DNA of 64,000 nucleotides, taken from positions 1 to 64,000 of the forward strand of contig NZ_JAAGPD010000001.1 of assembly GCF_017104565.1 (NCBI RefSeq), given 5' to 3'. Below the pieces are notes generated by a model. That model was not told the DNA's origin. It worked only from the letters and a program-made list of their open reading frames with translations, and did not search any database. Positions within the stretch are counted from its first letter, which is position 1. Every line of letters starts with the position of its first letter. Positions 1-64,000 of the stretch are shown here, piece by piece. A program made the translations under genes and the position numbers. Source of the stretch: Paraburkholderia sp. Tr-20389 (lineage in GTDB: Bacteria; Pseudomonadota; Gammaproteobacteria; Burkholderiales; Burkholderiaceae).

Positions 1-1
1 T

Positions 2-934
2 GCCGATTCCGTGGCGGGCGGCGCGGTGCTCGCGTACGCGACGCGCCGGCGCAAGCTGGCCGAAACAGCCGCCCGCAACCGCGGCGCGGACGATGCCGAC
101 AAGCCCGAGTACCAGCTCGCGTTCGATCCGCTGAACTGCCCGTGGAACGCGGACATTAACGGCACGGCGGGCTCGATCTTTTCGGTGATGCGCGTGCAGT
201 CGCAAGGCAGCGATGCGAACGGCGCGGATACGCGCGCGCAAGCGTATGGCGAACTCGACTGCGAGCCCTATGACGAAACGTACGGCGCGCCGTTCCTGCA
301 ACCGGGCCGCGAGCAGGCGGCGGCGGGCTACACGATCTACGGGCCCGCGACAATGCTCATCATCACGCTCGGCGAAGGGACGCACGGCTTCACGCTCGAC
401 AGTCAGACGGATGAGTTCATGCTCACGCATCCGTCGATCCGAATTCCCGACGAAACGGGCGAGATTGCCGTCGACGCGTCCAACGAGCGCTTCTGGGAGC
501 CGCCCGTGCGCCGCTACGTGCACGAATGCCGCGACGGCCGCGCGGGCTGCCGCGAGCGTGATTTCAGCCTGCGCTGGAGCGACGCGCTCGTCGCGGAGGT
601 GCATCGCATCCTGATGCGCGGCGGCCTGTTCCTGATGCCGCGCGACTACCGCACCCGTTCCGCGATGCGCGGGCGCCTTTCCGCCGTCTACGACGCGAGC
701 CCGCTCGGCTTTCTCGTCGAACAGGCGGGCGGCATGGCGACGACGGGGCGGGAGCGCGTGCTCGATGCCGCACCGCGTACCTTCCACGAGCGCATGCCGT
801 TGATTCTCGGCTCGGCAAGCGAGGTGGCGCGCATCGGCCGCTATCACCGCGAGCACGATCTCGGCATCGATGCGCCTTTCACGTCGCCGCTTTTTCGTGA
901 GCGCTCGTTGTTCCTTCCGGAAACGTCGCTCTGA
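2..934 (+). CDS. cbbF: Class I fructose-1,6-bisphosphatase, 5' end cut by window edge
   Basis: Hydrolyses fructose-1,6-bisphosphate to fructose-6-phosphate, here probably in the regenerative part of the Calvin cycle. The frame is open to the left edge, so the N-terminal part is missing and the first visible GTG (11) is internal. The visible part has class I FBPase features: a VGTIFSV-like segment (GSIFSV), the GYTIYGPATMLIITLGEG stretch, and near the end the conserved SPLGFLVEQAGG loop. Phosphoribulokinase follows after 37 bp on the same strand, which is the usual cbbF-cbbP order and implies co-transcription. Assignment to the Calvin cycle rather than gluconeogenesis rests on this neighbour. 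Confidence 0.93.
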   Translation, partial: ADSVAGGAVLAYATRRRKLAETAARNRGADDADKPEYQLAFDPLNCPWNADINGTAGSIFSVMRVQSQGSDANGADTRAQAYGELDCEPYDETYGAPFLQPGREQAAAGYTIYGPATMLIITLGEGTHGFTLDSQTDEFMLTHPSIRIPDETGEIAVDASNERFWEPPVRRYVHECRDGRAGCRERDFSLRWSDALVAEVHRILMRGGLFLMPRDYRTRSAMRGRLSAVYDASPLGFLVEQAGGMATTGRERVLDAAPRTFHERMPLILGSASEVARIGRYHREHDLGIDAPFTSPLFRERSLFLPETSL

Positions 935-971
935 CGGGCCGCCTTGAGCCGAAATACTTGGGAGACGGCGC

Positions 972-1844
972 ATGTCAGTCAGACATCCGATTGTTGCTGT
1001 GACGGGGTCGAGCGGCGCGGGCACGACCACCGTCATGAGGAGCTTCGCCCACATTTTCCGCAGGGAGAAGATCAATGCGCAGATTATCGAAGGCGATGCG
1101 TTCCACCGGTACGACCGGCTCGGCATGCGCGAAGCGCTGCGGCAGAGCGAGCGCGACGGCGTGCGCAATTTCAGCCACTTCGGGCCGGACGCGAATCTGC
1201 TCGAAGAGCTGGAGCAGCTGTTCGCGGCGTATGGCGCCTCGGGCGGCGGGCAGTTTCGCCGCTACGTGCACGACGAAGCGGACGCCGTCGTGTACAAGCA
1301 GGACCCCGGGACGTTCACGCCGTGGGAGGGCATCCCGACGGGCACGGACATGATGTTCTATGAAGGGCTGCATGGTGCGGCCGTGACCAGCAAGGTCGAC
1401 ATCGCACAGCATGCGGATCTGCTCGTCGGCGTCGTGCCGATCATAAATCTGGAGTGGATCCAAAAGCTGCATCGTGACCAGACGCTGCGCGGCTATTCAC
1501 ACGAGGCCGTGGTCGATACGATCTTGCGGCGCATGCCCGATTACGTGAACTACATCTGTCCGCAGTTCTCGCGCACGCACGTGAATTTTCAGCGGGTGCC
1601 GACGGTCGACACGTCGAATCCGTTCACGGCGCGCGAGATCCCGCAACCCGACGAGAGCTTCGTCGTGATCCGTTTTTCCAAACCGAAGGGCATCGACTTT
1701 CCGTATCTGCTGACGATGCTGCACGATTCGTTCATGTCGCGGCCGAACGTGATCGTGGTGCCGGGCGGCAAGATGGGGCTCGCGATGCAACTGATATTCA
1801 CGCCGATGATCCTGCAATTGCGCGACCGGAAGGCGCGGGCGTGA
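972..1844 (+). CDS. cbbP: Phosphoribulokinase
   Basis: Phosphorylates ribulose-5-phosphate to ribulose-1,5-bisphosphate, the step dedicated to the Calvin cycle. The 290-residue length matches type I bacterial enzymes. A P-loop GSSGAGTTT lies at residues 12-20, followed by the EGDAFHRYDR segment expected for substrate binding. ATG 972 is preceded by GGAGA at 961-965, so the start is well supported. It follows the FBPase and is closed by a strong terminator at 1893-1945, so these are the last two genes of a cbb operon entering from the left. RuBisCO itself is not visible. Confidence 0.95.
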   Translation: MSVRHPIVAVTGSSGAGTTTVMRSFAHIFRREKINAQIIEGDAFHRYDRLGMREALRQSERDGVRNFSHFGPDANLLEELEQLFAAYGASGGGQFRRYVHDEADAVVYKQDPGTFTPWEGIPTGTDMMFYEGLHGAAVTSKVDIAQHADLLVGVVPIINLEWIQKLHRDQTLRGYSHEAVVDTILRRMPDYVNYICPQFSRTHVNFQRVPTVDTSNPFTAREIPQPDESFVVIRFSKPKGIDFPYLLTMLHDSFMSRPNVIVVPGGKMGLAMQLIFTPMILQLRDRKARA

Positions 1845-1892
1845 ACATGACGCTGGCGGGGGCGTGTTGTCGTGCGTCTCAGTCGTGTGTTG

Positions 1893-1945
1893 GCTGACGG
1901 CCTGTAGACCGTACCCCGCGCGGGGCCGTCAGCTTCTTTTTTTTT
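1893..1945 (+). terminator. Rho-independent terminator after cbbP
   Basis: Perfect 10-bp stem GCTGACGGCC (1893-1902) / GGCCGTCAGC (1924-1933), with a smaller CCCCGCGCGGGG palindrome inside the loop, followed by TTC and a run of nine T. It lies 49 bp after the phosphoribulokinase stop, and the T run serves plus-strand transcription. Confidence 0.9.
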
Positions 1946-1981
1946 GCTCCGCGCGCGGGTGTGCGGTTTATTGGATGCAGC

Positions 1982-3697
1982 TTACTGGGCGTGCGACGCG
2001 AACTCGATGCGTCGATTGTGGAACCGGCCGCTTTCCGTGTCGTTGCTGTCGACCGGGCGCTCGGCGCCATAACCTTGCGAACTCAGCGTGCCGGCGGGAA
2101 CGCCTTGCGCAACGAGGAACGTGCGTACCGACTCGGCACGGCGTTTGGACAGCGCAGCGTTTGCTTGCGCATTGCCGATGTTGTCCGAGTAGCCCGCCAC
2201 TTCGAGTTGCACCGGCTTGCCCGACGTCGCGCAGGACTTCAGCGCGGTCGCCGACTGGCGCAGATCGTCGGTGGCCGAACCCGGAATCTTCGCGCTGCCT
2301 GCCGGGAAGTTCACGACCTGAAGATTCAGCACCTTCGCGACGTCCGCGCCGGCGCACGAGCCGCCGTTGCCGGACAGCGCCGCGAGGGCCGCGCGGAACG
2401 ATTGCGTCGCGTCTGCGACAGCCTGCTGCACGTTGAACACACCGATGTCGAACGTGGGGCCGAACAGCGATTTCAGCTTGTCGAGCCAGCCGAGTTTCGC
2501 GTCGGCGGCCGTGCCGCTCAGTTCGAGATGCGTGCCGTCGATTTTCACCTCGGCGCCCGGCTGCGCCATCAGCGGCAGCAGGCCGTCGAGATGGGCGAGC
2601 CAGTCTGCCGGCTTCGTCGTGGGATCGACGGTGATGTCGGCGTTCACAGTGGTCGGGCCGAATTTCTTCTTCAGCGCGTCGAGAAGTTGCTGTTTCTCGG
2701 CTTCGCTGCCGACGGTCGCCTTGAGGGTCGGCACGCCGGTCTTGTCGACAGTGAACGACAGATGGGAGTCGACGGTCGGCGCCGGGGCCGCAGCCGGTGC
2801 GGATGCAGCCACGGCAGGCGCGGAAGCCACGGGCTCGGAAGCAGCGGGCGCGGAGGCCGCAGGCGCAGATGCCGTCTGTTCCGCAGCAGGTGCGGCAGCG
2901 GCGCTGTCGTGGGCCGGCGTCTGCGCAACCTGCTCGTGCGTGCTGCACGAGCGCAGCAGCAGCCAGGCAAGCGCCGCGACGACCAGCGCCAGCACCCACC
3001 ACAGCCAGCCATGCTTGCGGCGCGGCGCAAGGGTCGGCTGATCGGCGGCGAGGGGCGACACGGGCACGCTCACGGGGCGCATCGTGGGCGCGGGATGATC
3101 GAAATGCGCGGAGACGTCCTTGAGCTTCGCCAGCGTCGCGCTGCCGAACATCGCCGCGCTGCCGAGACCCAGCGCGTCGGCGATGCGGTCCGTCAGACGC
3201 GCGTTGACCGTCGGCGCCTGATGGCCGAGCAGTGTCGGCAGCTGGCCGACCAATCCCTGCGATGTGGCGAAGTGCTGCTTCAGAATGCCCATCAGCGTCG
3301 CGCCGACGACGCTGCACAGCGACAGCGAAGTCAGCGGCGATGCACCCGTCTGCGAAGAAACGGCCTCGGCCAGTGCGCCGATGCGATCGCCCGTGATCTT
3401 CTGCAGCAAGCCGCGGCCCGTCGCTTCGAGGCGGGCGAGGTCAGTCGTGCTGCCGAGCAGATAGGGCAGCTGCTTGCCGATGTGCGCATCGACATCGGGC
3501 GACTGGATGGTCGAAAACAGACTGCGCGCGCCGTCGGGCGTGCTGCCGCGATGCATGATCGCGGCTATCAGCGCGGGCGCAGCGGTGTCAGTGACCTTGC
3601 GGGTGAGATCGGGCGACAGACCGACGGCAGTCGCGAGGTTCCGGACGACATCCTCATTCAGGACTGTCTCCAGCAATTTGAAAACATTGATGCTCAT
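1982..3697 (-). CDS. DUF937 / OmpA-family envelope protein
   Basis: 571 residues. The N-terminal half (about 1-180) resembles DUF937-type helical repeats (MSINVFKLLETVL..., VGLSPDLTRKV). A single membrane segment follows (WLWWVLALVVAALAWLLL, about 230-247), then an Ala/Pro-rich linker, a BON-like region and a C-terminal OmpA peptidoglycan-binding domain (VNFPAGSAKI, LEVAGYSDNIGNAQANAALSKRRAESV, GAERPVDSNDTESGRFHNRRIEF). It probably anchors the inner membrane to peptidoglycan; no more precise role can be given. It converges on cbbP and has no clear link to C1 metabolism. The start is ATG at 3697, where the DUF937 homology begins. Confidence 0.85.
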   Translation of the reverse strand: MSINVFKLLETVLNEDVVRNLATAVGLSPDLTRKVTDTAAPALIAAIMHRGSTPDGARSLFSTIQSPDVDAHIGKQLPYLLGSTTDLARLEATGRGLLQKITGDRIGALAEAVSSQTGASPLTSLSLCSVVGATLMGILKQHFATSQGLVGQLPTLLGHQAPTVNARLTDRIADALGLGSAAMFGSATLAKLKDVSAHFDHPAPTMRPVSVPVSPLAADQPTLAPRRKHGWLWWVLALVVAALAWLLLRSCSTHEQVAQTPAHDSAAAAPAAEQTASAPAASAPAASEPVASAPAVAASAPAAAPAPTVDSHLSFTVDKTGVPTLKATVGSEAEKQQLLDALKKKFGPTTVNADITVDPTTKPADWLAHLDGLLPLMAQPGAEVKIDGTHLELSGTAADAKLGWLDKLKSLFGPTFDIGVFNVQQAVADATQSFRAALAALSGNGGSCAGADVAKVLNLQVVNFPAGSAKIPGSATDDLRQSATALKSCATSGKPVQLEVAGYSDNIGNAQANAALSKRRAESVRTFLVAQGVPAGTLSSQGYGAERPVDSNDTESGRFHNRRIEFASHAQ

Positions 3698-3862
3698 CGA
3701 CTCGTTTCCTGTGGTTCAAGGACGGATCACGCTGACCCATCCGTCGGACGCACAGACTATACGGAGTGCAAATGATGATCACGAAGGTTGACACAATTTG
3801 ACAGCACGCTGCCGCGCGCTAGAAAACGGCTGACAGATTGCCTTCGAAGCCGCCGGCGCAGA

Positions 3863-5251
3863 CTACGAAGCGCTGTTTTTCTTCGTCGGACCGGGCGCGC
3901 ACCACACGTCGAGATTTTCTTCCGGCCGGTCGACCTGGCAGCCCCAGTCGAGCGCCTGATCCTGATCGAAGCGCTTGCCGAGTTGCCATGCGATTTCCGC
4001 GCGCGCCGTCTGCACGCCCATGTAGAACGCGTGGCCGCCGTCGTGTTCGAGCTTCAGGTGCGGATAGAGCGCGAACGGATCGCCTTCGACGACATGCGTG
4101 TCGCGGTTGTACACGTGAATGCCATCCGTCGTGACCTGCACGCGGAAATTCGGATCGCGCACTTGCGCGGCCAGCGCGGCGATTTCGTCGGCATCGTAGG
4201 GGAAGGGGCGCTTCGCATGCAGCGCCGAGAGCGCGGGATCGATGCCTTTGGGCAGCACTTGCGCGTCGTGCGCGGCGTGCATGATGCGTCGCGCGACATC
4301 CGCCTCGCGAACGGCACGCCGCGCATGCAGGCTGACGGAAGTGGTCAGCACCGCCGACACGCGCAATTCAGCGGCGATGCCGAGCAGCACCGCATTGATG
4401 CCGCTCGTGTCGGCCTCCGTCAGTTCCGTCAGATTGCCGACGCCGAGCATGATCGCAATGTCGGGATAACGCTCGCGCAACGCGACATAACGTCCTATCG
4501 AAGCGGCGAAGCCGAACGGTATCGGATCGAGAATCGGATCGGCGAGAAAGGGTTTGCCGCGCGCCGTGAGCGTGTCGATCGCCTGATGCAGCGAGGCCGT
4601 ATCGCGCGGCTCGCGTGCGACGACGATGGGCGTCGCGGGCACTTCGTCGGCGATCCACAGCGTGTCGACGTTCAGGCTCATCAGGTAATCGGCGCCCGCG
4701 CGTCCGCCGCGCAGCAGTTCGTCGGCGACCATCGAATCGACGCTCACGCGATAGCCGCTCGCCTTCAGCATGCGCACGGCGTCTTCGAGATGCGGGAAGG
4801 GCGTGTCGGGCAGACAGCCGACGTCGATCACATCCGCGCCCTGATCCGCGTAGTGTTTCGCGCGGGCGGCGATGCCGTCGAGATCGAGCCTCGGCGCGTC
4901 GACGATCTCCGCGAAAATCGCCGTCGCGTAGCGCGACAGGTCGAATTTTCGCGCCGCGTGCCCGAAGTGCTGCGGCAGGTCTTTCGCTTCTTCCGGCCCG
5001 CGCTCGACGGGCACGCCGAAATGCTCGCTCAACGCCGCGAGATCGCCGCGGCAGCGTCCGGGCACGATCATCCGGTCCGCGCGCAGCGGCAACGCGACGC
5101 GCCGGCGGATCATGTCCGCCGTCATCAACGCGGCGACCTGCAGGCCGATTTCGCGCACTTCCCACGTGAACGGCACGTTCGCCATGCCTTCCAGCACCTG
5201 CACGACACTTTTTTCGGCGAGCCTGCCGGTCAGGAAGACGATGTGTTCCAT
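3863..5251 (-). CDS. Dihydropteroate-synthase-like protein of H4MPT clusters
   Basis: 462 residues from the ATG at 5251; longer upstream readings run through the neighbouring dmrB in another frame and are rejected. The centre is a TIM-barrel pterin-binding type domain (ADVIDVGCLP, VSVDSMVADELL, ADYLMSLNVD, PFLADPILDPIPFG, IMLGVGNLTELTEADTSGINAVLLGIA). Proteins of this type recur in methanogens and in bacteria that make H4MPT, so a step joining the pterin to the aminobenzene-ribose arm is plausible; the exact reaction is inference. It overlaps the end of dmrB by 22 bp, which implies translational coupling in an operon with dmrB and the sigma-54 regulator. Confidence 0.85.
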   Translation of the reverse strand: MEHIVFLTGRLAEKSVVQVLEGMANVPFTWEVREIGLQVAALMTADMIRRRVALPLRADRMIVPGRCRGDLAALSEHFGVPVERGPEEAKDLPQHFGHAARKFDLSRYATAIFAEIVDAPRLDLDGIAARAKHYADQGADVIDVGCLPDTPFPHLEDAVRMLKASGYRVSVDSMVADELLRGGRAGADYLMSLNVDTLWIADEVPATPIVVAREPRDTASLHQAIDTLTARGKPFLADPILDPIPFGFAASIGRYVALRERYPDIAIMLGVGNLTELTEADTSGINAVLLGIAAELRVSAVLTTSVSLHARRAVREADVARRIMHAAHDAQVLPKGIDPALSALHAKRPFPYDADEIAALAAQVRDPNFRVQVTTDGIHVYNRDTHVVEGDPFALYPHLKLEHDGGHAFYMGVQTARAEIAWQLGKRFDQDQALDWGCQVDRPEENLDVWCAPGPTKKNSAS

Positions 5252-5847
5252 GCGAGCCCGAGGTTCGATAGCCGTTCGCTCAATGCCGCGCGCAATTCGT
5301 CGAGCGAGCGCGCGACGGTCGTATGTTCGATGCGCGCAAGCCGTTCGACGTTTTCGAGTTCGATCGTGCGCGGCCGCACTTCGACCCATTCGTGCGGGCT
5401 TTGCGTGATCACGCTCGGCTCGGTGTCGCACGCGAAAACGATGCCGGGCACGCATTGCTTGCCCGCTTGCGCGTAGAGATTGGTCGGCAGCGTGTCGGAG
5501 ATGCCGAACGCGCATTTGGCAACGGTGTTGCTGGTGGCGGGCGCAATCACGACGGTGTGATAGATGCCTTCGTACAGCATGCCGACGGGGACGCTGCTCG
5601 CGCTGTTGTCGCGCACCACGCGAAAGTGCTCGCGCAGCTTCGGCACGGTCCAGCCGTACAGCGGCAACACTTCCTCGCCGGCGGCGGACAGAAAGAGATC
5701 GACGCCCGGCAGCGCGAGCGCAATGGCGACCGACTCCTCCAGCATGTGGCCGGAGCCCGTGATGCACCACGCAAAGCGCGCGTCGGGGCGAAACTCGCCA
5801 GGACGGCGGACGGGCGACGGCGCGCTCATGCGTGATTCATCGGCCAT
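5230..5847 (-). CDS. dmrB: Flavoprotein, dihydromethanopterin reductase
   Basis: FMN-binding flavoprotein of the family whose Burkholderia xenovorans member DmrB reduces dihydromethanopterin to H4MPT, the last step of cofactor synthesis. Visible flavoprotein signatures are a glycine-rich ITGSGHMLEES near the N terminus and APATSNTVAKCAFGISDTL in the middle (cofactor loop). About 205 residues from ATG 5847; an internal ATG at 5829 (MSAPS) is a possible start that would avoid the 11-bp overlap with the upstream regulator. Its 3' end overlaps the dihydropteroate-synthase-like gene. The symbol rests on family and context. Confidence 0.85.
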   Translation of the reverse strand: MADESRMSAPSPVRRPGEFRPDARFAWCITGSGHMLEESVAIALALPGVDLFLSAAGEEVLPLYGWTVPKLREHFRVVRDNSASSVPVGMLYEGIYHTVVIAPATSNTVAKCAFGISDTLPTNLYAQAGKQCVPGIVFACDTEPSVITQSPHEWVEVRPRTIELENVERLARIEHTTVARSLDELRAALSERLSNLGLAWNTSSS

Positions 5848-7942
5848 TCATGCTCGCTGCGTCGTCAGCCGAAGCCTGCGCGCCGTCGTGCGAGAGCCGG
5901 ATGTGCAGTCTGTGCATCTTGCGGTACAGGGTGTTGCGGCTGATGCCGAGTGTCTTCGCGACGTTGCTCACGTTCCAGCGGTGTTCGTCGAGCATCGCGA
6001 GCACGGTTTCGCGTTCCTTGAGCTGGATCGCGTTGAGCGCCGACAGATCGGTGTCGTCGTCGAACGGCGGCGCGACGGCCGCGCGCGCGGACTGCGCGAA
6101 CTGTGCCGTGGACGAAGCGCGCGTGTTCGTACTGCTCGCATCGTCGACGATTTCGGCGGGCAGATGCGCGCAACGGATCTCCGGCCCGTCGCACAGCGCG
6201 ATCGCCATTTGCAGCACGTGCCGCAACTGCCGGATGTTGCCCGGCCACGCGTAGTTGACCAGCGCCTGACGCGCTTCCGCGCTCAGTTCGGGCGGATCGT
6301 CGGATTCGCTTTCGAGTATGTGCTGCACGAGCGGCAGCAGATCGGCGCGCTCGCACAGCGGCGGCAGGTTGATCTCGATACCGTTCAGCCGGTAGTACAG
6401 GTCTTCGCGGAACAGCCCGCGCTGCACCAGATCGAGCAGATTGCGGTGGCTCGCGCTGATCAACTGGAAATCGACCTTGATCGTGGTTTCGGCGCCGAGC
6501 GGCGTGACCTCGTGTTCTTCCAGCACGCGCAGCAGCCGCGCCTGCAAGGCCATCGGCATGTCGCCGATTTCATCGAGGAACAGCGTGCCGTTGTTCGCCT
6601 GCACGATCTTGCCGCGCCGTCCTTCGCGCTGCGCGCCCGTGAATGCGCCCGCGCGATAGCCGAACAGCTCGCTTTCGATCAGCGTTTCCGGCAGCGACGC
6701 GCAATTCACCGCGACGAAAGCGCCCGCCGCGTTGGGGCTGATGCTGTGCAGTGCGTTGGCGAAGACTTCCTTGCCCGTGCCCGTCTGGCCTCTCAGGATG
6801 ATCGGGATCTTGCGCTGGATCACGCGCGCGGCCAGCTGGCTTTGCGCGGCCATGCGCGGATCGCCGAACTCCAGGTGCGAGAGCTTGTCGAGTCCCGCGG
6901 CAGCCGGCTTCGCTTCGCGCGGCGTTTTCGCGCGCGGATTGCGGTTGATCGACACGTCGCTCCACGGTCCGCGCGCACTGGGCACAGTTTGACTCGCGCC
7001 GCCGAACGACTCGGCATCGCGCGGCGTTTGCGCGATCAGGAAGAAACGGTTGTTGGCGTGCGCGCTGTAGACGGTGATCGGATGGAACGAGCCGCGGATG
7101 CTGCGCGCGATCATGTCTTCGAGCGTCGCGCTGAACGCTTCTTCGATCCGCTTGCCGCACAGCTGGTCGGGCGAACGCAGATCGAGCTGGAACAGCGCGC
7201 TGCGATTCGCGGCCAGCACGACGCCGTCGTCATCGACGGCGAGCTTGCCGGCATGCAGCGTGCCGACGAATTCGGGGCGGCTGTGAAAGTGGACCGTATT
7301 CGCGCGCCGGTAGCGCGAATCGATCAGCCGGTTCTCGATCATCTGGCGCGACATGCCGACCAGCACGAGCGAATGCTGCTGCAGCATCCTCGAGCGGCTC
7401 GTCACGTCGAGCACGCCGACGATCGTGCCGCGCTCGTCGAAGATCGGCGCCGCCGAGCAGGTGAGGGACGTGTAGCGCGGATAGAAGTGTTCGTGCTGAT
7501 AGATGGCAAGACACTCGCGCTCGGTCAGGCACGTGCCCATGCCGTTCGTGCCCGCTTCGCGCTCGCTCCATACGGCGCCGACGCGCAAGCCGTCGGCGGC
7601 GACGGCCTCGCCGAACGGCACCGACGACACCTGATGCACGATCACGCCGTTTGCATCAACGAGAATCACGGCGAGTTCGGGGTCGGCGAGCTGCTGGTAG
7701 AGCGTGGTCATTTCCAGCTTCGAGCAGGCGATCAGGTCGCCTGCCGCCTCTCGATGCGTGTTCAGTTCCGGTTGCGTGAGCACGGGCGGCATGACGAAAC
7801 GGCCCGGATCCAGCCCGAAATCGACGAGACAACGCGTCCACGATTGCGCGACCGAATGGCTCATCGAGCACGCGGCAGGCTGGTTGTTGACGATGTTCAG
7901 AACATCCCGGACGTGCGAATTGATGTCAACGAGCGATGACAT
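5837..7942 (-). CDS. Sigma-54-dependent activator, AcoR/GAF type
   Basis: Bacterial enhancer-binding protein, 701 residues from ATG 7942, chosen because GGAG precedes it by about 9 bp; an upstream ATG at 7981 exists. Order of parts: GAF-like sensory region (about 85-195, with AGTNGMGTCL as in AcoR relatives), a PAS-like segment (about 225-310), AAA+ domain with Walker A GQTGTGKE (about 385-392), the GAFTGA loop that contacts sigma-54 (about 432-437), Walker B GTLFLDEIGDM, and a Fis-type helix-turn-helix near the end (NVSNVAKTLGISRNTLYRKM). It sits at the head of the dmrB operon in the C1 cluster. It is the obvious candidate to act at the sigma-54 promoters noted at 9975, 16352 and 17146. The inducer (methanol, formaldehyde or other) is unknown. 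Confidence 0.93.
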   Translation of the reverse strand: MSSLVDINSHVRDVLNIVNNQPAACSMSHSVAQSWTRCLVDFGLDPGRFVMPPVLTQPELNTHREAAGDLIACSKLEMTTLYQQLADPELAVILVDANGVIVHQVSSVPFGEAVAADGLRVGAVWSEREAGTNGMGTCLTERECLAIYQHEHFYPRYTSLTCSAAPIFDERGTIVGVLDVTSRSRMLQQHSLVLVGMSRQMIENRLIDSRYRRANTVHFHSRPEFVGTLHAGKLAVDDDGVVLAANRSALFQLDLRSPDQLCGKRIEEAFSATLEDMIARSIRGSFHPITVYSAHANNRFFLIAQTPRDAESFGGASQTVPSARGPWSDVSINRNPRAKTPREAKPAAAGLDKLSHLEFGDPRMAAQSQLAARVIQRKIPIILRGQTGTGKEVFANALHSISPNAAGAFVAVNCASLPETLIESELFGYRAGAFTGAQREGRRGKIVQANNGTLFLDEIGDMPMALQARLLRVLEEHEVTPLGAETTIKVDFQLISASHRNLLDLVQRGLFREDLYYRLNGIEINLPPLCERADLLPLVQHILESESDDPPELSAEARQALVNYAWPGNIRQLRHVLQMAIALCDGPEIRCAHLPAEIVDDASSTNTRASSTAQFAQSARAAVAPPFDDDTDLSALNAIQLKERETVLAMLDEHRWNVSNVAKTLGISRNTLYRKMHRLHIRLSHDGAQASADDAASMNGR

Positions 7943-8277
7943 TAGGGGCGTCTCCGATGCGCTGGGCTCGGTGCTCGCCATGATGCCGGTGAGCGGGGCG
8001 GCCTACGCTGTATGTAAGTGTTTTCCCCGTGTGCTTCCCGTGTGCCTTTGTGTGCCGCGCGTCTCTCGCGCGCGTGGCGCAACCGCTGACGTATGTTCTT
8101 TGAATCCGATCCGGCGCACTCAGCGAACACTGTACAACCCGTGTCGCGATACATCAATAAATAGTCGTACGAGTGTTGCGCACTGCGCCTGCTTTTTGCT
8201 TTGCATCATCCGGCATGAAAACCGAATTCGATCGAACGATGCGCGTTGCACGCGCGGTCTCTATGCGGAGCCCTTAC
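7943..8277. other. Intergenic region between divergent regulator and FolB-like gene
   Basis: About 335 bp without a supported gene. Both flanking genes point away, so promoters for each are expected here. I see ACAC-N10-GTGT (around 8129-8146) and a CTGACGTATGTTC stretch (8087-8099) faintly like the dyad found upstream of xoxF, but no convincing -24/-12 element. Confidence 0.4.
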
Positions 8278-8748
8278 ATGGACCGTTTCAATCCGGGAAG
8301 CAGTCCCATCCATTTTACTGTCGTGTTGCCGTCGAGCGCTCGGCCCGCGCGCGAACCTGAGGAACGGCGGCACAGTGGCGCCGCACTCGATATCGTGTAT
8401 ATCGAAGGCTTCGCCGCGCAGACGGTCATCGGCATCGATACCGATGAACTGCACGAACCTCAGCCCGTACAGATGGATCTTGCGATCGGCGTGCCGTCGC
8501 TGCGCGCGTGCAAGACGGATCAGATCGGCGACACGATCAATTACGCGGCCGTGCGCGCCGAGCTGCACACGCTGCTCGCAACACACAAGGTCCAGCTGCT
8601 CGAGGCGCTGGCCGAACGGATCGCGCAGTTGCTGATCGACCGGTTCGGCGCGCATTGGGTGCGCGTGAAGCTGTGCAAGCCCGCCAAATTCGACGACGTC
8701 GCAGCCGTTGGCGTGATCATCGAGCGGCAGTGCGAACGCTTCGACTAG
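8278..8748 (+). CDS. Dihydroneopterin-aldolase-like protein (FolB family)
   Basis: 156 residues starting at ATG 8278, which has GGAG 7 bp upstream; longer readings to 8173 lack such a site. FolB fold signs: IEGFAAQTVIGIDTDELHEPQPVQMDLAIGV at the N-terminal core, DTINYAAVRAEL, LLEALAERIAQLL, and the conserved lysine region VRVKLCKPAKF. FolB cleaves dihydroneopterin to 6-hydroxymethyl-dihydropterin, a precursor of both folate and methanopterin. Being inside the H4MPT cluster, this copy probably feeds H4MPT rather than being the housekeeping folate enzyme. It has an unusual N-terminal extension of about 35 residues. It stands alone on the plus strand. Confidence 0.85.
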   Translation: MDRFNPGSSPIHFTVVLPSSARPAREPEERRHSGAALDIVYIEGFAAQTVIGIDTDELHEPQPVQMDLAIGVPSLRACKTDQIGDTINYAAVRAELHTLLATHKVQLLEALAERIAQLLIDRFGAHWVRVKLCKPAKFDDVAAVGVIIERQCERFD

Positions 8749-8811
8749 TTTCGCCTGAAGGGCACGCATCGCCCGTGCCCGGTTGCTGAGCGGGAGCGTG
8801 GACTCAGCTGC

Positions 8812-9225
8812 TCACTTCGACGCGGAAGGCGAGGGCTTCGCGAGCCCGCACGCCTGATACGCCTCCTGCTGCAACGCGCGATATTTCTTCGTCTGCGCAC
8901 GCGCACGGTCGACGCGGAATTCGTTGCCGCCTTCGCCGCCGAGCGCCGCGTACTTCGAGAAGGTCATCTGCTCGACGTAATCGTCATACGGGAGTGCGGC
9001 CGCGATCTTGTCGATCGCGCACGAGCACTTGTAGACGTTGGCGAAGTCGTGGCCGTTCTCGTCCATGCAGCCGAGCACGTATTCGACGCGGCCCTGCGTC
9101 GGGTAGTCATTGCCCTTGGCGGGCGCATTGTCGGCCGTGGCGTCCGCGGCCAGCGCGGCAAGCGGAATTACTGCAACGCACGCGAACGCCGCGACAGCGA
9201 GGCGCGTGCGACAACGTGAGGTCAT
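8812..9225 (-). CDS. Small exported protein downstream of fae
   Basis: 136 residues, start at ATG 9225 because a typical signal peptide follows (MTSRCRTRLAVAAFACVAVI, cleavage near ALAA/D). The mature part is predicted helical and carries three cysteines in GCMDENGHDF and YKCSCAIDKI, plus one near the C terminus (YQACGLAK), which could form disulfides in the periplasm. It lies 139 bp downstream of fae on the same strand, separated by a perfect 16-bp hairpin. I do not recognise a defined family. Context suggests an accessory role in periplasmic methanol oxidation, but that is only inference. Confidence 0.75.
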   Translation of the reverse strand: MTSRCRTRLAVAAFACVAVIPLAALAADATADNAPAKGNDYPTQGRVEYVLGCMDENGHDFANVYKCSCAIDKIAAALPYDDYVEQMTFSKYAALGGEGGNEFRVDRARAQTKKYRALQQEAYQACGLAKPSPSASK

Positions 9226-9289
9226 ATCGATGCCTTTAGCGTAAGTTCTGCATCCCGCTCCCGGAGTACGCACGGGAGAAACACGCGCG

Positions 9290-9332
9290 GCGCGAGCCGC
9301 GGCGGACCTCGACGGCCCGCCGCGGCTCGCGC
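9290..9332 (-). terminator. Perfect 16-bp hairpin between fae and small exported gene
   Basis: Inverted repeat GCGCGAGCCGCGGCGG (9290-9305) with its exact complement at 9317-9332 and an 11-nt loop. There is no T run on either side, so it may be a Rho-assisted or partial terminator, or an mRNA-stabilising 3' end for the abundant fae message. Confidence 0.6.
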
Positions 9333-9364
9333 GCGCGACACTGCTTTCGATGCATACGGCACGC

Positions 9365-9874
9365 CTAGTTCGGGGCGAACGGGTGTGCCGCGCTGCCCTT
9401 CTTCGACACCACTTCGGCGGCGCTCGGCTCGCCCGCTACCGCGCGCTGGAGCGCTTCGCGAGTCGCCTTGTAGTTGAACTCCTGAATCTTCTTGTCGTCG
9501 TCGGCTTCCCAGTGGATGAAGACGCCGACGCAGATGAACACGTCGTCGGCTTCGTCCTTCGGAATCGTGCCGTCTTCGACGCAATCCGCGACGGCGAGCG
9601 CCACGGCGTGCTGCGCCGGGCCGAACATCTGCACGGCCTGCTTGGCGCCCTTGATCGTCACCTTGTTGAACATCACGGTATTGGGTTTTGCCATCAGGTT
9701 CGGTGCGACGACGGCGAGCAGCGACGTGAAGCCGTCCTTGTTGTTGGTGAGCGCGTGGCAGAAGGCGGATTCGGCGGCAGAGCCTCGCGGCCCGATGATG
9801 AGATCGATGTGAGCGACTTCGTTGCCTTCACCGATAAGCGACTCGCCTACCAGGACGCGGTTGATCTTGGCCAT
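9365..9874 (-). CDS. fae: Formaldehyde-activating enzyme
   Basis: Condenses formaldehyde with H4MPT to methylene-H4MPT in the cytoplasm, the entry step of the pathway. 169 residues, the normal length for a stand-alone Fae. Characteristic stretches: [54 protein letters not shown], and the active-site histidine region in EVAHID. ATG 9874 has a strong GGAGG 8 bp upstream. A longer upstream reading to 10129 is rejected. A sigma-54-like promoter lies about 100 bp upstream (9975-9990). Downstream is the small exported gene. Confidence 0.97.
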
Positions 9875-9974
9875 GCTGTTCCTCCAGTGAATTGGGTCTG
9901 TCGACGTGGGACGAACTCGCGACGCGTGGCGACCGCAGCGCGTTTTTCGAGGGGGACGCAACGCGTTCCCGTCT

Positions 9975-9990
9975 AACAGGAACCGTGCCA
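9975..9990 (-). promoter_or_regulatory. Sigma-54-like -24/-12 promoter for fae
   Basis: Minus-strand reading TGGCACGGTTCCTGTT. The -24 half (TTGGCACG with the preceding T) is a perfect consensus match. The -12 half reads CTGTT instead of TTGCW, keeping GG-N10-G spacing. It lies in the 134-bp gap between the CitG-like gene and fae, 100 bp from the fae ATG, and a cognate-type activator is encoded 2 kb away. No good copy of the 20-bp dyad was found upstream. Confidence 0.5.
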
Positions 9991-10008
9991 ATCGGACGAA
10001 CGAGCCCT

Positions 10009-10884
10009 TCAAACAGGGGTAATTGCCAGGCGTTGCGGGTCGATCAGTGCACCGGCGAAGAGCGCAGCGACAGTCAGGTCGGCGCTCGTGCCTGGGTTGA
10101 CGCCTCGCGCCTTCAGTTCGGCATCCCATGCTTCGAGCTGCGCGGCATGTGCTTCAGGCCCGGCAACGCGCGCTTGCGCGTGACGCTCGCGTGCCTCGCG
10201 CGTGACACTTTGCGCCAGCGTCTCGCCATGTTTGCGCAGTATGTGCGAGTCGGGCCACGCGCCGAGGAAGGTCAGGAACACGTCGAGCGTGAGCGCGGTC
10301 GCCGTCGTGCCCTTCGAACGGGCGAGGGCGTCGAGGCCCGCGCCGAAGATATCCGCGAAGCCGTTCGCGTATTGGCGTGCGATGCTGTCGCGTCCGGCGG
10401 CCAGCGACATGGCAGCGCGCAGATCGACCGTGGGCGGCGCGTGGACGGATTGCTCGGGCGCGTCGCCGAGTCCGCCCGGATTGGCGAGCGCAATCGCACG
10501 GTAGGCGGCGCGCGCATCGTCCAGGTCGAGCGTCGACAGCACCTGTTCGACGGCGGCTTGCCAGTGCGCGGCGTCGAGCGTTGCCGTGCGTTCCAGCGCG
10601 GCTGCCAGCGGCGCGACCAGCAGAACGATGCCGAGATTCGTGTTGCACCCGGCGATCTGCCGCGTGCGCGTCACCGCTTCGAGGATGCGCGTGCCGACGC
10701 TGGCGCCGCGCGCGAACAGCGCGGGCGCGGCTGCCTGCGCGCTGTCGATGAACTGCGCGGCCTGCATTCCGTGTCCCGCGCTCGCGACACTCACGTTGCC
10801 CGGTTTCGCCGTTTCGACGTCCAGCCGGCACGCGAGCAGAAACGCGTCGCGGGCGCGCGCGAGAAGCTCGTCAGCGGCCTGCAT
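10009..10884 (-). CDS. CitG-like (triphosphoribosyl-dephospho-CoA synthase family) protein of the H4MPT cluster
   Basis: 291 residues, all-helical CitG/MdcB fold: [33 protein letters not shown], the Gly/Asp-rich middle, and [31 protein letters not shown]. True CitG makes the 2'-(5''-triphosphoribosyl)-dephospho-CoA prosthetic group. Members of this family recur in H4MPT gene clusters without citrate lyase, so here it probably transfers a (phospho)ribosyl group or otherwise serves in H4MPT assembly; the reaction is not established from sequence. It overlaps the ATP-grasp gene upstream by 14 bp and is the last gene of the mtdB-mch operon. Confidence 0.85.
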
Positions 10885-11872
10885 GGAGCGGCGTGACAGG
10901 CAGCGACGGCGCGCCGCTCGCGGCGAGCTTGCGATCGAGCAGATCGTCGACGAGCGCTGCCGCGATATCGACGGGCGTCACCGATTGCAGCCCGCGCCAC
11001 GCCGCGACGCCGTTTACTTCAAGCACGAGCGGCACGCCGGTCTGGTCGGGCGTCGACAGATCGGGGATCAGATCGACGCCGGCGTAATCGAGGCCGAGTG
11101 CAGCCGTCGCACGCTCGGCGAGGCCCGCGAGCGTCGGATCGAGGTCGGCCGGTTCGCAGCGCGCGCCGCGCGCGACGTTGTGAATCCAGCCGCTGCCGCC
11201 GGTTCGCCGCATCGCAGCAACCGCGCGTCCGCCGATCACGAGCACGCGCCAGTCGTAGCCTCGATGACGCACGCGAGTACTGCCGACGAAACGCTGCAGA
11301 TACGCGACCTCGCTGTAGCTGCGCAGCGGCGGCAGCGGTTTCAATGCGCCGTTGGCGGGACTCGCGCCGAGCCGCCGCAAGCCTTTGCCCTGCGAGCCGA
11401 ACAGCGGCTTGAGCACAACCTGACGCGCGGCAGCCGTCTCGCGCATCAGCACGCGCTGCGCAAACGCCGCTGATTCCGTCGCCCATGCGGGCGGCGTCGG
11501 CACGCCCGCGCGATGCAGCAGGAAGCTCGTCATGGACTTGTCGACGCTGCGCTCGATTGCCCGCGCATCGTTGTAGACGGGCACGCCGCACTCGCGCAGC
11601 GCGTGCAGGATGCCGAGGCGCAGCGTGACCTGCTCGAACGTGCCGCCCGCGATGCCGCGCACGAACACCGCATCCGGGAGATCGCGCGCGAAGCCGGGAA
11701 TCGCGAGTCCGTACTGCGACCATGACGTATCGATGCGGCACGCGGCCAGATCGACGCAACGCGCCTCGACGCCGCGCGCCCGAAACGCCTTCTTGAGCCG
11801 GCCCGTGTGCCAGCCGGTTTCGTCCGTCATGATCGCAACGCGCAGGCCGCTTGCCGATGACAGATCGCTCAT
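10871..11872 (-). CDS. ATP-grasp (RimK-like) ligase of the H4MPT cluster
   Basis: 333 residues from ATG 11872, which overlaps the mch stop as ATGA. RimK-type ATP-grasp signs: ERSVDKSMTSFLLHRAGVPTPP, VVLKPLFGSQGKGLRRL (phosphate-binding loop), YLQRFV, YDWRVLVIGGRAVAAMRR, and LVLEVNGVAAWRGLQ with the metal-binding E-x-N. Such ligases join a carboxyl group to an amine using ATP; the archaeal MptN that glutamylates H4MPT is the same fold. A peptide-like ligation on the H4MPT side chain is a reasonable guess, but the substrate is not proven. Confidence 0.87.
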   Translation of the reverse strand: MSDLSSASGLRVAIMTDETGWHTGRLKKAFRARGVEARCVDLAACRIDTSWSQYGLAIPGFARDLPDAVFVRGIAGGTFEQVTLRLGILHALRECGVPVYNDARAIERSVDKSMTSFLLHRAGVPTPPAWATESAAFAQRVLMRETAAARQVVLKPLFGSQGKGLRRLGASPANGALKPLPPLRSYSEVAYLQRFVGSTRVRHRGYDWRVLVIGGRAVAAMRRTGGSGWIHNVARGARCEPADLDPTLAGLAERATAALGLDYAGVDLIPDLSTPDQTGVPLVLEVNGVAAWRGLQSVTPVDIAAALVDDLLDRKLAASGAPSLPVTPLHAGR

Positions 11873-12972
11873 GGCGCCCCCGGTCCCGTGACGCCCGGCG
11901 TGGTCGACGACGCCGATGCTTCGCCCGTCGCACCAAATGCATCGCCTTGCCAGAGCGTGTGCAGCAAGGCGGCATCGAGCCTGCCGCCCCGATAGGTCAC
12001 GCCGCTTTCCAGGCTGCTCGCCCACACTTCGGCGGGCGCGAACAGCGACGGATCGATCTGATAGAAGTCGTGGTTGAACGACGCGAAGATGTCGGCGAAC
12101 GGCCGCCCGTAGTCGCGCGAATTCGACGACGGCAACTCAGCCGCGAGCCGCCGCGCCACGGCGTCGCTACGCACGGTCAGATGCACGCGCCCGCCATAGA
12201 GGATCGCGTCGTTCGTGCGGCCCATCGCGGCGAGTCCGTCGGGCGCGGGCGGCGGCAGCGGCGCGGTGCCGCTCGCCTCGACGATCTCGCCGAGCGGCAC
12301 GCCGAGTACATGCGTCTTGTGCAGCGCGACTTCGACCACGCGCGCGACAACCTGCACCGTGCCGGCGACCGACTGGGTCGGCGTGACGATGACCGTCAGC
12401 CGGTCGGGTGCGAGACCGCAATCGCCGGCGATTTTTTCCAGCACCGCTTGCGGCGGCAACTGGCCGACTTCCATCACCAGCACACCAGCGTCGTGCCGAT
12501 CGCGATAGCCGAGTTCGTCGAACAGCGTTTCCTTACCGGCCAGCGCGCGCGCCGGTCCCGAGCCGAGCGAGAAGAACTTCTTGCCGTTGTTCTGCTCCTT
12601 GCTCGCGGACAGGCTCCAGCCCGCGTACTGGCTGCCGAGGCACGCGAGCACGGGCGAGGCCGTGTGCACGTCGATCATCGCGGGCCACAGCGGCTCGTGT
12701 TCGGCGCTGATGCGCGTCTCGATGCGTCCGAGGCCGCCCATGCAGATGCGCGCGATCGTCACGCCCGCTTCGACGCAGCCGGGCGATGCGATGCCTGCAT
12801 CGACGATGGTCGGGCCGAAGGCATGGCGCGACGATGCCACGCGCAGCCGCGCGGCGTCCGCGAGCAGTTGCGCGACGAGCGGCGCGGCGAGCGCGTTGAC
12901 GCTGGGCGCGTCGCCGGCGATGGGCGGCGGCGCGTTGCCGCCATGTTCAGCCGTGGGAGTCGACGAGTTCAT
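11869..12972 (-). CDS. mch: Methenyl-H4MPT cyclohydrolase
   Basis: Hydrolyses methenyl-H4MPT to N5-formyl-H4MPT, between MtdB and the formyltransferase/hydrolase complex. 367 residues; the first 25 or so are a low-complexity extension (AEHGGNAPPPIAGDAP). Family signs: FGPTIVDAGIASPGCVEAGV, CMGGLGRI, HTASPVLACLGSQYAGWSL, the central FFSLGSGPARALAGKE, and SSNSRDYGRPFADIFASFNHDFYQIDPSLFAPAEVW near the end. The start overlaps the upstream ATP-grasp gene by 26 bp and the stop overlaps the next gene's ATG, so the operon is tightly coupled. Confidence 0.97.
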   Translation of the reverse strand: MNSSTPTAEHGGNAPPPIAGDAPSVNALAAPLVAQLLADAARLRVASSRHAFGPTIVDAGIASPGCVEAGVTIARICMGGLGRIETRISAEHEPLWPAMIDVHTASPVLACLGSQYAGWSLSASKEQNNGKKFFSLGSGPARALAGKETLFDELGYRDRHDAGVLVMEVGQLPPQAVLEKIAGDCGLAPDRLTVIVTPTQSVAGTVQVVARVVEVALHKTHVLGVPLGEIVEASGTAPLPPPAPDGLAAMGRTNDAILYGGRVHLTVRSDAVARRLAAELPSSNSRDYGRPFADIFASFNHDFYQIDPSLFAPAEVWASSLESGVTYRGGRLDAALLHTLWQGDAFGATGEASASSTTPGVTGPGAP

Positions 12973-14170
12973 GGGCAGGCTCCGTGCTGGTTTCGATGCG
13001 TTGCAAAAGGCGCTGCGTATGGCGTTGCAGTTCGTGCATCAGGACGGCGCGCGAAGCGGCCGCGTCGACCGTCACGAGCACTGTGCAGACCGGATGGCCC
13101 GCTTCGATACGCGTGCCCGCGTGCGGAATGTCGTGACAGACGGGATCGACGAACAGCGCGTCGCTGAAACGCCGTGTGACCGTGAATGCATGAGGCGCGA
13201 ATACGACCTGTTGTGCGGCACGGCATTGCGGCGCACCGACGCGGGCAGTCGGCAGACGGCCATGCAGGCAGGCGTCGATGTGCGCGGCGAGCAGGCCGCG
13301 CGGCCACGCGTCGCGCCATGCGCGTTCGTATAAAGCCATCGTCGACGACGGCCGCGCGTTGACTTCGAGCACGCGGATCGCGTCGCCGTCGAGCAGGAAG
13401 TCCAGGCTGTTGATGCCGACGAGATTCGCACGTGCCGTAATCGAACGTACGACACGATCGACCTGCTGCGCGATGTGCGCGGGCAGATCGACGGGGCCGA
13501 GCGAGCCCACGTGCAGATAGGGCAGCGCGCCGCTCGTGATGTGAAGCTGCTCCGCATGGCCGATCACGCACGCTTCGCGCCGCGCGGCGATGAAGAGCGC
13601 CGACATCGACAGTCCTTTGCCTACGCGCTGGAAGTAGCCGGAATGTGCATCCGTTTGCCCTGCTGGAAGGATATGCGTGCCGCCGCAGCCGTCGGCGGCT
13701 TTACGCAGCCAGCCTTCGGGTTGCGCGGGACGCTCGAAAGCGATCTCAGGGTGCGCGAAGCCCAGCTCGCCGAGCAATGCGAAGAAGCGCGCGGGATCGC
13801 GCACGGCCGCCGTCGCGTCCGCGTCGTTGCCGATCAGGCGCGGCAGTCTTGCCGTGTCGTGCAACCAGCCGATGTGCGGCTCGATACCGCTGCCGGCGAT
13901 ATAACCAGTCAGACGCGGCAGCCGCGCCACGCGGTCGAGTGCCGCGTGCAGCTTGGCGCGATCGAGCGACAGCCCGCTGCCGCCGGTATCGAGCCACAGC
14001 TTCGCGTAACGGCGCGTGTCGCGATCGCCGAACAGGTCGAGCGCGGCTACCTGATAGCCGGCATCCGCGGCGGACTGTGCAAGCATGCGCGCCGACAGGC
14101 CGACCACCGCGACGAACGGCGCGGAAGCGGACGGGTGCGAGCGGCTGCCGCTCGCGGACGTCGCCGGCAT
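12947..14170 (-). CDS. Second ATP-grasp protein of the H4MPT cluster
   Basis: 407 residues. N-terminal Rossmann-like half (VAVVGLSARMLAQSAADAGYQVAALDLFGDRDTRRYA), then an ATP-grasp core: GWLRKAADGCGGTHI (nucleotide loop), SMSALFIAARREACVIG, and GINSLDFLLDGDAIRVLEVNARPSSTM (metal ligands D, E and N). A C-terminal domain of about 100 residues resembles biotin-carboxylase-like wings. Genes of this type are found beside mch and mtdB in methylotrophs and are thought to act in H4MPT synthesis; the substrate is unknown. It lies 19 bp after mtdB and overlaps mch. Confidence 0.85.
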   Translation of the reverse strand: MPATSASGSRSHPSASAPFVAVVGLSARMLAQSAADAGYQVAALDLFGDRDTRRYAKLWLDTGGSGLSLDRAKLHAALDRVARLPRLTGYIAGSGIEPHIGWLHDTARLPRLIGNDADATAAVRDPARFFALLGELGFAHPEIAFERPAQPEGWLRKAADGCGGTHILPAGQTDAHSGYFQRVGKGLSMSALFIAARREACVIGHAEQLHITSGALPYLHVGSLGPVDLPAHIAQQVDRVVRSITARANLVGINSLDFLLDGDAIRVLEVNARPSSTMALYERAWRDAWPRGLLAAHIDACLHGRLPTARVGAPQCRAAQQVVFAPHAFTVTRRFSDALFVDPVCHDIPHAGTRIEAGHPVCTVLVTVDAAASRAVLMHELQRHTQRLLQRIETSTEPAHELVDSHG

Positions 14171-14189
14171 GATGATGCCTCGCTGCGCG

Positions 14190-15116
14190 CTAGCTGCGTT
14201 CGGCGACGACGGCGCGCGCTTCGTCGAACGCTTCCGTGAAGCCGAGATACGCGGGCTTGCCGGCCGTGCGCATCCGCGTGAACAGCCGATGCTCGACCTG
14301 ATACTTCACATTGCCGATCGCGAGCGCGCCAATGCCGATCGCATCGGGCCGCACGGCGCCCGCGAGCGGTTTGCCGTCGTCCATCACGTTGACGCCCGCG
14401 ATGCCTTCGGGCGGCACCGCGTTGACGTCGGCGGCGATCAGCAGACGCGGCGCCTGCGCGAGATCGGCGGCGCCCGTCACCTGCACGCCGGCCGCCGCCG
14501 TCGCGAAGACGATATCGGCGTGTGCAAGCGCCGCATGCAGCGTCGATGGTGTGCCCGTGCCGACGCCGGAAGTCTTGATGCCGAAGCGTTCGTCGACGTC
14601 GTGGCTCGCGCGCTCGGCACGCGCAGCGTCCGAATGGCTCGCGATCGCGACATGCGCGCCGAGGGTCGCGGCGATGGCGGCAGTGACGCGCCCGACGGCG
14701 CCCGTGCCGCCGAGTATCAGCACGTGCTTGTCCTTCAGTTCTTCGCCGTACTGCGCCTTCAGGTGATGTTCGACGAGCGCGACGAGCGCCGCCGATGTCG
14801 TATAGGCGCCGCTCGGGTCGGCGAACACGGAGACCTCGAACGGCGGAACCATCGCTTCGCGCGCGCGGTCGAGCATGTCGGCGGCGAGCATCACGTCGCG
14901 CCCGCCGATGAAGATGCCCGTGCGCGACACGCCTTTCGGGCCGCGCGAAAAGATCGCGTCCTGGGTCAACTGCACGACGTTGCGCACGTCGACGTCGCAG
15001 TACGGCACGAGAATCTGATAGCCGGCGTCGGCGGCCATGTTGACGTCGAAGGGGCTCATCTGCGGCGTCGGGGTGAACATATGCAGGATGTAGGGCCTTT
15101 CAGTGGTTTGGGACAT
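14190..15116 (-). CDS. mtdB: Methylene-H4MPT dehydrogenase
   Basis: Oxidises methylene-H4MPT to methenyl-H4MPT with NAD(P)+. 308 residues. The N-terminal segment HMFTPTPQMSPFDVNMAADAGY is typical of the MtdA/MtdB family, and a Rossmann motif VLILGGTGAVGRVTAAIAATLG lies near residue 130. The H4MPT context (mch, fae, beta-RFAP synthase) argues for MtdB rather than the tetrahydrofolate-preferring MtdA. It is followed by ATP-grasp, mch, ATP-grasp and citG-like genes with tiny gaps or overlaps. Upstream, 90 bp separate it from the beta-RFAP synthase gene, so one transcript from the sigma-54 promoter at 16352 could cover all six. Confidence 0.95.
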   Translation of the reverse strand: MSQTTERPYILHMFTPTPQMSPFDVNMAADAGYQILVPYCDVDVRNVVQLTQDAIFSRGPKGVSRTGIFIGGRDVMLAADMLDRAREAMVPPFEVSVFADPSGAYTTSAALVALVEHHLKAQYGEELKDKHVLILGGTGAVGRVTAAIAATLGAHVAIASHSDAARAERASHDVDERFGIKTSGVGTGTPSTLHAALAHADIVFATAAAGVQVTGAADLAQAPRLLIAADVNAVPPEGIAGVNVMDDGKPLAGAVRPDAIGIGALAIGNVKYQVEHRLFTRMRTAGKPAYLGFTEAFDEARAVVAERS

Positions 15117-15206
15117 GGCGTCGGCTCTTTCGTAGTCGATATGGGGCGGGCGCGAGGGGCTGGCGCGCTGTGATTCGGTAAGTCGGCGGATAAGCGGGCA
15201 TCCGGC

Positions 15207-16274
15207 TTACTGCGCGTCGATGCCGAAGCGCGGTTGCTGGACGGCGTAATAGCGCGCGCCGCAATTGCGGCCGCGCGTCACGGAACACACGATGCCGGGA
15301 AACGCGCGCGTCGCCGCGCGGGCTGCGGCGAGTGCGTCGTCGGCGTGGCGCGAGCTCTGAACGAACGCGAAGCCCGTCGGGCCCCACGAGCTTTGTCCGA
15401 CGCCCGCTGTCTGGTTCGCCGCGATGGCCTGCATCGCGGCCGCGACGGCGGGGCTCGAATACACGCCGCCTTGCACGGGCGCGAAGTATTCGCCGATCGA
15501 TTGCTGGATCTCGCTGACGCCGGCAGCGAATGCGTCGAAGTCGCCTTGCGCCATGCCGGGCAGCACGCGCATCAGCAACTGATGGCAGACCTCGGCGGCG
15601 AGCGTGTGCGGGAAGGGCGGCAGCGCGGCGAGGCCGCGCTTCTCTTCGTCGCCGTGCAGACCTTCGCGCGTGGTGTCGTCGATCAGCACGATGCGCCAGT
15701 CGTCGGGAAACGGCTGGCGCGCGAGCAAGGGCGGCAGCGCGGCGGCGCTTTTGGGCGCGGTACTGATCGAGGCGGCCGTCGCCGCACGGCCCTGGCCGCC
15801 GTCGACGATCAGCCCGCCGTGATCGAATCCGAGCACGCCGATGCCGGAGCGCGCGCCGCGTCCGAGCCGTTGTGCGAGTTCCGCCGTCGTCGCCGCGATG
15901 CCGGCGAGCCGCGCATACGCAGTGCCGACCGCGAGCGCGAGTTGCGTGCCCGAACCGATCCCGCAATGCGCGCGCGCTGCCTGCTCGACTTCGAGCGATA
16001 CAGCGGGTCCGCCATAGGCGTCGTGCAACAGCGCGAGATAGCGTTCGATGCGCTCGCGCTGCGCATCCGTGGATGCGCCTTCGACCTGGGTGTCATCGGC
16101 GTGCCGCGCTGTGACGCGCGTGCCGCATCCCTCGATGACGATGCCGATGCTGCCGAACGCGCGTCCGAGCGATCCGTTGGGATCGAGAAAGCCCATATGC
16201 AGCCGGCCGGGCGCTTCGACGGTGATCGCCGAGATGGCAGGCAGTGTCGACGTGCGTTCGGATGACATCGGCAT
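15207..16274 (-). CDS. mptG: Beta-ribofuranosylaminobenzene 5'-phosphate synthase
   Basis: First committed enzyme of H4MPT synthesis: joins 4-hydroxy- or 4-aminobenzoate to phosphoribosyl pyrophosphate. 355 residues, GHMP-kinase fold: APGRLHMGFLDPNGSLGRAFGSIG, CGIGSGTQLALAVGTAYARL, GIGVLGFDHGGLIVDGG, and GVGQSSWGPTGFAFV near the C terminus. The start is taken at 16274 (GGAAG about 9 bp upstream); the methionine two codons later is an alternative. Longer readings to 16490 cross the sigma-54 promoter and are rejected. It is probably the first gene of the mtdB-mch operon. Confidence 0.93.
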   Translation of the reverse strand: MPMSSERTSTLPAISAITVEAPGRLHMGFLDPNGSLGRAFGSIGIVIEGCGTRVTARHADDTQVEGASTDAQRERIERYLALLHDAYGGPAVSLEVEQAARAHCGIGSGTQLALAVGTAYARLAGIAATTAELAQRLGRGARSGIGVLGFDHGGLIVDGGQGRAATAASISTAPKSAAALPPLLARQPFPDDWRIVLIDDTTREGLHGDEEKRGLAALPPFPHTLAAEVCHQLLMRVLPGMAQGDFDAFAAGVSEIQQSIGEYFAPVQGGVYSSPAVAAAMQAIAANQTAGVGQSSWGPTGFAFVQSSRHADDALAAARAATRAFPGIVCSVTRGRNCGARYYAVQQPRFGIDAQ

Positions 16275-16351
16275 GCGATAGCTTCCTTGTCGAATCGTGT
16301 ATGCGCGGGCGCGGCCGCGCGGGCTGACGCGACTGCACCCGTCGACGTCAG

Positions 16352-16366
16352 GCAAGAGGCGTACCA
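16352..16366 (-). promoter_or_regulatory. Sigma-54 promoter for the beta-RFAP synthase/mtdB operon
   Basis: Minus-strand reading TGGTACGCCTCTTGC: GG-N10-GC spacing is exact and TTGC at -12 is perfect; one -24 base differs (T for C). It lies 78 bp upstream of the chosen start, and a conserved dyad (16446-16465) sits about 80-100 bp further upstream, the classical layout for an activator-dependent promoter. Confidence 0.75.
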
Positions 16367-16445
16367 CGCGCGACGCCGCGCGGATTCGCGCGCATCGGCC
16401 GAACCATGCGCCGCGTGCGGTCGATGCGCGTGCAGCACGGCGCGC

Positions 16446-16465
16446 GACATCGCGTGTCAGATACG
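16446..16465 (-). promoter_or_regulatory. Candidate enhancer (UAS), copy 1 of a 20-bp dyad
   Basis: Minus-strand reading begins CGTATCTGACAC and ends ATGTC, with a GACA-N5-TGTC core. It matches 17 of 20 bases of the copy upstream of xoxF (17060-17079). It is centred about 100 bp from the -12 element of the sigma-54 promoter at 16352. Confidence 0.72.
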
Positions 16466-16551
16466 GCACAGCGCAAGCCGCCGCCGCCACGGGCTGTCAC
16501 GCATGGCACGATGCCGCGCGTTCGCAGCGATAGCGAACGCTGGACGCTGCG

Positions 16552-16938
16552 TCAGCCCTTCGGCGTGTCGTACTTGATATAGCGGAAGCGCTGATCGTCC
16601 GCGGGCGTCCCTTCGAGCGGGCCGCCTTCCTTACCCGGCTGCCACTGGATCACTTCCTCGATCTTGCGCGCGAGCGCGAAGTCCTTGTCAGTGATGCCCT
16701 TCGCCGTATGCGTCTTCAGCTTCACGACGACAAACGCATACGACACCGTCAGATCCGGGTGATGCCACGCCGCTTCCGCCAGATGGCCGACGGTGTTGAC
16801 CACCATCAGCGTGCCTTTCCAGCTTTCCGTGCGGTACTTGCGACGCAGCCAGCCGTCTTCGAGATACCAGTGCTGCAACGGACCTTCGAGTTTCTTCTGG
16901 ACTTCCTCGTCGGAATACACCTGTTCGCTTTGCGTCAT
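16552..16938 (-). CDS. Pterin-4a-carbinolamine dehydratase-like protein
   Basis: 128 residues with the PCD/DCoH signature: AEAAWHHPDLTVSYAFVVVKLKTHTAKGIT, which contains the HHP motif and the later histidine in THTAKGIT, followed by DFALARKIEEV. PCD dehydrates 4a-hydroxytetrahydropterins to recycle them. No aromatic amino acid hydroxylase is adjacent; the gene lies between the beta-RFAP synthase and xoxF, so a role in H4MPT recycling or repair is suggested. It is about 15-20 residues longer at each end than typical PCDs. ATG 16938 has GGAGG a few bases upstream. Confidence 0.85.
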   Translation of the reverse strand: MTQSEQVYSDEEVQKKLEGPLQHWYLEDGWLRRKYRTESWKGTLMVVNTVGHLAEAAWHHPDLTVSYAFVVVKLKTHTAKGITDKDFALARKIEEVIQWQPGKEGGPLEGTPADDQRFRYIKYDTPKG

Positions 16939-17059
16939 GACGAACCTCCGCTCGTGTCGTGAGAGGGGAATCGCACGGGAAACCTCGCGCCCCGTGCGCC
17001 TTGCCAACCGGGCCTGCCGCGCGTGCCAATGCGCCTGCTGCACGCCGTCCTGCGAATTG

Positions 17060-17079
17060 CGTATCTGACACAGTATGTC
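17060..17079 (+). promoter_or_regulatory. Candidate enhancer (UAS), copy 2 of a 20-bp dyad
   Basis: Reads CGTATCTGACAC...ATGTC with a GACA-N5-TGTC core, identical at 17 of 20 positions to the copy at 16446-16465. It lies about 70-85 bp upstream of the sigma-54-type promoter for xoxF, in the same orientation relative to the promoter as copy 1. Confidence 0.72.
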
Positions 17080-17145
17080 CCGCCGCACGTCGCGAAGCGC
17101 AACACGTTGACGCCGGGAGGCCGTGTGGCGGCGGTCAAACGCGAC

Positions 17146-17160
17146 CGGCATGGAATATGC
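17146..17160 (+). promoter_or_regulatory. Sigma-54-type promoter for xoxF
   Basis: Reads CGGCATGGAATATGC: GG-N10-GC spacing is exact, with GGCA at -24 and TGC at -12. Two bases deviate from TGGCACG-N4-TTGC in the -24 half and one in the -12 half. It lies 146 bp upstream of the xoxF ATG, leaving a long leader. Confidence 0.6.
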
Positions 17161-17305
17161 GATCCGCCGTCATACGCATGGGCCGGGCAATGGATCCGGC
17201 GCAGCAAAGGCGTTACCTGCATCCAGAGGCGCGGCTGGAGCGACCCGGTAGCGTGTCATCGGTAACTGGACGGTTTCAACCAGTATCACCCATTCTGGAG
17301 GAGAC

Positions 17306-19126
17306 ATGAACGTACGCACCCTGGTTCTTGGACTGGCGGTGTTGGTTGCGACGGCGCTGAACTCGTTCCTTGCGTATGCCGATCCGCAACTGGACTCGCT
17401 GATCAAGAACCCATCGAACTGGGCGGCGCAGGCAGGTGACTATGCGAATCACCGGTACAGCCCGCTCAAGCAGATCAATGAAAGCAATGTCGGCAAGTTG
17501 CAGGTCGCCTGGACGATGTCGACGGGCGTGCTGCGCGGTCACGAAGGTTCGCCTCTCGTGATCGGCGACACGATGTACATCCACTCGCCGTTCCCCAACA
17601 AGGTCATCGCGATCAACCTGAAGGATCAGACCTTCATCTGGCAATACGAGCCGAAGCAGGACGCGTCGGTGATCTCCGTGATGTGCTGCGATACCGTCAA
17701 CCGCGGTCTCGCGTACGGCGACGGCAAGATCTTCCTGCAACAGGCCGACACCAAGCTCGTCGCGCTCAACGCGAAGACGGGCGAAGTGGTCTGGACCGCG
17801 CAAAACGGCGATCCCAAGGCAGGCGAGACCAACACCAACGCGCCGCACGTGTTCGGCGACAAGGTGCTGACGGGCATCTCCGGCGGCGAGTTCGGCGTGC
17901 GCGGCCGTCTGATCGCGTACGACATCAAGACCGGCAAGGAAGCGTGGAAGGCCTACAGCACCGGGCCCGACAACGAGATGCTGCTCGACCCGCAGCAGAC
18001 GATGACCTGGGCAGACGGCAAGATGCAGCCCGTCGGCGCCGATTCGTCGATCAAGAGCTGGAAGGGCGATCAGTGGAAGCTCGGCGGCGGCACCACATGG
18101 GGCTGGTATGCGTGGGACCCGAAGCTGAATCTTGTCTACTACGGCACGGGCAATCCGGGCACATGGAATCCGACGCAGCGTCCCGGCGACAACAAGTGGT
18201 CGATGTCGATCTTCGCGCGCGACCTGAATACGGGCAAGGCGAAGTGGGTCTATCAGATGACGCCGCACGACGAGTGGGACTATGACGGCGTCAACGAAAT
18301 GATCCTGGCCGACATCGCGGTGAACGGCAAGAAGACGCCCGCCATCGTGCACTTCGACCGTAACGGCTTCGGCTATACGCTCAATCGCGAGACAGGCGAA
18401 CTGCTGGTTGCACAGAAGTACGACCCGGCCGTGAACTGGGCGGATAGCGTCGACCTGAAGAGCGGACTGCCGATTCGCAACGCATCGTACTCGACACAGA
18501 AGGCAGGTCCGGACCACAACGTGAAGGGCATTTGCCCGGCTGCGCTGGGTTCGAAGGACCAGCAGCCTGCGTCGTTCGATCCGGGCTCGAATCTGTTCCT
18601 CGTGCCGACCAATCACGTCTGCATGGACTACGAGCCGTTCGATGTCGATTACGTGTCCGGCCAGCCGTATGTGGGCGCGACGCTGTCGATGTATCCGGGT
18701 CCGAACGAGAAGGGCGCGATGGGCAATTTCATCGCGTGGGATGCGGCCAAGGGCAAGATCGTCTGGTCGAAGCCGGAACGCTTCTCGGTATGGTCGGGTG
18801 CGCTGGCGACGGCAGGCGGCATCGTCTTCTACGGCACGCTGGAAGGCTACATCAAGGCCGTGCGCATCAAGGACGGCAAGGAACTGTGGAAGTTCAAGAC
18901 GCCGTCGGGGATCATCGGCAACGTGTTCACGTATGAGTATCAGGGCAAGCAGTTCGTCGGCGTGTATTCGGGCATCGGCGGCTGGGCAGGCATCGGCATG
19001 GCAGCGGGCCTGCAGAAGTCGACGGAAGGCCTCGGTGCAGTCGGCGGCTATCGCGAGCTGGCGAAGTACACGGCGCTCGGCGGCACGCTGTTCATCTTCG
19101 CCATTCCGGGTGGATCGAACGGCTGA
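17306..19126 (+). CDS. xoxF: PQQ- and lanthanide-dependent methanol dehydrogenase
   Basis: Periplasmic eight-bladed propeller enzyme oxidising methanol (and possibly formaldehyde), passing electrons to cytochrome XoxG. 606 residues with a signal peptide (cleavage near AYA/D, residue 25). PQQ-site signs: vicinal cysteines Cys127-Cys128, metal ligands Glu195 and Asn283, catalytic Asp325 in DEWDYDG, and, decisively, a second aspartate Asp327 two residues later where calcium enzymes (MxaF) have alanine. That Asp is the lanthanide hallmark. ATG 17306 follows GGAGGAG. No mxaFI genes are present, so methanol oxidation here appears to depend on XoxF. It is followed by xoxG and xoxJ. Confidence 0.97.
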
Positions 19127-19191
19127 TCGCGGTCCCGTTTGACTGGCTCGCGCAAGCAGTACGCGCAGCAGTTTCGCAGCAGCAGTGACGT

Positions 19192-19222
19192 AGCCGAAGA
19201 CGCCAGCATGCGGTCTTCGGCT
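19192..19222 (+). other. Stem-loop between xoxF and xoxG
   Basis: Perfect 10-bp stem AGCCGAAGAC / GTCTTCGGCT with an 11-nt loop, no T run after it. In a 176-bp gap inside an otherwise compact xox operon it could be an mRNA processing or stability element, or a weak terminator that lowers xoxG relative to xoxF. Confidence 0.6.
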
Positions 19223-19302
19223 TCGAAAGAAAGTGAGTACCGTGTGCGGTCGCCATGTGTGACCGACGAGCAGCTTCAATCGAATGATAGGGAGACGAAC
19301 GC

Positions 19303-19740
19303 ATGAAAGGCCGCGTTGTGCTGTCGCTTGCAGGTGCGTTACTGGCGTTGAGCGCTTTACCTGTTGTCATGACCAATAGCTGGGGGCAGTCGTCGGACGC
19401 GCCCCAGGTTCAGAAGGTCGCTTATAAAGTCGTCGACGGCAACAAGGTCGACAACGATACGCTACAAGGATGGAAAACCTGGCGCGCGCTCGCCTGCGAA
19501 CGCTGCCACGGCGCGAAGCAGGAAGGACTCGTGGGTCCGTCGCTGATCGACGCGTTCAAGACACTCGACAAGAACGAATTTCATCGGACGGTATTCGGCG
19601 GACGTGTCGACAAGGGCATGCCCGATTTCAGTTCGAGCCAGATGATGCAGAAGAACTGGGAGAACCTCTTCGCCTACCTGAAAGGCCGCTCCGATGGCAG
19701 CATCAAGCCGGGCGATCTGCAGGCGATCGATGCCAAATGA
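19303..19740 (+). CDS. xoxG: Cytochrome c, electron acceptor of XoxF
   Basis: 145 residues: signal peptide (MKGRVVLSLAGALLALSALP...), single haem-binding CERCH motif (Cys65-His69) and a probable axial methionine in DKGMPDF (Met106). Short class I cytochromes of this type beside xoxF are the dedicated acceptor (XoxG, c-L type). ATG 19303 is preceded by AGGGAG. It is separated from xoxF by 176 bp holding a stem-loop, and followed 99 bp later by xoxJ. Confidence 0.92.
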   Translation: MKGRVVLSLAGALLALSALPVVMTNSWGQSSDAPQVQKVAYKVVDGNKVDNDTLQGWKTWRALACERCHGAKQEGLVGPSLIDAFKTLDKNEFHRTVFGGRVDKGMPDFSSSQMMQKNWENLFAYLKGRSDGSIKPGDLQAIDAK

Positions 19741-19839
19741 GCCACGAATGAGCCAAATAATGTCGTGCGATACTGCGTGACGCGCCGCTATGCCTGGTAT
19801 CGCGCGCCACGTCGCATGACGCACAATCCGGAGACCTCC

Positions 19840-20754
19840 ATGTCCGATCGCAGAACTTCCGTCGTCCATGCCGTATGTGCAATGTTGACGTTGTGCTGCG
19901 TGTGTATCGGTGCGCCGGCGGCGCACGCGCAGGGCGCGCCCGCGCCGAATCTTCCGAACAACGACGGTGCCGACAAGGTGCTGCGTGTCTGCGCCGATCC
20001 GAACAACATGCCGTTGTCGAATGACAAGGGCGAAGGCTTCGAGAACAAAATCGCGGCTGCGATGGCCAAAGACTTCGGCTACAAGCTCGAATACACGTAT
20101 TTTCCGCAGCGCATGGGCTTCGTGCGCCACACGCTGCGCGACAAGGTAGACAACTCCGAGCAGTTCAAGTGCGACCTGATCATCGGCGTGCCGCATGGCT
20201 ATGACATGACGTCGACGACGCGGCCATGGCTGCATTCCACGTATGCGATGGTGTTCAACAAGCGCCCCGAGTTCGCGAGCATCAATACGCCTACCGATCT
20301 GCTGAAGCTGCCGCCGGATCAACTGAAGAAGCTCAAGCTCGGCATCTTCTCGCAGACGCCCGCCGTCGACTGGCTGCTGTCGAACAACCTGATCGACCAG
20401 GCCGTGTCGTATCGTGCACAAAGCGGCGATCCGAATGCGTTTCCGGGCGAGATGATCCAGCACGATCTGGCGCAGGGCAACGTCGATGTCGTGTTCGTGT
20501 GGGGGCCGATTGCGGGTTACTTCGCGAAGCAGGCAAGCGATCGCGTGAAGCTCGTGCCGTTTCCGCCGCAGCAGGGCATCCGCTTCGACTATGAGATTTC
20601 GATGGGCGTGCGCTACGGCGAGAAGGCATGGCACGACAAGATCGACCAGTGGATCGCCACGCATCAGAACGACATCAACCAGATCCTGACCAGCTACGAA
20701 GTGCCGCTGCTGCCGCTGGCGAGCGCGCCTGTCGCATCGGATGCACCGAAATGA
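19840..20754 (+). CDS. xoxJ: Periplasmic binding-protein-like accessory of methanol oxidation
   Basis: 304 residues from ATG 19840 (GGAGA 7 bp upstream); the signal peptide ends near AHA/Q. Solute-binding-protein family 3 type fold: VLRVCADPNNMPLSNDKGEGFENKIAAAMAKDFGYKLEYTYFPQRMGFVRHTL, then CDLIIGVPHGYD and VDVVFVWGPIAGYFAKQA. XoxJ/MxaJ proteins are thought to help activate or mature the dehydrogenase rather than transport a solute. Its stop overlaps the ATG of the next gene (ATGA). Confidence 0.92.
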   Translation: MSDRRTSVVHAVCAMLTLCCVCIGAPAAHAQGAPAPNLPNNDGADKVLRVCADPNNMPLSNDKGEGFENKIAAAMAKDFGYKLEYTYFPQRMGFVRHTLRDKVDNSEQFKCDLIIGVPHGYDMTSTTRPWLHSTYAMVFNKRPEFASINTPTDLLKLPPDQLKKLKLGIFSQTPAVDWLLSNNLIDQAVSYRAQSGDPNAFPGEMIQHDLAQGNVDVVFVWGPIAGYFAKQASDRVKLVPFPPQQGIRFDYEISMGVRYGEKAWHDKIDQWIATHQNDINQILTSYEVPLLPLASAPVASDAPK

Positions 20755-21560
20755 TGGGCGCCTGTGCAGCAGACGTACGCGTTCGCACGCGTGCGTTTGC
20801 GTTGCGCGGCGTGGCTGCGCTGACGGTGCTCGCTGCTGTGTCGATGACGTTGCCGCAAGCGGCGCATTCCGCCGATGCGGCTAGTGGAGCCAGCGGAGCG
20901 GAGGCGCCCATTGCGCCCGCCGAAAAGCTGCTGTTTCTCACGCCGCATCTGCATGGCGTCGCGTCGCAGACGGAACTCGACTATGCGCTCGTCGTGACAG
21001 CGCCGCCCGACAAGCAGACGGACCGGGTCCGCGTGCTCGTCGCGAGCGCCGACAACGCGAAGAGCGACGCCTCCGTCAGCGATGCGAGCGGCAAGGTGCA
21101 GTTGCCTGAGAACCTGCCGTGCAACCCTGTGATCCTGTATTTTCTCGAGCGCGATATCGCGGAAATGGAGCAGGCGACGGGCGGTCAGCGGCGCTATTTC
21201 CAGCAGCGCGTGCGACTTGCGCTGGCCGCGAGCCCACCCATCACGGACGCCACGGTCCAACTGGACGGCAAGACCGTGAGGGCGCGCAAGATCGTGATCC
21301 AGCCGTATCTGCACGATCCGAACGCGCAGCGCTTTCCGAAGTTCACGAGCAAGCGCTATACGTTCGTGCTCGCCGACGGCGTGCCGGGCGGCGTGTCGCT
21401 GTTGCGCACCGATGTGCCCGGCGACAACGACGACTTCGCGCATCCGCAGAAGACGGAGTCGTTGAGCTATGAAGGCTCGCTGCACAAGTTGCAGCCGCCT
21501 GCGCAGGGCAAGCCGTCTTCACCGCCGGCGACACCCAACGCGCCGCGCGCGAGCCGCTGA
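20751..21560 (+). CDS. Exported protein of the xox operon, function unknown
   Basis: 269 residues; ATG 20751 overlaps the xoxJ stop. A signal peptide is present (ALRGVAALTVLAAVSMTLPQAAHSA), so the mature protein is periplasmic. The body has no motif I can assign: it contains LPCNPVILYFLERDIAEMEQATGG, RKIVIQPYLHDPNAQRFPKF and a Pro/Ala-rich tail. Tight coupling to xoxJ suggests a maturation or assembly factor for XoxFG, but this is inference from position alone. Confidence 0.8.
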   Translation: MMGACAADVRVRTRAFALRGVAALTVLAAVSMTLPQAAHSADAASGASGAEAPIAPAEKLLFLTPHLHGVASQTELDYALVVTAPPDKQTDRVRVLVASADNAKSDASVSDASGKVQLPENLPCNPVILYFLERDIAEMEQATGGQRRYFQQRVRLALAASPPITDATVQLDGKTVRARKIVIQPYLHDPNAQRFPKFTSKRYTFVLADGVPGGVSLLRTDVPGDNDDFAHPQKTESLSYEGSLHKLQPPAQGKPSSPPATPNAPRASR

Positions 21561-21627
21561 ATCCGTCGATGTCTGGTGTGGCGACAGGCAGCATGCCCGC
21601 TGCCTGTCGCTATGCGCATGGGAACGC

Positions 21628-22614
21628 ATGATGAACCTGATCCGCTCGCTGACGCTCAGGCAATTGCAGATCTTCGTGATCGCAAGCCGCTTGCCGAGCT
21701 TTGCGCGTGCGGCGGAAGAATTGCATCTGACGCAACCGGCCGTGTCGATGCAGATTCGCCAGCTGGAGGAGGCGATCGGCATGCCGCTGTTCGAGCGGAT
21801 CGCGCGGCGCCTCTCGCTGACAGAAGCGGGCGAGCGGTTGTCGCATCACGCAAGCCGCATTCTTGGCGAGATCAAGGATGCCGAAGACACGATGACTTCG
21901 CTTGCTCAGGCCGATAGTGGGTCGATTGCGGTGAGCATCGTGAGTTCGGCGACTTACTTTGCGCCCAAGTTGCTTGCGCAGTATTCGAAGCAGTATCCGA
22001 AGGTCGATGTGCATTTCTCCGTCGGCAATCGGGAGACGTTGTTGCGGCTGCTGCAGGACAACGCGACCGATCTCGCGATCATGGGGCGGCCGCCGCCTGA
22101 ACTCGGCACGACGGCCGAACCGCTTGCTTACCATCCACATGTGATCATCGCACCTGTGACGCATCCGCTGCGCGATGCGCGGCGTTTCGATATGCAGGAG
22201 CTTGCGGGGGATACGTTCTTGTTGCGCGAGCCTGGGTCGGGGACGCGGGCTGTTGCCGAGCATACTTTTCGGCAGCATCTTTTTACGCCTTCACGGTGCG
22301 TGACGCTCGGCAGCAATGAGACGATCAAGCAGGCTGTGATGGCGGGCATGGGGGTCAGTCTTATCTCGTTGCATACGCTTGCGCTGGAATTGCGGACGCG
22401 GGAGATTGCTCTGCTCGATGTCAATGGGACGCCCGTTGAGCGGACCTGGCAGATCGTGCATCTGGCTTCCAAGCAGCTGTCGCCGACTTGTGTGACCTTT
22501 CGGAGGTTTTTGCTCGAGCATGCTGAGCCGTTTCTTGAGGCGGAGTATGCGGAGTTTGTTGCCGCGTTGTCTGCGCGGCGGGGGCCGCGGAGTGCTAAGG
22601 GTGGGGTGTTGTAG
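21628..22614 (+). CDS. LysR-family regulator, CbbR-like
   Basis: 328 residues. N-terminal winged helix-turn-helix TLRQLQIFVIASRLPSFARAAEELHLTQPAVSMQIRQLEEAIG, which closely resembles CbbR, followed by a LysR effector-binding domain. Two adjacent ATGs (21628, 21631) follow a GGGAA site. CbbR proteins regulate Calvin-cycle genes in response to metabolites; phosphoribulokinase and FBPase are 20 kb away on the same island, so it could regulate those, the xox operon, or both. The last 400 bp become visibly richer in T and G-T than the rest of the gene, at the border of the accessory region. Confidence 0.88.
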   Translation: MMNLIRSLTLRQLQIFVIASRLPSFARAAEELHLTQPAVSMQIRQLEEAIGMPLFERIARRLSLTEAGERLSHHASRILGEIKDAEDTMTSLAQADSGSIAVSIVSSATYFAPKLLAQYSKQYPKVDVHFSVGNRETLLRLLQDNATDLAIMGRPPPELGTTAEPLAYHPHVIIAPVTHPLRDARRFDMQELAGDTFLLREPGSGTRAVAEHTFRQHLFTPSRCVTLGSNETIKQAVMAGMGVSLISLHTLALELRTREIALLDVNGTPVERTWQIVHLASKQLSPTCVTFRRFLLEHAEPFLEAEYAEFVAALSARRGPRSAKGGVL

Positions 22615-22647
22615 TGGTTTTTTTGTCTGCGACGCAGTCGCGAGTTT

Positions 22648-22691
22648 GGTTTTTTGGTTTTGGTTTTGGTTTTGGTTTTGGTTTTGCTTTT
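22648..22691 (+). repeat. GGTTTT hexanucleotide array
   Basis: Five perfect GGTTTT units (22656-22685) flanked by one longer GGTTTTTT unit and one GCTTTT variant. It lies 30 bp after the LysR gene stop. Such arrays are prone to slippage; no gene reads through it. Confidence 0.9.
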
Positions 22692-22747
22692 GCTGGCATC
22701 CGCGTTTTTCTTCTGGTTTGCTAGCGTTGCCCCTGTGCGGGGCGGCA

Positions 22748-22781
22748 CCTACTTTTCTTTGCAGCGGCAAAGAAAAGTAGG
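22748..22781. repeat. Perfect 15-bp intergenic hairpin
   Basis: CCTACTTTTCTTTGC, a 4-nt loop AGCG, then the exact complement. The surrounding GGGGCGGCACC...GGCAAAAGAAAG context looks like a dispersed intergenic repeat I associate with Burkholderia-group genomes. That recognition is from memory and not verified here. Confidence 0.75.
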
Positions 22782-22890
22782 CAAAAGAAAGCCGCTCACA
22801 CCGCCAATCCTTGACGATTGCCCACGGAATATCTACGCCCCATATCCCATCTAGTTCACCCTCCGATTCGACGCAACTCTTTTTCAGCCT

Positions 22891-22911
22891 GCCCGATTGC
22901 GGGCTTTTTTT
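22891..22911 (+). terminator. Rho-independent terminator upstream of bcpA
   Basis: Stem GCCCG / CGGGC with loop ATTG followed by seven T. It lies 277 bp after the LysR gene and would insulate the CDI locus from read-through. Confidence 0.75.
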
Positions 22912-22992
22912 CGTCTGCCGGTTTCGCGTCGCGGCAATCAGATATCACCTAATTTCCGCGAACCGTTGTGTGTGTGCGTGGTTTTGCAATCC

Positions 22993-23021
22993 TTGACAGA
23001 TCTGCCTGACGCATTCCGATA
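22993..23021 (+). promoter_or_regulatory. Possible sigma-70 promoter for bcpA
   Basis: A perfect TTGACA at 22993-22998, 17-bp spacer, then CCGATA, a poor -10 match. The ATG at 23060 is 39 bp further on. Confidence 0.4.
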
Positions 23022-23059
23022 GCTTTGCGGATTCAGCTTAATTCGCATAACGAATAACA

Positions 23060-26000
23060 ATGAATCAGAGAAGCCATCGGCTGGTATTCAGCAGACTGAG
23101 AGGCATGCTGATCGCGGTCGAGGAAAGCGCGACGGCTTCCGGAAAATCGGCCGGCGAAACACGCGTCTCCGGACGCGCATCGCGGAAGACAACCCACTCA
23201 CCACTGCAACGCCTGGCGGCACTGCTGCCCGCCGTGGCGCCGCTTCTGGCGTTCGCGCAGATCGTTCCGGGCGGCGCGCACGCGCCCAACGTCATCCAGA
23301 CACCGAACGGTCTTGAACAGGTGAACATCAATCGCCCGTCTGGCGCGGGCGTGTCGGTCAACACCTACAACCAGTTCGACGTACAGCAGCGCGGCGCGAT
23401 TCTGAACAATTCGCCTACGATGGTGCAGTCGCAACTCGGCGGCATGATTAACGGCAATCCGAACTTTGCACCGGGGCAGGCCGCGAAGGTCATCGTCAAC
23501 CAGGTCAACAGCGCAAGCGCATCGCAATTCAACGGCGCGCTCGAAGTCGCGGGCCAACGCGCGAACGTGGTGTTGGCAAATCCGTCAGGGATTTCTGTCA
23601 ACGGTGGCGTATTTATCAATACGAGTCGCGCGACCCTGACAACCGGCACACCGAACTATGCGGCGGACGGTTCGGTGTCGGGCTTCAATATCACAGGCGG
23701 CAACATCACGGTCAGCGGCGCCGGTCTGAACGCGTCGAACGTCGATCAGGTTGATTTGCTGTCCCGCGCCGTGCAGGCCAATGCGGCTGTCTACGCGAAG
23801 GCGAACCTGAACGTCGTGACTGGCGCGAACAGCGTTGATTACAACACGCTCAACGCCACGCCGATTGCGGGCGATGGCGCGGCGCCGGGTGTCTCGATTG
23901 ACGTTAGCAATCTCGGTGGAATGTACGCCAACCGCATCCAGTTGGTCGGGACGGAATTGGGCGTCGGCATTTCACTCAAGGGCATCACGGCTGCGCAATC
24001 GGGCGACCTCGTGCTGACTACGGCGGGCAAGCTGGTATTGGCCGGCCAGACCAACGCGAGCGGCAACATCAACGCTTCCGCGCACGACGGCATCGACAAC
24101 AGCGGCACCACCTACGCACAGCAGAACGTCAACGCGACGACATCGGGCGCGCTCACCAACAGCGGCACGTTCGTCGCGCAACAGAACACCAGCATCAGCG
24201 CGGGCAGCGTCGCATCGACGGGCACGCTGGGCGCCGGCGTGAACAGTAGCGGTTCGGTCGGCAACGCGGGCGACCTGAATGTTGCGACGACCGGCCAGTT
24301 GAGTGCGACCGGCTTGAACGTGGCGGGCGGCAATGCAACGCTCGCGGGTGGTGGCGTCAATCTCGCGGGCAGCAAGACGGCGGCGAACGGCAATCTCGCG
24401 CTGAACGCCCGCGCGGGCGACCTCAACCTTGCCGGCGCAACCACGAGCGCCGGGGGCACAGTCAATGCACAGGCGACGGGCGCACTGATCAACGACAACG
24501 GCACGATGACGGCGAATGCCGTCACGCTGAACGCGGGCAGCCTTTCGAACCAGGCAGGCAACGTTTCGGCACAGGGGCCGCTCAGCGCTACCGTGGCGGG
24601 CAACGTGTCGAACCAGGGCGGCCAGTTTGTTTCGCAGGGTGCGATGCAGATTCGCGGCGGCACGGTCTCCAACTACCAGGGGACCATGCAGAGCGCGGCG
24701 GGTTTCGGACTGTACGCGGCCTCGCTGGACAATACGGCGGGCCGCATCACATCATTGAACGGCGACGGCCTGAACCTCGGCATCACGGGCACGCTGCTGA
24801 ACGGCATCGGCGGCGTGATCGGCGGCAACGGCAACGTCGGCATCAGTGCCTACACCCTCACGAACGCAGGCCAGTTCAGCGCGGTCGGCGCGCTGGCCCT
24901 CTCGGCGTCGAGTCTGGTCAACAGCGGAACGGCCACGGCGGGCGGCGCCCTCACGGCCACCGCAACCGGCGCGCTCTCCGACGCAGGCGGCACGCTCTCG
25001 GGTGCGACCGTCGCGGTCACGGGCGCATCGATCGACAACACGAAGGGCAACATCAACGGGAATGGGGTTGCGGTTTCGACACCGGGCGACCTCATCAACC
25101 AGGGCGGTGCGATCACGCAATCGGGGACGAGCGCGCAGACGGTCAGCGCGGGCGGCAAGCTCGACAATTCGAACGGCGGCCAGATCGCGTCGAACGCCTC
25201 GAACCTGAGCGTCACGGCCGCACAGGTCGATAACGATACGGGTGCCATCACCCACGGCGGCACCGGCACGCTGGCGATCAACGCGGGCAACGGCACGGGT
25301 GCAATGTCGAACGTGGGCGGCACGGTGACCAGCAACGGCAACGTCGTCGCGCAGGCCGGCGCGTTCAACAACACGAACGGCTCCGTTTCCGGCCAGGGCA
25401 GCGTCACGGCGATGGTCGGCGGCGCGCTGGACAATACCGGCGGCAAGGTCCTGTCGAATACCGACCTGAGCGTGACGAGCGGCACGCTCACGAACGACAG
25501 GGGGCAACTCGGCGCCGGGGCGAACGAAACCATTCACACCGGCTCGATGACCAGCATCGGCGGCAAGATCGTTGCGCCGGACCTGTCCATCACGACGACC
25601 GGCACGCTGGACAACAGCGCGGGCGATATCGAGGCGAACCAGCTTGCGCTCTCCGCCACGGACCTCCTGAATCGCGGCGGCTCGATCACGCAGTATGGCG
25701 CTTCGGCAATGGGCTCCAGTGTCAGCGGCACCTTCGATAATTCGAATGGCGGCACGCTGCAGACCAACAGCACGGATTTCAGTCTCACGCCCTGGGCCAT
25801 CAACAACAACGGCGGCTCGATCCTTCACGCCGGAACGGGCACGTTCACGCTGTCGCCGGGCAACGGCGCGGGCACCTTCACGAACGTGGGCGGCCAGCTC
25901 ATCACGGCGGGCCAGCTCATTGCGCACGCGGGGAATCTCGACAACACCACGGGCGTGCTGGCGGCACGCGGGAATATCACGGCCATCATCGCCGGAGGCG

Positions 26001-29000
26001 TGAACAACACGTCCGGCGTCATGCGCGCGCTGTCGTCCTTCTCGCTCACCAGTGGCGGCGCGCTGACGAACGTGCACGGACAGATCCAGTCGGGTACGGG
26101 CGCGGCGGGCGACGCCGGCACGCTGGCCGTGCAGGCCCCCTCCATTGACGACACGAACGGCGTCATCGGCAATCTCGGCACGGGCGACACGACCGTTCAG
26201 GGCGGCAGCGAACTCATCAACACGGGCGGCCAGGTCACGGGCAATGGCGATGTCAGCGTGAATGCGTCTGCCATGGTGAATACCCAGGGCGGCCAGGTGA
26301 GCGGCGCGAACGTCGCAGTGTCGGGCGACACGCTGGACAACACCAGCGGGGCCATCGGCAACGTAGCGGGCAAAACCGGGGACGTGACGGTGACGATCAC
26401 GGGCGCGATCAACAATACCAACGGCCAGATGGGCGCGACCCATGACCTCGCGGTGAGTGCCGCCACGCTCACGGGCGGCGGGGCCTACAACGCGGCCAAT
26501 GACGTGGCGGTGAATCTCCAGGGCGACTTCGCGCCCACGCCCGATGTGCAGTTCAACGCGGGTCGCAACCTGTCCTTTACGCTGCCGGGCACGTTCACCA
26601 ACGGTGCGATGGTCCAGGCGGTGAACGACCTGAACATCAACGCGGGCGATGTCGACAACAGCGGCGTCATGATGGCGGGCGGCACGCTCACCACGCACGC
26701 GAATACGCTGGAGAACACAGGCGTGATCGTGGGCGGCAGCGTGTCGCTCAATGCCAGCAGCAGCATCACCAACGTGGGACCGGGCGCGCTTATCGGTGCG
26801 ACGGACAGCAACGGCACGCTTGAACTGCTTGCGCCCGATATCGAGAACCGCGACGACACCACGGCGACCGACACGCAGGCGACGACCGCGATCTATGGTC
26901 TCGGCAAGGTCGTGCTGGCAGGTGGAAAACATGCAGACGGCAGCTACAGCAATGCCGCGCTGATCCGCAACCAGTCCGCACTGATCGAGTCGGCGGGCGA
27001 CATGGAACTGCACGCCGCTCAGGTGACGAACACCCGCACGACCATGACGACGACCGGCTTTAACCAGCCCGTCGATCCGGCGCTGCTCGACCAGCTCGGC
27101 ATCAGCCTGTCGGGCTGTACCTCCACGGTCGCGGCTGCCTGCGCCGCCAGTCATCCCTTTGTCGGCTGGATCAACGGCACGCCCGACCTGACCGGCGGCG
27201 TGCCGACCGATCCTCCCCACGGCGGACAGTGGAACAGCGGCTGGCAGTACACGACCTACACCGGTGTTGCGCTGGCGAACCTGATCGCCGGTATCAGCCC
27301 GCAAGGCCAGATCATCGCCGGTGGCAATCTCGATGCGTCGTCGGTGGGCCTGTTCCAGAACTACTGGAGCGCGGTGGCGGCGGCCGGCAACCTTGCCGCG
27401 CCGGTATCGCTCGACCAGAACAGCTGGCAGGGGCAGGCAGCGCCAGGCGTACAGGTCACCTATTCGGGTGAGTATCACTACACGAATTACGACCACAGCA
27501 TTAATGACTGGCAGCTGCCGTTCGGCGATGCGCCGTTTGTCGGTTCGCGGCCTGGCGGCTATACGCAGGCGGCGCCCGCCGATATCCGCCACTACTCGCT
27601 CCCAGGCTATGAATCGTCGTTCGTGGCGGGCGGTACGCTTTCAGGCAACGGCATCAGCATCAACAACACGGCGGGCAATGCCGGCATTCCATCGCTGAAT
27701 CTCGCACCCGGTCAGGCCATGTCGGGCGTGAACATAAACGGTATCAGCGGCAACGCGAGCGGCGGGAAGTCTGGCGCGGCGTCAGTCAATGGCGGCGGCA
27801 GCATGGTCGACCCGGCGATTGCGAGCGCCACAGCGCAGAACGTGCTGCAAAACCTCTCGGTTCCCCAGGGCGGACTGTTCCACCCCGCGACCGCACCGGG
27901 CGCAACGTACCTGATCGAAACGAACCCGGCGTTCACGAACCAGAAGACGTTCATTTCGAGCGACTACTATCTGCAACAGCTTGGCCTGAATCCGCAGACG
28001 ACCGAGAAGCGCCTGGGCGACGGCTTCTACGAGCAGCAGCTTGTACGCAACCAGATTACGTCGCTGACCGGCAAGGCGGTACTCGGCCCGTACACCGATC
28101 TTCAGTCGATGTATCAGGCCATGCTCGACGCGGGCGCGTCGCTGTCGAAGTCGCTCGACCTGCCGCTTGGCATGAGTCTGTCGCCTGAACAGGTAGCGGC
28201 GCTGACCAGCAATGTCGTCATCATGCAGACGGAGACCGTCAACGGGCAGCAGGTATTCGTGCCTGTCGTCTATCTCGCGAAAGCCAGTCAGCAGAACATG
28301 AACGGCCCGCTGATTGCGGCGACCGACATCGACCTCCAGAACGCGCAGACCTTCACGAACAGCGGCACTGTGCAGGCTGGAAACACGATGTCGATTCAGG
28401 GCAACCAGATCAATAACGCTTTCGGCACGCTGCAAAGCGGCGGCCTGATGTCGCTGAACACAAAGGGCAATATCGACCTGACTTCGGCAGCCGTGAACGC
28501 GGGCAGCCTCGCGCTGAACGCGGGCGGCAACCTGATCCTCAACACGGCGGTCAATACCGTCAACCAGGTCAGCGCGACGGGCGCCACGCGAACCACGAGC
28601 ACGCTCGGCCCTATTGCGAACCTGAATGTCGCTGGCAACGCAGCCATCGTGACGGGCGGCAACTTCGAGCAGAACGGGGCCAGCCTCAATGTCGGCGGCA
28701 ACCTCGGCATGGCGGTTGGCGGCAATTACGACCTTGGCTCGGTGCAGACCGGCGAGCACAAGGTCGTTGCGCGCGCCAATGGCAGTTCAAACACCGATTT
28801 CAACCAGACGACCGGCAGTTCCATCAAGGTCGGAGGCGTTTCGCAGATTGGCGTGGGCGGCAACCTCACGGCGACGGGCGCGAACATCAACCTGGGCGGC
28901 GGCGGTGTCGTTGCGGCGAAGGGTGATGTCACGCTCCAGGCGGCAAAGGCGACCTCGACCGTTGACAGCCATGACTCGGGCAGTGATTCACACGGCAGCT

Positions 29001-32000
29001 ACGCGTCCACGATCCACCGCTCCGACGATACGCTCACGGCGACGACGCTCAATTCGGGCAATTCGCTCACCGTGGCGTCCGGCAACAACATCAACGTCAC
29101 CGGCAGCACGATCAATCTCGACAAGGGAACGGCGACGCTCGCGGCGACGAACAATGTGAACATCGGCGCGGCGACGGAGACGCATGTCGATAACGGTCAG
29201 GAACAGCACAGCCATAGCAATGTGGTGAGTGGCAAGCAGGTGTCGAGTTCGAGTGACACCACTGCCACGCTCTCACAGGGCAGCATGGTTTCTGCGGATG
29301 CCGTCACGATCTCAGGCGGCCACGATATCAACGTGAACGGCAGCACGATTGTGGGCACGAACGATGTCGCGCTGAACGCCGCCCATGACGTGAACATCAC
29401 GACGACGCAGGACACGATGCAGTCGTCCAGCAGCTACCAGGAGACGCGCACGGGCCTGGGGACGAGCGGCCTGACGATCACGGTCGGCACCAGCAAGCTC
29501 GCGACGACTGACCAGGAATCGAGCGTCACGAACAACGCGAGCACGGTCGGATCGCTGAACGGCAATCTCTCGATTCGGGCCGGCAACACGCTACACGTCA
29601 CGGGCAGCGACCTTGTCGCGGGTGGCAATCTCGCGGGCACGGCAGCGAACGTCATCATCGACGCGGCAACCGATACGTCGCACCAGGCGCAGACGCAGAA
29701 AACCAGCAGCAGCGGCGTGACGATTGGCCTGTCCGGATCGGTCGGCGATGCGATCAACAGCGCCTATGCGCAGGGCCAGGCGCTTGCGAACGGCAAGAGT
29801 AACGGCCGCGCCGATGCATTGCATGCGATTGCGGCGGGTGGCGATGCGGCAATGGCCGGCATGGGCGCAGCGGGTATTGCAGCCGGCGCGACGGGCCCGA
29901 ATGCGCCGAGCATCAGTGTGCAGGTCAGCATCGGATCGAGCAAGAGCCAGAGCCAATCGTCGGAAGACCAGACGACGCAGCGCGGCTCGAATGTGAGGGC
30001 GGGCGGCACTGCGGCATTTGTTGCGACCGGCGACGGCACGCGCGGCAGCGGCAACGTGACAATTGCCGGCTCGAATGTGAGCGCGAATGATGTCGTGCTC
30101 GCGGCGAAGAACCAGGTCAACATCGTCAACACGACGAACACTGATGTCACGCAAAGCTCGAACAGTTCCAGCAGCGCGAGCGTGGGTGTGTCGTATGGCA
30201 CGCAGGGCTTCGGCGTCTCGGCGTCGATGTCGAATGCACATGGCGACGCGAACAGCAATGCGGCGATCCAGAACGCCTCGCACGTCAATGGCACGAACAG
30301 CGTGACGGTGGTCTCAGGCAGCGATACCAACGTCATTGGCTCGCAGATCAATGGCGGTACGGTGAACGCGGCTGTCGGCGGCAACCTGAACATCCAGAGC
30401 GTGCAGGATACGACGGTGAGCACCGCGCACCAGAGCAGCGCGGGCGGTGGCTTCAGCGTCAGCCAGGGCGGCGGCAGTGCGAGCTTCAGCGCGCAGAACG
30501 GGCATGCCGATTTGAACTATGCGGGCGTGAACGAACAGGCGGGAATCAACGCGGGCAACGGTGGCTTCGATATCAACGTCGAAGGCAACACGGGCCTGAC
30601 GGGCGCGGTCATTTCCAGCACGGCGGATGCGTCGAAGAACAGCCTGAGCACCGGCACGCTGACCTGGCGCGATATCCAGAACCAGTCGCACTACGACGCG
30701 ACGAGCAACGGCATCAGCGCGGGTGTGGGCGTGGGTAACACTGGCAAGGCTGTTGGCCCTGGCTCGGTAAGCGGTACGGGTGGCGTGACGCCGATGATGA
30801 GCCAGAACGACAGCGGCGATTCCAGTTCGACCACGCGCAGCGCGGTCGGCGCGGGCGCGATCAACATCACCAACGGCGCAGCGCAGACGCAGGACGTGGC
30901 GGGCCTGAGCCGCGACACGACCGGCACCAACCGCAAGGTGTCGAATACGCCCGACGTGAATCACCAGCTTTCGCAACAGGCCGACACGATGCAGGCCGCG
31001 CAGGCGGCGGGTCAGGTGGTGGCGCAGGGAATCGGCGCATATGCGGATAAGAAGCGCGATGATGCGCTCGCCACTGCGAAGGCGGCACTGAAAAGCGGCG
31101 ACATCGACAGCGCAACGGCCGCGCTCGCGGACTACGACAACTGGGATGAGGGTGGGACGGATCGGGTTGCACTGCACGTAGCAGGCGGCGCACTGGTAGC
31201 TGGGCTGGGTGGTGGCGGCATCGGCAGTGCAGCGCAAGGTGCGGCGGGTGCTGGTATCGCGGCTTGGGCTGCGGGGGATCTGAACCGGCTGGCCAACGGC
31301 ACGCGCGACGCGCTGGGTGGAGGTGATGCGGCGCAGATGGCGGGCAACGTGCTGTCCAATGTCGTGGCCGGTGCGGGCGGGTTCCTGATCGGCGGCACGA
31401 CGGGCGCATTCACGGCGGGCAATGCGGACCTCTACAATCGAAGCACGGGTAACGGTGACGGCAAGGGCGGCACGATCAATTCGGCTGTAGATTCTGTGAA
31501 GAACGCAGCGGCTGGCGCGTGGAACGGTCTGGTCAGCCTTGGCGAGGTTATTGCCAATGTCCCGAACGGCGGCCCGTTTGCTTCGCCTGGCGATCCTGGC
31601 TATATCTCGGCGAATGGGCTGAAGCTGCCCTACACTCCAGGTGATCAGGTCGGACCGGGGGTGGAGTTCTTTACGGCCGCGCTGGCGACCAGGGGTGTTG
31701 GCACGGTTACTGCGGCGGAAGCCGAAGCAGAGGCGCAAGCAGCGTTGAGATTGGCGCAGTCCACATCCAGCAACTCCATCAATCAAGCAGATTTGGCGAC
31801 GCTTGCAGCTAATGGAGTGAAGTTCACATCTCAGAACGTGGTGGCAACGGGAACCACGTCATCAGGGCAGACTGTGTTTCTTGAAGCAGGAAATGCAAAT
31901 GCTGGACTTCAACACATTATTCAAGAGCACGGTGCCGAGTTTGCGAGCATGGGAGTGGCGCCAGCGCAAATTCCCGACGTGTTAATGCAGACCGTAACCC

Positions 32001-32146
32001 GAGGGACGATTGTTGGCTATCAGGGTGCAGGTACAGGCAGGCCTATCTACGAAGTGACTATTAACGGCCAACAACAGCGAATTGCGGTCACAGTCGGTAG
32101 CAATGGATATATTGTTGGGGCGAACCCCAGAGGCAGTGCAAAATGA
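23060..32146 (+). CDS. bcpA: Two-partner secretion exoprotein, BcpA/CdiA type contact-dependent inhibition toxin
   Basis: 3,028 residues. Extended signal peptide region (about 1-66, ends LLAFA/Q), TPS secretion domain (about 67-300, with NVIQTPNGLEQVNINRPSG and NTYNQFDV), then long filamentous-haemagglutinin repeats (about 300-1350 and 1780-2550) that form a beta-helical stick. Near the end the tip begins after DLYN (residues 2790-2793), the Burkholderia-type NxxLYN junction; the last 235 residues are the variable toxin, ending in LQHIIQEHGAEFASMGV ... GRPIYEVTING ... VTVGSNGYIVGANPRG. The toxin activity is not identified; a His-containing RNase-like fold is only a guess. GC and codon use drop from about 31,770. 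The next gene overlaps the stop, as expected for immunity. Confidence 0.93.
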   Translation: MNQRSHRLVFSRLRGMLIAVEESATASGKSAGETRVSGRASRKTTHSPLQRLAALLPAVAPLLAFAQIVPGGAHAPNVIQTPNGLEQVNINRPSGAGVSVNTYNQFDVQQRGAILNNSPTMVQSQLGGMINGNPNFAPGQAAKVIVNQVNSASASQFNGALEVAGQRANVVLANPSGISVNGGVFINTSRATLTTGTPNYAADGSVSGFNITGGNITVSGAGLNASNVDQVDLLSRAVQANAAVYAKANLNVVTGANSVDYNTLNATPIAGDGAAPGVSIDVSNLGGMYANRIQLVGTELGVGISLKGITAAQSGDLVLTTAGKLVLAGQTNASGNINASAHDGIDNSGTTYAQQNVNATTSGALTNSGTFVAQQNTSISAGSVASTGTLGAGVNSSGSVGNAGDLNVATTGQLSATGLNVAGGNATLAGGGVNLAGSKTAANGNLALNARAGDLNLAGATTSAGGTVNAQATGALINDNGTMTANAVTLNAGSLSNQAGNVSAQGPLSATVAGNVSNQGGQFVSQGAMQIRGGTVSNYQGTMQSAAGFGLYAASLDNTAGRITSLNGDGLNLGITGTLLNGIGGVIGGNGNVGISAYTLTNAGQFSAVGALALSASSLVNSGTATAGGALTATATGALSDAGGTLSGATVAVTGASIDNTKGNINGNGVAVSTPGDLINQGGAITQSGTSAQTVSAGGKLDNSNGGQIASNASNLSVTAAQVDNDTGAITHGGTGTLAINAGNGTGAMSNVGGTVTSNGNVVAQAGAFNNTNGSVSGQGSVTAMVGGALDNTGGKVLSNTDLSVTSGTLTNDRGQLGAGANETIHTGSMTSIGGKIVAPDLSITTTGTLDNSAGDIEANQLALSATDLLNRGGSITQYGASAMGSSVSGTFDNSNGGTLQTNSTDFSLTPWAINNNGGSILHAGTGTFTLSPGNGAGTFTNVGGQLITAGQLIAHAGNLDNTTGVLAARGNITAIIAGGVNNTSGVMRALSSFSLTSGGALTNVHGQIQSGTGAAGDAGTLAVQAPSIDDTNGVIGNLGTGDTTVQGGSELINTGGQVTGNGDVSVNASAMVNTQGGQVSGANVAVSGDTLDNTSGAIGNVAGKTGDVTVTITGAINNTNGQMGATHDLAVSAATLTGGGAYNAANDVAVNLQGDFAPTPDVQFNAGRNLSFTLPGTFTNGAMVQAVNDLNINAGDVDNSGVMMAGGTLTTHANTLENTGVIVGGSVSLNASSSITNVGPGALIGATDSNGTLELLAPDIENRDDTTATDTQATTAIYGLGKVVLAGGKHADGSYSNAALIRNQSALIESAGDMELHAAQVTNTRTTMTTTGFNQPVDPALLDQLGISLSGCTSTVAAACAASHPFVGWINGTPDLTGGVPTDPPHGGQWNSGWQYTTYTGVALANLIAGISPQGQIIAGGNLDASSVGLFQNYWSAVAAAGNLAAPVSLDQNSWQGQAAPGVQVTYSGEYHYTNYDHSINDWQLPFGDAPFVGSRPGGYTQAAPADIRHYSLPGYESSFVAGGTLSGNGISINNTAGNAGIPSLNLAPGQAMSGVNINGISGNASGGKSGAASVNGGGSMVDPAIASATAQNVLQNLSVPQGGLFHPATAPGATYLIETNPAFTNQKTFISSDYYLQQLGLNPQTTEKRLGDGFYEQQLVRNQITSLTGKAVLGPYTDLQSMYQAMLDAGASLSKSLDLPLGMSLSPEQVAALTSNVVIMQTETVNGQQVFVPVVYLAKASQQNMNGPLIAATDIDLQNAQTFTNSGTVQAGNTMSIQGNQINNAFGTLQSGGLMSLNTKGNIDLTSAAVNAGSLALNAGGNLILNTAVNTVNQVSATGATRTTSTLGPIANLNVAGNAAIVTGGNFEQNGASLNVGGNLGMAVGGNYDLGSVQTGEHKVVARANGSSNTDFNQTTGSSIKVGGVSQIGVGGNLTATGANINLGGGGVVAAKGDVTLQAAKATSTVDSHDSGSDSHGSYASTIHRSDDTLTATTLNSGNSLTVASGNNINVTGSTINLDKGTATLAATNNVNIGAATETHVDNGQEQHSHSNVVSGKQVSSSSDTTATLSQGSMVSADAVTISGGHDINVNGSTIVGTNDVALNAAHDVNITTTQDTMQSSSSYQETRTGLGTSGLTITVGTSKLATTDQESSVTNNASTVGSLNGNLSIRAGNTLHVTGSDLVAGGNLAGTAANVIIDAATDTSHQAQTQKTSSSGVTIGLSGSVGDAINSAYAQGQALANGKSNGRADALHAIAAGGDAAMAGMGAAGIAAGATGPNAPSISVQVSIGSSKSQSQSSEDQTTQRGSNVRAGGTAAFVATGDGTRGSGNVTIAGSNVSANDVVLAAKNQVNIVNTTNTDVTQSSNSSSSASVGVSYGTQGFGVSASMSNAHGDANSNAAIQNASHVNGTNSVTVVSGSDTNVIGSQINGGTVNAAVGGNLNIQSVQDTTVSTAHQSSAGGGFSVSQGGGSASFSAQNGHADLNYAGVNEQAGINAGNGGFDINVEGNTGLTGAVISSTADASKNSLSTGTLTWRDIQNQSHYDATSNGISAGVGVGNTGKAVGPGSVSGTGGVTPMMSQNDSGDSSSTTRSAVGAGAINITNGAAQTQDVAGLSRDTTGTNRKVSNTPDVNHQLSQQADTMQAAQAAGQVVAQGIGAYADKKRDDALATAKAALKSGDIDSATAALADYDNWDEGGTDRVALHVAGGALVAGLGGGGIGSAAQGAAGAGIAAWAAGDLNRLANGTRDALGGGDAAQMAGNVLSNVVAGAGGFLIGGTTGAFTAGNADLYNRSTGNGDGKGGTINSAVDSVKNAAAGAWNGLVSLGEVIANVPNGGPFASPGDPGYISANGLKLPYTPGDQVGPGVEFFTAALATRGVGTVTAAEAEAEAQAALRLAQSTSSNSINQADLATLAANGVKFTSQNVVATGTTSSGQTVFLEAGNANAGLQHIIQEHGAEFASMGVAPAQIPDVLMQTVTRGTIVGYQGAGTGRPIYEVTINGQQQRIAVTVGSNGYIVGANPRGSAK

Positions 32147-32433
32147 TGAAAATCAAGGTGATGGCGGACTATCGGTGCTATCCGCTCTGGGATATGGCAC
32201 CTGGAATGTATGGGGACGTTGACCCAAACAGCTTGCCTATCTCAGCGGAATTGAAGCGTCAACTCATTGCTTGGGCACAGGAGTTTGACGCGACATTGAA
32301 TATGGATGATCCTGCGAGCTCAGGTTTTAAAAGCGACGAAGCAGCCGCTGCATTTAAAGCGTGTGGTCTTCAACTGGCAAGACGTTTGCAGCTAGAACTC
32401 GGCACTGATGCCGAGGTTTCCGTGCAAGTGTAA
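32143..32433 (+). CDS. bcpI: Candidate CDI immunity protein
   Basis: 96 residues, acidic, no signal peptide, start ATGATGA overlapping the bcpA stop by 4 bp. It contains DYRCYPLWD, LPISAELKRQLIAWAQEFDATLNMDDPASSGF and a C-terminal helix. In Burkholderia-type CDI loci the gene directly after bcpA encodes the protein that binds and neutralises the matching toxin tip; position, size and low GC fit. Sequence alone does not prove the pairing. Confidence 0.82.
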   Translation: MMKIKVMADYRCYPLWDMAPGMYGDVDPNSLPISAELKRQLIAWAQEFDATLNMDDPASSGFKSDEAAAAFKACGLQLARRLQLELGTDAEVSVQV

Positions 32434-32486
32434 ATGCAACAAAAACAAACACAGTTTCGAGCTGGGTTTGCTGTTTATAGCATTGT

Positions 32487-32807
32487 TCAATCCGGCGTGA
32501 TGACGAGCCGACCGTACTGGACCTCGATCCTCACGCGTTGACCGGGTTCGAAGCCGGCGTGCTCAAGCCACATGCCGGCGATGCGCAGCCAGGGGAAGAA
32601 GGTAGGCGTTCGCCAGTCCCTGCCGGGTTTCGGTGAAGGCCGCCAGCGCATGAGCTGCTGGACGGTGGCGCTGCGCTCGGGATGAGCGGGCAATGCATGA
32701 CGGGGTCGGCGCCGGGGTGGGTTCGCCAGGGCTTGCACGATCATGGAGCAGTGGGACACGAGCGCCCTGTTCCGCCGGGTTTGCCGTCGCACTGCGTGCG
32801 CCGTCAA
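32487..32807 (-). CDS. SymE-like toxin protein
   Basis: Up to 106 residues; the conserved part is the last 40: PWLRIAGMWLEHAGFEPGQRVRIEVQYGRLVITPD, the SpoVT/AbrB-like fold of SymE (an SOS-induced, antisense-controlled toxin in E. coli). The true start is uncertain: candidates are 32807 or an internal methionine before RWRPSPKPGRDW. It lies antisense to the CDI operon, between the active tip/immunity pair and the displaced one. SymE-like genes are often seen near CDI and Rhs loci. Confidence 0.7.
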   Translation of the reverse strand: MTAHAVRRQTRRNRALVSHCSMIVQALANPPRRRPRHALPAHPERSATVQQLMRWRPSPKPGRDWRTPTFFPWLRIAGMWLEHAGFEPGQRVRIEVQYGRLVITPD

Positions 32808-33015
32808 ACCCGGTGGGATGAGATTGCTTCGTGATGCGATGTAATTGAGATGTTCAGAACCTGCCTTCTTGCGGACTCGCGCCTTCTGGCCAGAAAGCGC
32901 GTCGGGGCAAAAAATTGCAGGCTCCGATGCATGTCAGGCGAAACCCGTTTGCAAGGGGTTGTTGCGTCGGGGAAAAACCGGATTCGACAACGGCGGGCGC
33001 GTCGGATGCACGCGT
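32808..33015. other. Non-coding stretch before displaced toxin module
   Basis: About 200 bp with no supported gene; short open frames here have no recognisable family. Homology to bcpA starts at about 33016, so this is probably junction DNA from the recombination that displaced the second tip. Confidence 0.45.
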
Positions 33016-33832
33016 CTGGCGCGAGGGAGGTGACACGCGCGCAGGTCTCCAGGCCGCGGGCGGCGCGCTGATTGGCGGGCTTGGCGGTGGTAGCGCGTTC
33101 GGCGCGATAGGAGGCGCTGCGGGCGCAGGACTCGCGTCAAAGATGGCCGGCCAGACGAAGGAAGTTGCGGGAGCGGTGACGGACGCGACGGGTTCGTCGC
33201 TGGCGGGCAATATTGCGGGGAATGTCCTCACAGGTCTGGCTGGCGGGGTGGTCGGCGGCAGTGCGGGCGCGGCGATCGCGTCGAACGTAACCCTGTATAA
33301 CCAAGGGCATGATAAGAACGAAAGTGAGGCCGAAAAAGAAGCCCAAGAGCTTCACCACGAGGTGGAGGCGGAGCGAGCAAAGCTCGGTCAGGTCTTTGTG
33401 CCGAGTGAGGGCAATGGTCCGGTCCAGGTGCGAGGAATGGCGGGGGCAGGTACGCTATCCCAAGGTACGCAAGCAGCGACGAATAATGGACCGAGTGCAC
33501 CGGTCTATAACCCTGGCGGTGCAGCGCGCGGCTGCGAACAGTGCAAACTGGTCGTCTGGTTCGCTGTCGGATACGGTTGAAAAAATTGCTGGGCCCAACG
33601 CCCAGGTCTCTTACACGGATTCAGGGAAAACGATCTACACCAACCCCGTCAACGGACTCTCGGTGGTGTACGACAATACCGGAAACTATTATCGAGTGAC
33701 GAATTCGGCTGGACAGTATGTCGATCAAAACGGGAATCCGCTGCCGAACAACGTTCCACTAGTTGGGCCAAATAAGACCACGCAAACAGGTGTGCCGTCC
33801 GGTATTCGACCAACACTGATCCGACGAAATAG
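33016..33832 (+). pseudogene. Displaced BcpA/CdiA C-terminal module, frame-disrupted
   Basis: No start of its own. From 33016 it repeats the pre-toxin region of bcpA (WREGG...AGGALIGGLGGG...AGNVLTGLAGGVVGG...), reaching VTLYN (LYN at 33293-33301), the tip junction. The reading frame then breaks: one frame ends with PVYNPGGAARG and a stop at 33580, while the continuation ANSANWSSGSLSDTVEKIAG...YTNPVNGLSVVYDNTGNYYRV runs in the next frame from about 33530. A second shift seems likely near 33810, because NTDPTK and a stop (33830-33832) sit in the original frame just before the ribosome-binding site of the immunity gene. It is a silent tip cassette that could only be used by recombination into bcpA, and it may be decayed. 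Confidence 0.75.
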
Positions 33833-33842
33833 AGGCATACCT

Positions 33843-34241
33843 ATGCAAATGAAGGCATCTAAGTTCATTGGAACGCCCTCTGACTATCAGGCAAGCGAAG
33901 AGATTGAGTTTCAACTGACTGGCGAGCTTTCTGAATGGCTATTTGCCACGCGTTTTTGGCAGAACTTCAACGCGACGCATGACACCATCTTCGACCAATT
34001 CGAGGAAGATGAAGTAACCATTGAACTTGTGAAACAGGTTGCGGCATCCATTTTCGCGAGAATTCGCGACCTTAGAACTGTTGACCAACCATCGGTTGAA
34101 TTTGTCTACCGGCGATTGCCGGACGGGATGCCCGTGACAGCACAAATAGCCAAGGACGGTTTGATCGAGGAAATGACGAGATTGGGTGAATTTCTGACCC
34201 TGATTGCAGAGCGATACGCGAAAGCGACATTCGACCTGTGA
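33843..34241 (+). CDS. Candidate orphan immunity protein
   Basis: 132 residues from ATG 33843, with AGAGG 7 bp upstream. Acidic, helical, no signal peptide (YQASEEIEFQLTGELSEWLF, FDQFEEDEVTIELVKQVAASIFARIRDL). GC is clearly lower than the genome. It follows the displaced toxin tip exactly as bcpI follows bcpA. The open frame extends upstream into the disrupted toxin only because of the frame shift. Family not recognised. Confidence 0.7.
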   Translation: MQMKASKFIGTPSDYQASEEIEFQLTGELSEWLFATRFWQNFNATHDTIFDQFEEDEVTIELVKQVAASIFARIRDLRTVDQPSVEFVYRRLPDGMPVTAQIAKDGLIEEMTRLGEFLTLIAERYAKATFDL

Positions 34242-34320
34242 AAGCGTAGAAGTGAATATGGCGAGCACGCTAATAATGTGCTCGCCGCACATCAGGCAGA
34301 ATCAGGGACTAATTTACCAA

Positions 34321-36055
34321 TGAAGATAAGCAAGAGGCTGGCGGTATTGCCGCTCACAGCCCTGGTAACACTCGCGTCTAACGCGCAGCAGACGCCGCAG
34401 CAGCCGCACGCGCGAACGCCGAACAGAACCAGCAGTTACAACAGCAGCGCGACGCACAGCAGCGCGCCCAGCAGGTCAACGCGCCTGCCGTGCGCTCGAC
34501 GGCACAGAAGGCCGAAGGCTTTCCCGTGTTACCCGTCGAAGCGCCGTGCTTTCGCATCGACGCGTTCGCGCTCGACGTGCCCGCCTCACTGCCCGATATC
34601 GCACGCAAACACGGCGCATCCAACCTGCCGCTCGACCCGTTCTGGTTCGCACGCGAATGGCTCGACCACTACAAGGGGCAGTGCATCGGTAAAGCTGGAC
34701 TCGACACCCTCACGAAAGGCTTGCAGCAGACGATCCTGTCGCGCGGCTATGTGACCACGCGCGTGCTGCTACCCGAACAGGATCTGTCGGCGGGCACGCT
34801 CAAGGTCGCGCTCGTGCCCGGTGTCGTGCGTCATATCCGTTTCGCCGATCCTGACACACGCGGCACATGGAAGTCCGCGTTCCCCGCGCGCGACGGCGAC
34901 CTGCTCGACCTGCGCGACCTTGAGCAAGGGCTGGAGCAAATGAAGCGTGTCGCGTCGCAGGACGTGGACATTAAGATCGAGCCGACAGAAACACCCGGCG
35001 AGAGCGATGTCGTGCTGAACATGAAGCGCGCGAAGCCATGGAGCTTCGTCGCATCGGTCGATAACTCGGGCACCAAGGCAACGGGCAAGTGGCAAGGCAA
35101 CGTGAGCCTTGGCCTTGACAACCCGCTCGGCCTGAACGACGTGCTTGCAGCAGGCGCGAACCAGGACCTGTCATTCGGCAACAAGACACTTGGCTCGCAC
35201 GGTTTCAACGGCTCGTACTCCGTGCCATGGGGCTACTGGACCGCGACGCTGTCGGGCAACACGAACACGTACTATCAGAACATCGCGGCGGTCAACGAGA
35301 CGTTCGTATCAAGCGGCAATTCGCAGACAGCCGCGTTCAGGCTCGCGCGTGTATTGTCGCGCAGTCAGACCGACGTACTCGGTGCCTATGTCCAGTTGTC
35401 GAAGCGCTTCGGTGAGAGCTTCATCGAAGGAACGACCATCCCGATTCAGGACCGCAACAACACGTTCATCGAAGCAGGCGCGACTGACCGCCACTATTTC
35501 GGCGCGGCTCAGTTCGATGGCACGCTCGCATATCGCCAGGGCGTTCGCGGCCTCGGCGCGACTGGCGATCCGAACCCCGACCTGTACGACCAGACCAACA
35601 AGCCCGCAACCTATCCGACGTATCTGTTCAGGATGGCCGTGCTCGACGCGAACCTGTCGATTCCGTTCGCTGTCGCGTCGCAAGCCTTCCGTTACGTGAC
35701 GACCGTTCACGGTCAGTTCACGAACGACACGCTGTTCTATCTCGACGACCTGACGATCGGCAGCCGCTACACGGTGCGTGGCTTCGACGGCGAAACGATG
35801 CTCGCGGCAGAGAAAGGCTTCTACTGGCGCAACGAACTGCAATGGCCGATCTTCCAGACCGGGCAGACGCTCTATGCAGGGATCGACTACGGCCGCGTGT
35901 TCGGCCCTAACACGGCGATTCTGGCGGGCACCCAACTCGCAGGCGCGGTGATCGGCATTCGCGGCGGCATACCGGCGAAGTACGCGGGAATCTCGTATGA
36001 CCTGTTCGTGGGCACGCCCATCTACAAGCCAGCCAGATTCCCACCGCACGCGTGA
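34321..36055 (+). CDS. bcpB: TpsB outer-membrane transporter for BcpA (BcpB/CdiB), with apparent N-terminal frameshift
   Basis: Secretes BcpA across the outer membrane. The body (about 34,385-36,055) has the linker QNQQLQQQRDAQQRAQQV, POTRA domains (FRIDAFALDVP, ILSRGYVTTRVLLPEQDLSAGTLKVALVPG) and a 16-strand type barrel with the conserved VRGF loop (YTVRGFDGE). The signal peptide MKISKRLAVLPLTALVTLASNAQQ, at ATG 34321, lies in a different frame; the body frame has a TAA at about 34,379. A one-base change in the CAG/CGC-rich stretch 34,382-34,420 would explain it. Either the transporter is inactive, it is phase-variable, or the base call is wrong. The GTG at 34490 would give a protein without signal peptide. 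Confidence 0.85.
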
Positions 36056-36108
36056 CGCTCGGAGTTCAGGCAACAGCGCAGTTTTGATAGCCAGGAAAAT
36101 CCCAACCC

Positions 36109-36315
36109 TCAACAACACTTCCCAGCACCACCCCCATACCGCGCATCCTGCCGCTCGCGAAAAAACTCCTCATAAGTCATGACAGCACGATCAGGATGGG
36201 TCGCAGCCATATGCGCGACATAAGTCGGATAGTCGGGCAGACCGACCATCAACCGCATGGCCTGCCCGAGGTATCGCCCAGCGTTGCGCACGTCTTCCCG
36301 AAGTCCTGAGAACAT
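36109..36315 (-). CDS. YbdD/YjiX-family small protein
   Basis: 68 residues of the YbdD (DUF466) family, with [22 protein letters not shown], a Y-E-E-F-F-R-E-R segment and a C-terminal GGAGKCC. Genes of this family nearly always follow cstA/btsT and are thought to be needed for the transporter's function. Here the start is 12 bp after the cstA stop, on the same strand. It converges on bcpB. Confidence 0.9.
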
Positions 36316-36327
36316 CGTGCGCTCCTA

Positions 36328-38406
36328 TCACTGTGTGCCGCCGGCGCGCGATGCACCGGGCAGCACTTCGAACGGCGTTTCACGCACGGTCGGCAAATCG
36401 GCGCGACGCGCGCGCAACACAGCGAGCACGCCATACACGACGACGCTGACAACCACGAAGATAAACAACCCGGCAAGCGTCGCATCGACATAGTCGTTGA
36501 ACATGATCCGATGCATCTGCTCGATCGATTTCGCAGGCGCAACGATCTTGCCCGCATCGGCAGCAGCGCCGAGCTTTGCGGCATGCGCCAGGAAGCCGAC
36601 CTTCGGATTCGCGTCGAAAATCTTCTGCCAGCCGGCCGTCATCGTGCAGATCAACAACCAGACGGTCGGCACGAGCGTCACCCACGCAAAGCGCTCGCGC
36701 TTCATCTTGAACAGCACCACCGTGCCCAGCACCAGCGCAATCCCCGCCAGCATCTGATTCGAGATGCCGAACAGCGGCCACAGCGTATTGATGCCGCCAA
36801 GCGGATCGATGACGCCCTGATACAGGAAGTAGCCCCACGCGGCCACGCACAGCGCCGTCGCAATCAGATTCGCGGGCAGCGACTCCGTGCGCTTCAGAGC
36901 AGGGTGGAAGGTGCCGAGCAGATCTTGCAGCATGAAGCGTCCGGCGCGCGTGCCCGCATCGACGGCCGTCAGGATGAAGAGCGCTTCGAACAGGATCGCG
37001 AAGTGATACCAGAACGCCATCATCGCTTCGCCGCCGATCACCTGATGGAGAATCTGCGCCATGCCCACGGCGAGCGTCGGTGCGCCGCCTGCACGCGCGA
37101 CGATCGTCGTTTCGCCGACGGCCTTTGCGGTTTGCGTCAGCATCTCCGGCGTCAGCACGAAGCCCCATTGCGATACCGTCTGCGCGACGGCGTCCGGTGT
37201 CGTGCCTAGCACGGCGGCCGGCGCGTTCATCGCGAAGTACACGCCCGGCTCGATCACGGCAGCGGCGACCAGCGCCATGATCGCGACGAACGATTCCATC
37301 AGCATCGCGCCGTACCCGATAAAGCGCGCGTTGGTTTCGTTGTCGATCAGCTTGGGCGTCGTGCCCGACGAGATCAGCGCGTGGAAGCCCGATACCGCGC
37401 CGCAGGCGATCGTAATGAACAGGAACGGGAACAGGTTGCCCGACCACACGGGGCCCGTACCGTCGACGAACTTCGTCAGCGCAGGCATCTTCAGTTCCGG
37501 CGCGACGACCAGAATGCCGATCGCGAGGCCGAGAATCGTGCCGATCTTCAGGAACGTCGACAGATAGTCGCGCGGCGCGAGCAACAGCCACACGGGTAGA
37601 ACGGACGCGATGAAGCCGTAGCCGATCAGAATCCACGTGAGTTGCGTGCCGTTGAACGTGAACCATGCGGCGAGCGTCGGGGAATCATGCACGCTCTGAC
37701 CGAACACGATCGACGCCATCAGCAGCACGAAGCCGATGATCGACACTTCGCCGATACGGCCCGGACGGATGTAGCGCGTATAGACGCCCATGAAGAGCGC
37801 AATCGGAATCGTCGCGGCAACCGTGAACGTGCCCCACGGCGAGTTGGTCAGCGCCTTCACGACGATCAGCGCGAGCACGGCGAGAATGATCACCATGATC
37901 AGGAACGCGCCGAAGAGGGCGATCACCCCTGGCACGGTGCCGAGTTCCATCTTGACCAGATCGCCGAGCGAGCGGCCGTCGCGGCGCGTCGAAATGAACA
38001 GCACGATGAAGTCCTGCACGGCGCCGGCGAACACAACGCCCGCGAGGATCCACAGCATGCCGGGCACGTAGCCCATCTGCGCGGCGAGCACCGGGCCGAC
38101 CAGCGGGCCTGCGCCCGCGATTGCCGCGAAATGATGGCCGAACAGCACGTATTTGTTGGTCGGCACGTAGTCGAGGCCGTCGTTGTGACGCGCGGCAGGC
38201 GTCATGCGCTGCCCGTCGAGCTGCAGCACATGGTTCGCGATGAAGCGGCTGTAGAAGCGGTAAGCGATCAGATAGACGCAGACGGCGGCGATCACGACCC
38301 AGAGGGCACTGACCTTTTCGCCATGCGCGAGCGCGATGGTGCCGAACGCAAATGCGCCGAGCAGCGCAACCGCTATCCAGACCAGAAACGAGGAAGCCCG
38401 GTTCAT
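36328..38406 (-). CDS. cstA: CstA-family carbon-starvation / pyruvate transporter
   Basis: 692 residues, about 16-18 membrane segments, CstA/BtsT family; E. coli members take up peptides or pyruvate. Family stretches: GLDYVPTNKYVLFGHHFAAIAGAGPLVGPVLAAQMGY, AGVVFAGAVQDFIVLFISTRRDGRSLG, SSGTTPKLIDNETNARFIGYGAML, FILTAVDAGTRAGRFMLQDLLG, and WPLFGISNQMLAGIALVLGT. Start at ATG 38406, next to GGAGACACCC; a longer reading to 38547 lacks support. It is divergent from a two-component system across a region with three TACGTA motifs, so that system probably controls it. Confidence 0.93.
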   Translation of the reverse strand: MNRASSFLVWIAVALLGAFAFGTIALAHGEKVSALWVVIAAVCVYLIAYRFYSRFIANHVLQLDGQRMTPAARHNDGLDYVPTNKYVLFGHHFAAIAGAGPLVGPVLAAQMGYVPGMLWILAGVVFAGAVQDFIVLFISTRRDGRSLGDLVKMELGTVPGVIALFGAFLIMVIILAVLALIVVKALTNSPWGTFTVAATIPIALFMGVYTRYIRPGRIGEVSIIGFVLLMASIVFGQSVHDSPTLAAWFTFNGTQLTWILIGYGFIASVLPVWLLLAPRDYLSTFLKIGTILGLAIGILVVAPELKMPALTKFVDGTGPVWSGNLFPFLFITIACGAVSGFHALISSGTTPKLIDNETNARFIGYGAMLMESFVAIMALVAAAVIEPGVYFAMNAPAAVLGTTPDAVAQTVSQWGFVLTPEMLTQTAKAVGETTIVARAGGAPTLAVGMAQILHQVIGGEAMMAFWYHFAILFEALFILTAVDAGTRAGRFMLQDLLGTFHPALKRTESLPANLIATALCVAAWGYFLYQGVIDPLGGINTLWPLFGISNQMLAGIALVLGTVVLFKMKRERFAWVTLVPTVWLLICTMTAGWQKIFDANPKVGFLAHAAKLGAAADAGKIVAPAKSIEQMHRIMFNDYVDATLAGLFIFVVVSVVVYGVLAVLRARRADLPTVRETPFEVLPGASRAGGTQ

Positions 38407-38557
38407 GGGTGTCTCCTGTGTACTTGTATAAATGCCCGTCAGCGCCCGCTGGCGAGACCGATTGCAGCGCGCAAGGCGCACGCCGCGCATGGTCGAAGAT
38501 GTGCCATGCTTTGGGCGTGTAGTATTCGTGTTCGTCGAGTGCGCCACAAGCGCACAA

Positions 38558-38588
38558 CTACGTAAGCGCGCTACGTAGAACTACGTAG
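38558..38588. promoter_or_regulatory. Triple TACGTA operator-like array
   Basis: CTACGTAA, CTACGTAG and CTACGTAG occur with TACGTA cores at 38559, 38572 and 38582 (13- and 10-bp steps, near one helical turn). It sits between cstA and the sensor kinase gene, 24 bp before the latter. NarL-type response regulators such as the one encoded here bind short TACnnnT-like half sites, so this is a likely binding array. Confidence 0.6.
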
Positions 38589-38611
38589 GCAGTCCGACTG
38601 GTCTTCCGCAG

Positions 38612-40027
38612 ATGAAACTCAAGGCAAAGATATTCATGCTCGCCATCGTGCCGTTTCTGGCCGCGATCGCAGGCATTGCATTCGGCGTGCGCCATCAGGC
38701 CACGGGGCTTGCGAGCGCGCAGCACGACACGACGCAATCCGCGTATATGGCGAGCAAGGAAATCGAACTGAGGCACTACGTCGACCTCGCCACCAGCGCG
38801 ATCAAGCCGCTCTACGACGAGGCGGGCAAGAACGCGCGCGACGACGCGATCTTGCGCAACCGTGCGCTTGCGATGCTCGAGAAGATGGACTTCGGCCAGG
38901 ACGGCTATTTCTTCGTCTATGACATGCATGGCCGCTCGCTGATGCATCCGCGCGAGCCGGATCTCGTCGGACGCGATCTGTGGACCTTGCGCGACCCGGC
39001 CGGGTCGTTGACGATCCAGCAGCTCATTGCGGCCGCTGCACAGGGCGGCGGCTATGTGCGTTACGTGTGGCATCGGCCGTCGACGGGCAAGCTCGCGCCG
39101 AAGCTCGGCTATGTCGTTCCGCTGCCGCGATGGGGCTGGATGCTGGGCACGGGCATCTACCTCGACGACGTCGACACGACGCTGGCGCGTATCGATCAGC
39201 GCGCGTCATCCGACATCGAACACACGATGTTGTGGATCGGCGCCATCGCACTGGCGGGCCTGTGCGTGATCGCCGTGTGCGCGCTCGTGCTCAACGTGAG
39301 CGAATATCGCAGCGCGGACGCGAAGCTCAAGCGTCTCGCGCAACAGGTGGTCGAGTCGCAGGAAAACGAGCGGGCAAGACTGTCGCGCGAACTGCACGAC
39401 GGCATCAGTCAGATGCTGGTGTCCGTGAAGCTGCTGCTCGAATCGGCGCTCGCGCGTTTCGAACTGAGCGAGCCGCGCGTGCAGCCGGCGGAAACGGCGC
39501 TGTCCACGGGTATCGGCCGTCTCGGCGACGCGTTGCGCGAAGTGCGGCGCATCTCGCATGCGCTGCGTCCGTCGATGCTCGACGATCTCGGGCTGGCGGC
39601 AGCGCTCGAACAGCTGACGCGTGAGTTGAGCGCGCAAGGTCATCTGGCCATCGGCTTCACGCATGTCTCACACGATCACGCCGCGCACTTGCCCGATACC
39701 GTCAAGACCGCGCTGTTCCGTATCGCGCAGGAAGCGCTGACGAACATTTTCCGGCATGCGCAGGCGACCCAGGCGGCCGTGTCGCTGGATGTGTCCGCGA
39801 GCCGCGTCACGCTCTCCATCAGCGACGACGGTCGCGGCTTCGACGTCGAACGGGTGCAGGCGGACCCGCGCGCGGGCGTCGGCCTGCGCAACATGCGCGA
39901 GCGGCTGGAGGCGCTCGACGGCGACCTGCGACTCGACTCCCGGCCGGGTCATACCATCGTCACCGCGACCGTACCGATCTTCGCACGCGAAGCGCTACCC
40001 ATCGACATGCAGGCAGATCCGTCATGA
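38612..40027 (+). CDS. Membrane sensor histidine kinase with Cache domain (NarL-type)
   Basis: 471 residues: membrane segment (about 8-27), periplasmic single Cache domain (about 30-200: FGQDGYFFVYDMHGRSLMHP, PRWGWMLGTGIYLDDVD), second membrane segment (about 206-228), then HisKA_3 with the phosphorylated His262 (RELHDGISQML), N-box RIAQEALTNIFRHAQAT and G-boxes DDGRGF and GVGLRNMRERL. Cache domains of this kind sense small carboxylates. Being divergent from cstA, it probably detects pyruvate or a related acid; MctS and similar kinases are comparable. It overlaps the regulator gene by 4 bp. Confidence 0.92.
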   Translation: MKLKAKIFMLAIVPFLAAIAGIAFGVRHQATGLASAQHDTTQSAYMASKEIELRHYVDLATSAIKPLYDEAGKNARDDAILRNRALAMLEKMDFGQDGYFFVYDMHGRSLMHPREPDLVGRDLWTLRDPAGSLTIQQLIAAAAQGGGYVRYVWHRPSTGKLAPKLGYVVPLPRWGWMLGTGIYLDDVDTTLARIDQRASSDIEHTMLWIGAIALAGLCVIAVCALVLNVSEYRSADAKLKRLAQQVVESQENERARLSRELHDGISQMLVSVKLLLESALARFELSEPRVQPAETALSTGIGRLGDALREVRRISHALRPSMLDDLGLAAALEQLTRELSAQGHLAIGFTHVSHDHAAHLPDTVKTALFRIAQEALTNIFRHAQATQAAVSLDVSASRVTLSISDDGRGFDVERVQADPRAGVGLRNMRERLEALDGDLRLDSRPGHTIVTATVPIFAREALPIDMQADPS

Positions 40028-40665
40028 ACAGTCCAGCGGGCGCGGCGCGCCTGATTCTCGTCGACGATCATCCCCTCGTGCGCGACGGCTTGCGCGCGCG
40101 GCTCGAAGCCGTGCCGGGTTTCGCGGTGGTCGGCGAGGCGGGCAACGCCGACGAAGCGCTGGCGCTGGCGGCCGCGCACGAACCGGACCTCGTGCTGATG
40201 GATGTCGGCATGCGCGGCATGAACGGCATCGCGCTTGCGGCGCTGTTCCATGAGCGTTTTCCGGGCATACGCGTGCTGATGCTGTCGATGCATGACAACG
40301 TCGAGTATGTGACGCAGGCCGTTCGCGCGGGCGCGAGCGGTTACGTGCTGAAGGATTCGCCGGGCGCGGAGATCATTCGCGCGATAGGCGCGGTGCTGGA
40401 AGGCAAGACGTACTTCAGCGAAGGGCTCAGCGCGCGGCTCATTCATGCGTCGGCGATGCGCAACCCGATCGAACGTTTGACGCCGCGCGAACGCGATATT
40501 CTCGATCAGCTCGCGGAAGGACTGTCGAGCAAGCAGATCGCGCAGCGCAACGGCCTTTCCGTGCGAACCGTCGAAACACACCGGCTCAATCTGAAACGGA
40601 AGCTGGAGATAGAAGGGCAGGCCGAACTGATCAAGTTCGCGGTGGAGCATCGGCGCACGAACTAG
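40024..40665 (+). CDS. NarL/LuxR-family response regulator
   Basis: 213 residues: receiver domain with Asp60 (LVLMDVGMRG) as phosphorylation site and conserved VDDHPLVRDGL, then a LuxR-type helix-turn-helix (LTPRERDILDQLAEGLSSKQIAQRNGLSVRTVETH). ATG overlaps the kinase stop. Forms a two-component pair with the preceding kinase, and probably acts at the TACGTA array upstream, controlling cstA and possibly its own operon. Confidence 0.93.
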   Translation: MNSPAGAARLILVDDHPLVRDGLRARLEAVPGFAVVGEAGNADEALALAAAHEPDLVLMDVGMRGMNGIALAALFHERFPGIRVLMLSMHDNVEYVTQAVRAGASGYVLKDSPGAEIIRAIGAVLEGKTYFSEGLSARLIHASAMRNPIERLTPRERDILDQLAEGLSSKQIAQRNGLSVRTVETHRLNLKRKLEIEGQAELIKFAVEHRRTN

Positions 40666-40712
40666 CTGCCGCTTGCGCGATGCATTGTGCAAGCGGCTGA
40701 TTCCTCATCGCG

Positions 40713-41162
<450 letters not shown>

Positions 41163-41385
41163 GATCGTCTCCCTGATGTCGTTTTTGATCTGCGGATTGT
41201 ATGAGCTTGTGCGCGTGCGAACGCTTCGCAAGTGGTAATCGACTGTAAATGCTGTATCGGGCATGGCGCTGTTGCGCCGTGCTTTTACGGAAGGTTGCAA
41301 TTTGCTGTCAGAAACTTCGATGAGCTTGCGTATGCTTCGTCGGCTTCTAAAAACCTCGACGTCGACGAACACCTGCCGGTTCCTC

Positions 41386-42084
41386 ATGCACACCACTTTC
41401 GACCTTGCGATTCAAATGTTCCTGTCGCAGCATGCTTTCGCATCGCCTGCGATCAATCATCTCGCGCGAGTGATCTCGGGGCAGGTCATGTTCAAAGGTC
41501 TCGTATTGATGCCCGTGCTGTGCTTCATCTGGTTCAGACAAGGCGAACGAAAGGACTGGGAACGCGAGATGGTGATTGCGACGGTTGCGAGCGGCATCGT
41601 ATCGCTGGCCGTCGGCAGAGTGCTCGCCGTGTTGCTGCCGTTCCGGATGCGGCCGATCGCGGACCCGGCGCTGCACGGTCTGTTTCCGCCCGTCGGTCTG
41701 GACGGCGCGAGCGTGATCGCATGGAGTTCGTTTCCGAGCGACCATGCGATGCTGTGGATGGCGGTAGCGACGGGTATCTTCCTGATCTGGCGCAGTGCCG
41801 GCACGGCGGCGCTGCTCTACGCAGCGATGTTCATCTGCTTTCCGCGCGTCTTCGTCGGCTTGCACCATCCAACCGACATCCTGGCGGGCGCTGCAATCGG
41901 CATCCTGTTCACGTACATCGCGACGCGCGACGCCGTCCGCGAACGCTTTGCCACGCCCGTTCTTCGATGGATGGAGCGGTCGCCGGGCGTGGGCTATACG
42001 ATGGCGCTGCTGCTGGTCTTCGAACTGGTCACGCAGTTCGACGAGACGCTCCACCTGTTGCACGCAGCGACACGCACGCTATAG
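41386..42084 (+). CDS. PAP2-family membrane phosphatase
   Basis: 232 residues from ATG 41386; longer starts at 41263 and 41323 exist. About six membrane segments. Phosphatase motifs: the Arg-Pro motif in LLPFRMRPIAD, SFPSDHAM (a variant of PSGH with Asp for Gly), and RVFVGLHHPTDILAG with the catalytic histidine. PAP2 proteins dephosphorylate phosphatidic acid or undecaprenyl pyrophosphate; the substrate cannot be told here. Confidence 0.85.
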   Translation: MHTTFDLAIQMFLSQHAFASPAINHLARVISGQVMFKGLVLMPVLCFIWFRQGERKDWEREMVIATVASGIVSLAVGRVLAVLLPFRMRPIADPALHGLFPPVGLDGASVIAWSSFPSDHAMLWMAVATGIFLIWRSAGTAALLYAAMFICFPRVFVGLHHPTDILAGAAIGILFTYIATRDAVRERFATPVLRWMERSPGVGYTMALLLVFELVTQFDETLHLLHAATRTL

Positions 42085-42097
42085 ACGGGCGAATTCT

Positions 42098-42769
42098 TCA
42101 CGCGCCAGTCGTGGTATCGGCAGGCGCTTCGGCCTCGCCGTGCCTGGGCCTGCGAACCGCACGCAGTTTGCCGCTGTTGCCGCCGCCACAGTAGAACGTG
42201 TCGGCGCCATCCGATTCGAGCCCCGATACGCCGATTCCATCCGGCATGTCGAGCGTCTCCAGCACTTCGCCCGTGCGCGGATCGACGCGCCGCAAGTCGC
42301 TCTTGTCGTCCTGCCAGGTGCCGTGCCAAAGCTCGCCGTCGACCCACGTCACGCCCGTGACGAACCGGCTCGATTCGAGCGTGCGGAGAATCGCGCCCGT
42401 CTGCGGGTCGAGCTGATGGATCTTGCGGTCCTGATACTGCCCGACCCACAGCGAGCCTTCCGCCCACGCGAGGCCCGAGTTCATGCCGTCTGGCGCGGGT
42501 ATCGTCGCGATCACCGCGCCCGATTGCAGGTCCACCTTGCGGATGGTCCCTTCATCGATCTGATACAGGTGATGGCCGTCGAATGCGGTGCCGGCCGTTG
42601 CGGGGACATCGATCGAACGCACGGTGTTTCCGCTCGACGGATCGAGCGCATTCACCGTTGCGCCGCCGGCAAACCAGACGTTCTGGCCGTCATACGTGAC
42701 GCCGGCCACGCTGTCGATGCCCGAAAACGGGCCGTATTCACGCACGATTTCAGCAGGTGAGCGCTTCAT
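42098..42769 (-). CDS. Beta-propeller protein (glutamine-cyclotransferase/SMP-30-like repeats)
   Basis: 223 residues, no signal peptide, about five repeats of the form LDPxxGxxxRxxxxP and WAEGSLWVGQYQDRKIHQLDPQTGAILRTL, DGELWHGTWQDDKSDLRRVDPRTGEVLETL. This is a single propeller of the kind found in glutamine cyclotransferase-like and NHL proteins. It is cytoplasmic by sequence and its role is unknown. It lies 38 bp downstream of the regulator gene on the same strand. Confidence 0.75.
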   Translation of the reverse strand: MKRSPAEIVREYGPFSGIDSVAGVTYDGQNVWFAGGATVNALDPSSGNTVRSIDVPATAGTAFDGHHLYQIDEGTIRKVDLQSGAVIATIPAPDGMNSGLAWAEGSLWVGQYQDRKIHQLDPQTGAILRTLESSRFVTGVTWVDGELWHGTWQDDKSDLRRVDPRTGEVLETLDMPDGIGVSGLESDGADTFYCGGGNSGKLRAVRRPRHGEAEAPADTTTGA

Positions 42770-42807
42770 GCTTCCATCCCTGTCGGTGAAGTATCGAGCC
42801 TTACATG

Positions 42808-44037
42808 CTAGTCGATTGGCAGCGGCGTGGGGAGTAACAACGCCGTCGCGAATCCGGGCATGGGCGGCATCGTCCAGCGGCGCGCGCGGCCCTGTCCGAA
42901 CGATTGCACCTTATCCGCCGACGCAAGCGAATCGAGTGCGCGCTGAACGGTCCGCTGGCTGGCGCCGAGCGCCAGCGCGAGCGCGGAACTCGACCACGCT
43001 TCGCCATCGGCGAGCAGCGCGAGCAGCGTGGCGTGTGGTTCGTCGACGGGCCGCGCCAGCACTGCTACTTCGGCGGCGCCGTGCGGCATCAGTACGAAGC
43101 CGCGCTTGGTCGCGCTGATATCGGCGAGCGCGCCGAGCATCGAGCGCAGCCGGCCGATCTCGACGCGCAGGCGCGCGCGATGCGATTCGTCCACATGCTT
43201 CATTCTGAACGCGCGTTCGATCAGCGAGTCGCGCGGCACATCGGCGGGCCATGCTTCCGCCAGTGTTCGCGCGAGATTGAACAACACAGGACGGCTGGCG
43301 AGCGGAATCACGTTGTCCGCCTTGCGCACGGCGTGACGGCAAGCATCGACGAGCAACGCATCCGACGCCATCCATGCTTCGACATCGCCGAGCAGCAGGA
43401 GCTTTTCTTCGCCGCGCGAGATCAGGCGCGCGGCAGGCTCGTTCAGCAGGCGCGCCGCGCTTTCGACTTCGACCATCAGACCGGGAATGCCCGCATGCTG
43501 CGCGGCGCGCCGGGCTCTCGCAAGCGCCGCGCGCGCAGGTTCGGTGTGCAGCCGCCGCATTGCGATGCCTGCCACGATCAGTTCGTGCGCCGCACGTGAC
43601 GCAGGCGGCAACGGCGCCGGATCAAAGCTTTCGAGCAGGGCTTCGGCTTCGTCGAGACGTCCGATCAGAACCAGGCGCCGCACTTCGAGTTGGCGCGCGT
43701 GTGCGGCATTCAGACGGTCACCATGCGCTTCGAGCGTCTTGCGCGCCGCATCGAGCGATTTCGCGGGCCACCCGAGGTCGCGCGACGCGAGCGCGATTTC
43801 CGCTTCGGCGACGATGCAGCGCGCACGGGCCACGGCTTCCCTCGGACCGAAGGCGCGCGCCGCGCTGCGCACGAGCGCCTTCGCGCGTGCGAGATCGCCG
43901 AGCTGCGCCATCGCGATGCCGCGCAGCGCGAGCGCGGGCGCGTCGTCGCGCAACGCGACGCAATTCAGCGCACTGAGCGGATCACCCGCCGCGAGCGCGC
44001 GCGCCGCGGCTTCGATGACTGCGTCCATCTGAATCAC
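42808..44037 (-). CDS. Helical-repeat protein with C-terminal winged helix, probable regulator
   Basis: 409 residues. Most is an Ala/Arg-rich helical array resembling TPR repeats (AIAMAQLGDLARAKALVRSAARAFG, RARCIVAEAEIALASRDLG). The last 80 residues form a helix-turn-helix: LLALLADGEAWSSSALALALGASQRTVQRALDSLASADKVQSFGQGRARRW. It is divergent from the DUF899 gene, 77 bp away, and precedes the beta-propeller gene, so it probably controls one or both. The signal is unknown. Confidence 0.75.
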   Translation of the reverse strand: MIQMDAVIEAAARALAAGDPLSALNCVALRDDAPALALRGIAMAQLGDLARAKALVRSAARAFGPREAVARARCIVAEAEIALASRDLGWPAKSLDAARKTLEAHGDRLNAAHARQLEVRRLVLIGRLDEAEALLESFDPAPLPPASRAAHELIVAGIAMRRLHTEPARAALARARRAAQHAGIPGLMVEVESAARLLNEPAARLISRGEEKLLLLGDVEAWMASDALLVDACRHAVRKADNVIPLASRPVLFNLARTLAEAWPADVPRDSLIERAFRMKHVDESHRARLRVEIGRLRSMLGALADISATKRGFVLMPHGAAEVAVLARPVDEPHATLLALLADGEAWSSSALALALGASQRTVQRALDSLASADKVQSFGQGRARRWTMPPMPGFATALLLPTPLPID

Positions 44038-44114
44038 GCCACACTTGTCACTCCCGCCTATTGGATGTCGCGCACTAATCTAGCACGGACGATTCTTCAA
44101 CGGAGGGACGAACG

Positions 44115-44885
44115 ATGAGCACGCATACGGTTGGTACACGCGACGCCTGGCTGAAAGCGCGTCTTGAACTGCTCGAAGCCGAAAAGGCGTTGACGCGGCG
44201 CAGCGACGAACTGGCGCGACAGCGCGCGGCGCTGCCCTGGGTCAGGCTCGACAGGCAGTATCGATTCGAAACGGACGACGGCAGCGCGACACTAGCGGAT
44301 CTTTTCGCAGGACGCTCGCAGCTCATCGTCTATCACTTCATGTTTGGACCCGACTATGCGGCGGGCTGCCCGTCGTGCTCGGCGATTGCGGATGCCTTCG
44401 ATGGCATGGCCGTTCATCTTGCCAATCACGATGTCACGCTGACGGCCGTATCGCGCGCGCCGCTGGCAAAGTTGCAGGCGTACAAGCAGCGCATGGGCTG
44501 GAAGTTTCCGTGGGCGTCTGCGCACGACAGCGAGTTCAACTTCGACTTCAACGTGTCGTATACCGAGGCGCAGCAGCGCGCAGGCGATATCGAATACAAC
44601 TTCACGCGCGGCGGGCATGCGATGGACCTGACGCCTGCGCCGGAGCCCGTCGTCCAGTTCGCGGCTTGCTGCGGAACGGACGCGCCGACTTACTCGCGCG
44701 ACCGGCCAGGCATGAGCACCTTCGTGCTCGAAGACGGCGTCGTGTATCACGCGTACTCGACGTATGCGCGCGGCCTGGACGGACTGTGGGGCATGTATCA
44801 GTGGCTCGATCGTGCGCCGAAAGGGCGCAACGAGACGGGTATCTGGTGGCGCCGTCACGACGAGTACGAACAGCGGCGAGGCTGA
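44115..44885 (+). CDS. DUF899 family thioredoxin-like protein
   Basis: 256 residues of the DUF899 family: ARLELLEAEKALTRRSDELARQRAALPWVRLDRQYRF, LIVYHFMFGPDYAAGCPSCSAIADAFDG (with a CPSC redox-type pair), VSRAPLAKLQAYKQRMGWKFPW and VVYHAYSTYARGLDGLWGMYQWLDRAPKGR. The fold is thioredoxin-like; activity is uncharacterised. It is coupled to the next gene, whose GTG follows the stop by 2 bp. The helical-repeat regulator gene is divergent upstream. Confidence 0.88.
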   Translation: MSTHTVGTRDAWLKARLELLEAEKALTRRSDELARQRAALPWVRLDRQYRFETDDGSATLADLFAGRSQLIVYHFMFGPDYAAGCPSCSAIADAFDGMAVHLANHDVTLTAVSRAPLAKLQAYKQRMGWKFPWASAHDSEFNFDFNVSYTEAQQRAGDIEYNFTRGGHAMDLTPAPEPVVQFAACCGTDAPTYSRDRPGMSTFVLEDGVVYHAYSTYARGLDGLWGMYQWLDRAPKGRNETGIWWRRHDEYEQRRG

Positions 44886-44887
44886 TC

Positions 44888-45706
44888 GTGGATATCGTCG
44901 GCGCGAGCCTGATGCCTCTCGTGTCGCGACACGTGTACACGGCGCGCGTGTCGCAGCGTGTCTTCGTCGGTGTCGTGGCGCTCGTCTTCGCGATATGCGC
45001 CGGAGCGACGGTGGTCTGGTGCCTGTCGATGTCGACGATTCCAGAGCTGCCGATGACCGGCGGCTGGTCGCTGTCGATGACCTGGGCGCCGATGTGCGGA
45101 CAGAAGTGGCCACGCATCGCGGTTTCGTTCGTCGGCATGTGGATCGTGATGATGGCGGCGATGATGTTGCCGTCGCTGGCGCCTGTGTTGTGGCGTTATC
45201 ACGAGGCATTGGGCAGCACGGGCAGGCCGCGTGCGTATCGGCTCACAGTGCTGGCAGGCATGGGTTATTTTGCCGTGTGGGCAGTCCTGGGTGCGATCGT
45301 ATTTGCGTTGGGCTTCGTGTTCACGATGCTTGCCATGCAATGGCCCTTGCTGTCTCGCGCCGTGCCTCTCGCAGGCAGTCTCGTCGTGCTGCTTGCGGGC
45401 GGGTTGCAGTTCAGCGGATGGAAGGTGCGTTATCTGACATGCAGCCAGGGCGTCTCGTTGTGTCGCGAAGGATCGGCCTGTATGCATGGTGCGCGGCTCG
45501 GCATTCATTGCATCGTTTGCTGTGCGGGATTGACGGCCGTGCTGCTCGTCAACGGCATGATGGACTTGCGCACGATGACGCTCGTGACGCTCGCCATCAC
45601 CGCAGAGCGTCTTGCTCCAGCGCCCGAACGCGTTGCGCATGCGATCGGCGTGGTTATCGTCGTGATCGGGTTGTCGATGTTCGCACGAGCGATAGTCTTG
45701 TTTTGA
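44888..45706 (+). CDS. DUF2182 family metal-binding membrane protein
   Basis: 272 residues from GTG 44888 (GAGG about 7 bp upstream, 2 bp after the previous stop); ATG 44912 is an alternative. About six membrane segments. DUF2182 signs: WSLSMTWAPMCGQKWP, MWIVMMAAMMLPSLAPVL and a Cys-rich loop YLTCSQGVSLCREGSACMHGARLGIHCIVCCAGL. The Met/Cys/His pattern suggests metal handling; the function is unknown. It forms a two-gene unit with DUF899 and converges on the SDR gene across a hairpin terminator. Confidence 0.85.
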   Translation: MDIVGASLMPLVSRHVYTARVSQRVFVGVVALVFAICAGATVVWCLSMSTIPELPMTGGWSLSMTWAPMCGQKWPRIAVSFVGMWIVMMAAMMLPSLAPVLWRYHEALGSTGRPRAYRLTVLAGMGYFAVWAVLGAIVFALGFVFTMLAMQWPLLSRAVPLAGSLVVLLAGGLQFSGWKVRYLTCSQGVSLCREGSACMHGARLGIHCIVCCAGLTAVLLVNGMMDLRTMTLVTLAITAERLAPAPERVAHAIGVVIVVIGLSMFARAIVLF

Positions 45707-45737
45707 CCGCATCTGCGCATCAGAAAACGGCATGCAA

Positions 45738-45764
45738 CCGGCACGCAAACCCACTGCGTGCCGG
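45738..45764. terminator. Bidirectional hairpin between converging genes
   Basis: Perfect 10-bp stem CCGGCACGCA / TGCGTGCCGG with a 7-nt loop, in the 66-bp gap between the stops of the DUF2182 and SDR genes. A short T run (TTTT on the minus strand about 10 bp on) supports minus-strand termination. Confidence 0.7.
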
Positions 45765-45772
45765 CCGCCACC

Positions 45773-46543
45773 TCAGATCGATTTCACTTCTCCGCCATCC
45801 ATCCGCAACGTCGATCCTGTCATCCAGTGCGCGCCCGGCGACACGATGAACGCCATGAGTTCCGCGATTTCCTCGGGCGTGCCGTAGCGCGCAATGCCCG
45901 CTTCCTTGGGAAACTTCGCGGTCGCTTCTTCGACGCTCATGTTGTGCAGCGGCGCCCAGTGTTCGAGATACGACTGGCGACGTCCCGTCATCACCGGACC
46001 GGGCAGCACGCTGTTGACCTGAACGCCGTCCTCGATGCCGCGATCCGACAACGCCTTCGCCAGCGCGACGATCGCCGCGTTGATTGTGCCGACAGCCGCA
46101 TAGGGCGCCTTCGGAAACAGCGCGGAGTTGCCCGACATCAGCACGACCGAACCCGAGGTTTCCTTCAACGCGGGCCATGCCGCAATCGTCAGGCGGCGCG
46201 CGCCGTGCAGCTTCAAGGCAAGACCGTGTTCCCACTGTTCGTCGCTCATGTCGAACACGTCGATTTGCGGCACGGCGCCTGCAATGTTGAGCAACGCGTC
46301 GATCCGCCCGAATGCCGCGAGTGACCGATCGACGACTTCCTGCGCCGCGTTGCGCAACGACAGGTCGATGTCGATGGCCAGTGCTTTTGCACCTGCATCG
46401 ACGACAGCCCGCGCGGTTTCATCCAGATTCTCTCGATTGCGCGCAACCAGCACGATCGCGTCGAAGTCCTTTGCCAACCTGATCGCCGTCGAACGCCCGA
46501 TGCCCTGGCTCGCGCCCGTGACGATCGCTACTTTGCTGGACAT
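45773..46543 (-). CDS. SDR-family protein lacking the usual YxxxK motif
   Basis: 256 residues with a clear NAD(P)-binding Rossmann N terminus (VAIVTGASQGIGRSTAIRLA), LLNIAGAV and the NSVLPGPVMTGRR segment. In place of the catalytic YxxxK the aligned stretch reads VGTIN within PYAAVGTINAAIVALAKAL, so both Tyr and Lys appear absent. This is a known type of variation in some SDR subgroups and may mean a different chemistry. Last gene of a three-gene minus-strand set with MDR and hydrolase genes. Confidence 0.85.
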   Translation of the reverse strand: MSSKVAIVTGASQGIGRSTAIRLAKDFDAIVLVARNRENLDETARAVVDAGAKALAIDIDLSLRNAAQEVVDRSLAAFGRIDALLNIAGAVPQIDVFDMSDEQWEHGLALKLHGARRLTIAAWPALKETSGSVVLMSGNSALFPKAPYAAVGTINAAIVALAKALSDRGIEDGVQVNSVLPGPVMTGRRQSYLEHWAPLHNMSVEEATAKFPKEAGIARYGTPEEIAELMAFIVSPGAHWMTGSTLRMDGGEVKSI

Positions 46544-46573
46544 AACATGTCTCCTGGTTCGATGGATGGACGC

Positions 46574-47545
46574 TCAGTGAACGACGACCATCTTGCCGCC
46601 GGCTTCATTCGCTTCCATCACACGATGCGCTTCGCGAATCTGATCGAACGAGAACACGCGCGATGGCCTCGCGCTGAAGCGGCCCGCTGCGACATCGGCG
46701 GCGATCGCTTGCAGCGGCACATCGGACAGCGGAAAGCCGGGCGTGCCGAACACGAAGCTGCCGAAGAACGTCAGGTACACACCGCTCGACATTTGCAGCA
46801 GCGGATTGAACTCAGGGATCGGCGCGAGGCCGCCCAGCCAGCCGGCCAGACACGCACGGCCGCCACGGCGCAGCATTGCGAGCGAGTCGAGAATCACGCT
46901 GTTGCCGACGAGGTCTAGCACGGCGTCGATCTGCTTCGCTTCGGCGATGCGCTTCGACAGATCGGGACCTTCCAGTTCGACGCGCGATGCGCCCAGCGCT
47001 TCGAGCATCGCAAAACGCGCCGGATTGCGCGTCGTCGCGATCACTTTCGCGCCTGCATTGACGGCCAGATTCACGGCAGCCTGTCCAAACGAAGAGGTCG
47101 CGCCGCGAATCACCACCGTTTGACCTGCCTGGATGTCGAGGTTGCGGAACAGGCATGTCCACGCCGTCGCGTAGGTTTCCGGAATCGCCGCGAGTTCGGC
47201 CCACGGCAGATCGGATTCGATCAGCGCGACGTTCGATACGGGGGCTCGCGTGTACTCCGCGTAGCTGCCGTTGATCGTGCGTCCCAGCCCGCCCATCAAT
47301 GCGGCCACTTTTGCGCCCACGGGAAACTCGCCACCCGGACACGACTTCACGATACCCACGCATTCGATGCCGCTCACCTTCGCGGCTTCGGCCCATTCGC
47401 CGCGCCGCATGTGCATTTCGGCGTGGTTGATGCCGAACGCCTTGATCTCGATGACGACATGACCTTCCAGCGGTTCCGGTTCCGGCAGTTCCGTATAGAC
47501 GAGGCTGTCGAGGCCGCCGAACTTTTCGAGCACGATTGCGCGCAT
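46574..47545 (-). CDS. Medium-chain dehydrogenase/quinone-reductase-like protein
   Basis: 323 residues, MDR superfamily: N-terminal GroES-like half (YTELPEPEPLEGHVVIEIKAFGINHAEMHMRRGEW, VGAKVAALMGGLGRTINGSYAEY) and a nucleotide-binding half (VVIRGATSSFGQAAVNLAVNAGAKVIATTRN). It lacks the zinc-site histidine and cysteine pattern of alcohol dehydrogenases and resembles NADPH:quinone reductases. It lies 30 bp before the SDR gene and 74 bp after the hydrolase gene, so the three are probably one operon. Confidence 0.88.
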   Translation of the reverse strand: MRAIVLEKFGGLDSLVYTELPEPEPLEGHVVIEIKAFGINHAEMHMRRGEWAEAAKVSGIECVGIVKSCPGGEFPVGAKVAALMGGLGRTINGSYAEYTRAPVSNVALIESDLPWAELAAIPETYATAWTCLFRNLDIQAGQTVVIRGATSSFGQAAVNLAVNAGAKVIATTRNPARFAMLEALGASRVELEGPDLSKRIAEAKQIDAVLDLVGNSVILDSLAMLRRGGRACLAGWLGGLAPIPEFNPLLQMSSGVYLTFFGSFVFGTPGFPLSDVPLQAIAADVAAGRFSARPSRVFSFDQIREAHRVMEANEAGGKMVVVH

Positions 47546-47619
47546 GAGGGTTCTCCTAAGGTAGAGGGCGCGTCGGACGACGCAGTGTTATCGGGCAGAT
47601 GCGAACCCACCCGTCGATG

Positions 47620-48474
47620 TCAGCGAAGCAGGAAGCCGGCAATGGCGGCGGCGATGTCGGCCGCGTGTGTTTCGAGCGCGAAGTGGCCCGTATCGAAGAA
47701 GCGCACGTCGGCGTCCGGCAGATCGCGCTTGAACGCTTCGGCGCCCGGCGGCAGGAAGAAAGGATCGTGCTTGCCCCACACCGCGAGGAACGGCGGCTGG
47801 TACGTGCGGAAATACTGCTGGAACGCCGGATACAGCGCGACGTTGCTTTGATAATCGCCGAACAGGTCGAGCTGGATCTCGTGTGCGCCCGGACGGTTCA
47901 TGTAGTAGTCGTCGAGGGAGTAGCCGTCGGGCGAAACGGCCGTCGGGTCGGTGACGCCGTGCGTGTATTGCCAGACCGTCGCGTCCTTCGTCAGCAGCGC
48001 GCGCAGTGCGTCGCGGTTCGCCTGCGACGGATCCTTCCAGTACGCCTGGATCGGGTTCCAGCCGTCGCTCAGTCCTTCCACATACGCATTCCCGTTCTGC
48101 GAAATGATTCCCGTGATGCGCTCGGGATGCTTCAGCGCGAGCCGGAAGCCCGTCGGCGCGCCGTAGTCGAACACGTACACCGCGAACCGGTCGAAGCCGA
48201 TCACTTCCGTGAACCGGTCGATCACGTTGGCGAGATTGTCGAACGTGTAAGCGAAGCGCTCGCGGTCCGGCATGTCGGACTGGCCGAAGCCCGGCAGATC
48301 CGGCGCGACGATGTGAAAGCGGTCGGCCAGCAGCGGAATCAGATCGCGGAACATGTGACTCGAACTCGGAAAGCCGTGCAGCAATAGCAGCTTCGGCGCG
48401 CCGGCGCGGCCGGCTTCGCGATAGAACACGTTGAAACCGTCAACGTCGGCGCGGCGATGGGCAATCGTGGACAT
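47620..48474 (-). CDS. Alpha/beta hydrolase, haloalkane-dehalogenase / epoxide-hydrolase-like
   Basis: 284 residues. Oxyanion motif HGFPSSSHMFRDL, nucleophile elbow with aspartate in VFDYGAPTGFRLAL rather than serine, a cap domain (about 140-210) and the catalytic histidine in FDTGHFALETHA. An Asp nucleophile is used by haloalkane dehalogenases and epoxide hydrolases, so either activity is possible. First gene of the set; the CGNR regulator gene is divergent upstream. Confidence 0.87.
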   Translation of the reverse strand: MSTIAHRRADVDGFNVFYREAGRAGAPKLLLLHGFPSSSHMFRDLIPLLADRFHIVAPDLPGFGQSDMPDRERFAYTFDNLANVIDRFTEVIGFDRFAVYVFDYGAPTGFRLALKHPERITGIISQNGNAYVEGLSDGWNPIQAYWKDPSQANRDALRALLTKDATVWQYTHGVTDPTAVSPDGYSLDDYYMNRPGAHEIQLDLFGDYQSNVALYPAFQQYFRTYQPPFLAVWGKHDPFFLPPGAEAFKRDLPDADVRFFDTGHFALETHAADIAAAIAGFLLR

Positions 48475-48627
48475 GGCGTTTCTCTCCGTAAAAAGTGGGT
48501 GTCGCGGGTGGCGACTTAGGTAACCTCTAAAAAAGTGATAATCAGGTTACAAAGTGCGGATGTAACTTGTCAAGTGGTTTTTTAGTGGTTACTATGACAG
48601 CATCGTCACCTCGCATTCGTCATAGCA

Positions 48628-49260
48628 ATGGACTACCGCCAGATTCCGGCCATCTTCGTGGCCGACGCTCCGGGCCTCGACTTCCTGAACTCGGTCGCGA
48701 CGCCCGTCGACGAACCCGTCGACTGGATCGTCGACGGCGAAGGCCTGCTCGGCTGGCTGGAGCAGGCGGGCATGGTTCCGCCCGACGCGCTCGCTGACAT
48801 CCGCACGGGCTCGACGCCGCAGAAACTCGACGAAGTCGCGGCGCAGGCGCGTGGGTTACGCGAGTGGTTTCGCGGTTATGTGAAAACGAGGAAAGGGCAG
48901 CCGCTGGCGGCAAACGATCTGCGCGATCTCGAACCGTTGAACCAGTTGCTTGCGCGTGACGTGCAGCATCGCGAGATCGTCGCGAGCGGGCCGGGCGAGG
49001 CGGGCGTGTTTTCATTGCACGCGAAGCGGCGCTGGGAGTCGGCGGAATCGCTGTTGATGCCGATCGCCGAGGCGCTGGCGAAACTCGTCTGCGAAGAGGA
49101 CTTCACGCACGTGAAAGCATGTGAAGGACCGAAATGCACGCTGCTGTTCGCCGATCACACGCGAGGTCACGCGCGCAGGTGGTGCAGCATGGCGATCTGC
49201 GGCAATCGCGCGAAGGTGGCCGCGCATCGCGCGCGGCTCAAGGAAAGGCAAGGCGAGTAG
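48628..49260 (+). CDS. CGNR zinc-finger transcriptional regulator
   Basis: 210 residues with an N-terminal ABATE-like domain and a C-terminal CGNR finger: CEGPKCTLLFADHTRGHARRWCSMAICGNRAKVAAHRARL (four cysteines plus the CGNR signature). Proteins of this family are probable regulators of catabolic genes. It is divergent from the hydrolase-MDR-SDR set, 153 bp apart, which suggests it controls them. The upstream gap is AT-rich. Confidence 0.88.
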   Translation: MDYRQIPAIFVADAPGLDFLNSVATPVDEPVDWIVDGEGLLGWLEQAGMVPPDALADIRTGSTPQKLDEVAAQARGLREWFRGYVKTRKGQPLAANDLRDLEPLNQLLARDVQHREIVASGPGEAGVFSLHAKRRWESAESLLMPIAEALAKLVCEEDFTHVKACEGPKCTLLFADHTRGHARRWCSMAICGNRAKVAAHRARLKERQGE

Positions 49261-49573
49261 TCCGCTATTCGCGCTTCGTGAAGGCGCGCTTCCATCCAGG
49301 CACAATCCGTTGCATTGACGCTCGTACGGAAACACTCGCGTCATTGCCATCGCACGCGTACGCGGAAAACATCACGTCCGGAACCGCAGCGTGACGCTCG
49401 ACGACGTCTCGTGCGTTGCCCATCACCATCGTCTGATTCGCGTGGTGCCTATCTGTGAATCTGATAGCGCTATGCAATCCCTTCGCTTGATGCGCCTGTC
49501 GATCGATGCGACTGTGTGGCCTCGATTGCATGCATCGACATCCATCAGCACATCGGGAGACGGAGATTCAGAC
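49261..49573. other. Gene-free gap before the PrpD operon
   Basis: 313 bp. I see no gene, repeat or clear promoter; GGGAGA at 49555-49560 and the nearby GGAGA serve as ribosome-binding site of the next gene. Open frames running in from 49391 lack an initiation site and were not used. Confidence 0.45.
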
Positions 49574-50989
49574 ATGAGTTCACTCACCACAGTGGAGCGT
49601 ATCGGCAACTTTGCAAACAACGCTCGACTGTCGCATCTGTCGGAAGCATCGAAAGCGCTATTCAGACGCAACATTCTCGATAGCCTCGGCTGTGCGATTG
49701 CCGCGCTTCCCGGCGCACCATTCGCAGCACTTCGCGACCAGTTCCACGAATATCGCGGCACGCAGCGGGGCTCCTGCACGCTGATCGGCGGCGGTCACGC
49801 GGCGCCCGACGAAGCCGCGCTCTATAACTCCGGCCTCGTGCGCTATGTGGATCTTCTCGATAGCTACATGTCGCCGGGCGGGCTGTGTCATCCCAGCGAC
49901 AACTTTGGCGCGATTCTCGCGGCCTCCGAACATGCGTCGGCGTCGGGCGCCGAGTTCATGCTCGCGCTTGCCGTGGCCTATGAAATCGAGTCGCGCATCA
50001 CGGCTGTCGTCCCCGTGATGGCGAAAGGATTCAATCACGCGATCCAGCTCGCTGCTTCGGCGGCGGCCGGTGCCGGCAAGCTGTTTGGATTGTCGGCGGA
50101 GCAGATCGCACATGCCGTTGCCATCGCGACCGTGGACAACGTTTCGTTGACGTGCGTGCATTCGGAGCCGGTTTCGCAGTGGAAAGGATTTTCGCCCGGC
50201 ATCACCGGCATGCGTGCCGTGTATGCGGCATCGCTGGCGAAGCGGGGTTTCACCGGCCCGCTGCGCCTGTTCGAGGGGCCGAACGGACTTGAGCGGATGT
50301 TCGATCAGCCTGTCGATATCGATTGGGAAAGCCCGGCGCTCGACGTCGTTCAGCAGACGGTGATGAAGAAATACTGCTCGCTGATTCACGGCCAGCCGGT
50401 TCTCGAAGCAACGCTGGCGCTTCGCAAGCAACACGGCATCTGTGCCGAAGAAGTCGAAGCGGTGCAATGCGACATCTTCCAGATGGGCTATGACATCGCG
50501 GGCGGCGGCAGCTTCGGCGCAAAAGACCGGCCGATGACGAAGGAGCAGGCCGACTACAACCTCAAGTACCTGATTGCCGCAGCATTGCTCGACGGTCAGG
50601 TCGGACCGGCGCAACTCGAAACGCAGCGCATCCAGGCTGCCGACGCGCAGGCATTGCTCGGCCGCGTGACGGTCGCGCCCGATGCGACCTGCTCGTCGCA
50701 GTATCCGAATGAACTGAATACGCGCGTGACGATCACGCTGAAGAGCGGGCGTGTGTATTCGAAGGAGCACGTCGGATTCGAGGGGAGTATCGAGAATCCG
50801 CTCACGTGGGAACGCACCGTCGAGAAGTTCAACTGGCTCAGCGAACAGTACGCGGGCGACAGTCTTCGAGAAGAGATCGTCGAACTCGTTACGAAGCTGG
50901 AGACACACTCCGTGAAAGAGTTGATGCAACTCATGAGCCGTGTCAGCCCGGAAGCGAAGTTCCCCGCCCGGCATCCGGGCATCCAGTAA
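49574..50989 (+). CDS. MmgE/PrpD family protein
   Basis: 471 residues from ATG 49574, the point where family homology starts (VERIGNFANNARLSHLSEASKALFRRNILDSLGCAIAALPG). MmgE/PrpD family includes 2-methylcitrate dehydratase, cis-aconitate decarboxylase-like enzymes and others acting on tricarboxylic or related acids. Here no prpB or prpC is adjacent; instead two tautomerase-like genes follow, so the substrate is probably different. Visible parts: CHPSDNFGAILAASEHASASGAEFMLALAVAYEIESRI and MKKYCSLIHGQPVLEATLAL. Confidence 0.9.
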   Translation: MSSLTTVERIGNFANNARLSHLSEASKALFRRNILDSLGCAIAALPGAPFAALRDQFHEYRGTQRGSCTLIGGGHAAPDEAALYNSGLVRYVDLLDSYMSPGGLCHPSDNFGAILAASEHASASGAEFMLALAVAYEIESRITAVVPVMAKGFNHAIQLAASAAAGAGKLFGLSAEQIAHAVAIATVDNVSLTCVHSEPVSQWKGFSPGITGMRAVYAASLAKRGFTGPLRLFEGPNGLERMFDQPVDIDWESPALDVVQQTVMKKYCSLIHGQPVLEATLALRKQHGICAEEVEAVQCDIFQMGYDIAGGGSFGAKDRPMTKEQADYNLKYLIAAALLDGQVGPAQLETQRIQAADAQALLGRVTVAPDATCSSQYPNELNTRVTITLKSGRVYSKEHVGFEGSIENPLTWERTVEKFNWLSEQYAGDSLREEIVELVTKLETHSVKELMQLMSRVSPEAKFPARHPGIQ

Positions 50990-51013
50990 GTCGAATTTGA
51001 TCAGGAGATACTG

Positions 51014-51244
51014 ATGGCACTGATTTCGTGCGATATGCGTTTCGGCCGTACGGACGAGCAGAAGCGCAAGCTTGCAGCAGGCCTGTTGCGCATCGTCGGC
51101 GATGCAACGGGCGAAACGAAAGAGGATATTTTCGTGGTGTTCCGCGAAGGACGCGGCATCAATTTCGTCGAGCATGGCGAACATTTGCCCGAGTATGTCG
51201 AAGGCGCGGCAAACGACAAAGAACTCATCGCACGCCTCAAATAA
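51014..51244 (+). CDS. Tautomerase-superfamily subunit without Pro1
   Basis: 76 residues. The fold pattern (beta strand ALISCDMRFG, helix TDEQKRKLAAGLLRIVGDATG, strand EDIFVVFREGRGINFVEHGEHLPEYVEG) fits the 4-oxalocrotonate tautomerase superfamily, but the residue after Met is Ala rather than the catalytic proline. It is followed 16 bp later by a second tautomerase gene with Pro1, so the two may form a hetero-oligomer as in some dehalogenases of the family. Confidence 0.72.
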   Translation: MALISCDMRFGRTDEQKRKLAAGLLRIVGDATGETKEDIFVVFREGRGINFVEHGEHLPEYVEGAANDKELIARLK

Positions 51245-51260
51245 ACCAGGAGACGCTTAC

Positions 51261-51467
51261 ATGCCATTCATCGAATGCCATATCAAGAAGGGGCTGTCAC
51301 AGGCGCGCCGCGAACAGCTGATGCGCGACATCATTCAGGTGACGCATGATTCGATCGGCTCGGACCCGAAGATCATCAATGTGATCATCCACGAGCATCC
51401 CGCCGAAAACATCAGCATATCGAGCCGTATCAACGGAGAGGAATTCAGGCGGGAAACGCCGGTCTGA
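51261..51467 (+). CDS. 4-oxalocrotonate tautomerase-like protein
   Basis: 68 residues starting PFIECHIKKGLSQARREQLM after the initiator Met: Pro1 is present as needed for catalysis, and the NVIIHEHPAENISISSR segment matches the middle strand of 4-OT. CAGGAGA lies just upstream. Last gene of the PrpD-tautomerase-tautomerase unit. It may isomerise an enol or keto acid in an as yet unidentified catabolic route. Confidence 0.82.
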   Translation: MPFIECHIKKGLSQARREQLMRDIIQVTHDSIGSDPKIINVIIHEHPAENISISSRINGEEFRRETPV

Positions 51468-51648
51468 TCGCTCTCGTGGCGTTGCTCATTCTTTTCTTAA
51501 CAGGCTTCACTACGTGACAAGTGGCGGCTATGCTCTACGTGTAGTCAAATCCGCTGAACCCGGCGCCATCGGGTCGACCCTGGAAGTGCACTGCGTCGGC
51601 TCGCTGGCAAACGCACAATGATGAATATCGTCGACGGGAGACCATGTC

Positions 51649-51906
51649 ATGGCTGACGCAAAACGACTCTTTGCCGCCCTTGTCGCTTCGACGCTTCTCG
51701 CCAGTATGCCGGACGTGTCATGGGCGACGGAGCAGGCTCAACAACGCCGTGCCGGGCGCGATGTGCGACAGGACACCCGCCAGGGTTCACGCCATACCAA
51801 GCAGGACTGCCGCGCCGCGAACCAGAAAAGCAATTCGCAATGCCGGCAGGACAAGCGCGATACCAAGCAGAACGGGCGGCAGGCAGCCCGTGACATCAAG
51901 TATTGA
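51649..51906 (+). CDS. Small exported Arg/Gln-rich protein
   Basis: 85 residues with a signal peptide (MADAKRLFAALVASTLLASMPDVSWA), followed by a basic, polar tail with repeated DxRQDTRQGSR-like units and two cysteines (QDCRAANQKSNSQCRQ). GGGAGA lies 8-10 bp upstream of ATG 51649. No family recognised; small basic periplasmic proteins of this kind are common in this bacterial group. Confidence 0.6.
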   Translation: MADAKRLFAALVASTLLASMPDVSWATEQAQQRRAGRDVRQDTRQGSRHTKQDCRAANQKSNSQCRQDKRDTKQNGRQAARDIKY

Positions 51907-52335
51907 GCTGAATCCGGACGCGATCCGCGCATGCACGGAGCAAAGAAATAAAAGTCCGGATATGCGACCAAAGTCCAATTGAATATTGTGGGAGCAGGTC
52001 CGATAGTACAGGTACGTCGGATGGTTACTGCTTTGCATCATATGCGTGTCGTTGGGGCGCGTCGCCTGAGGCTCGAAGGCCGCCGCGCTTGTAAACGCTT
52101 GCTCGCAGGTACGCCGTAGCATCGCTGTCATGCGCAGATCGCGGGTGGTGCAGTCCGCGGGACAACGCTGTCGCTGTGTAAAGAACCCGGAACAGTTGAG
52201 AAATATTCGCAAGATGGTCGAGGCGGAAGTCGTCTACTCAGGCGCGGTCGCGATATCCGTAGCGCCCTGCACGAGCACGTAGCTTGCCGGCTGATCGGTG
52301 CTGATTCGCGAGGCGACCTGGCGGGAGAACAACCT
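51907..52335. other. Gene-free gap before the efflux operon
   Basis: 429 bp. Short frames on both strands are not supported by family or codon pattern. I see no repeats. A promoter for the efflux operon is expected towards the right side, but no clear -35/-10 pair stands out. GGGAGAAC just before 52336 is the ribosome-binding site. Confidence 0.45.
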
Positions 52336-53439
52336 ATGCTGCTCACACCGATTACCGAACGGGTGTTGTCGAGAGAGTTGCTCGACGTGCTGATCCGCGC
52401 CGGGCTCATCGCGGTTCTGGCCAGCTTCTGTTTCCGGATCTTCGTTCCCTTTCTCAACCTGATGGTCTGGGCACTGATTCTCGCGATCACGCTCTATCCG
52501 CTTCAGGTCCGGCTGCGCCGCGCGCTAGGGGGCAAGGATGGTCTCGTTGCGACGCTGATCATTCTCATCGCGTTCGGCGTCATTCTCGTACCGACATACA
52601 TGCTGGGTCTCGCCGTTGCCGATTCGATCGAGCATGCGATGGGCATCGTCAAAAGCGGCAGCTTCCGCATTCCGCCGCCTGCCGATTCGGTCGCCAGCTG
52701 GCCGGTGGTGGGCCAGCGTGTCTACGATTTCTGGCAGCAGGCGTCGACGGATCTCACGGGTCTCGCTCAGAAGTTCGCACCGCAACTCAAGGGGGCGGCT
52801 GTCGTGCTGCTGGAAACGGTGACCGGGCTCGGCGCCGGGCTGCTGGTCTTCTTCGTCGCGCTGATCGTCGCGGGTATCTTCATGGCCCATGGCGAGAAGG
52901 GCTATCGCAGCGCCGTGCAGATTGCATCGCGCATCTCGGGCCCGGACAACGGACCGCAGATCGCCGACCTGTGCACGTCCACGATTCGCGCGGTGGCGCA
53001 GGGCGTGGTCGGCATCGCGTTCATCCAGATGCTGCTGATCGGCATCGGCTTCGTCGTGATGGGCATACCCGGCGCGGGTCTGCTCGCGCTTGCCGTGTTG
53101 CTGATCGGCATCATGCAGTTGCCCGCCACGTTGATCACCATTCCGGTGATCGTTTTCGTCATCGTCACCGAGGGCGTCAGCACGGCAACGATCATCTTCT
53201 CGGTCTACATTTTCGTCGCGGGCCTCGCCGACAACGTGCTCAAGCCACTGCTGCTGGGCCGCGGCGTGGCCGTGCCGATGCCCGTCGTGCTGATCGGCGC
53301 GCTCGGCGGGATGGTCACGGGCGGCGTGATCGGTCTGTTCATCGGCCCCGTGATGCTCGCAGTCGGCTATCAGCTGTTCTGGCGCTGGGTGAAAGACCAG
53401 CCGCAAGTCAAAAACGTTCAGACACAAGAGCAGCCTTAG
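52336..53439 (+). CDS. AI-2E/PerM family membrane permease
   Basis: 367 residues, about eight membrane segments: LIRAGLIAVLASFCFRIFVPFLNLMVWALILAITLYPL at the N terminus, then LVATLIILIAFGVILVPTYML, a soluble segment (about 95-155) and a C-terminal cluster (MGIPGAGLLALAVLLIGIMQLPATLITIPVIVFVIV, VFIAGLADNVLKPLLLGRG-like). PerM family members are exporters or Na+/H+ antiporters; TqsA exports autoinducer-2. Here it heads an efflux operon, 18 bp before the outer-membrane factor gene. Confidence 0.88.
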   Translation: MLLTPITERVLSRELLDVLIRAGLIAVLASFCFRIFVPFLNLMVWALILAITLYPLQVRLRRALGGKDGLVATLIILIAFGVILVPTYMLGLAVADSIEHAMGIVKSGSFRIPPPADSVASWPVVGQRVYDFWQQASTDLTGLAQKFAPQLKGAAVVLLETVTGLGAGLLVFFVALIVAGIFMAHGEKGYRSAVQIASRISGPDNGPQIADLCTSTIRAVAQGVVGIAFIQMLLIGIGFVVMGIPGAGLLALAVLLIGIMQLPATLITIPVIVFVIVTEGVSTATIIFSVYIFVAGLADNVLKPLLLGRGVAVPMPVVLIGALGGMVTGGVIGLFIGPVMLAVGYQLFWRWVKDQPQVKNVQTQEQP

Positions 53440-53457
53440 CGCTGCGAGGATCGCGCT

Positions 53458-55008
53458 GTGTCTTTCGCGACACGTCCACCTGGAATCGCAGTGCTGCTCG
53501 GGGCGGTCTGCCTGAACGGATGCATGCGTGTCGGACCGGATTTTCAGCCGCAGCATGAAGCGTGGAGCGAGCACTGGCGTAGCGCATCGATCGAGCAGGT
53601 CACGCAGTCAGGAACCGCGCCCGATATCCGCCAGTGGTGGCAGATATTCGGCGACGCGAATCTCGAACGGCTGATCGCCGAAGCGGATGCGAACAACGGC
53701 GATCTGAAGATTGCCGGTCTGCGCGTTCTCGAAGCGCGCGCGCAACTCGGCATCGCGCTGGCGGGACGCTATCCGCAGGTGCAGCAGGCGAGCGGCAATG
53801 TGATGTACGGAGGGCGCAAGCGCTCCGATGGCTTCAATACCCGATCGGGCGGTTACTGGCAGTACGGCGCAGGCTTGAGCATCGGTTGGGAGCTGGATTT
53901 CTGGGGGCGTTTCAGTCGCGCGATCGAATCCGCCGATGCCGCGTTTTTTGCGGCGCAGGCCAACCGCGAGGGGGCGCTCGTTCTGTTGCACGCCCAGGTC
54001 GCCGATACCTACTTCACGATGCGTACGGCCGAGGCGCGGCTGCGTATCGCGCGCGAGAACGCCCAATTGCAAAAACGCAGCTACGACATCGCGCAAAAGC
54101 TCTTCAAGAGCGGAGAGACGGATGAACTCGATCTCCAGCAGGCCAAGACGCAGTATCTTGGCACGCTGAGCAGCATCCCGGAGCTGGAAAGCCAGATCGT
54201 GCTCACGCACCACGCGTTGTCCGTGCTGCTGGGCCGCCCGCCTGGACCGCTGCCCGAGCTGGATGCGCAGTCGGGCAAGGAAGGCGTCGTGCCGCTCGTG
54301 AGCCGCGCCGTACTGCAGGACGTGCCCGCCGATCTTCTGCTGCGTCGCCCCGATGTTCGCGCCGCCGAGTATCAGATGGCCGCGCAGTCGGCGCAGATCG
54401 GCGTGGCGAAAGCGGATCTGTATCCGTCCGTGTCGCTGGTTGGCTCGCTCGTGTGGAGCGCCAGTTCGCTCACCGGTTCGCCGAACACGCTGGCGCTCGT
54501 CGCCGGTCCGAGCGTCACGTGGAATATTTTCGACCACGGCAGGATCACCAACAACGTGCGGGTGCAGGACGCCCGGCTGCAACAGTTGACCGTCGCCTAT
54601 CAGAACACCGTGCGCGAAGCGGCTCGCGAGGCCGACGATGCCGCGACCGCGCTGATCGCCGCCTTGCAGCGCGACACGATCCTGAACGACGCGCAAGGTG
54701 CCGCGCGACGCTCGCTGACGCTCGCCAATACGATCTATCGCGAAGGCTACTCGGACTTTCAACGGGTACTCGATGCGCAGCGCGCGCTGTTCGCGCAGCA
54801 GGATGCGTATGTCGTCAATCGCAGCAATGCCGTCGGCGACCTGATCGCGCTTTACAAGGCCCTCGGCGGAGGGTGGGACACGGATCAGCCGCTGATCGAC
54901 GCGGCGACTCGCGAGCAGATGCGGCAACGTACCGACTGGGGCGATCTGCTGAACGATACGACCTCGAAATCCGACTCGCGCGGTCAGGCGGAAGGTGCGT
55001 CACGATGA
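53458..55008 (+). CDS. Outer-membrane factor lipoprotein, NodT type
   Basis: 516 residues, GTG start at 53458 after a purine-rich site (GAGGA). Signal peptide with lipobox LNGC (Cys22). OEP family repeats: PDIRQWWQIFGDANLERLIAEADANNGDLKIAGLRVLEARAQL, a long coiled helix region, and RRPDVRAAEYQMAAQSAQIGVAKADLYPSVSLVGS. It forms the outer-membrane channel of a tripartite efflux pump with the HlyD-type adaptor that follows (ATGA overlap). Confidence 0.93.
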   Translation: MSFATRPPGIAVLLGAVCLNGCMRVGPDFQPQHEAWSEHWRSASIEQVTQSGTAPDIRQWWQIFGDANLERLIAEADANNGDLKIAGLRVLEARAQLGIALAGRYPQVQQASGNVMYGGRKRSDGFNTRSGGYWQYGAGLSIGWELDFWGRFSRAIESADAAFFAAQANREGALVLLHAQVADTYFTMRTAEARLRIARENAQLQKRSYDIAQKLFKSGETDELDLQQAKTQYLGTLSSIPELESQIVLTHHALSVLLGRPPGPLPELDAQSGKEGVVPLVSRAVLQDVPADLLLRRPDVRAAEYQMAAQSAQIGVAKADLYPSVSLVGSLVWSASSLTGSPNTLALVAGPSVTWNIFDHGRITNNVRVQDARLQQLTVAYQNTVREAAREADDAATALIAALQRDTILNDAQGAARRSLTLANTIYREGYSDFQRVLDAQRALFAQQDAYVVNRSNAVGDLIALYKALGGGWDTDQPLIDAATREQMRQRTDWGDLLNDTTSKSDSRGQAEGASR

Positions 55009-56168
55009 GCGATACGTCCGGTTCGAAGGTCGGTGCGTCGCCTGATCCGTCTCAACCCGCGTCCCAGTCCGCGCCTGAAACTCCGCCTGCATCCACCGTG
55101 GAGCCGTCGGGCAAGGCGTTGAAAATCGTCGTATGCCTGATCGTACTGAGCCTGATCTGGTATCTCCTCGCGGACCGCTTCACGCCTTATACCCAGCAGG
55201 CGCGGGTCCAGGCGTACGTCGTGCCCGTGGCCGCCGAGGTGTCGGGACGCGTGACGCACGTGTTCGTGCACAACAATCAGGAAGTCGACGCGGGTCAGAT
55301 GCTGTTCGAAGTCGATAGCGAGCCGTATCGTATCGCCGCTGATCGCGCACGCGCCGATCTGGAGTCCACGCGCCGCCAGGTCGGCGCCAGTACGGCCGGC
55401 ATCGATTCGGCGCTTGCCGGTTTGCGGGCCGCGATTGCCAACGAGGTCAAGGCGCGGCAGGACAGCGACCGCCTGGAGCGGCTGTATCGCGAAGACGAGG
55501 GCACCGTGTCGCTGCGCCGCCTGGAAGTGGCGCGCGCGACGCACGAGCAGGCACAGAGCCAGGTGGCTGCCGCACGTGCCGAAGTCGTGCGGGCGCGCGA
55601 GCAGCAGGGCGGCAGCGAAGCCGAGAACGCGCAGTTGCGCAGCGCCGCCACCGCACTGGAAAAGGCCGAACTCGATCTCACCAACACGCGGATCAAGGCG
55701 CGCTCGGGCGGCGTGGTCACCGATCTGCGCACGGAAGTCGGCCAGTTCGCGGCGGCGGGCGGGCCTGTGATGACGTTGATCGCGATCCGTGACGTATGGA
55801 TCAGCGCCGACATGACGGAGAACAACCTGGGGCATCTCCAGCCCGGCACGCCCGTGGGCATTGCACTGGATGCGCTGCCGGGCGAAGTGTTCACAGGGCG
55901 CGTGCGCAGCATCGGTTATGGCGTGAGCGTGGGGCAGAGCACGCCGCCCGGCAGTCTGCCCACCGTGCAGAACAGCCGCGACTGGCTGCGTCCCGCGCAA
56001 CGCTTCCCCGTCATCGTCGAATTCGATGAGAGTGAGCGCGCGCGTCTGCATGACATGCGTGTGGGAGGACAGGCCGAGGTGATGGCGTTCCCGAGTCAAG
56101 GCAATCCGCTCAATCTGCTGGGACGCGTGTTCCTGCGTGCGATGAGCTGGGTTTCATACCTGTACTGA
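55005..56168 (+). CDS. HlyD/EmrA-type membrane-fusion protein
   Basis: 387 residues: Pro/Ser-rich N terminus, one membrane segment (about 42-60, ALKIVVCLIVLSLIWYLLAD), biotinyl-lipoyl-like halves (AYVVPVAAEVSGRVTHVFVHNNQEVDAGQMLFEVDSEPY ... TNTRIKARSGGVVTDLRTEVGQFAAAGGPVMTLI) around a coiled-coil hairpin (about 95-210). Start ATG 55005 overlaps the previous stop. It links the inner-membrane DUF2955 protein to the outer-membrane factor. The AaeA-type organisation points to export of aromatic acids or similar small molecules; this is inference. Confidence 0.93.
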   Translation: MSDTSGSKVGASPDPSQPASQSAPETPPASTVEPSGKALKIVVCLIVLSLIWYLLADRFTPYTQQARVQAYVVPVAAEVSGRVTHVFVHNNQEVDAGQMLFEVDSEPYRIAADRARADLESTRRQVGASTAGIDSALAGLRAAIANEVKARQDSDRLERLYREDEGTVSLRRLEVARATHEQAQSQVAAARAEVVRAREQQGGSEAENAQLRSAATALEKAELDLTNTRIKARSGGVVTDLRTEVGQFAAAGGPVMTLIAIRDVWISADMTENNLGHLQPGTPVGIALDALPGEVFTGRVRSIGYGVSVGQSTPPGSLPTVQNSRDWLRPAQRFPVIVEFDESERARLHDMRVGGQAEVMAFPSQGNPLNLLGRVFLRAMSWVSYLY

Positions 56169-56175
56169 GGCACCT

Positions 56176-57222
56176 ATGCAGCTCGCGCTTCAGCGTGCCG
56201 GCTTTCGCTCACTGCGCATCGCCACTGGGATGGCGCTTGCGCTTGCGCTCAGCTTCGGACTGGATTTGCCGATCCCTGTCATCGCGCCCGTGTTCGCGGT
56301 GTTTCTGCTCGCCACGCAGAGCCGTCCGCTGCCGCTGAAGGCAGCCGTCGCGCTCGCGCTGGTCGTTGCGCTCACGACGGGCAGCGGTCTGCTGCTCGTG
56401 CCCTTGCTGCGTTACTACGCGTTTGCGGGCGTGATGCTGACGGCACTCATGCTGTTTCTGGCTTTCCGCTACGGACTGCGCGGCGGGAACAATCTCGTCG
56501 CGACCTTTCTGGCGGCGGGATTGACGATGATTTCCGCTGCGGGCACTGCGGACTTGCAGCTCGCGGCGACAGTCGTCGGCGCGCTGACGAAGGGGCTGCT
56601 GCTTGCGGTGCTGGTATCGGCCGTCGCTCACGCGCTGTTTCCCGAGCAGGCGAGCGCGCGGCCGCAACCCGCCGCGCGAGCGTTGTCCGGAGACCAGGCC
56701 ACGGCCATCGCACTGCGCGCGACGCTCGTCGTGCTGCCCGCCTATCTGCTTGCAATGACCGATCCGGCGAGCTACATGCCGATCATCATGAAGTCGGTGA
56801 GCCTCGGCCGGCAGACCTGCACGACGACGGCCCGCACGGCAGCCCGCGATCTGATCGGCTCGACGCTGCTCGGCGGTCTGCTCGCCATCGCGGTCTGGTT
56901 TGCGCTCAAGCTCTTCGTGCATCTCTGGATGTTCTTTCTGTGGATGATGCTGATCGGTCTGCTGGTGGGACGCAAGTTCAATGGCCTCAGCCCGACGCGT
57001 TATTCGCCTGGTTTCTGGCTGAACAGCCTCGTGACGATGATCATTCTGCTCGGGCAATCGGTGCAGGACAGTGTCGCGGGTAAAGACGTGTACACCGCGT
57101 TTGCCGTGCGCATGTGGCTCTTTCTGGCGGTCACCGTCTACGCGTGTTTCATGCTTCTGCTGTTCGAGAAGCGGGGGCAGGGGCGAGCCAGGTCAAAGCG
57201 CAATGCGGTTCGTCGCCCCTGA
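56176..57222 (+). CDS. DUF2955 (FUSC-like) inner-membrane efflux component
   Basis: 348 residues, about ten membrane segments in two clusters (residues about 10-160 and 180-335) with a short cytoplasmic link. Family stretch: ATGMALALALSFGLDLPIPVIAPVFAVFLLATQ, FRYGLRGGNNLVATFLAAGLT and a second half with MIGLLVGRKFNGLSPTRYSPGFWLNSLVTMIILLGQS. DUF2955 proteins are related to the FUSC/AaeB inner-membrane parts of efflux pumps. It is 7 bp after the adaptor gene. Confidence 0.88.
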   Translation: MQLALQRAGFRSLRIATGMALALALSFGLDLPIPVIAPVFAVFLLATQSRPLPLKAAVALALVVALTTGSGLLLVPLLRYYAFAGVMLTALMLFLAFRYGLRGGNNLVATFLAAGLTMISAAGTADLQLAATVVGALTKGLLLAVLVSAVAHALFPEQASARPQPAARALSGDQATAIALRATLVVLPAYLLAMTDPASYMPIIMKSVSLGRQTCTTTARTAARDLIGSTLLGGLLAIAVWFALKLFVHLWMFFLWMMLIGLLVGRKFNGLSPTRYSPGFWLNSLVTMIILLGQSVQDSVAGKDVYTAFAVRMWLFLAVTVYACFMLLLFEKRGQGRARSKRNAVRRP

Positions 57223-57335
57223 GAGGAGCCGGCAATGGACAATGCGACAAGCGACGGCGTTGTGCGCCTGCGGGCTCGCCGGTGGGAAGGCGCAGAAGGG
57301 TAGTCGTCAGAGGATGCAATCGACAGGAGCGGGTT

Positions 57336-58367
57336 ATGCAATTGCCTACCATCAGATCGGCGCATGGACGAGCGGATATTCCGTTCGCGCGTGCCAACGC
57401 CGGTATGGTTCGCAGGCTAGGGACATGGGGCGCGGCTTTGCTGATCGCGCTGTTGCCTTGTCAGTCGCATGCACAGGCGGCAGGGGGGCAACTGTCGGAT
57501 CGCACGGTCATCGGCGGAAACGTGAAGCGGCATGCCGACGCCGTGCTTGCTGTCATGTCCTACACGACCGTCCCCGATGTGACGACCAGCTCGCTGTCGA
57601 TCAACAGCGGCGCGACGGGCAATCCCGGTTTTGGGCAAACGCAGCTGGGAGGCGGATTCACCCTGAGCCGGACCTTCCCGCTGTACATGGAGGGCACGGT
57701 CGCCTACAGCCGCTACGACCCGACCTTCGTCGCGACGGACGGCGCCCAGCAGCGCGACGTGCCGACCAAATGGAACACCTTCAGCGGCACGGTGGGTCTG
57801 GGCTGGGATTTTCGCATCACCGATGAACTCGTGTTCCGTCCCATCATCAACGGTACGCTCGGGCGCGTAACGAGCGATCTGAGAATAGGACAGTCGATCT
57901 TCAACCGCGTGACGGACAGCAATCTGCAGTTTCTCCAGAATGGCTACCTCGATGCCTATGGCTACGGCGGCTCGCTGATGCTCGATTACGAGCACTATCG
58001 CGAGAACTACGAAATCGACGCCGAGTTGCGCGCGACGGATATCTATCTGCGCAGCTTCGGTGGCGCCGAGGCCGTCCAGGGTTCAGCGACGGCGCAGCAG
58101 CTCAGTCTCTGGACGCGCTGGCGCGCGCCGACGGGCTGGCACGCACTGGACCGCCCGGTGCGCTATGTGCTGGAACTCGCTTACTCGCATTACTTCGGCG
58201 ACAGCGCGGGCGTGCTGGGTTTCAACGACCTCACGTCGTTGGGCGTCGGTCTGGAACTCGATAGCAGCCGATATCCGATCATCGTCACCCGCACGCGTGC
58301 GATGGTCCGGTACGTGTTCGGACACAACGTGCATGGCGTGTCATTCGGCTTCGCGGTGAGTTTCTAG
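57336..58367 (+). CDS. Outer-membrane beta-barrel protein (solitary autotransporter-like barrel)
   Basis: 343 residues from ATG 57336 (AGGAG 8 bp upstream). N-terminal region with signal sequence (LGTWGAALLIALLPCQSHA, preceded by about 27 residues, so an internal start may be the real one). The rest alternates amphipathic strands ending in a terminal Phe (FGFAVSF), as expected for an outer-membrane barrel: GGFTLSRTFPLYMEGTVAYSRY, GYGGSLMLDYEHYRENYEIDAELRATDIYL. It lies 113 bp downstream of the pump genes and could be co-regulated. Function unknown. Confidence 0.75.
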   Translation: MQLPTIRSAHGRADIPFARANAGMVRRLGTWGAALLIALLPCQSHAQAAGGQLSDRTVIGGNVKRHADAVLAVMSYTTVPDVTTSSLSINSGATGNPGFGQTQLGGGFTLSRTFPLYMEGTVAYSRYDPTFVATDGAQQRDVPTKWNTFSGTVGLGWDFRITDELVFRPIINGTLGRVTSDLRIGQSIFNRVTDSNLQFLQNGYLDAYGYGGSLMLDYEHYRENYEIDAELRATDIYLRSFGGAEAVQGSATAQQLSLWTRWRAPTGWHALDRPVRYVLELAYSHYFGDSAGVLGFNDLTSLGVGLELDSSRYPIIVTRTRAMVRYVFGHNVHGVSFGFAVSF

Positions 58368-58540
58368 CGCGCTCCAACAGGCGGCTCGCGGCAGGACTGC
58401 TCCACGAGCTATTGGACCAAGGTCTCATTTCCAGCCGTATGCGAGAAGCCTATTCTTTAACCTGACACATCTCTGTCCGGCATTGCGATAAACGCAGCAG
58501 CCACCTGCGAGCCGGTCAGCGGCAGATCGAACGAACCGGC

Positions 58541-59974
58541 ATGCACGCCATGAAAAAGTCCATGAAGATCGAAAGGGCTGCGACCCAACAGAAAAGCGGC
58601 GGCGCGGTCGGATCCAGACGCGTGCCGCGCAGCCAGCAGGCCGAGGTCGGCAATGTCGATCGCGATCCCATCGAGCTTCTGAAACTGAACAGTGCGGGCC
58701 GGGTCGAGCGTCTCGTGCCGCTGCGCTACGGAAGAATGCTCGCGTCGCCGTTTGCGTTCTTTCGTGGCAGCGCGATCATCCAGGCGCACGATCTTGCGGG
58801 CACCCCGGATTCAGGACTTGCTTTTCAGATCTGCGGCGACTGTCATCTTGCCAACTTCGGCGGCTTTGCGACGCCGGAGCGCAGGTTGCTGTTCGACCTC
58901 AACGATTTCGACGAAACCAGCGAAGGCCCGTGGGAATGGGATATCAAACGGCTCGTGGTCAGTTTCGTACTGGCTGCGCGCAACCTTGGTTTCAAGGCAA
59001 AACAGGCCGAGGACCTGGTGTATGCCGTCGTGCGCAGTTATCAGTTGCGAATGCAGGCGTACGCCGAGATGAGCATTCTGGAAACCTGGTACGACCAGAT
59101 TACGCTGGAGCGTGTGCTGGACGAATCGACCGAGCCCGACGTGCAGCGGCGCATCCGGCGCGCGATGGAGCGCGCGTCGACACGCACGCATGAATCCCTT
59201 CTGCCCAAGTTGACCCGGCGCGAAGGCGAGCGTCTGGTCATCCTCGACGCGCCGCCTGCCGTGTTCCACATTCATGGCGATCAGACACTGTTCGATCCGG
59301 ACGACGAGTTGTTGAAGCTCAAGGATCTGGAGGGAGCGAGGGCGGCGGCATTCAATGAATATCTGTCGACGCTCGCGCTCGATCGCCGTCGCCTGCTGGG
59401 GCATTTTTCGTTTCAGGATCTGGCGTTCAAGGTGGTCGGCGTCGGCAGCGTCGGCACACGCTGCGTGATCATGCTGATGATGGACCGGCATGGCAAGCCG
59501 CTGTTCCTGCAGTTCAAGGAGGCGTCGCAGTCGGTGATCGCGCGATATCGCGGCAAACGGAAGAGCGGTCATGAGGGACAGCGCGTCGTCGAAGGTCAGC
59601 GCCTGATGCAGGCTGCGAGCGATCCGTTTCTGGGCTGGGCGAAGGGTCCGCTCGGAAGGCACTTTTACGCGCGGCAGTTGCGCGACATGAAGCTCTCCGC
59701 GCAGATCGAACTGATGGACGCCGACATGCTCGCGCGTTATGGCGCGTTGTGCGGCTGGGTGCTGGCGCGTGCGCATGCGAAGGCGGGCGGTCTCGCAGCG
59801 GAGATCAGCGAATACATCGGCCAGAGCGACAGGATGAGCGAAGCGCTGATCACGTATTCGAACCGCTACGCCGACCAGGTGGAGCGCGACTACGAGCAGT
59901 TCGCCGCAGCGTGCCGGTCGGGGCAGCTCGAAGCGCGCACGGACGAAGACATGGCGGCCGATTTCCGCATCTAG
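58541..59974 (+). CDS. DUF2252 family protein
   Basis: 477 residues of the DUF2252 family (kinase-like fold): VERLVPLRYGRMLASPFAFFRGSAIIQAHDL, ICGDCHLANFGGFATPERRLLFDLNDFDETSEGPWEWDIKRLVVSFVLAAR and VGTRCVIMLMMDRHGKPLFLQFKEASQSV. The conserved GDxHxxNFG and DxNDFDE segments recall the catalytic loops of aminoglycoside and choline kinases. ATG 58541 and 58550 are both possible starts. It is monocistronic by spacing, with SYLF downstream. Confidence 0.88.
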   Translation: MHAMKKSMKIERAATQQKSGGAVGSRRVPRSQQAEVGNVDRDPIELLKLNSAGRVERLVPLRYGRMLASPFAFFRGSAIIQAHDLAGTPDSGLAFQICGDCHLANFGGFATPERRLLFDLNDFDETSEGPWEWDIKRLVVSFVLAARNLGFKAKQAEDLVYAVVRSYQLRMQAYAEMSILETWYDQITLERVLDESTEPDVQRRIRRAMERASTRTHESLLPKLTRREGERLVILDAPPAVFHIHGDQTLFDPDDELLKLKDLEGARAAAFNEYLSTLALDRRRLLGHFSFQDLAFKVVGVGSVGTRCVIMLMMDRHGKPLFLQFKEASQSVIARYRGKRKSGHEGQRVVEGQRLMQAASDPFLGWAKGPLGRHFYARQLRDMKLSAQIELMDADMLARYGALCGWVLARAHAKAGGLAAEISEYIGQSDRMSEALITYSNRYADQVERDYEQFAAACRSGQLEARTDEDMAADFRI

Positions 59975-60049
59975 GCGAGCGCGGCAGCGGCGCGACCGGC
60001 ATCAACCGTTTCAGCAACACGGATTCCCCTCACCACGTTGGAGATGACC

Positions 60050-60637
60050 ATGCGCAGACGAAACTTCTTGCAAACGAGCGCCGCCGGGCTAGCCCTCGCA
60101 GGACTGGCACCCGCCGGCTTCCCCACGGCGATGCGCGTTGCCGCCGCCGCCGAGTCCGATACGGCCAAGCGGCAGGAAATCGACGCCAAGGTACGCGGCA
60201 CGCTCTCGAAGCTCTACTCGACGGTCAAGGGTTCGAAGGAACTCGTCGCCAAGGCGAACGGCGTGCTCGTGTTCCCGTCCGTCATCAAGGTCGGCTTCGT
60301 CGCGGGCGGCGAGTACGGCGAGGGCTCGTTGCACGCAGGCGGGAAAACCGTGGGCTACTACAAGACGATATCGGGATCATTCGGCTTGCAGGCGGGCGCG
60401 CAATCGAAGGCCATCGTTTTCCTGTTCATGACGCACGATGCGCTCAGCAATTTCCGCAATTCGAAAGGCTGGTCGGTGGGCGGCGAAGGGTCGGTTGCAC
60501 TGTTGAAGGTCGGTGCAAACGGCGAGATCGATACGACGACGGCCACCGCGCCCGTCGAAGCGATCGTGATGACCAATGCCGGACTGATGGGCGACGTGTC
60601 GCTGGCAGGCACCAAGGTTTCGCGGCTGAACATCTGA
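60050..60637 (+). CDS. SYLF-domain lipid-binding protein with Tat signal
   Basis: 195 residues from ATG 60050, which has GGAG 6 bp upstream; TTG 60038 and ATG 60044 are less likely. N terminus MRRRNFLQTSAAGLALAGL is a twin-arginine signal, so the protein is exported folded. The body is a SYLF (Ysc84-type) domain: VLVFPSVIKVGFVAGGEYGEGSL, YKTISGSFGLQAGAQSKAIVFLFMTHDALSNF and GEIDTTTATAPVEAIVMTNAGLMGDVSLAGTKVSRL. Such proteins bind phosphoinositide-like or other lipids in eukaryotes; the bacterial role is unclear. It is followed 25 bp later by the SmpA-like lipoprotein gene. Confidence 0.87.
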   Translation: MRRRNFLQTSAAGLALAGLAPAGFPTAMRVAAAAESDTAKRQEIDAKVRGTLSKLYSTVKGSKELVAKANGVLVFPSVIKVGFVAGGEYGEGSLHAGGKTVGYYKTISGSFGLQAGAQSKAIVFLFMTHDALSNFRNSKGWSVGGEGSVALLKVGANGEIDTTTATAPVEAIVMTNAGLMGDVSLAGTKVSRLNI

Positions 60638-60662
60638 AGCGGGCGCTCAAGCGGGGAGAGAC

Positions 60663-61169
60663 ATGATGAGCAGCCGTATCACGTTCATGGTGTTGTGTGC
60701 GGCGGCATCGGTGCTCGCGGCGTGCGCCCAGCCGCATCAGCAGGTCGAAGCGGGCGCCGATCAGTCGACGGTCATTGCCCGCCTGGGTCAGCCTAAAGAA
60801 ACCTATGAATTGCCCAACGGCGGCAAGCGGCTGATGTGGCCGACGCAGCCGATGGGCACGACCACGACGGCGGCCGATGTCGATGCGTCGGGCAAGGTAG
60901 TCAGCGTTCGCCAGGTGCTGCAGGAGAGCGAGTTCTATCGCGCCGAGGTCGGCAAGTGGACGCGTAACGACGTGCTCGTCAACTTCGGCCGTCCGTTCGA
61001 GACAGCGTATTTCAAGCGGATGAAGCGCGAAGTCTGGTCGTATCGCTATATGGAGAACAACGTCTACTACATGATCTTCCACTTCTATTTCGACGATCAG
61101 GGCATCTTGCGGCAGACACAGAAAGAGCCCGATCCGATGCGTGATCCGAGCCGGCGCAGCAGGTTCTAA
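60663..61169 (+). CDS. SmpA/OmlA-like outer-membrane lipoprotein
   Basis: 168 residues with a lipoprotein signal, lipobox LAAC (Cys21). The mature part has two repeats of a BamE/SmpA-type pattern: DQSTVIARLGQPKETYELPNGGKRLMWPTQPMGTTTT and TRNDVLVNFGRPFETAYFKRMKREVWSYRYMENNVYYMIFHFYFDDQGILRQTQKEPDP. Proteins of this kind fold like BamE but lack its BAM role. It follows SYLF by 25 bp and converges on the decarboxylase gene. Confidence 0.85.
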   Translation: MMSSRITFMVLCAAASVLAACAQPHQQVEAGADQSTVIARLGQPKETYELPNGGKRLMWPTQPMGTTTTAADVDASGKVVSVRQVLQESEFYRAEVGKWTRNDVLVNFGRPFETAYFKRMKREVWSYRYMENNVYYMIFHFYFDDQGILRQTQKEPDPMRDPSRRSRF

Positions 61170-61190
61170 GCGTGCGCCAGCTGCGTGCCG

Positions 61191-63506
61191 CTACTTCGTC
61201 TTGATGCAGGCGATGCGATACACGCCGTCCTCGACTTCGACGCCATGGGTATCGTGTGTGAAGCCGGGGAAACGCAGGTCGAACTGTTCGAGCGCTTTCA
61301 GGTAGCCGAGCAATGGGCCGTCGGCAGGGCCCGCATTCTCGCCGGGCATCAGCAGCGGAATGCCGGGCGGATACGGCACGACTGCATTTGCCACCGTACG
61401 GCCTTCCATTTGCGACAGATCGAGCGTCTCCACCTCGTTGTGGACCAGCAGTTCGAACGCTTCCTGCGGGCTGTACTCGGGATGGGGCAGCGTCGAGAAG
61501 CCGCGCGACATCATCTCGGTGGTTTTCAGATCGTTCATCGCGCGGAACATCAGATCGCAGAGATCGCGCAGGCCGAGACGGCTGTAACGCTCCGGCCAGG
61601 TGGCGGGCAGTCTCGGCAACGCCTGGTCGAGGGGGAGATTGGCGTCGTAGTCCCGCTTGAAGTCGAGCAGCGTGTTGACGAGCGTTCCCCACTTGCCCTT
61701 GGTGATGCCGATGGAAAAGAGCAGCAGGATCGTGAAGTCGGTGGTCTTTTCGACGACGATGCCGTGTCTGTCGAGATACGCCGTCACGATGCACGCCGGA
61801 ATGCCGACCGACATCAGCCCGCCGTGCGGCGCGACGCCCGGCGTCAGGATCGACACCTTGATCGGGTCGAGCATGCAGTAGCCGTCTTCGATCTCGCCGA
61901 AGCCGTGCCATGCATCGTTGGTATGCAGGACCCAGCACGATGGATCGGTCGCGAGCAGTTCTTCGTCGGCTTCGTGAAACGGCGTGCGGCGCCCCGTATG
62001 ACGATTCACGACGACTTCGGGTTGCCAGCCATCGAAGAACCAGTCCCCTTGTTCGTCGAACTGTGCGTGCAGCCTGCCGAGCATCTGCCGGAAGGCGATG
62101 GCCTCGCGGATCGCATCGCCTGTGAGCGCCTCGCCGCCGGGACCGTCCATCATCGCGGCGCTGACATCGTTGGACGCAATGATCGCGTACTGCGGCGAGG
62201 TCGACGCATGCATCATGTACGACTCGTTGAAGCGCGCATGCTCGATGGGATTGCGGCCGTCGCGGATATGAATGAACGACGCCTGCGACAGCGCCGCGAG
62301 CAGCTTGTGCGTGGAATGCGTGGCGAACACGGTCGGCTTCGACGCATCGTGATCGGCCGGGTCGCCGTGCATCGCGAAGCGGTCCTTGTACAACGGATTG
62401 AAACGCGCATAGCCGTACCAGGCTTCGTCGAAATGCAGACGGTCGACGCTTTCGCCCAGCAGTTCTTCGAGACGCGTCACGTTGTAGCATAGTCCGTCGT
62501 AGGTCGAATTCGTCACGAGCGAATGAACGGGCGTGGGGTCCACACCGTCGCGATCCTTGACGAGCGGATTCTGCTCGATCAGCAGACGAATCGCCGCTGC
62601 CGTGAGCCGCTCGGGCATGATCGGGCCGATGATGCCGTAGCGGTTGCGCGACGGAACCAGATACGTCGGTATCGCGCCCGACATCGTCATCGCATGTTCC
62701 GCCGACTTGTGGCAGTTGCGGTCGCACAGCGCGATCTGGTTGCGCGTCACGCTCGCCATCAGGATCACGCGGTTTGACATCGACGAGCCGTTGGTCACGT
62801 GATACGTGCGGTGCGAGCCGAACACGCGCGCAGCGTAGCGCTCGCTTTCGCCGATCGGCCCGCTATGGTCGAGCAGCGAGCCAAGCTCGCCAACTGAAAT
62901 GGACAGGTCGGAGCGGAATAGCTGTTCGCCGAAGAACTCGAAGAACGCCTGGCCGACGGTCGACTTCATGAATGCCGTGCCGCCCGTGTGCCCCGGCGTG
63001 TGCCACGAATACTCGAAGACCTTCGAAAAGCGCGCGAGCGCGCCGAACATCGGCGGCAGCACGGATTCGCGGTAGCGATCGATCGACGCGATGATCCGGC
63101 CGGCGATGAACGAAGTCGTGTCTTCCAGCATCCAGATGAAGTCGTCGGCTTTCTGCATCGCGTCGACGGGGATCGTCGCGGCGCTCGTGCGGCTGGCGAG
63201 CAGGAAGATCGGCACCGTCGCGCTGCGCACCCGCTGCGCATCGAGCACGCTCTGCGCCTGCTGATGGGTTTCATCGTCGCCGAGTTCCCAGCTCAGCAAC
63301 AGACACTGAATCAGCGGATCGGCGCGGATCACCGACACGGCGTCGTCGGCGGACGCCGCTGTGACGACACGCACGTGCCGCTCTTCCAGTTCGGCTGCAA
63401 GCGATTGGGCTGCGCGTCCGCTTGCGGTACGCGCGTCGAACTCGTGGTGCACCAGCAGCGCCTTCATGCCGAGGCGGCGATAGACGGATTCCGTCGCGGA
63501 AGACAT
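61191..63506 (-). CDS. Basic amino acid (Orn/Lys/Arg) decarboxylase with N-terminal wing domain
   Basis: 771 residues, PLP-dependent fold-type I. N-terminal receiver-like wing (about 10-145), then the large domain with HTPGHTGGTAFMKSTVG (about 171-187), THSTHKLLAALSQ carrying the PLP lysine Lys403 (Met63506 minus 2), LHFDEAWYGYARFNP and TPHGGLM-like APHGGLMSVG. These enzymes produce agmatine, cadaverine or putrescine and often aid acid resistance; the exact substrate cannot be told. Start is taken at 63506 because GAGGG is 8 bp upstream; ATG 63512 is possible. It is 18 bp downstream of the binding-protein gene, on the same strand. Confidence 0.92.
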   Translation of the reverse strand: MSSATESVYRRLGMKALLVHHEFDARTASGRAAQSLAAELEERHVRVVTAASADDAVSVIRADPLIQCLLLSWELGDDETHQQAQSVLDAQRVRSATVPIFLLASRTSAATIPVDAMQKADDFIWMLEDTTSFIAGRIIASIDRYRESVLPPMFGALARFSKVFEYSWHTPGHTGGTAFMKSTVGQAFFEFFGEQLFRSDLSISVGELGSLLDHSGPIGESERYAARVFGSHRTYHVTNGSSMSNRVILMASVTRNQIALCDRNCHKSAEHAMTMSGAIPTYLVPSRNRYGIIGPIMPERLTAAAIRLLIEQNPLVKDRDGVDPTPVHSLVTNSTYDGLCYNVTRLEELLGESVDRLHFDEAWYGYARFNPLYKDRFAMHGDPADHDASKPTVFATHSTHKLLAALSQASFIHIRDGRNPIEHARFNESYMMHASTSPQYAIIASNDVSAAMMDGPGGEALTGDAIREAIAFRQMLGRLHAQFDEQGDWFFDGWQPEVVVNRHTGRRTPFHEADEELLATDPSCWVLHTNDAWHGFGEIEDGYCMLDPIKVSILTPGVAPHGGLMSVGIPACIVTAYLDRHGIVVEKTTDFTILLLFSIGITKGKWGTLVNTLLDFKRDYDANLPLDQALPRLPATWPERYSRLGLRDLCDLMFRAMNDLKTTEMMSRGFSTLPHPEYSPQEAFELLVHNEVETLDLSQMEGRTVANAVVPYPPGIPLLMPGENAGPADGPLLGYLKALEQFDLRFPGFTHDTHGVEVEDGVYRIACIKTK

Positions 63507-63524
63507 GTGCATTTCCCTCGCGGT

Positions 63525-64000
63525 TTACTCGGGCAGGATGGCCGCCCGATAGAAATTCTTTGTGTCCTCATCCGGCTCGCCGAACCACTTCACAAAGAGC
63601 CCGCGATAGGCACCTGACTTGTACATCTTGCTGAGCGACTGATCGACGAACAGACGCATGTCTTCGTCCTCGCGCGCGACACCGAGCGAAACGGGCACGA
63701 CAGTGAAGCGGCGCTGCAAGACCTGCAGGCTGTCCGATGCCGTGCTGCGCTTGACGGCATCCTGCAGGATCTGCCGCTCGGCGAAGAAGACATTGGTTTT
63801 GCGGTCGAGCACTTGCCGTACACCTTCTTCATAACTCGACACATTGACGACGTGCGCGGTCAGCTTGAACTCGCTGATGCGGTCGTTGAGCCAGCGCGCC
63901 GTGGGCGTATCCTTCACGGCCGCGAACGTCTGCGCATTCAGCAGCTGCGCAGGCGAAGCACGCCAGATCGGCCCGTGAGGCTGAACATCCCCGCTCAGCA
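63525..64000 (-). CDS. Periplasmic amino-acid-binding protein, N-terminal part beyond window
   Basis: The frame is open to the right edge, and the GTG at 63917 is internal. The visible C-terminal half matches solute-binding-protein family 3: AQTFAAVKDTPTARWLNDRISEF, FFAERQILQDAV, VPVSLGVAREDEDMRLFVDQSLSKMYKSGAYRGLFVKWFGEPDE. It is probably part of an amino acid ABC uptake system or a stand-alone binding protein. It lies 18 bp upstream of the decarboxylase gene, so both could act on the same basic amino acid. Confidence 0.85.
   Translation of the reverse strand, partial: LSGDVQPHGPIWRASPAQLLNAQTFAAVKDTPTARWLNDRISEFKLTAHVVNVSSYEEGVRQVLDRKTNVFFAERQILQDAVKRSTASDSLQVLQRRFTVVPVSLGVAREDEDMRLFVDQSLSKMYKSGAYRGLFVKWFGEPDEDTKNFYRAAILPE

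Follow-up and report, generated by a model that had tools for sequence, protein, structure and literature searches.

How bacteria that rely on XoxF control this enzyme is poorly known, and the locus described here raises the question of whether, and by what means, expression of xoxF is tied to that of the H4MPT genes beside it. The initial annotation of the window (the whole 64,000-nucleotide stretch of DNA that was analysed) had proposed a single-activator regulon, in which a 20-bp dyad shared by two upstream regions, sigma-54 promoters and an activator encoded in the same island link xoxF to the H4MPT operon.

A conserved island carries xoxF, H4MPT genes and a sigma-54 activator

The minus strand of the island carries the sigma-54 activator gene, a gene for a small secreted-looking protein, fae, a citG-like gene, two ATP-grasp genes, mch, mtdB, mptG and a PCD-like gene, and the plus strand carries xoxF, a cytochrome c gene, moxJ and a CbbR-like LysR gene. 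The genes referred to below are:

5837-7981, minus strand: sigma-54 activator with the layout GAF-PAS-AAA+-HTH_8 (Pfam); GAFTGA was found and GQTGTGK is readable in the translation
9365-9874, minus strand: fae, formaldehyde-activating enzyme (TIGR03126)
10009-15116, minus strand: remaining H4MPT operon (citG-like, RimK-like ATP-grasp, mch, ATP-grasp, mtdB)
15207-16274, minus strand: mptG, beta-RFAP synthase, which leads the H4MPT operon (TIGR00144 above cut-off, NF040726 below cut-off)
16552-16938, minus strand: PCD-like pterin dehydratase gene, divergent from xoxF (NF002017; reading frame)
17306-19126, plus strand: xoxF, PQQ methanol dehydrogenase (TIGR03075)
21469-22614, plus strand: LysR (CbbR-like) gene

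A PQQ alcohol dehydrogenase with an extra aspartate (DYD) is a lanthanide methanol dehydrogenase; the XoxF encoded here has the DYD motif at residue 325 (WDYDG) which, together with the TIGR03075 match, assigns it to the lanthanide type. As had been claimed, the island encodes its own sigma-54 activator. The protein has a Sigma54_activat domain, a Walker A motif, the GAFTGA loop and a C-terminal HTH, which places it among the enhancer-binding proteins, and its gene lies within the conserved part of the island. The window's genome has two sigma-54 genes.

We searched 145 genomes of the window's genus for mptG (E <= 0.001) and found a match in 75, one of which (G043) is weak and contains stops. 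Stretches around 60 of the 87 mptG places were examined, and 48 of these are this island with the same gene order (activator-fae-citG-mch-ATP-grasp-mtdB-mptG-PCD on one side, xoxF-cytc-moxJ-LysR on the other), giving 49 islands when the window is included. Among the 48 relatives the activator is absent from view solely in L064, whose contig ends before the activator position. The activator also stays with xoxF in L170 and L171, where mtdB is the sole H4MPT gene in the stretch examined, and in L172, where the 20 kb examined hold no H4MPT gene. The other 12 of the 60 stretches (L075-L086) hold a different, second H4MPT cluster; all 12 contain CbbR, FBPase and PRK, and 11 contain a paralogous activator. 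The cluster of the window's own genome (L075, C19:954500-974400) encodes a paralogue 57% identical to the island activator. A palindrome, GTGACACAGTGTCAC, was seen near mptG of the second cluster in two relatives (L078 and L084).

Several further features were noted along the way. The small secreted-looking protein (8812-9273, minus strand) has several cysteines and gave no Pfam match, and its gene adjoins that of the activator in L172 as well. The plus-strand frame at 8173-8748, which diverges from the activator, reads like a dihydroneopterin aldolase (FolB), and the minus-strand ORF at 8206-8769 is probably no gene. Downstream of the island, 23060-32146 (plus strand) encodes a 3028-aa filamentous-haemagglutinin-like two-partner secretion protein.

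Sigma-54-type promoter elements precede xoxF and mptG

The initial annotation had placed sigma-54 promoter elements upstream of xoxF and mptG, and both are found where it put them. A third, sigma-54-like element lies upstream of fae:

17146-17160, plus strand: xoxF -24/-12 element CGGCATGGAATATGC; GGCATGGA(A/T)TATGC in 47 of 49 islands
16352-16366, minus strand: mptG -24/-12 element TGGTACGCCTCTTGC; TGGTA(C/T) element in 49 of 49
9975-9990, minus strand: fae sigma-54-like element TGGCACGGTTCCTGTT; GG-N10-GT in 48 of 49

The xoxF and mptG elements have GG at -24 and GC at -12 with ten bases between, and the xoxF elements of L054 and L064 are variants that retain GG-N10-GC. The upstream regions of xoxF fit a strict sigma-54 pattern in 47 of 49 cases and those of mptG in 41 of 48 (49 of 49 for mptG under the looser TGGTAY pattern), as against 0-4 of 43-49 for each of nine other island genes. 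Upstream of fae, TGGCAYG-N5-TGTT is present in 48 of the 49 islands; this element departs from GG-N10-GC by having GT at -12, and we therefore call it sigma-54-like only. The PCD gene has a looser match in 21 of 49. A somewhat looser pattern applied to other genera gave matches for xoxF (15/18), mptG (13/14), fae (7/14) and PCD (6/15), with 0 or 1 match for each control gene except mtdB (4/16). Among 116 distinct upstream sequences, which had been picked by their leader (see below), 114 have the -24/-12 element. The set of promoters thus holds for xoxF and mptG and is wider than first claimed, taking in sigma-54-like elements at fae and, in some clades, at PCD.

It is conservation that makes the xoxF and mptG elements convincing, not their match to a consensus. 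Allowing up to two mismatches, TGGCAC-N5-TTGC has 76 matches in the window compared with 82 expected, and the xoxF element is missing even from that list. Consensus scoring of sigma-54 sites without conservation was uninformative and was set aside. No sigma-70-like promoter was found in 16250-17320, which says little because just 0.1 was expected.

A putative activator site is conserved upstream of xoxF

Two related sites lie upstream of these promoters:

17060-17079, plus strand: putative activator site (UAS) of xoxF, with the core TGACACAG(T/A)ATGT at 17066-17078
16446-16465, minus strand: second, lineage-specific copy of the site, upstream of mptG

The reported match between the two 20-mers is real, CGTATCTGACACGCGATGTC on the mptG side and CGTATCTGACACAGTATGTC on the xoxF side being identical at 17 of 20 positions, and the gap from site to promoter element is 79 bp for mptG and 66 bp for xoxF. 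With up to three mismatches, the joint pattern CGTATCTGACACNNNATGTC occurs twice in the window, exactly both times, where 0.15 matches were expected. The genome search that had been suggested for this motif gave 16 matches in 9.0 Mb at the same tolerance, exact at the two island sites only; the 14 others each carry three mismatches, and a reversed-pattern control gave five. GACA-N5-TGTC by itself was dropped as a motif, since it is too common: the window holds three against 1.1 expected, a number reached in 9 of 100 shuffles, and the genome holds 93 compared with 44 for the reversed control. The second H4MPT cluster was also checked, and a shared site there was ruled out, as nothing better than matches with three mismatches was found.

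Conservation differs sharply between the two sites. The core TGACACAG(T/A)ATGT precedes xoxF in all 49 islands (48 in the main comparison, and L064 by a separate pattern listing), and TGACACAGNNTGT is present in 113 of the 116 distinct upstream sequences chosen through their leader. On the mptG side, only 7 of 49 islands, namely the window and six close relatives, keep at least 10 of the 11 dyad positions (0 of 245 shuffles), and 9 of 49 keep nine or more. These nine all fall among the 22 islands with a gap of at least 225, and none among the 27 with shorter gaps. A conserved mptG-side dyad was therefore rejected outside the window's clade, and we regard the xoxF-side site as the ancient one, as its distribution suggests, and the mptG-side copy as a lineage-specific second site. 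The consequence for the proposed regulon is that its sigma-54-type promoters at xoxF and mptG, its linked activator and its island-specific 20-mer stand, while the shared dyad falls away as the conserved basis, because a strong mptG-side copy is present in 7 of 49 islands and the mptG promoter element in 49 of 49.

At xoxF, the spacing between site and promoter varies widely, while the promoter lies 151-160 bases from the start codon in the 47 islands measured, the pattern expected if an enhancer and a promoter are followed by a leader of constant length.

Many copies of TGACACAGAATGT occur outside the island in other genomes. Of eight such loci considered, three are island copies, and the five non-island loci all lie inside stop-to-stop frames of more than 150 aa, weak evidence in DNA this rich in GC. 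L130 and L132 share a frame that resembles DnaE.

A structured RNA leader lies between the xoxF promoter and start codon

The initial annotation overlooked the region between the xoxF promoter and the start codon, which we find to encode a structured leader:

17172-17305, plus strand: structured 5' leader of xoxF, its start placed from the -24/-12 element (alignments A1, A2 and A3)
17211-17217 and 17247-17253, plus strand: arms of leader stem P2
17295-17303, plus strand: Shine-Dalgarno region of the leader

About 135 nt separate the predicted transcription start from the start codon, and this region can be aligned across islands. In alignment A1, whose 47 sequences were selected through the -24/-12 element without regard to the stem, CGTTACC and GGTAGCG never vary and are able to pair. 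Alignment A2 comprises 53 distinct leaders of the Paraburkholderia group, collected by a pattern that required the P2 arms; the invariance of P2 in A2 is thus by construction, and a second set of leaders matters for this reason. With the P1/P2/P3 structure, 90.7% of cells in A2 are paired, falling to 30-38% when the partners are slid, and covariation is 0.201 compared with 0.137, with 0 of 500 shuffles as high. Weaker measures gave 113 of 500 shuffles as high for pair types and 25 of 500 for changes on both sides.

Further support for the structure is provided by alignment A3, consisting of 53 leaders of other genera that were not used in building the model. The share of paired cells in A3 is 92.3%, as against 24-48% with slid partners; these pair counts lean towards the model because the leaders were found with it and fitted to it. 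Covariation is 0.235 against 0.138, again with 0 of 500 shuffles as high, and the weaker measures gave 36 of 500 for both-side changes and 8 of 500 for pair types. P2 is paired in 100% of cells even though four of its seven pairs vary, for example CGCTGCC with GG(T/C)(A/G)GTG. Column shuffles ignore relatedness, for which the slid-partner controls correct. The xoxF leader thus has the covariation-supported helices of a structured RNA. It belongs to no Rfam family that we could detect: a search of 15900-17500 at E <= 10 returned four matches, all of which lie outside 17172-17305 and fall well short of their gathering scores.

When a family sample of 398 genomes was searched with a model derived from A2, the leader turned up in 79, spread over 4 of 25 genera, with one strong match per genome; one of the 79 (G084) is a weak match that we take as chance. 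Of the 399 genomes in an order sample, the model matched two: that of the window and a member of genus g10. A pattern scan of the genus gave at most one close copy of the leader per genome, and the few further matches, whose interior is different, are probably due to chance. Weak model matches at L164 and L165, which lie before genes other than xoxF and have a common Shine-Dalgarno end, were likewise discarded as chance. Of the 74 records matched in the pattern scan, 71 are Paraburkholderia, Caballeronia or Burkholderia and the other three are MAGs under other names; the laboratory strain Paraburkholderia xenovorans LB400 has both the xoxF promoter and the leader.

In the L218 island several H4MPT genes are fragmented, mptG was not found and the activator is split across two frames; it nonetheless has a full-length xoxF match and the leader. 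In L225, L272, L277 and L280 (Candidatus Burkholderia / Paraburkholderia) the xoxF promoter is retained, as is the first arm of leader stem P2.

Folding energy gives no support for the leader model. Six whole leaders had z from -1.08 to 1.36, and against simple shuffles the mean z was -1.8 for P1 (47 distinct sequences) and -0.17 for P3 (40 distinct). The mean pairing probability of P2 was 0.22 in 104 leaders and exceeded 0.5 in 19 of them. Openness of the Shine-Dalgarno region was 0.45 compared with 0.42 in shuffled leaders, so no occlusion switch is evident, and this candidate was dropped. A leader peptide was also rejected: uORFs of at least nine codons are present in 38 of 53 leaders, but those shown vary between groups in start, frame and sequence.

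Discussion

Taken from the DNA sequence, these results make it probable that the island is a sigma-54 regulon, with the activator binding at the putative xoxF site, combined with a cis-acting xoxF leader RNA. Conservation, linkage and covariation are computed here; binding, start sites, the signal and leader function are inferred. We propose that the AcoR-like activator (GAF-PAS-AAA+-Fis HTH) binds the TGACACAG(T/A)ATGT core between xoxF and the divergent PCD gene on sensing a cue from methanol oxidation, which might be an alcohol or formaldehyde. The bound activator would loop to sigma-54 RNA polymerase at the xoxF and mptG promoter elements, probably also serving those of fae and PCD; in the window's clade, mptG has a further copy of the site. 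Transcription of xoxF would start near 17172, and the transcript would carry the leader, predicted to comprise a 5' hairpin (P1) followed by stem P2, 7 bp long, which leads into hairpin P3 with its conserved GGCGC loop, and to end in a strong Shine-Dalgarno sequence. The leader would act in cis to set how stable the xoxF mRNA is or how well it is translated, perhaps responding to a ligand or a protein. The lack of conservation of the mptG-side dyad counts against this regulon, as does the fae element, with its GT at -12 and its 7 of 14 matches in other genera.

The leader more probably controls stability or translation without sensing a ligand. We give about an even chance to the reading that it is a protein-binding or mRNA-stabilising element of this kind, with which a predicted 5' end at or near the P1 stem and a Shine-Dalgarno region no more closed than in shuffles both agree; the conserved GGCGC loop and P2 sequence are left unexplained by such a role alone.

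Another regulator might instead use the dyad, for example the CbbR-like LysR protein, whose gene is likewise conserved in the island, and the promoters might serve a distant or paralogous activator, since a paralogue is present in the genome. Sigma-54 promoters require an AAA+ activator, and the island's own accompanies xoxF even in stretches in which few or no H4MPT genes were seen; we consider this alternative unlikely.

A riboswitch aptamer for a XoxF-linked ligand (lanthanide, PQQ or pterin) would account for the conserved stem and GGCGC loop, the covarying stems and the position of the leader, always before one gene in the islands examined. The pairing of P2, not favoured by energy alone, may also resemble some ligand-stabilised folds. 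Against it stand the single copy per genome in both the genus and family samples, a distribution known from four genera only, no terminator found (0.6 expected) and no occlusion of the Shine-Dalgarno region, and we consider a riboswitch unlikely. That the leader is the first natural RNA sensor of the lanthanide-methanol system, responding to a lanthanide ion, PQQ or a C1 metabolite atop the sigma-54 switch, is likewise unlikely; if true, XoxF would be made only when substrate and cofactor are both present. Chance as the origin of the 17/20 match, with promoters that are consensus noise, agrees with the unremarkable number of sigma-54-like matches in the window and is very improbable given the genome-wide uniqueness of the 20-mer and conservation in 49 islands and further genera.

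The preferred reading, a sigma-54 regulon with a cis-acting leader, offers a putative activator site kept nearly letter for letter across several genera, among relatives of Burkholderia that live in soil or with plants, and a new structured leader, and hence exact bases to mutate. The structured leader is the most novel part of the locus. Our literature searches returned nothing on sigma-54 control of xoxF or on a xoxF leader RNA in these genera; their coverage leaves out most subscription journals, so this absence is no proof. Like riboswitches and other cis-regulatory 5' leaders, the xoxF leader is conserved, covaries and precedes one gene, and it differs from the known ones in matching no Rfam family. 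To our knowledge, the known regulators of lanthanide dehydrogenases are two-component systems. PedS2/PedR2, MxbDM and MxcQE, which regulate lanthanide and calcium PQQ dehydrogenases, are of this type, unlike a sigma-54 enhancer-binding protein. A known sigma-54-controlled PQQ alcohol dehydrogenase shares the type of control proposed here, with a different type of regulator. There is also a likeness to AcoR, BmoR and MmoR, sigma-54 activators of acetoin, butane and methane oxidation, respectively, which also lie beside oxidation genes and share the GAF-PAS-AAA+-HTH layout; the island activator differs from these in its linkage to a lanthanide-type XoxF and the H4MPT pathway and in its putative site, TGACACAG(T/A)ATGT.
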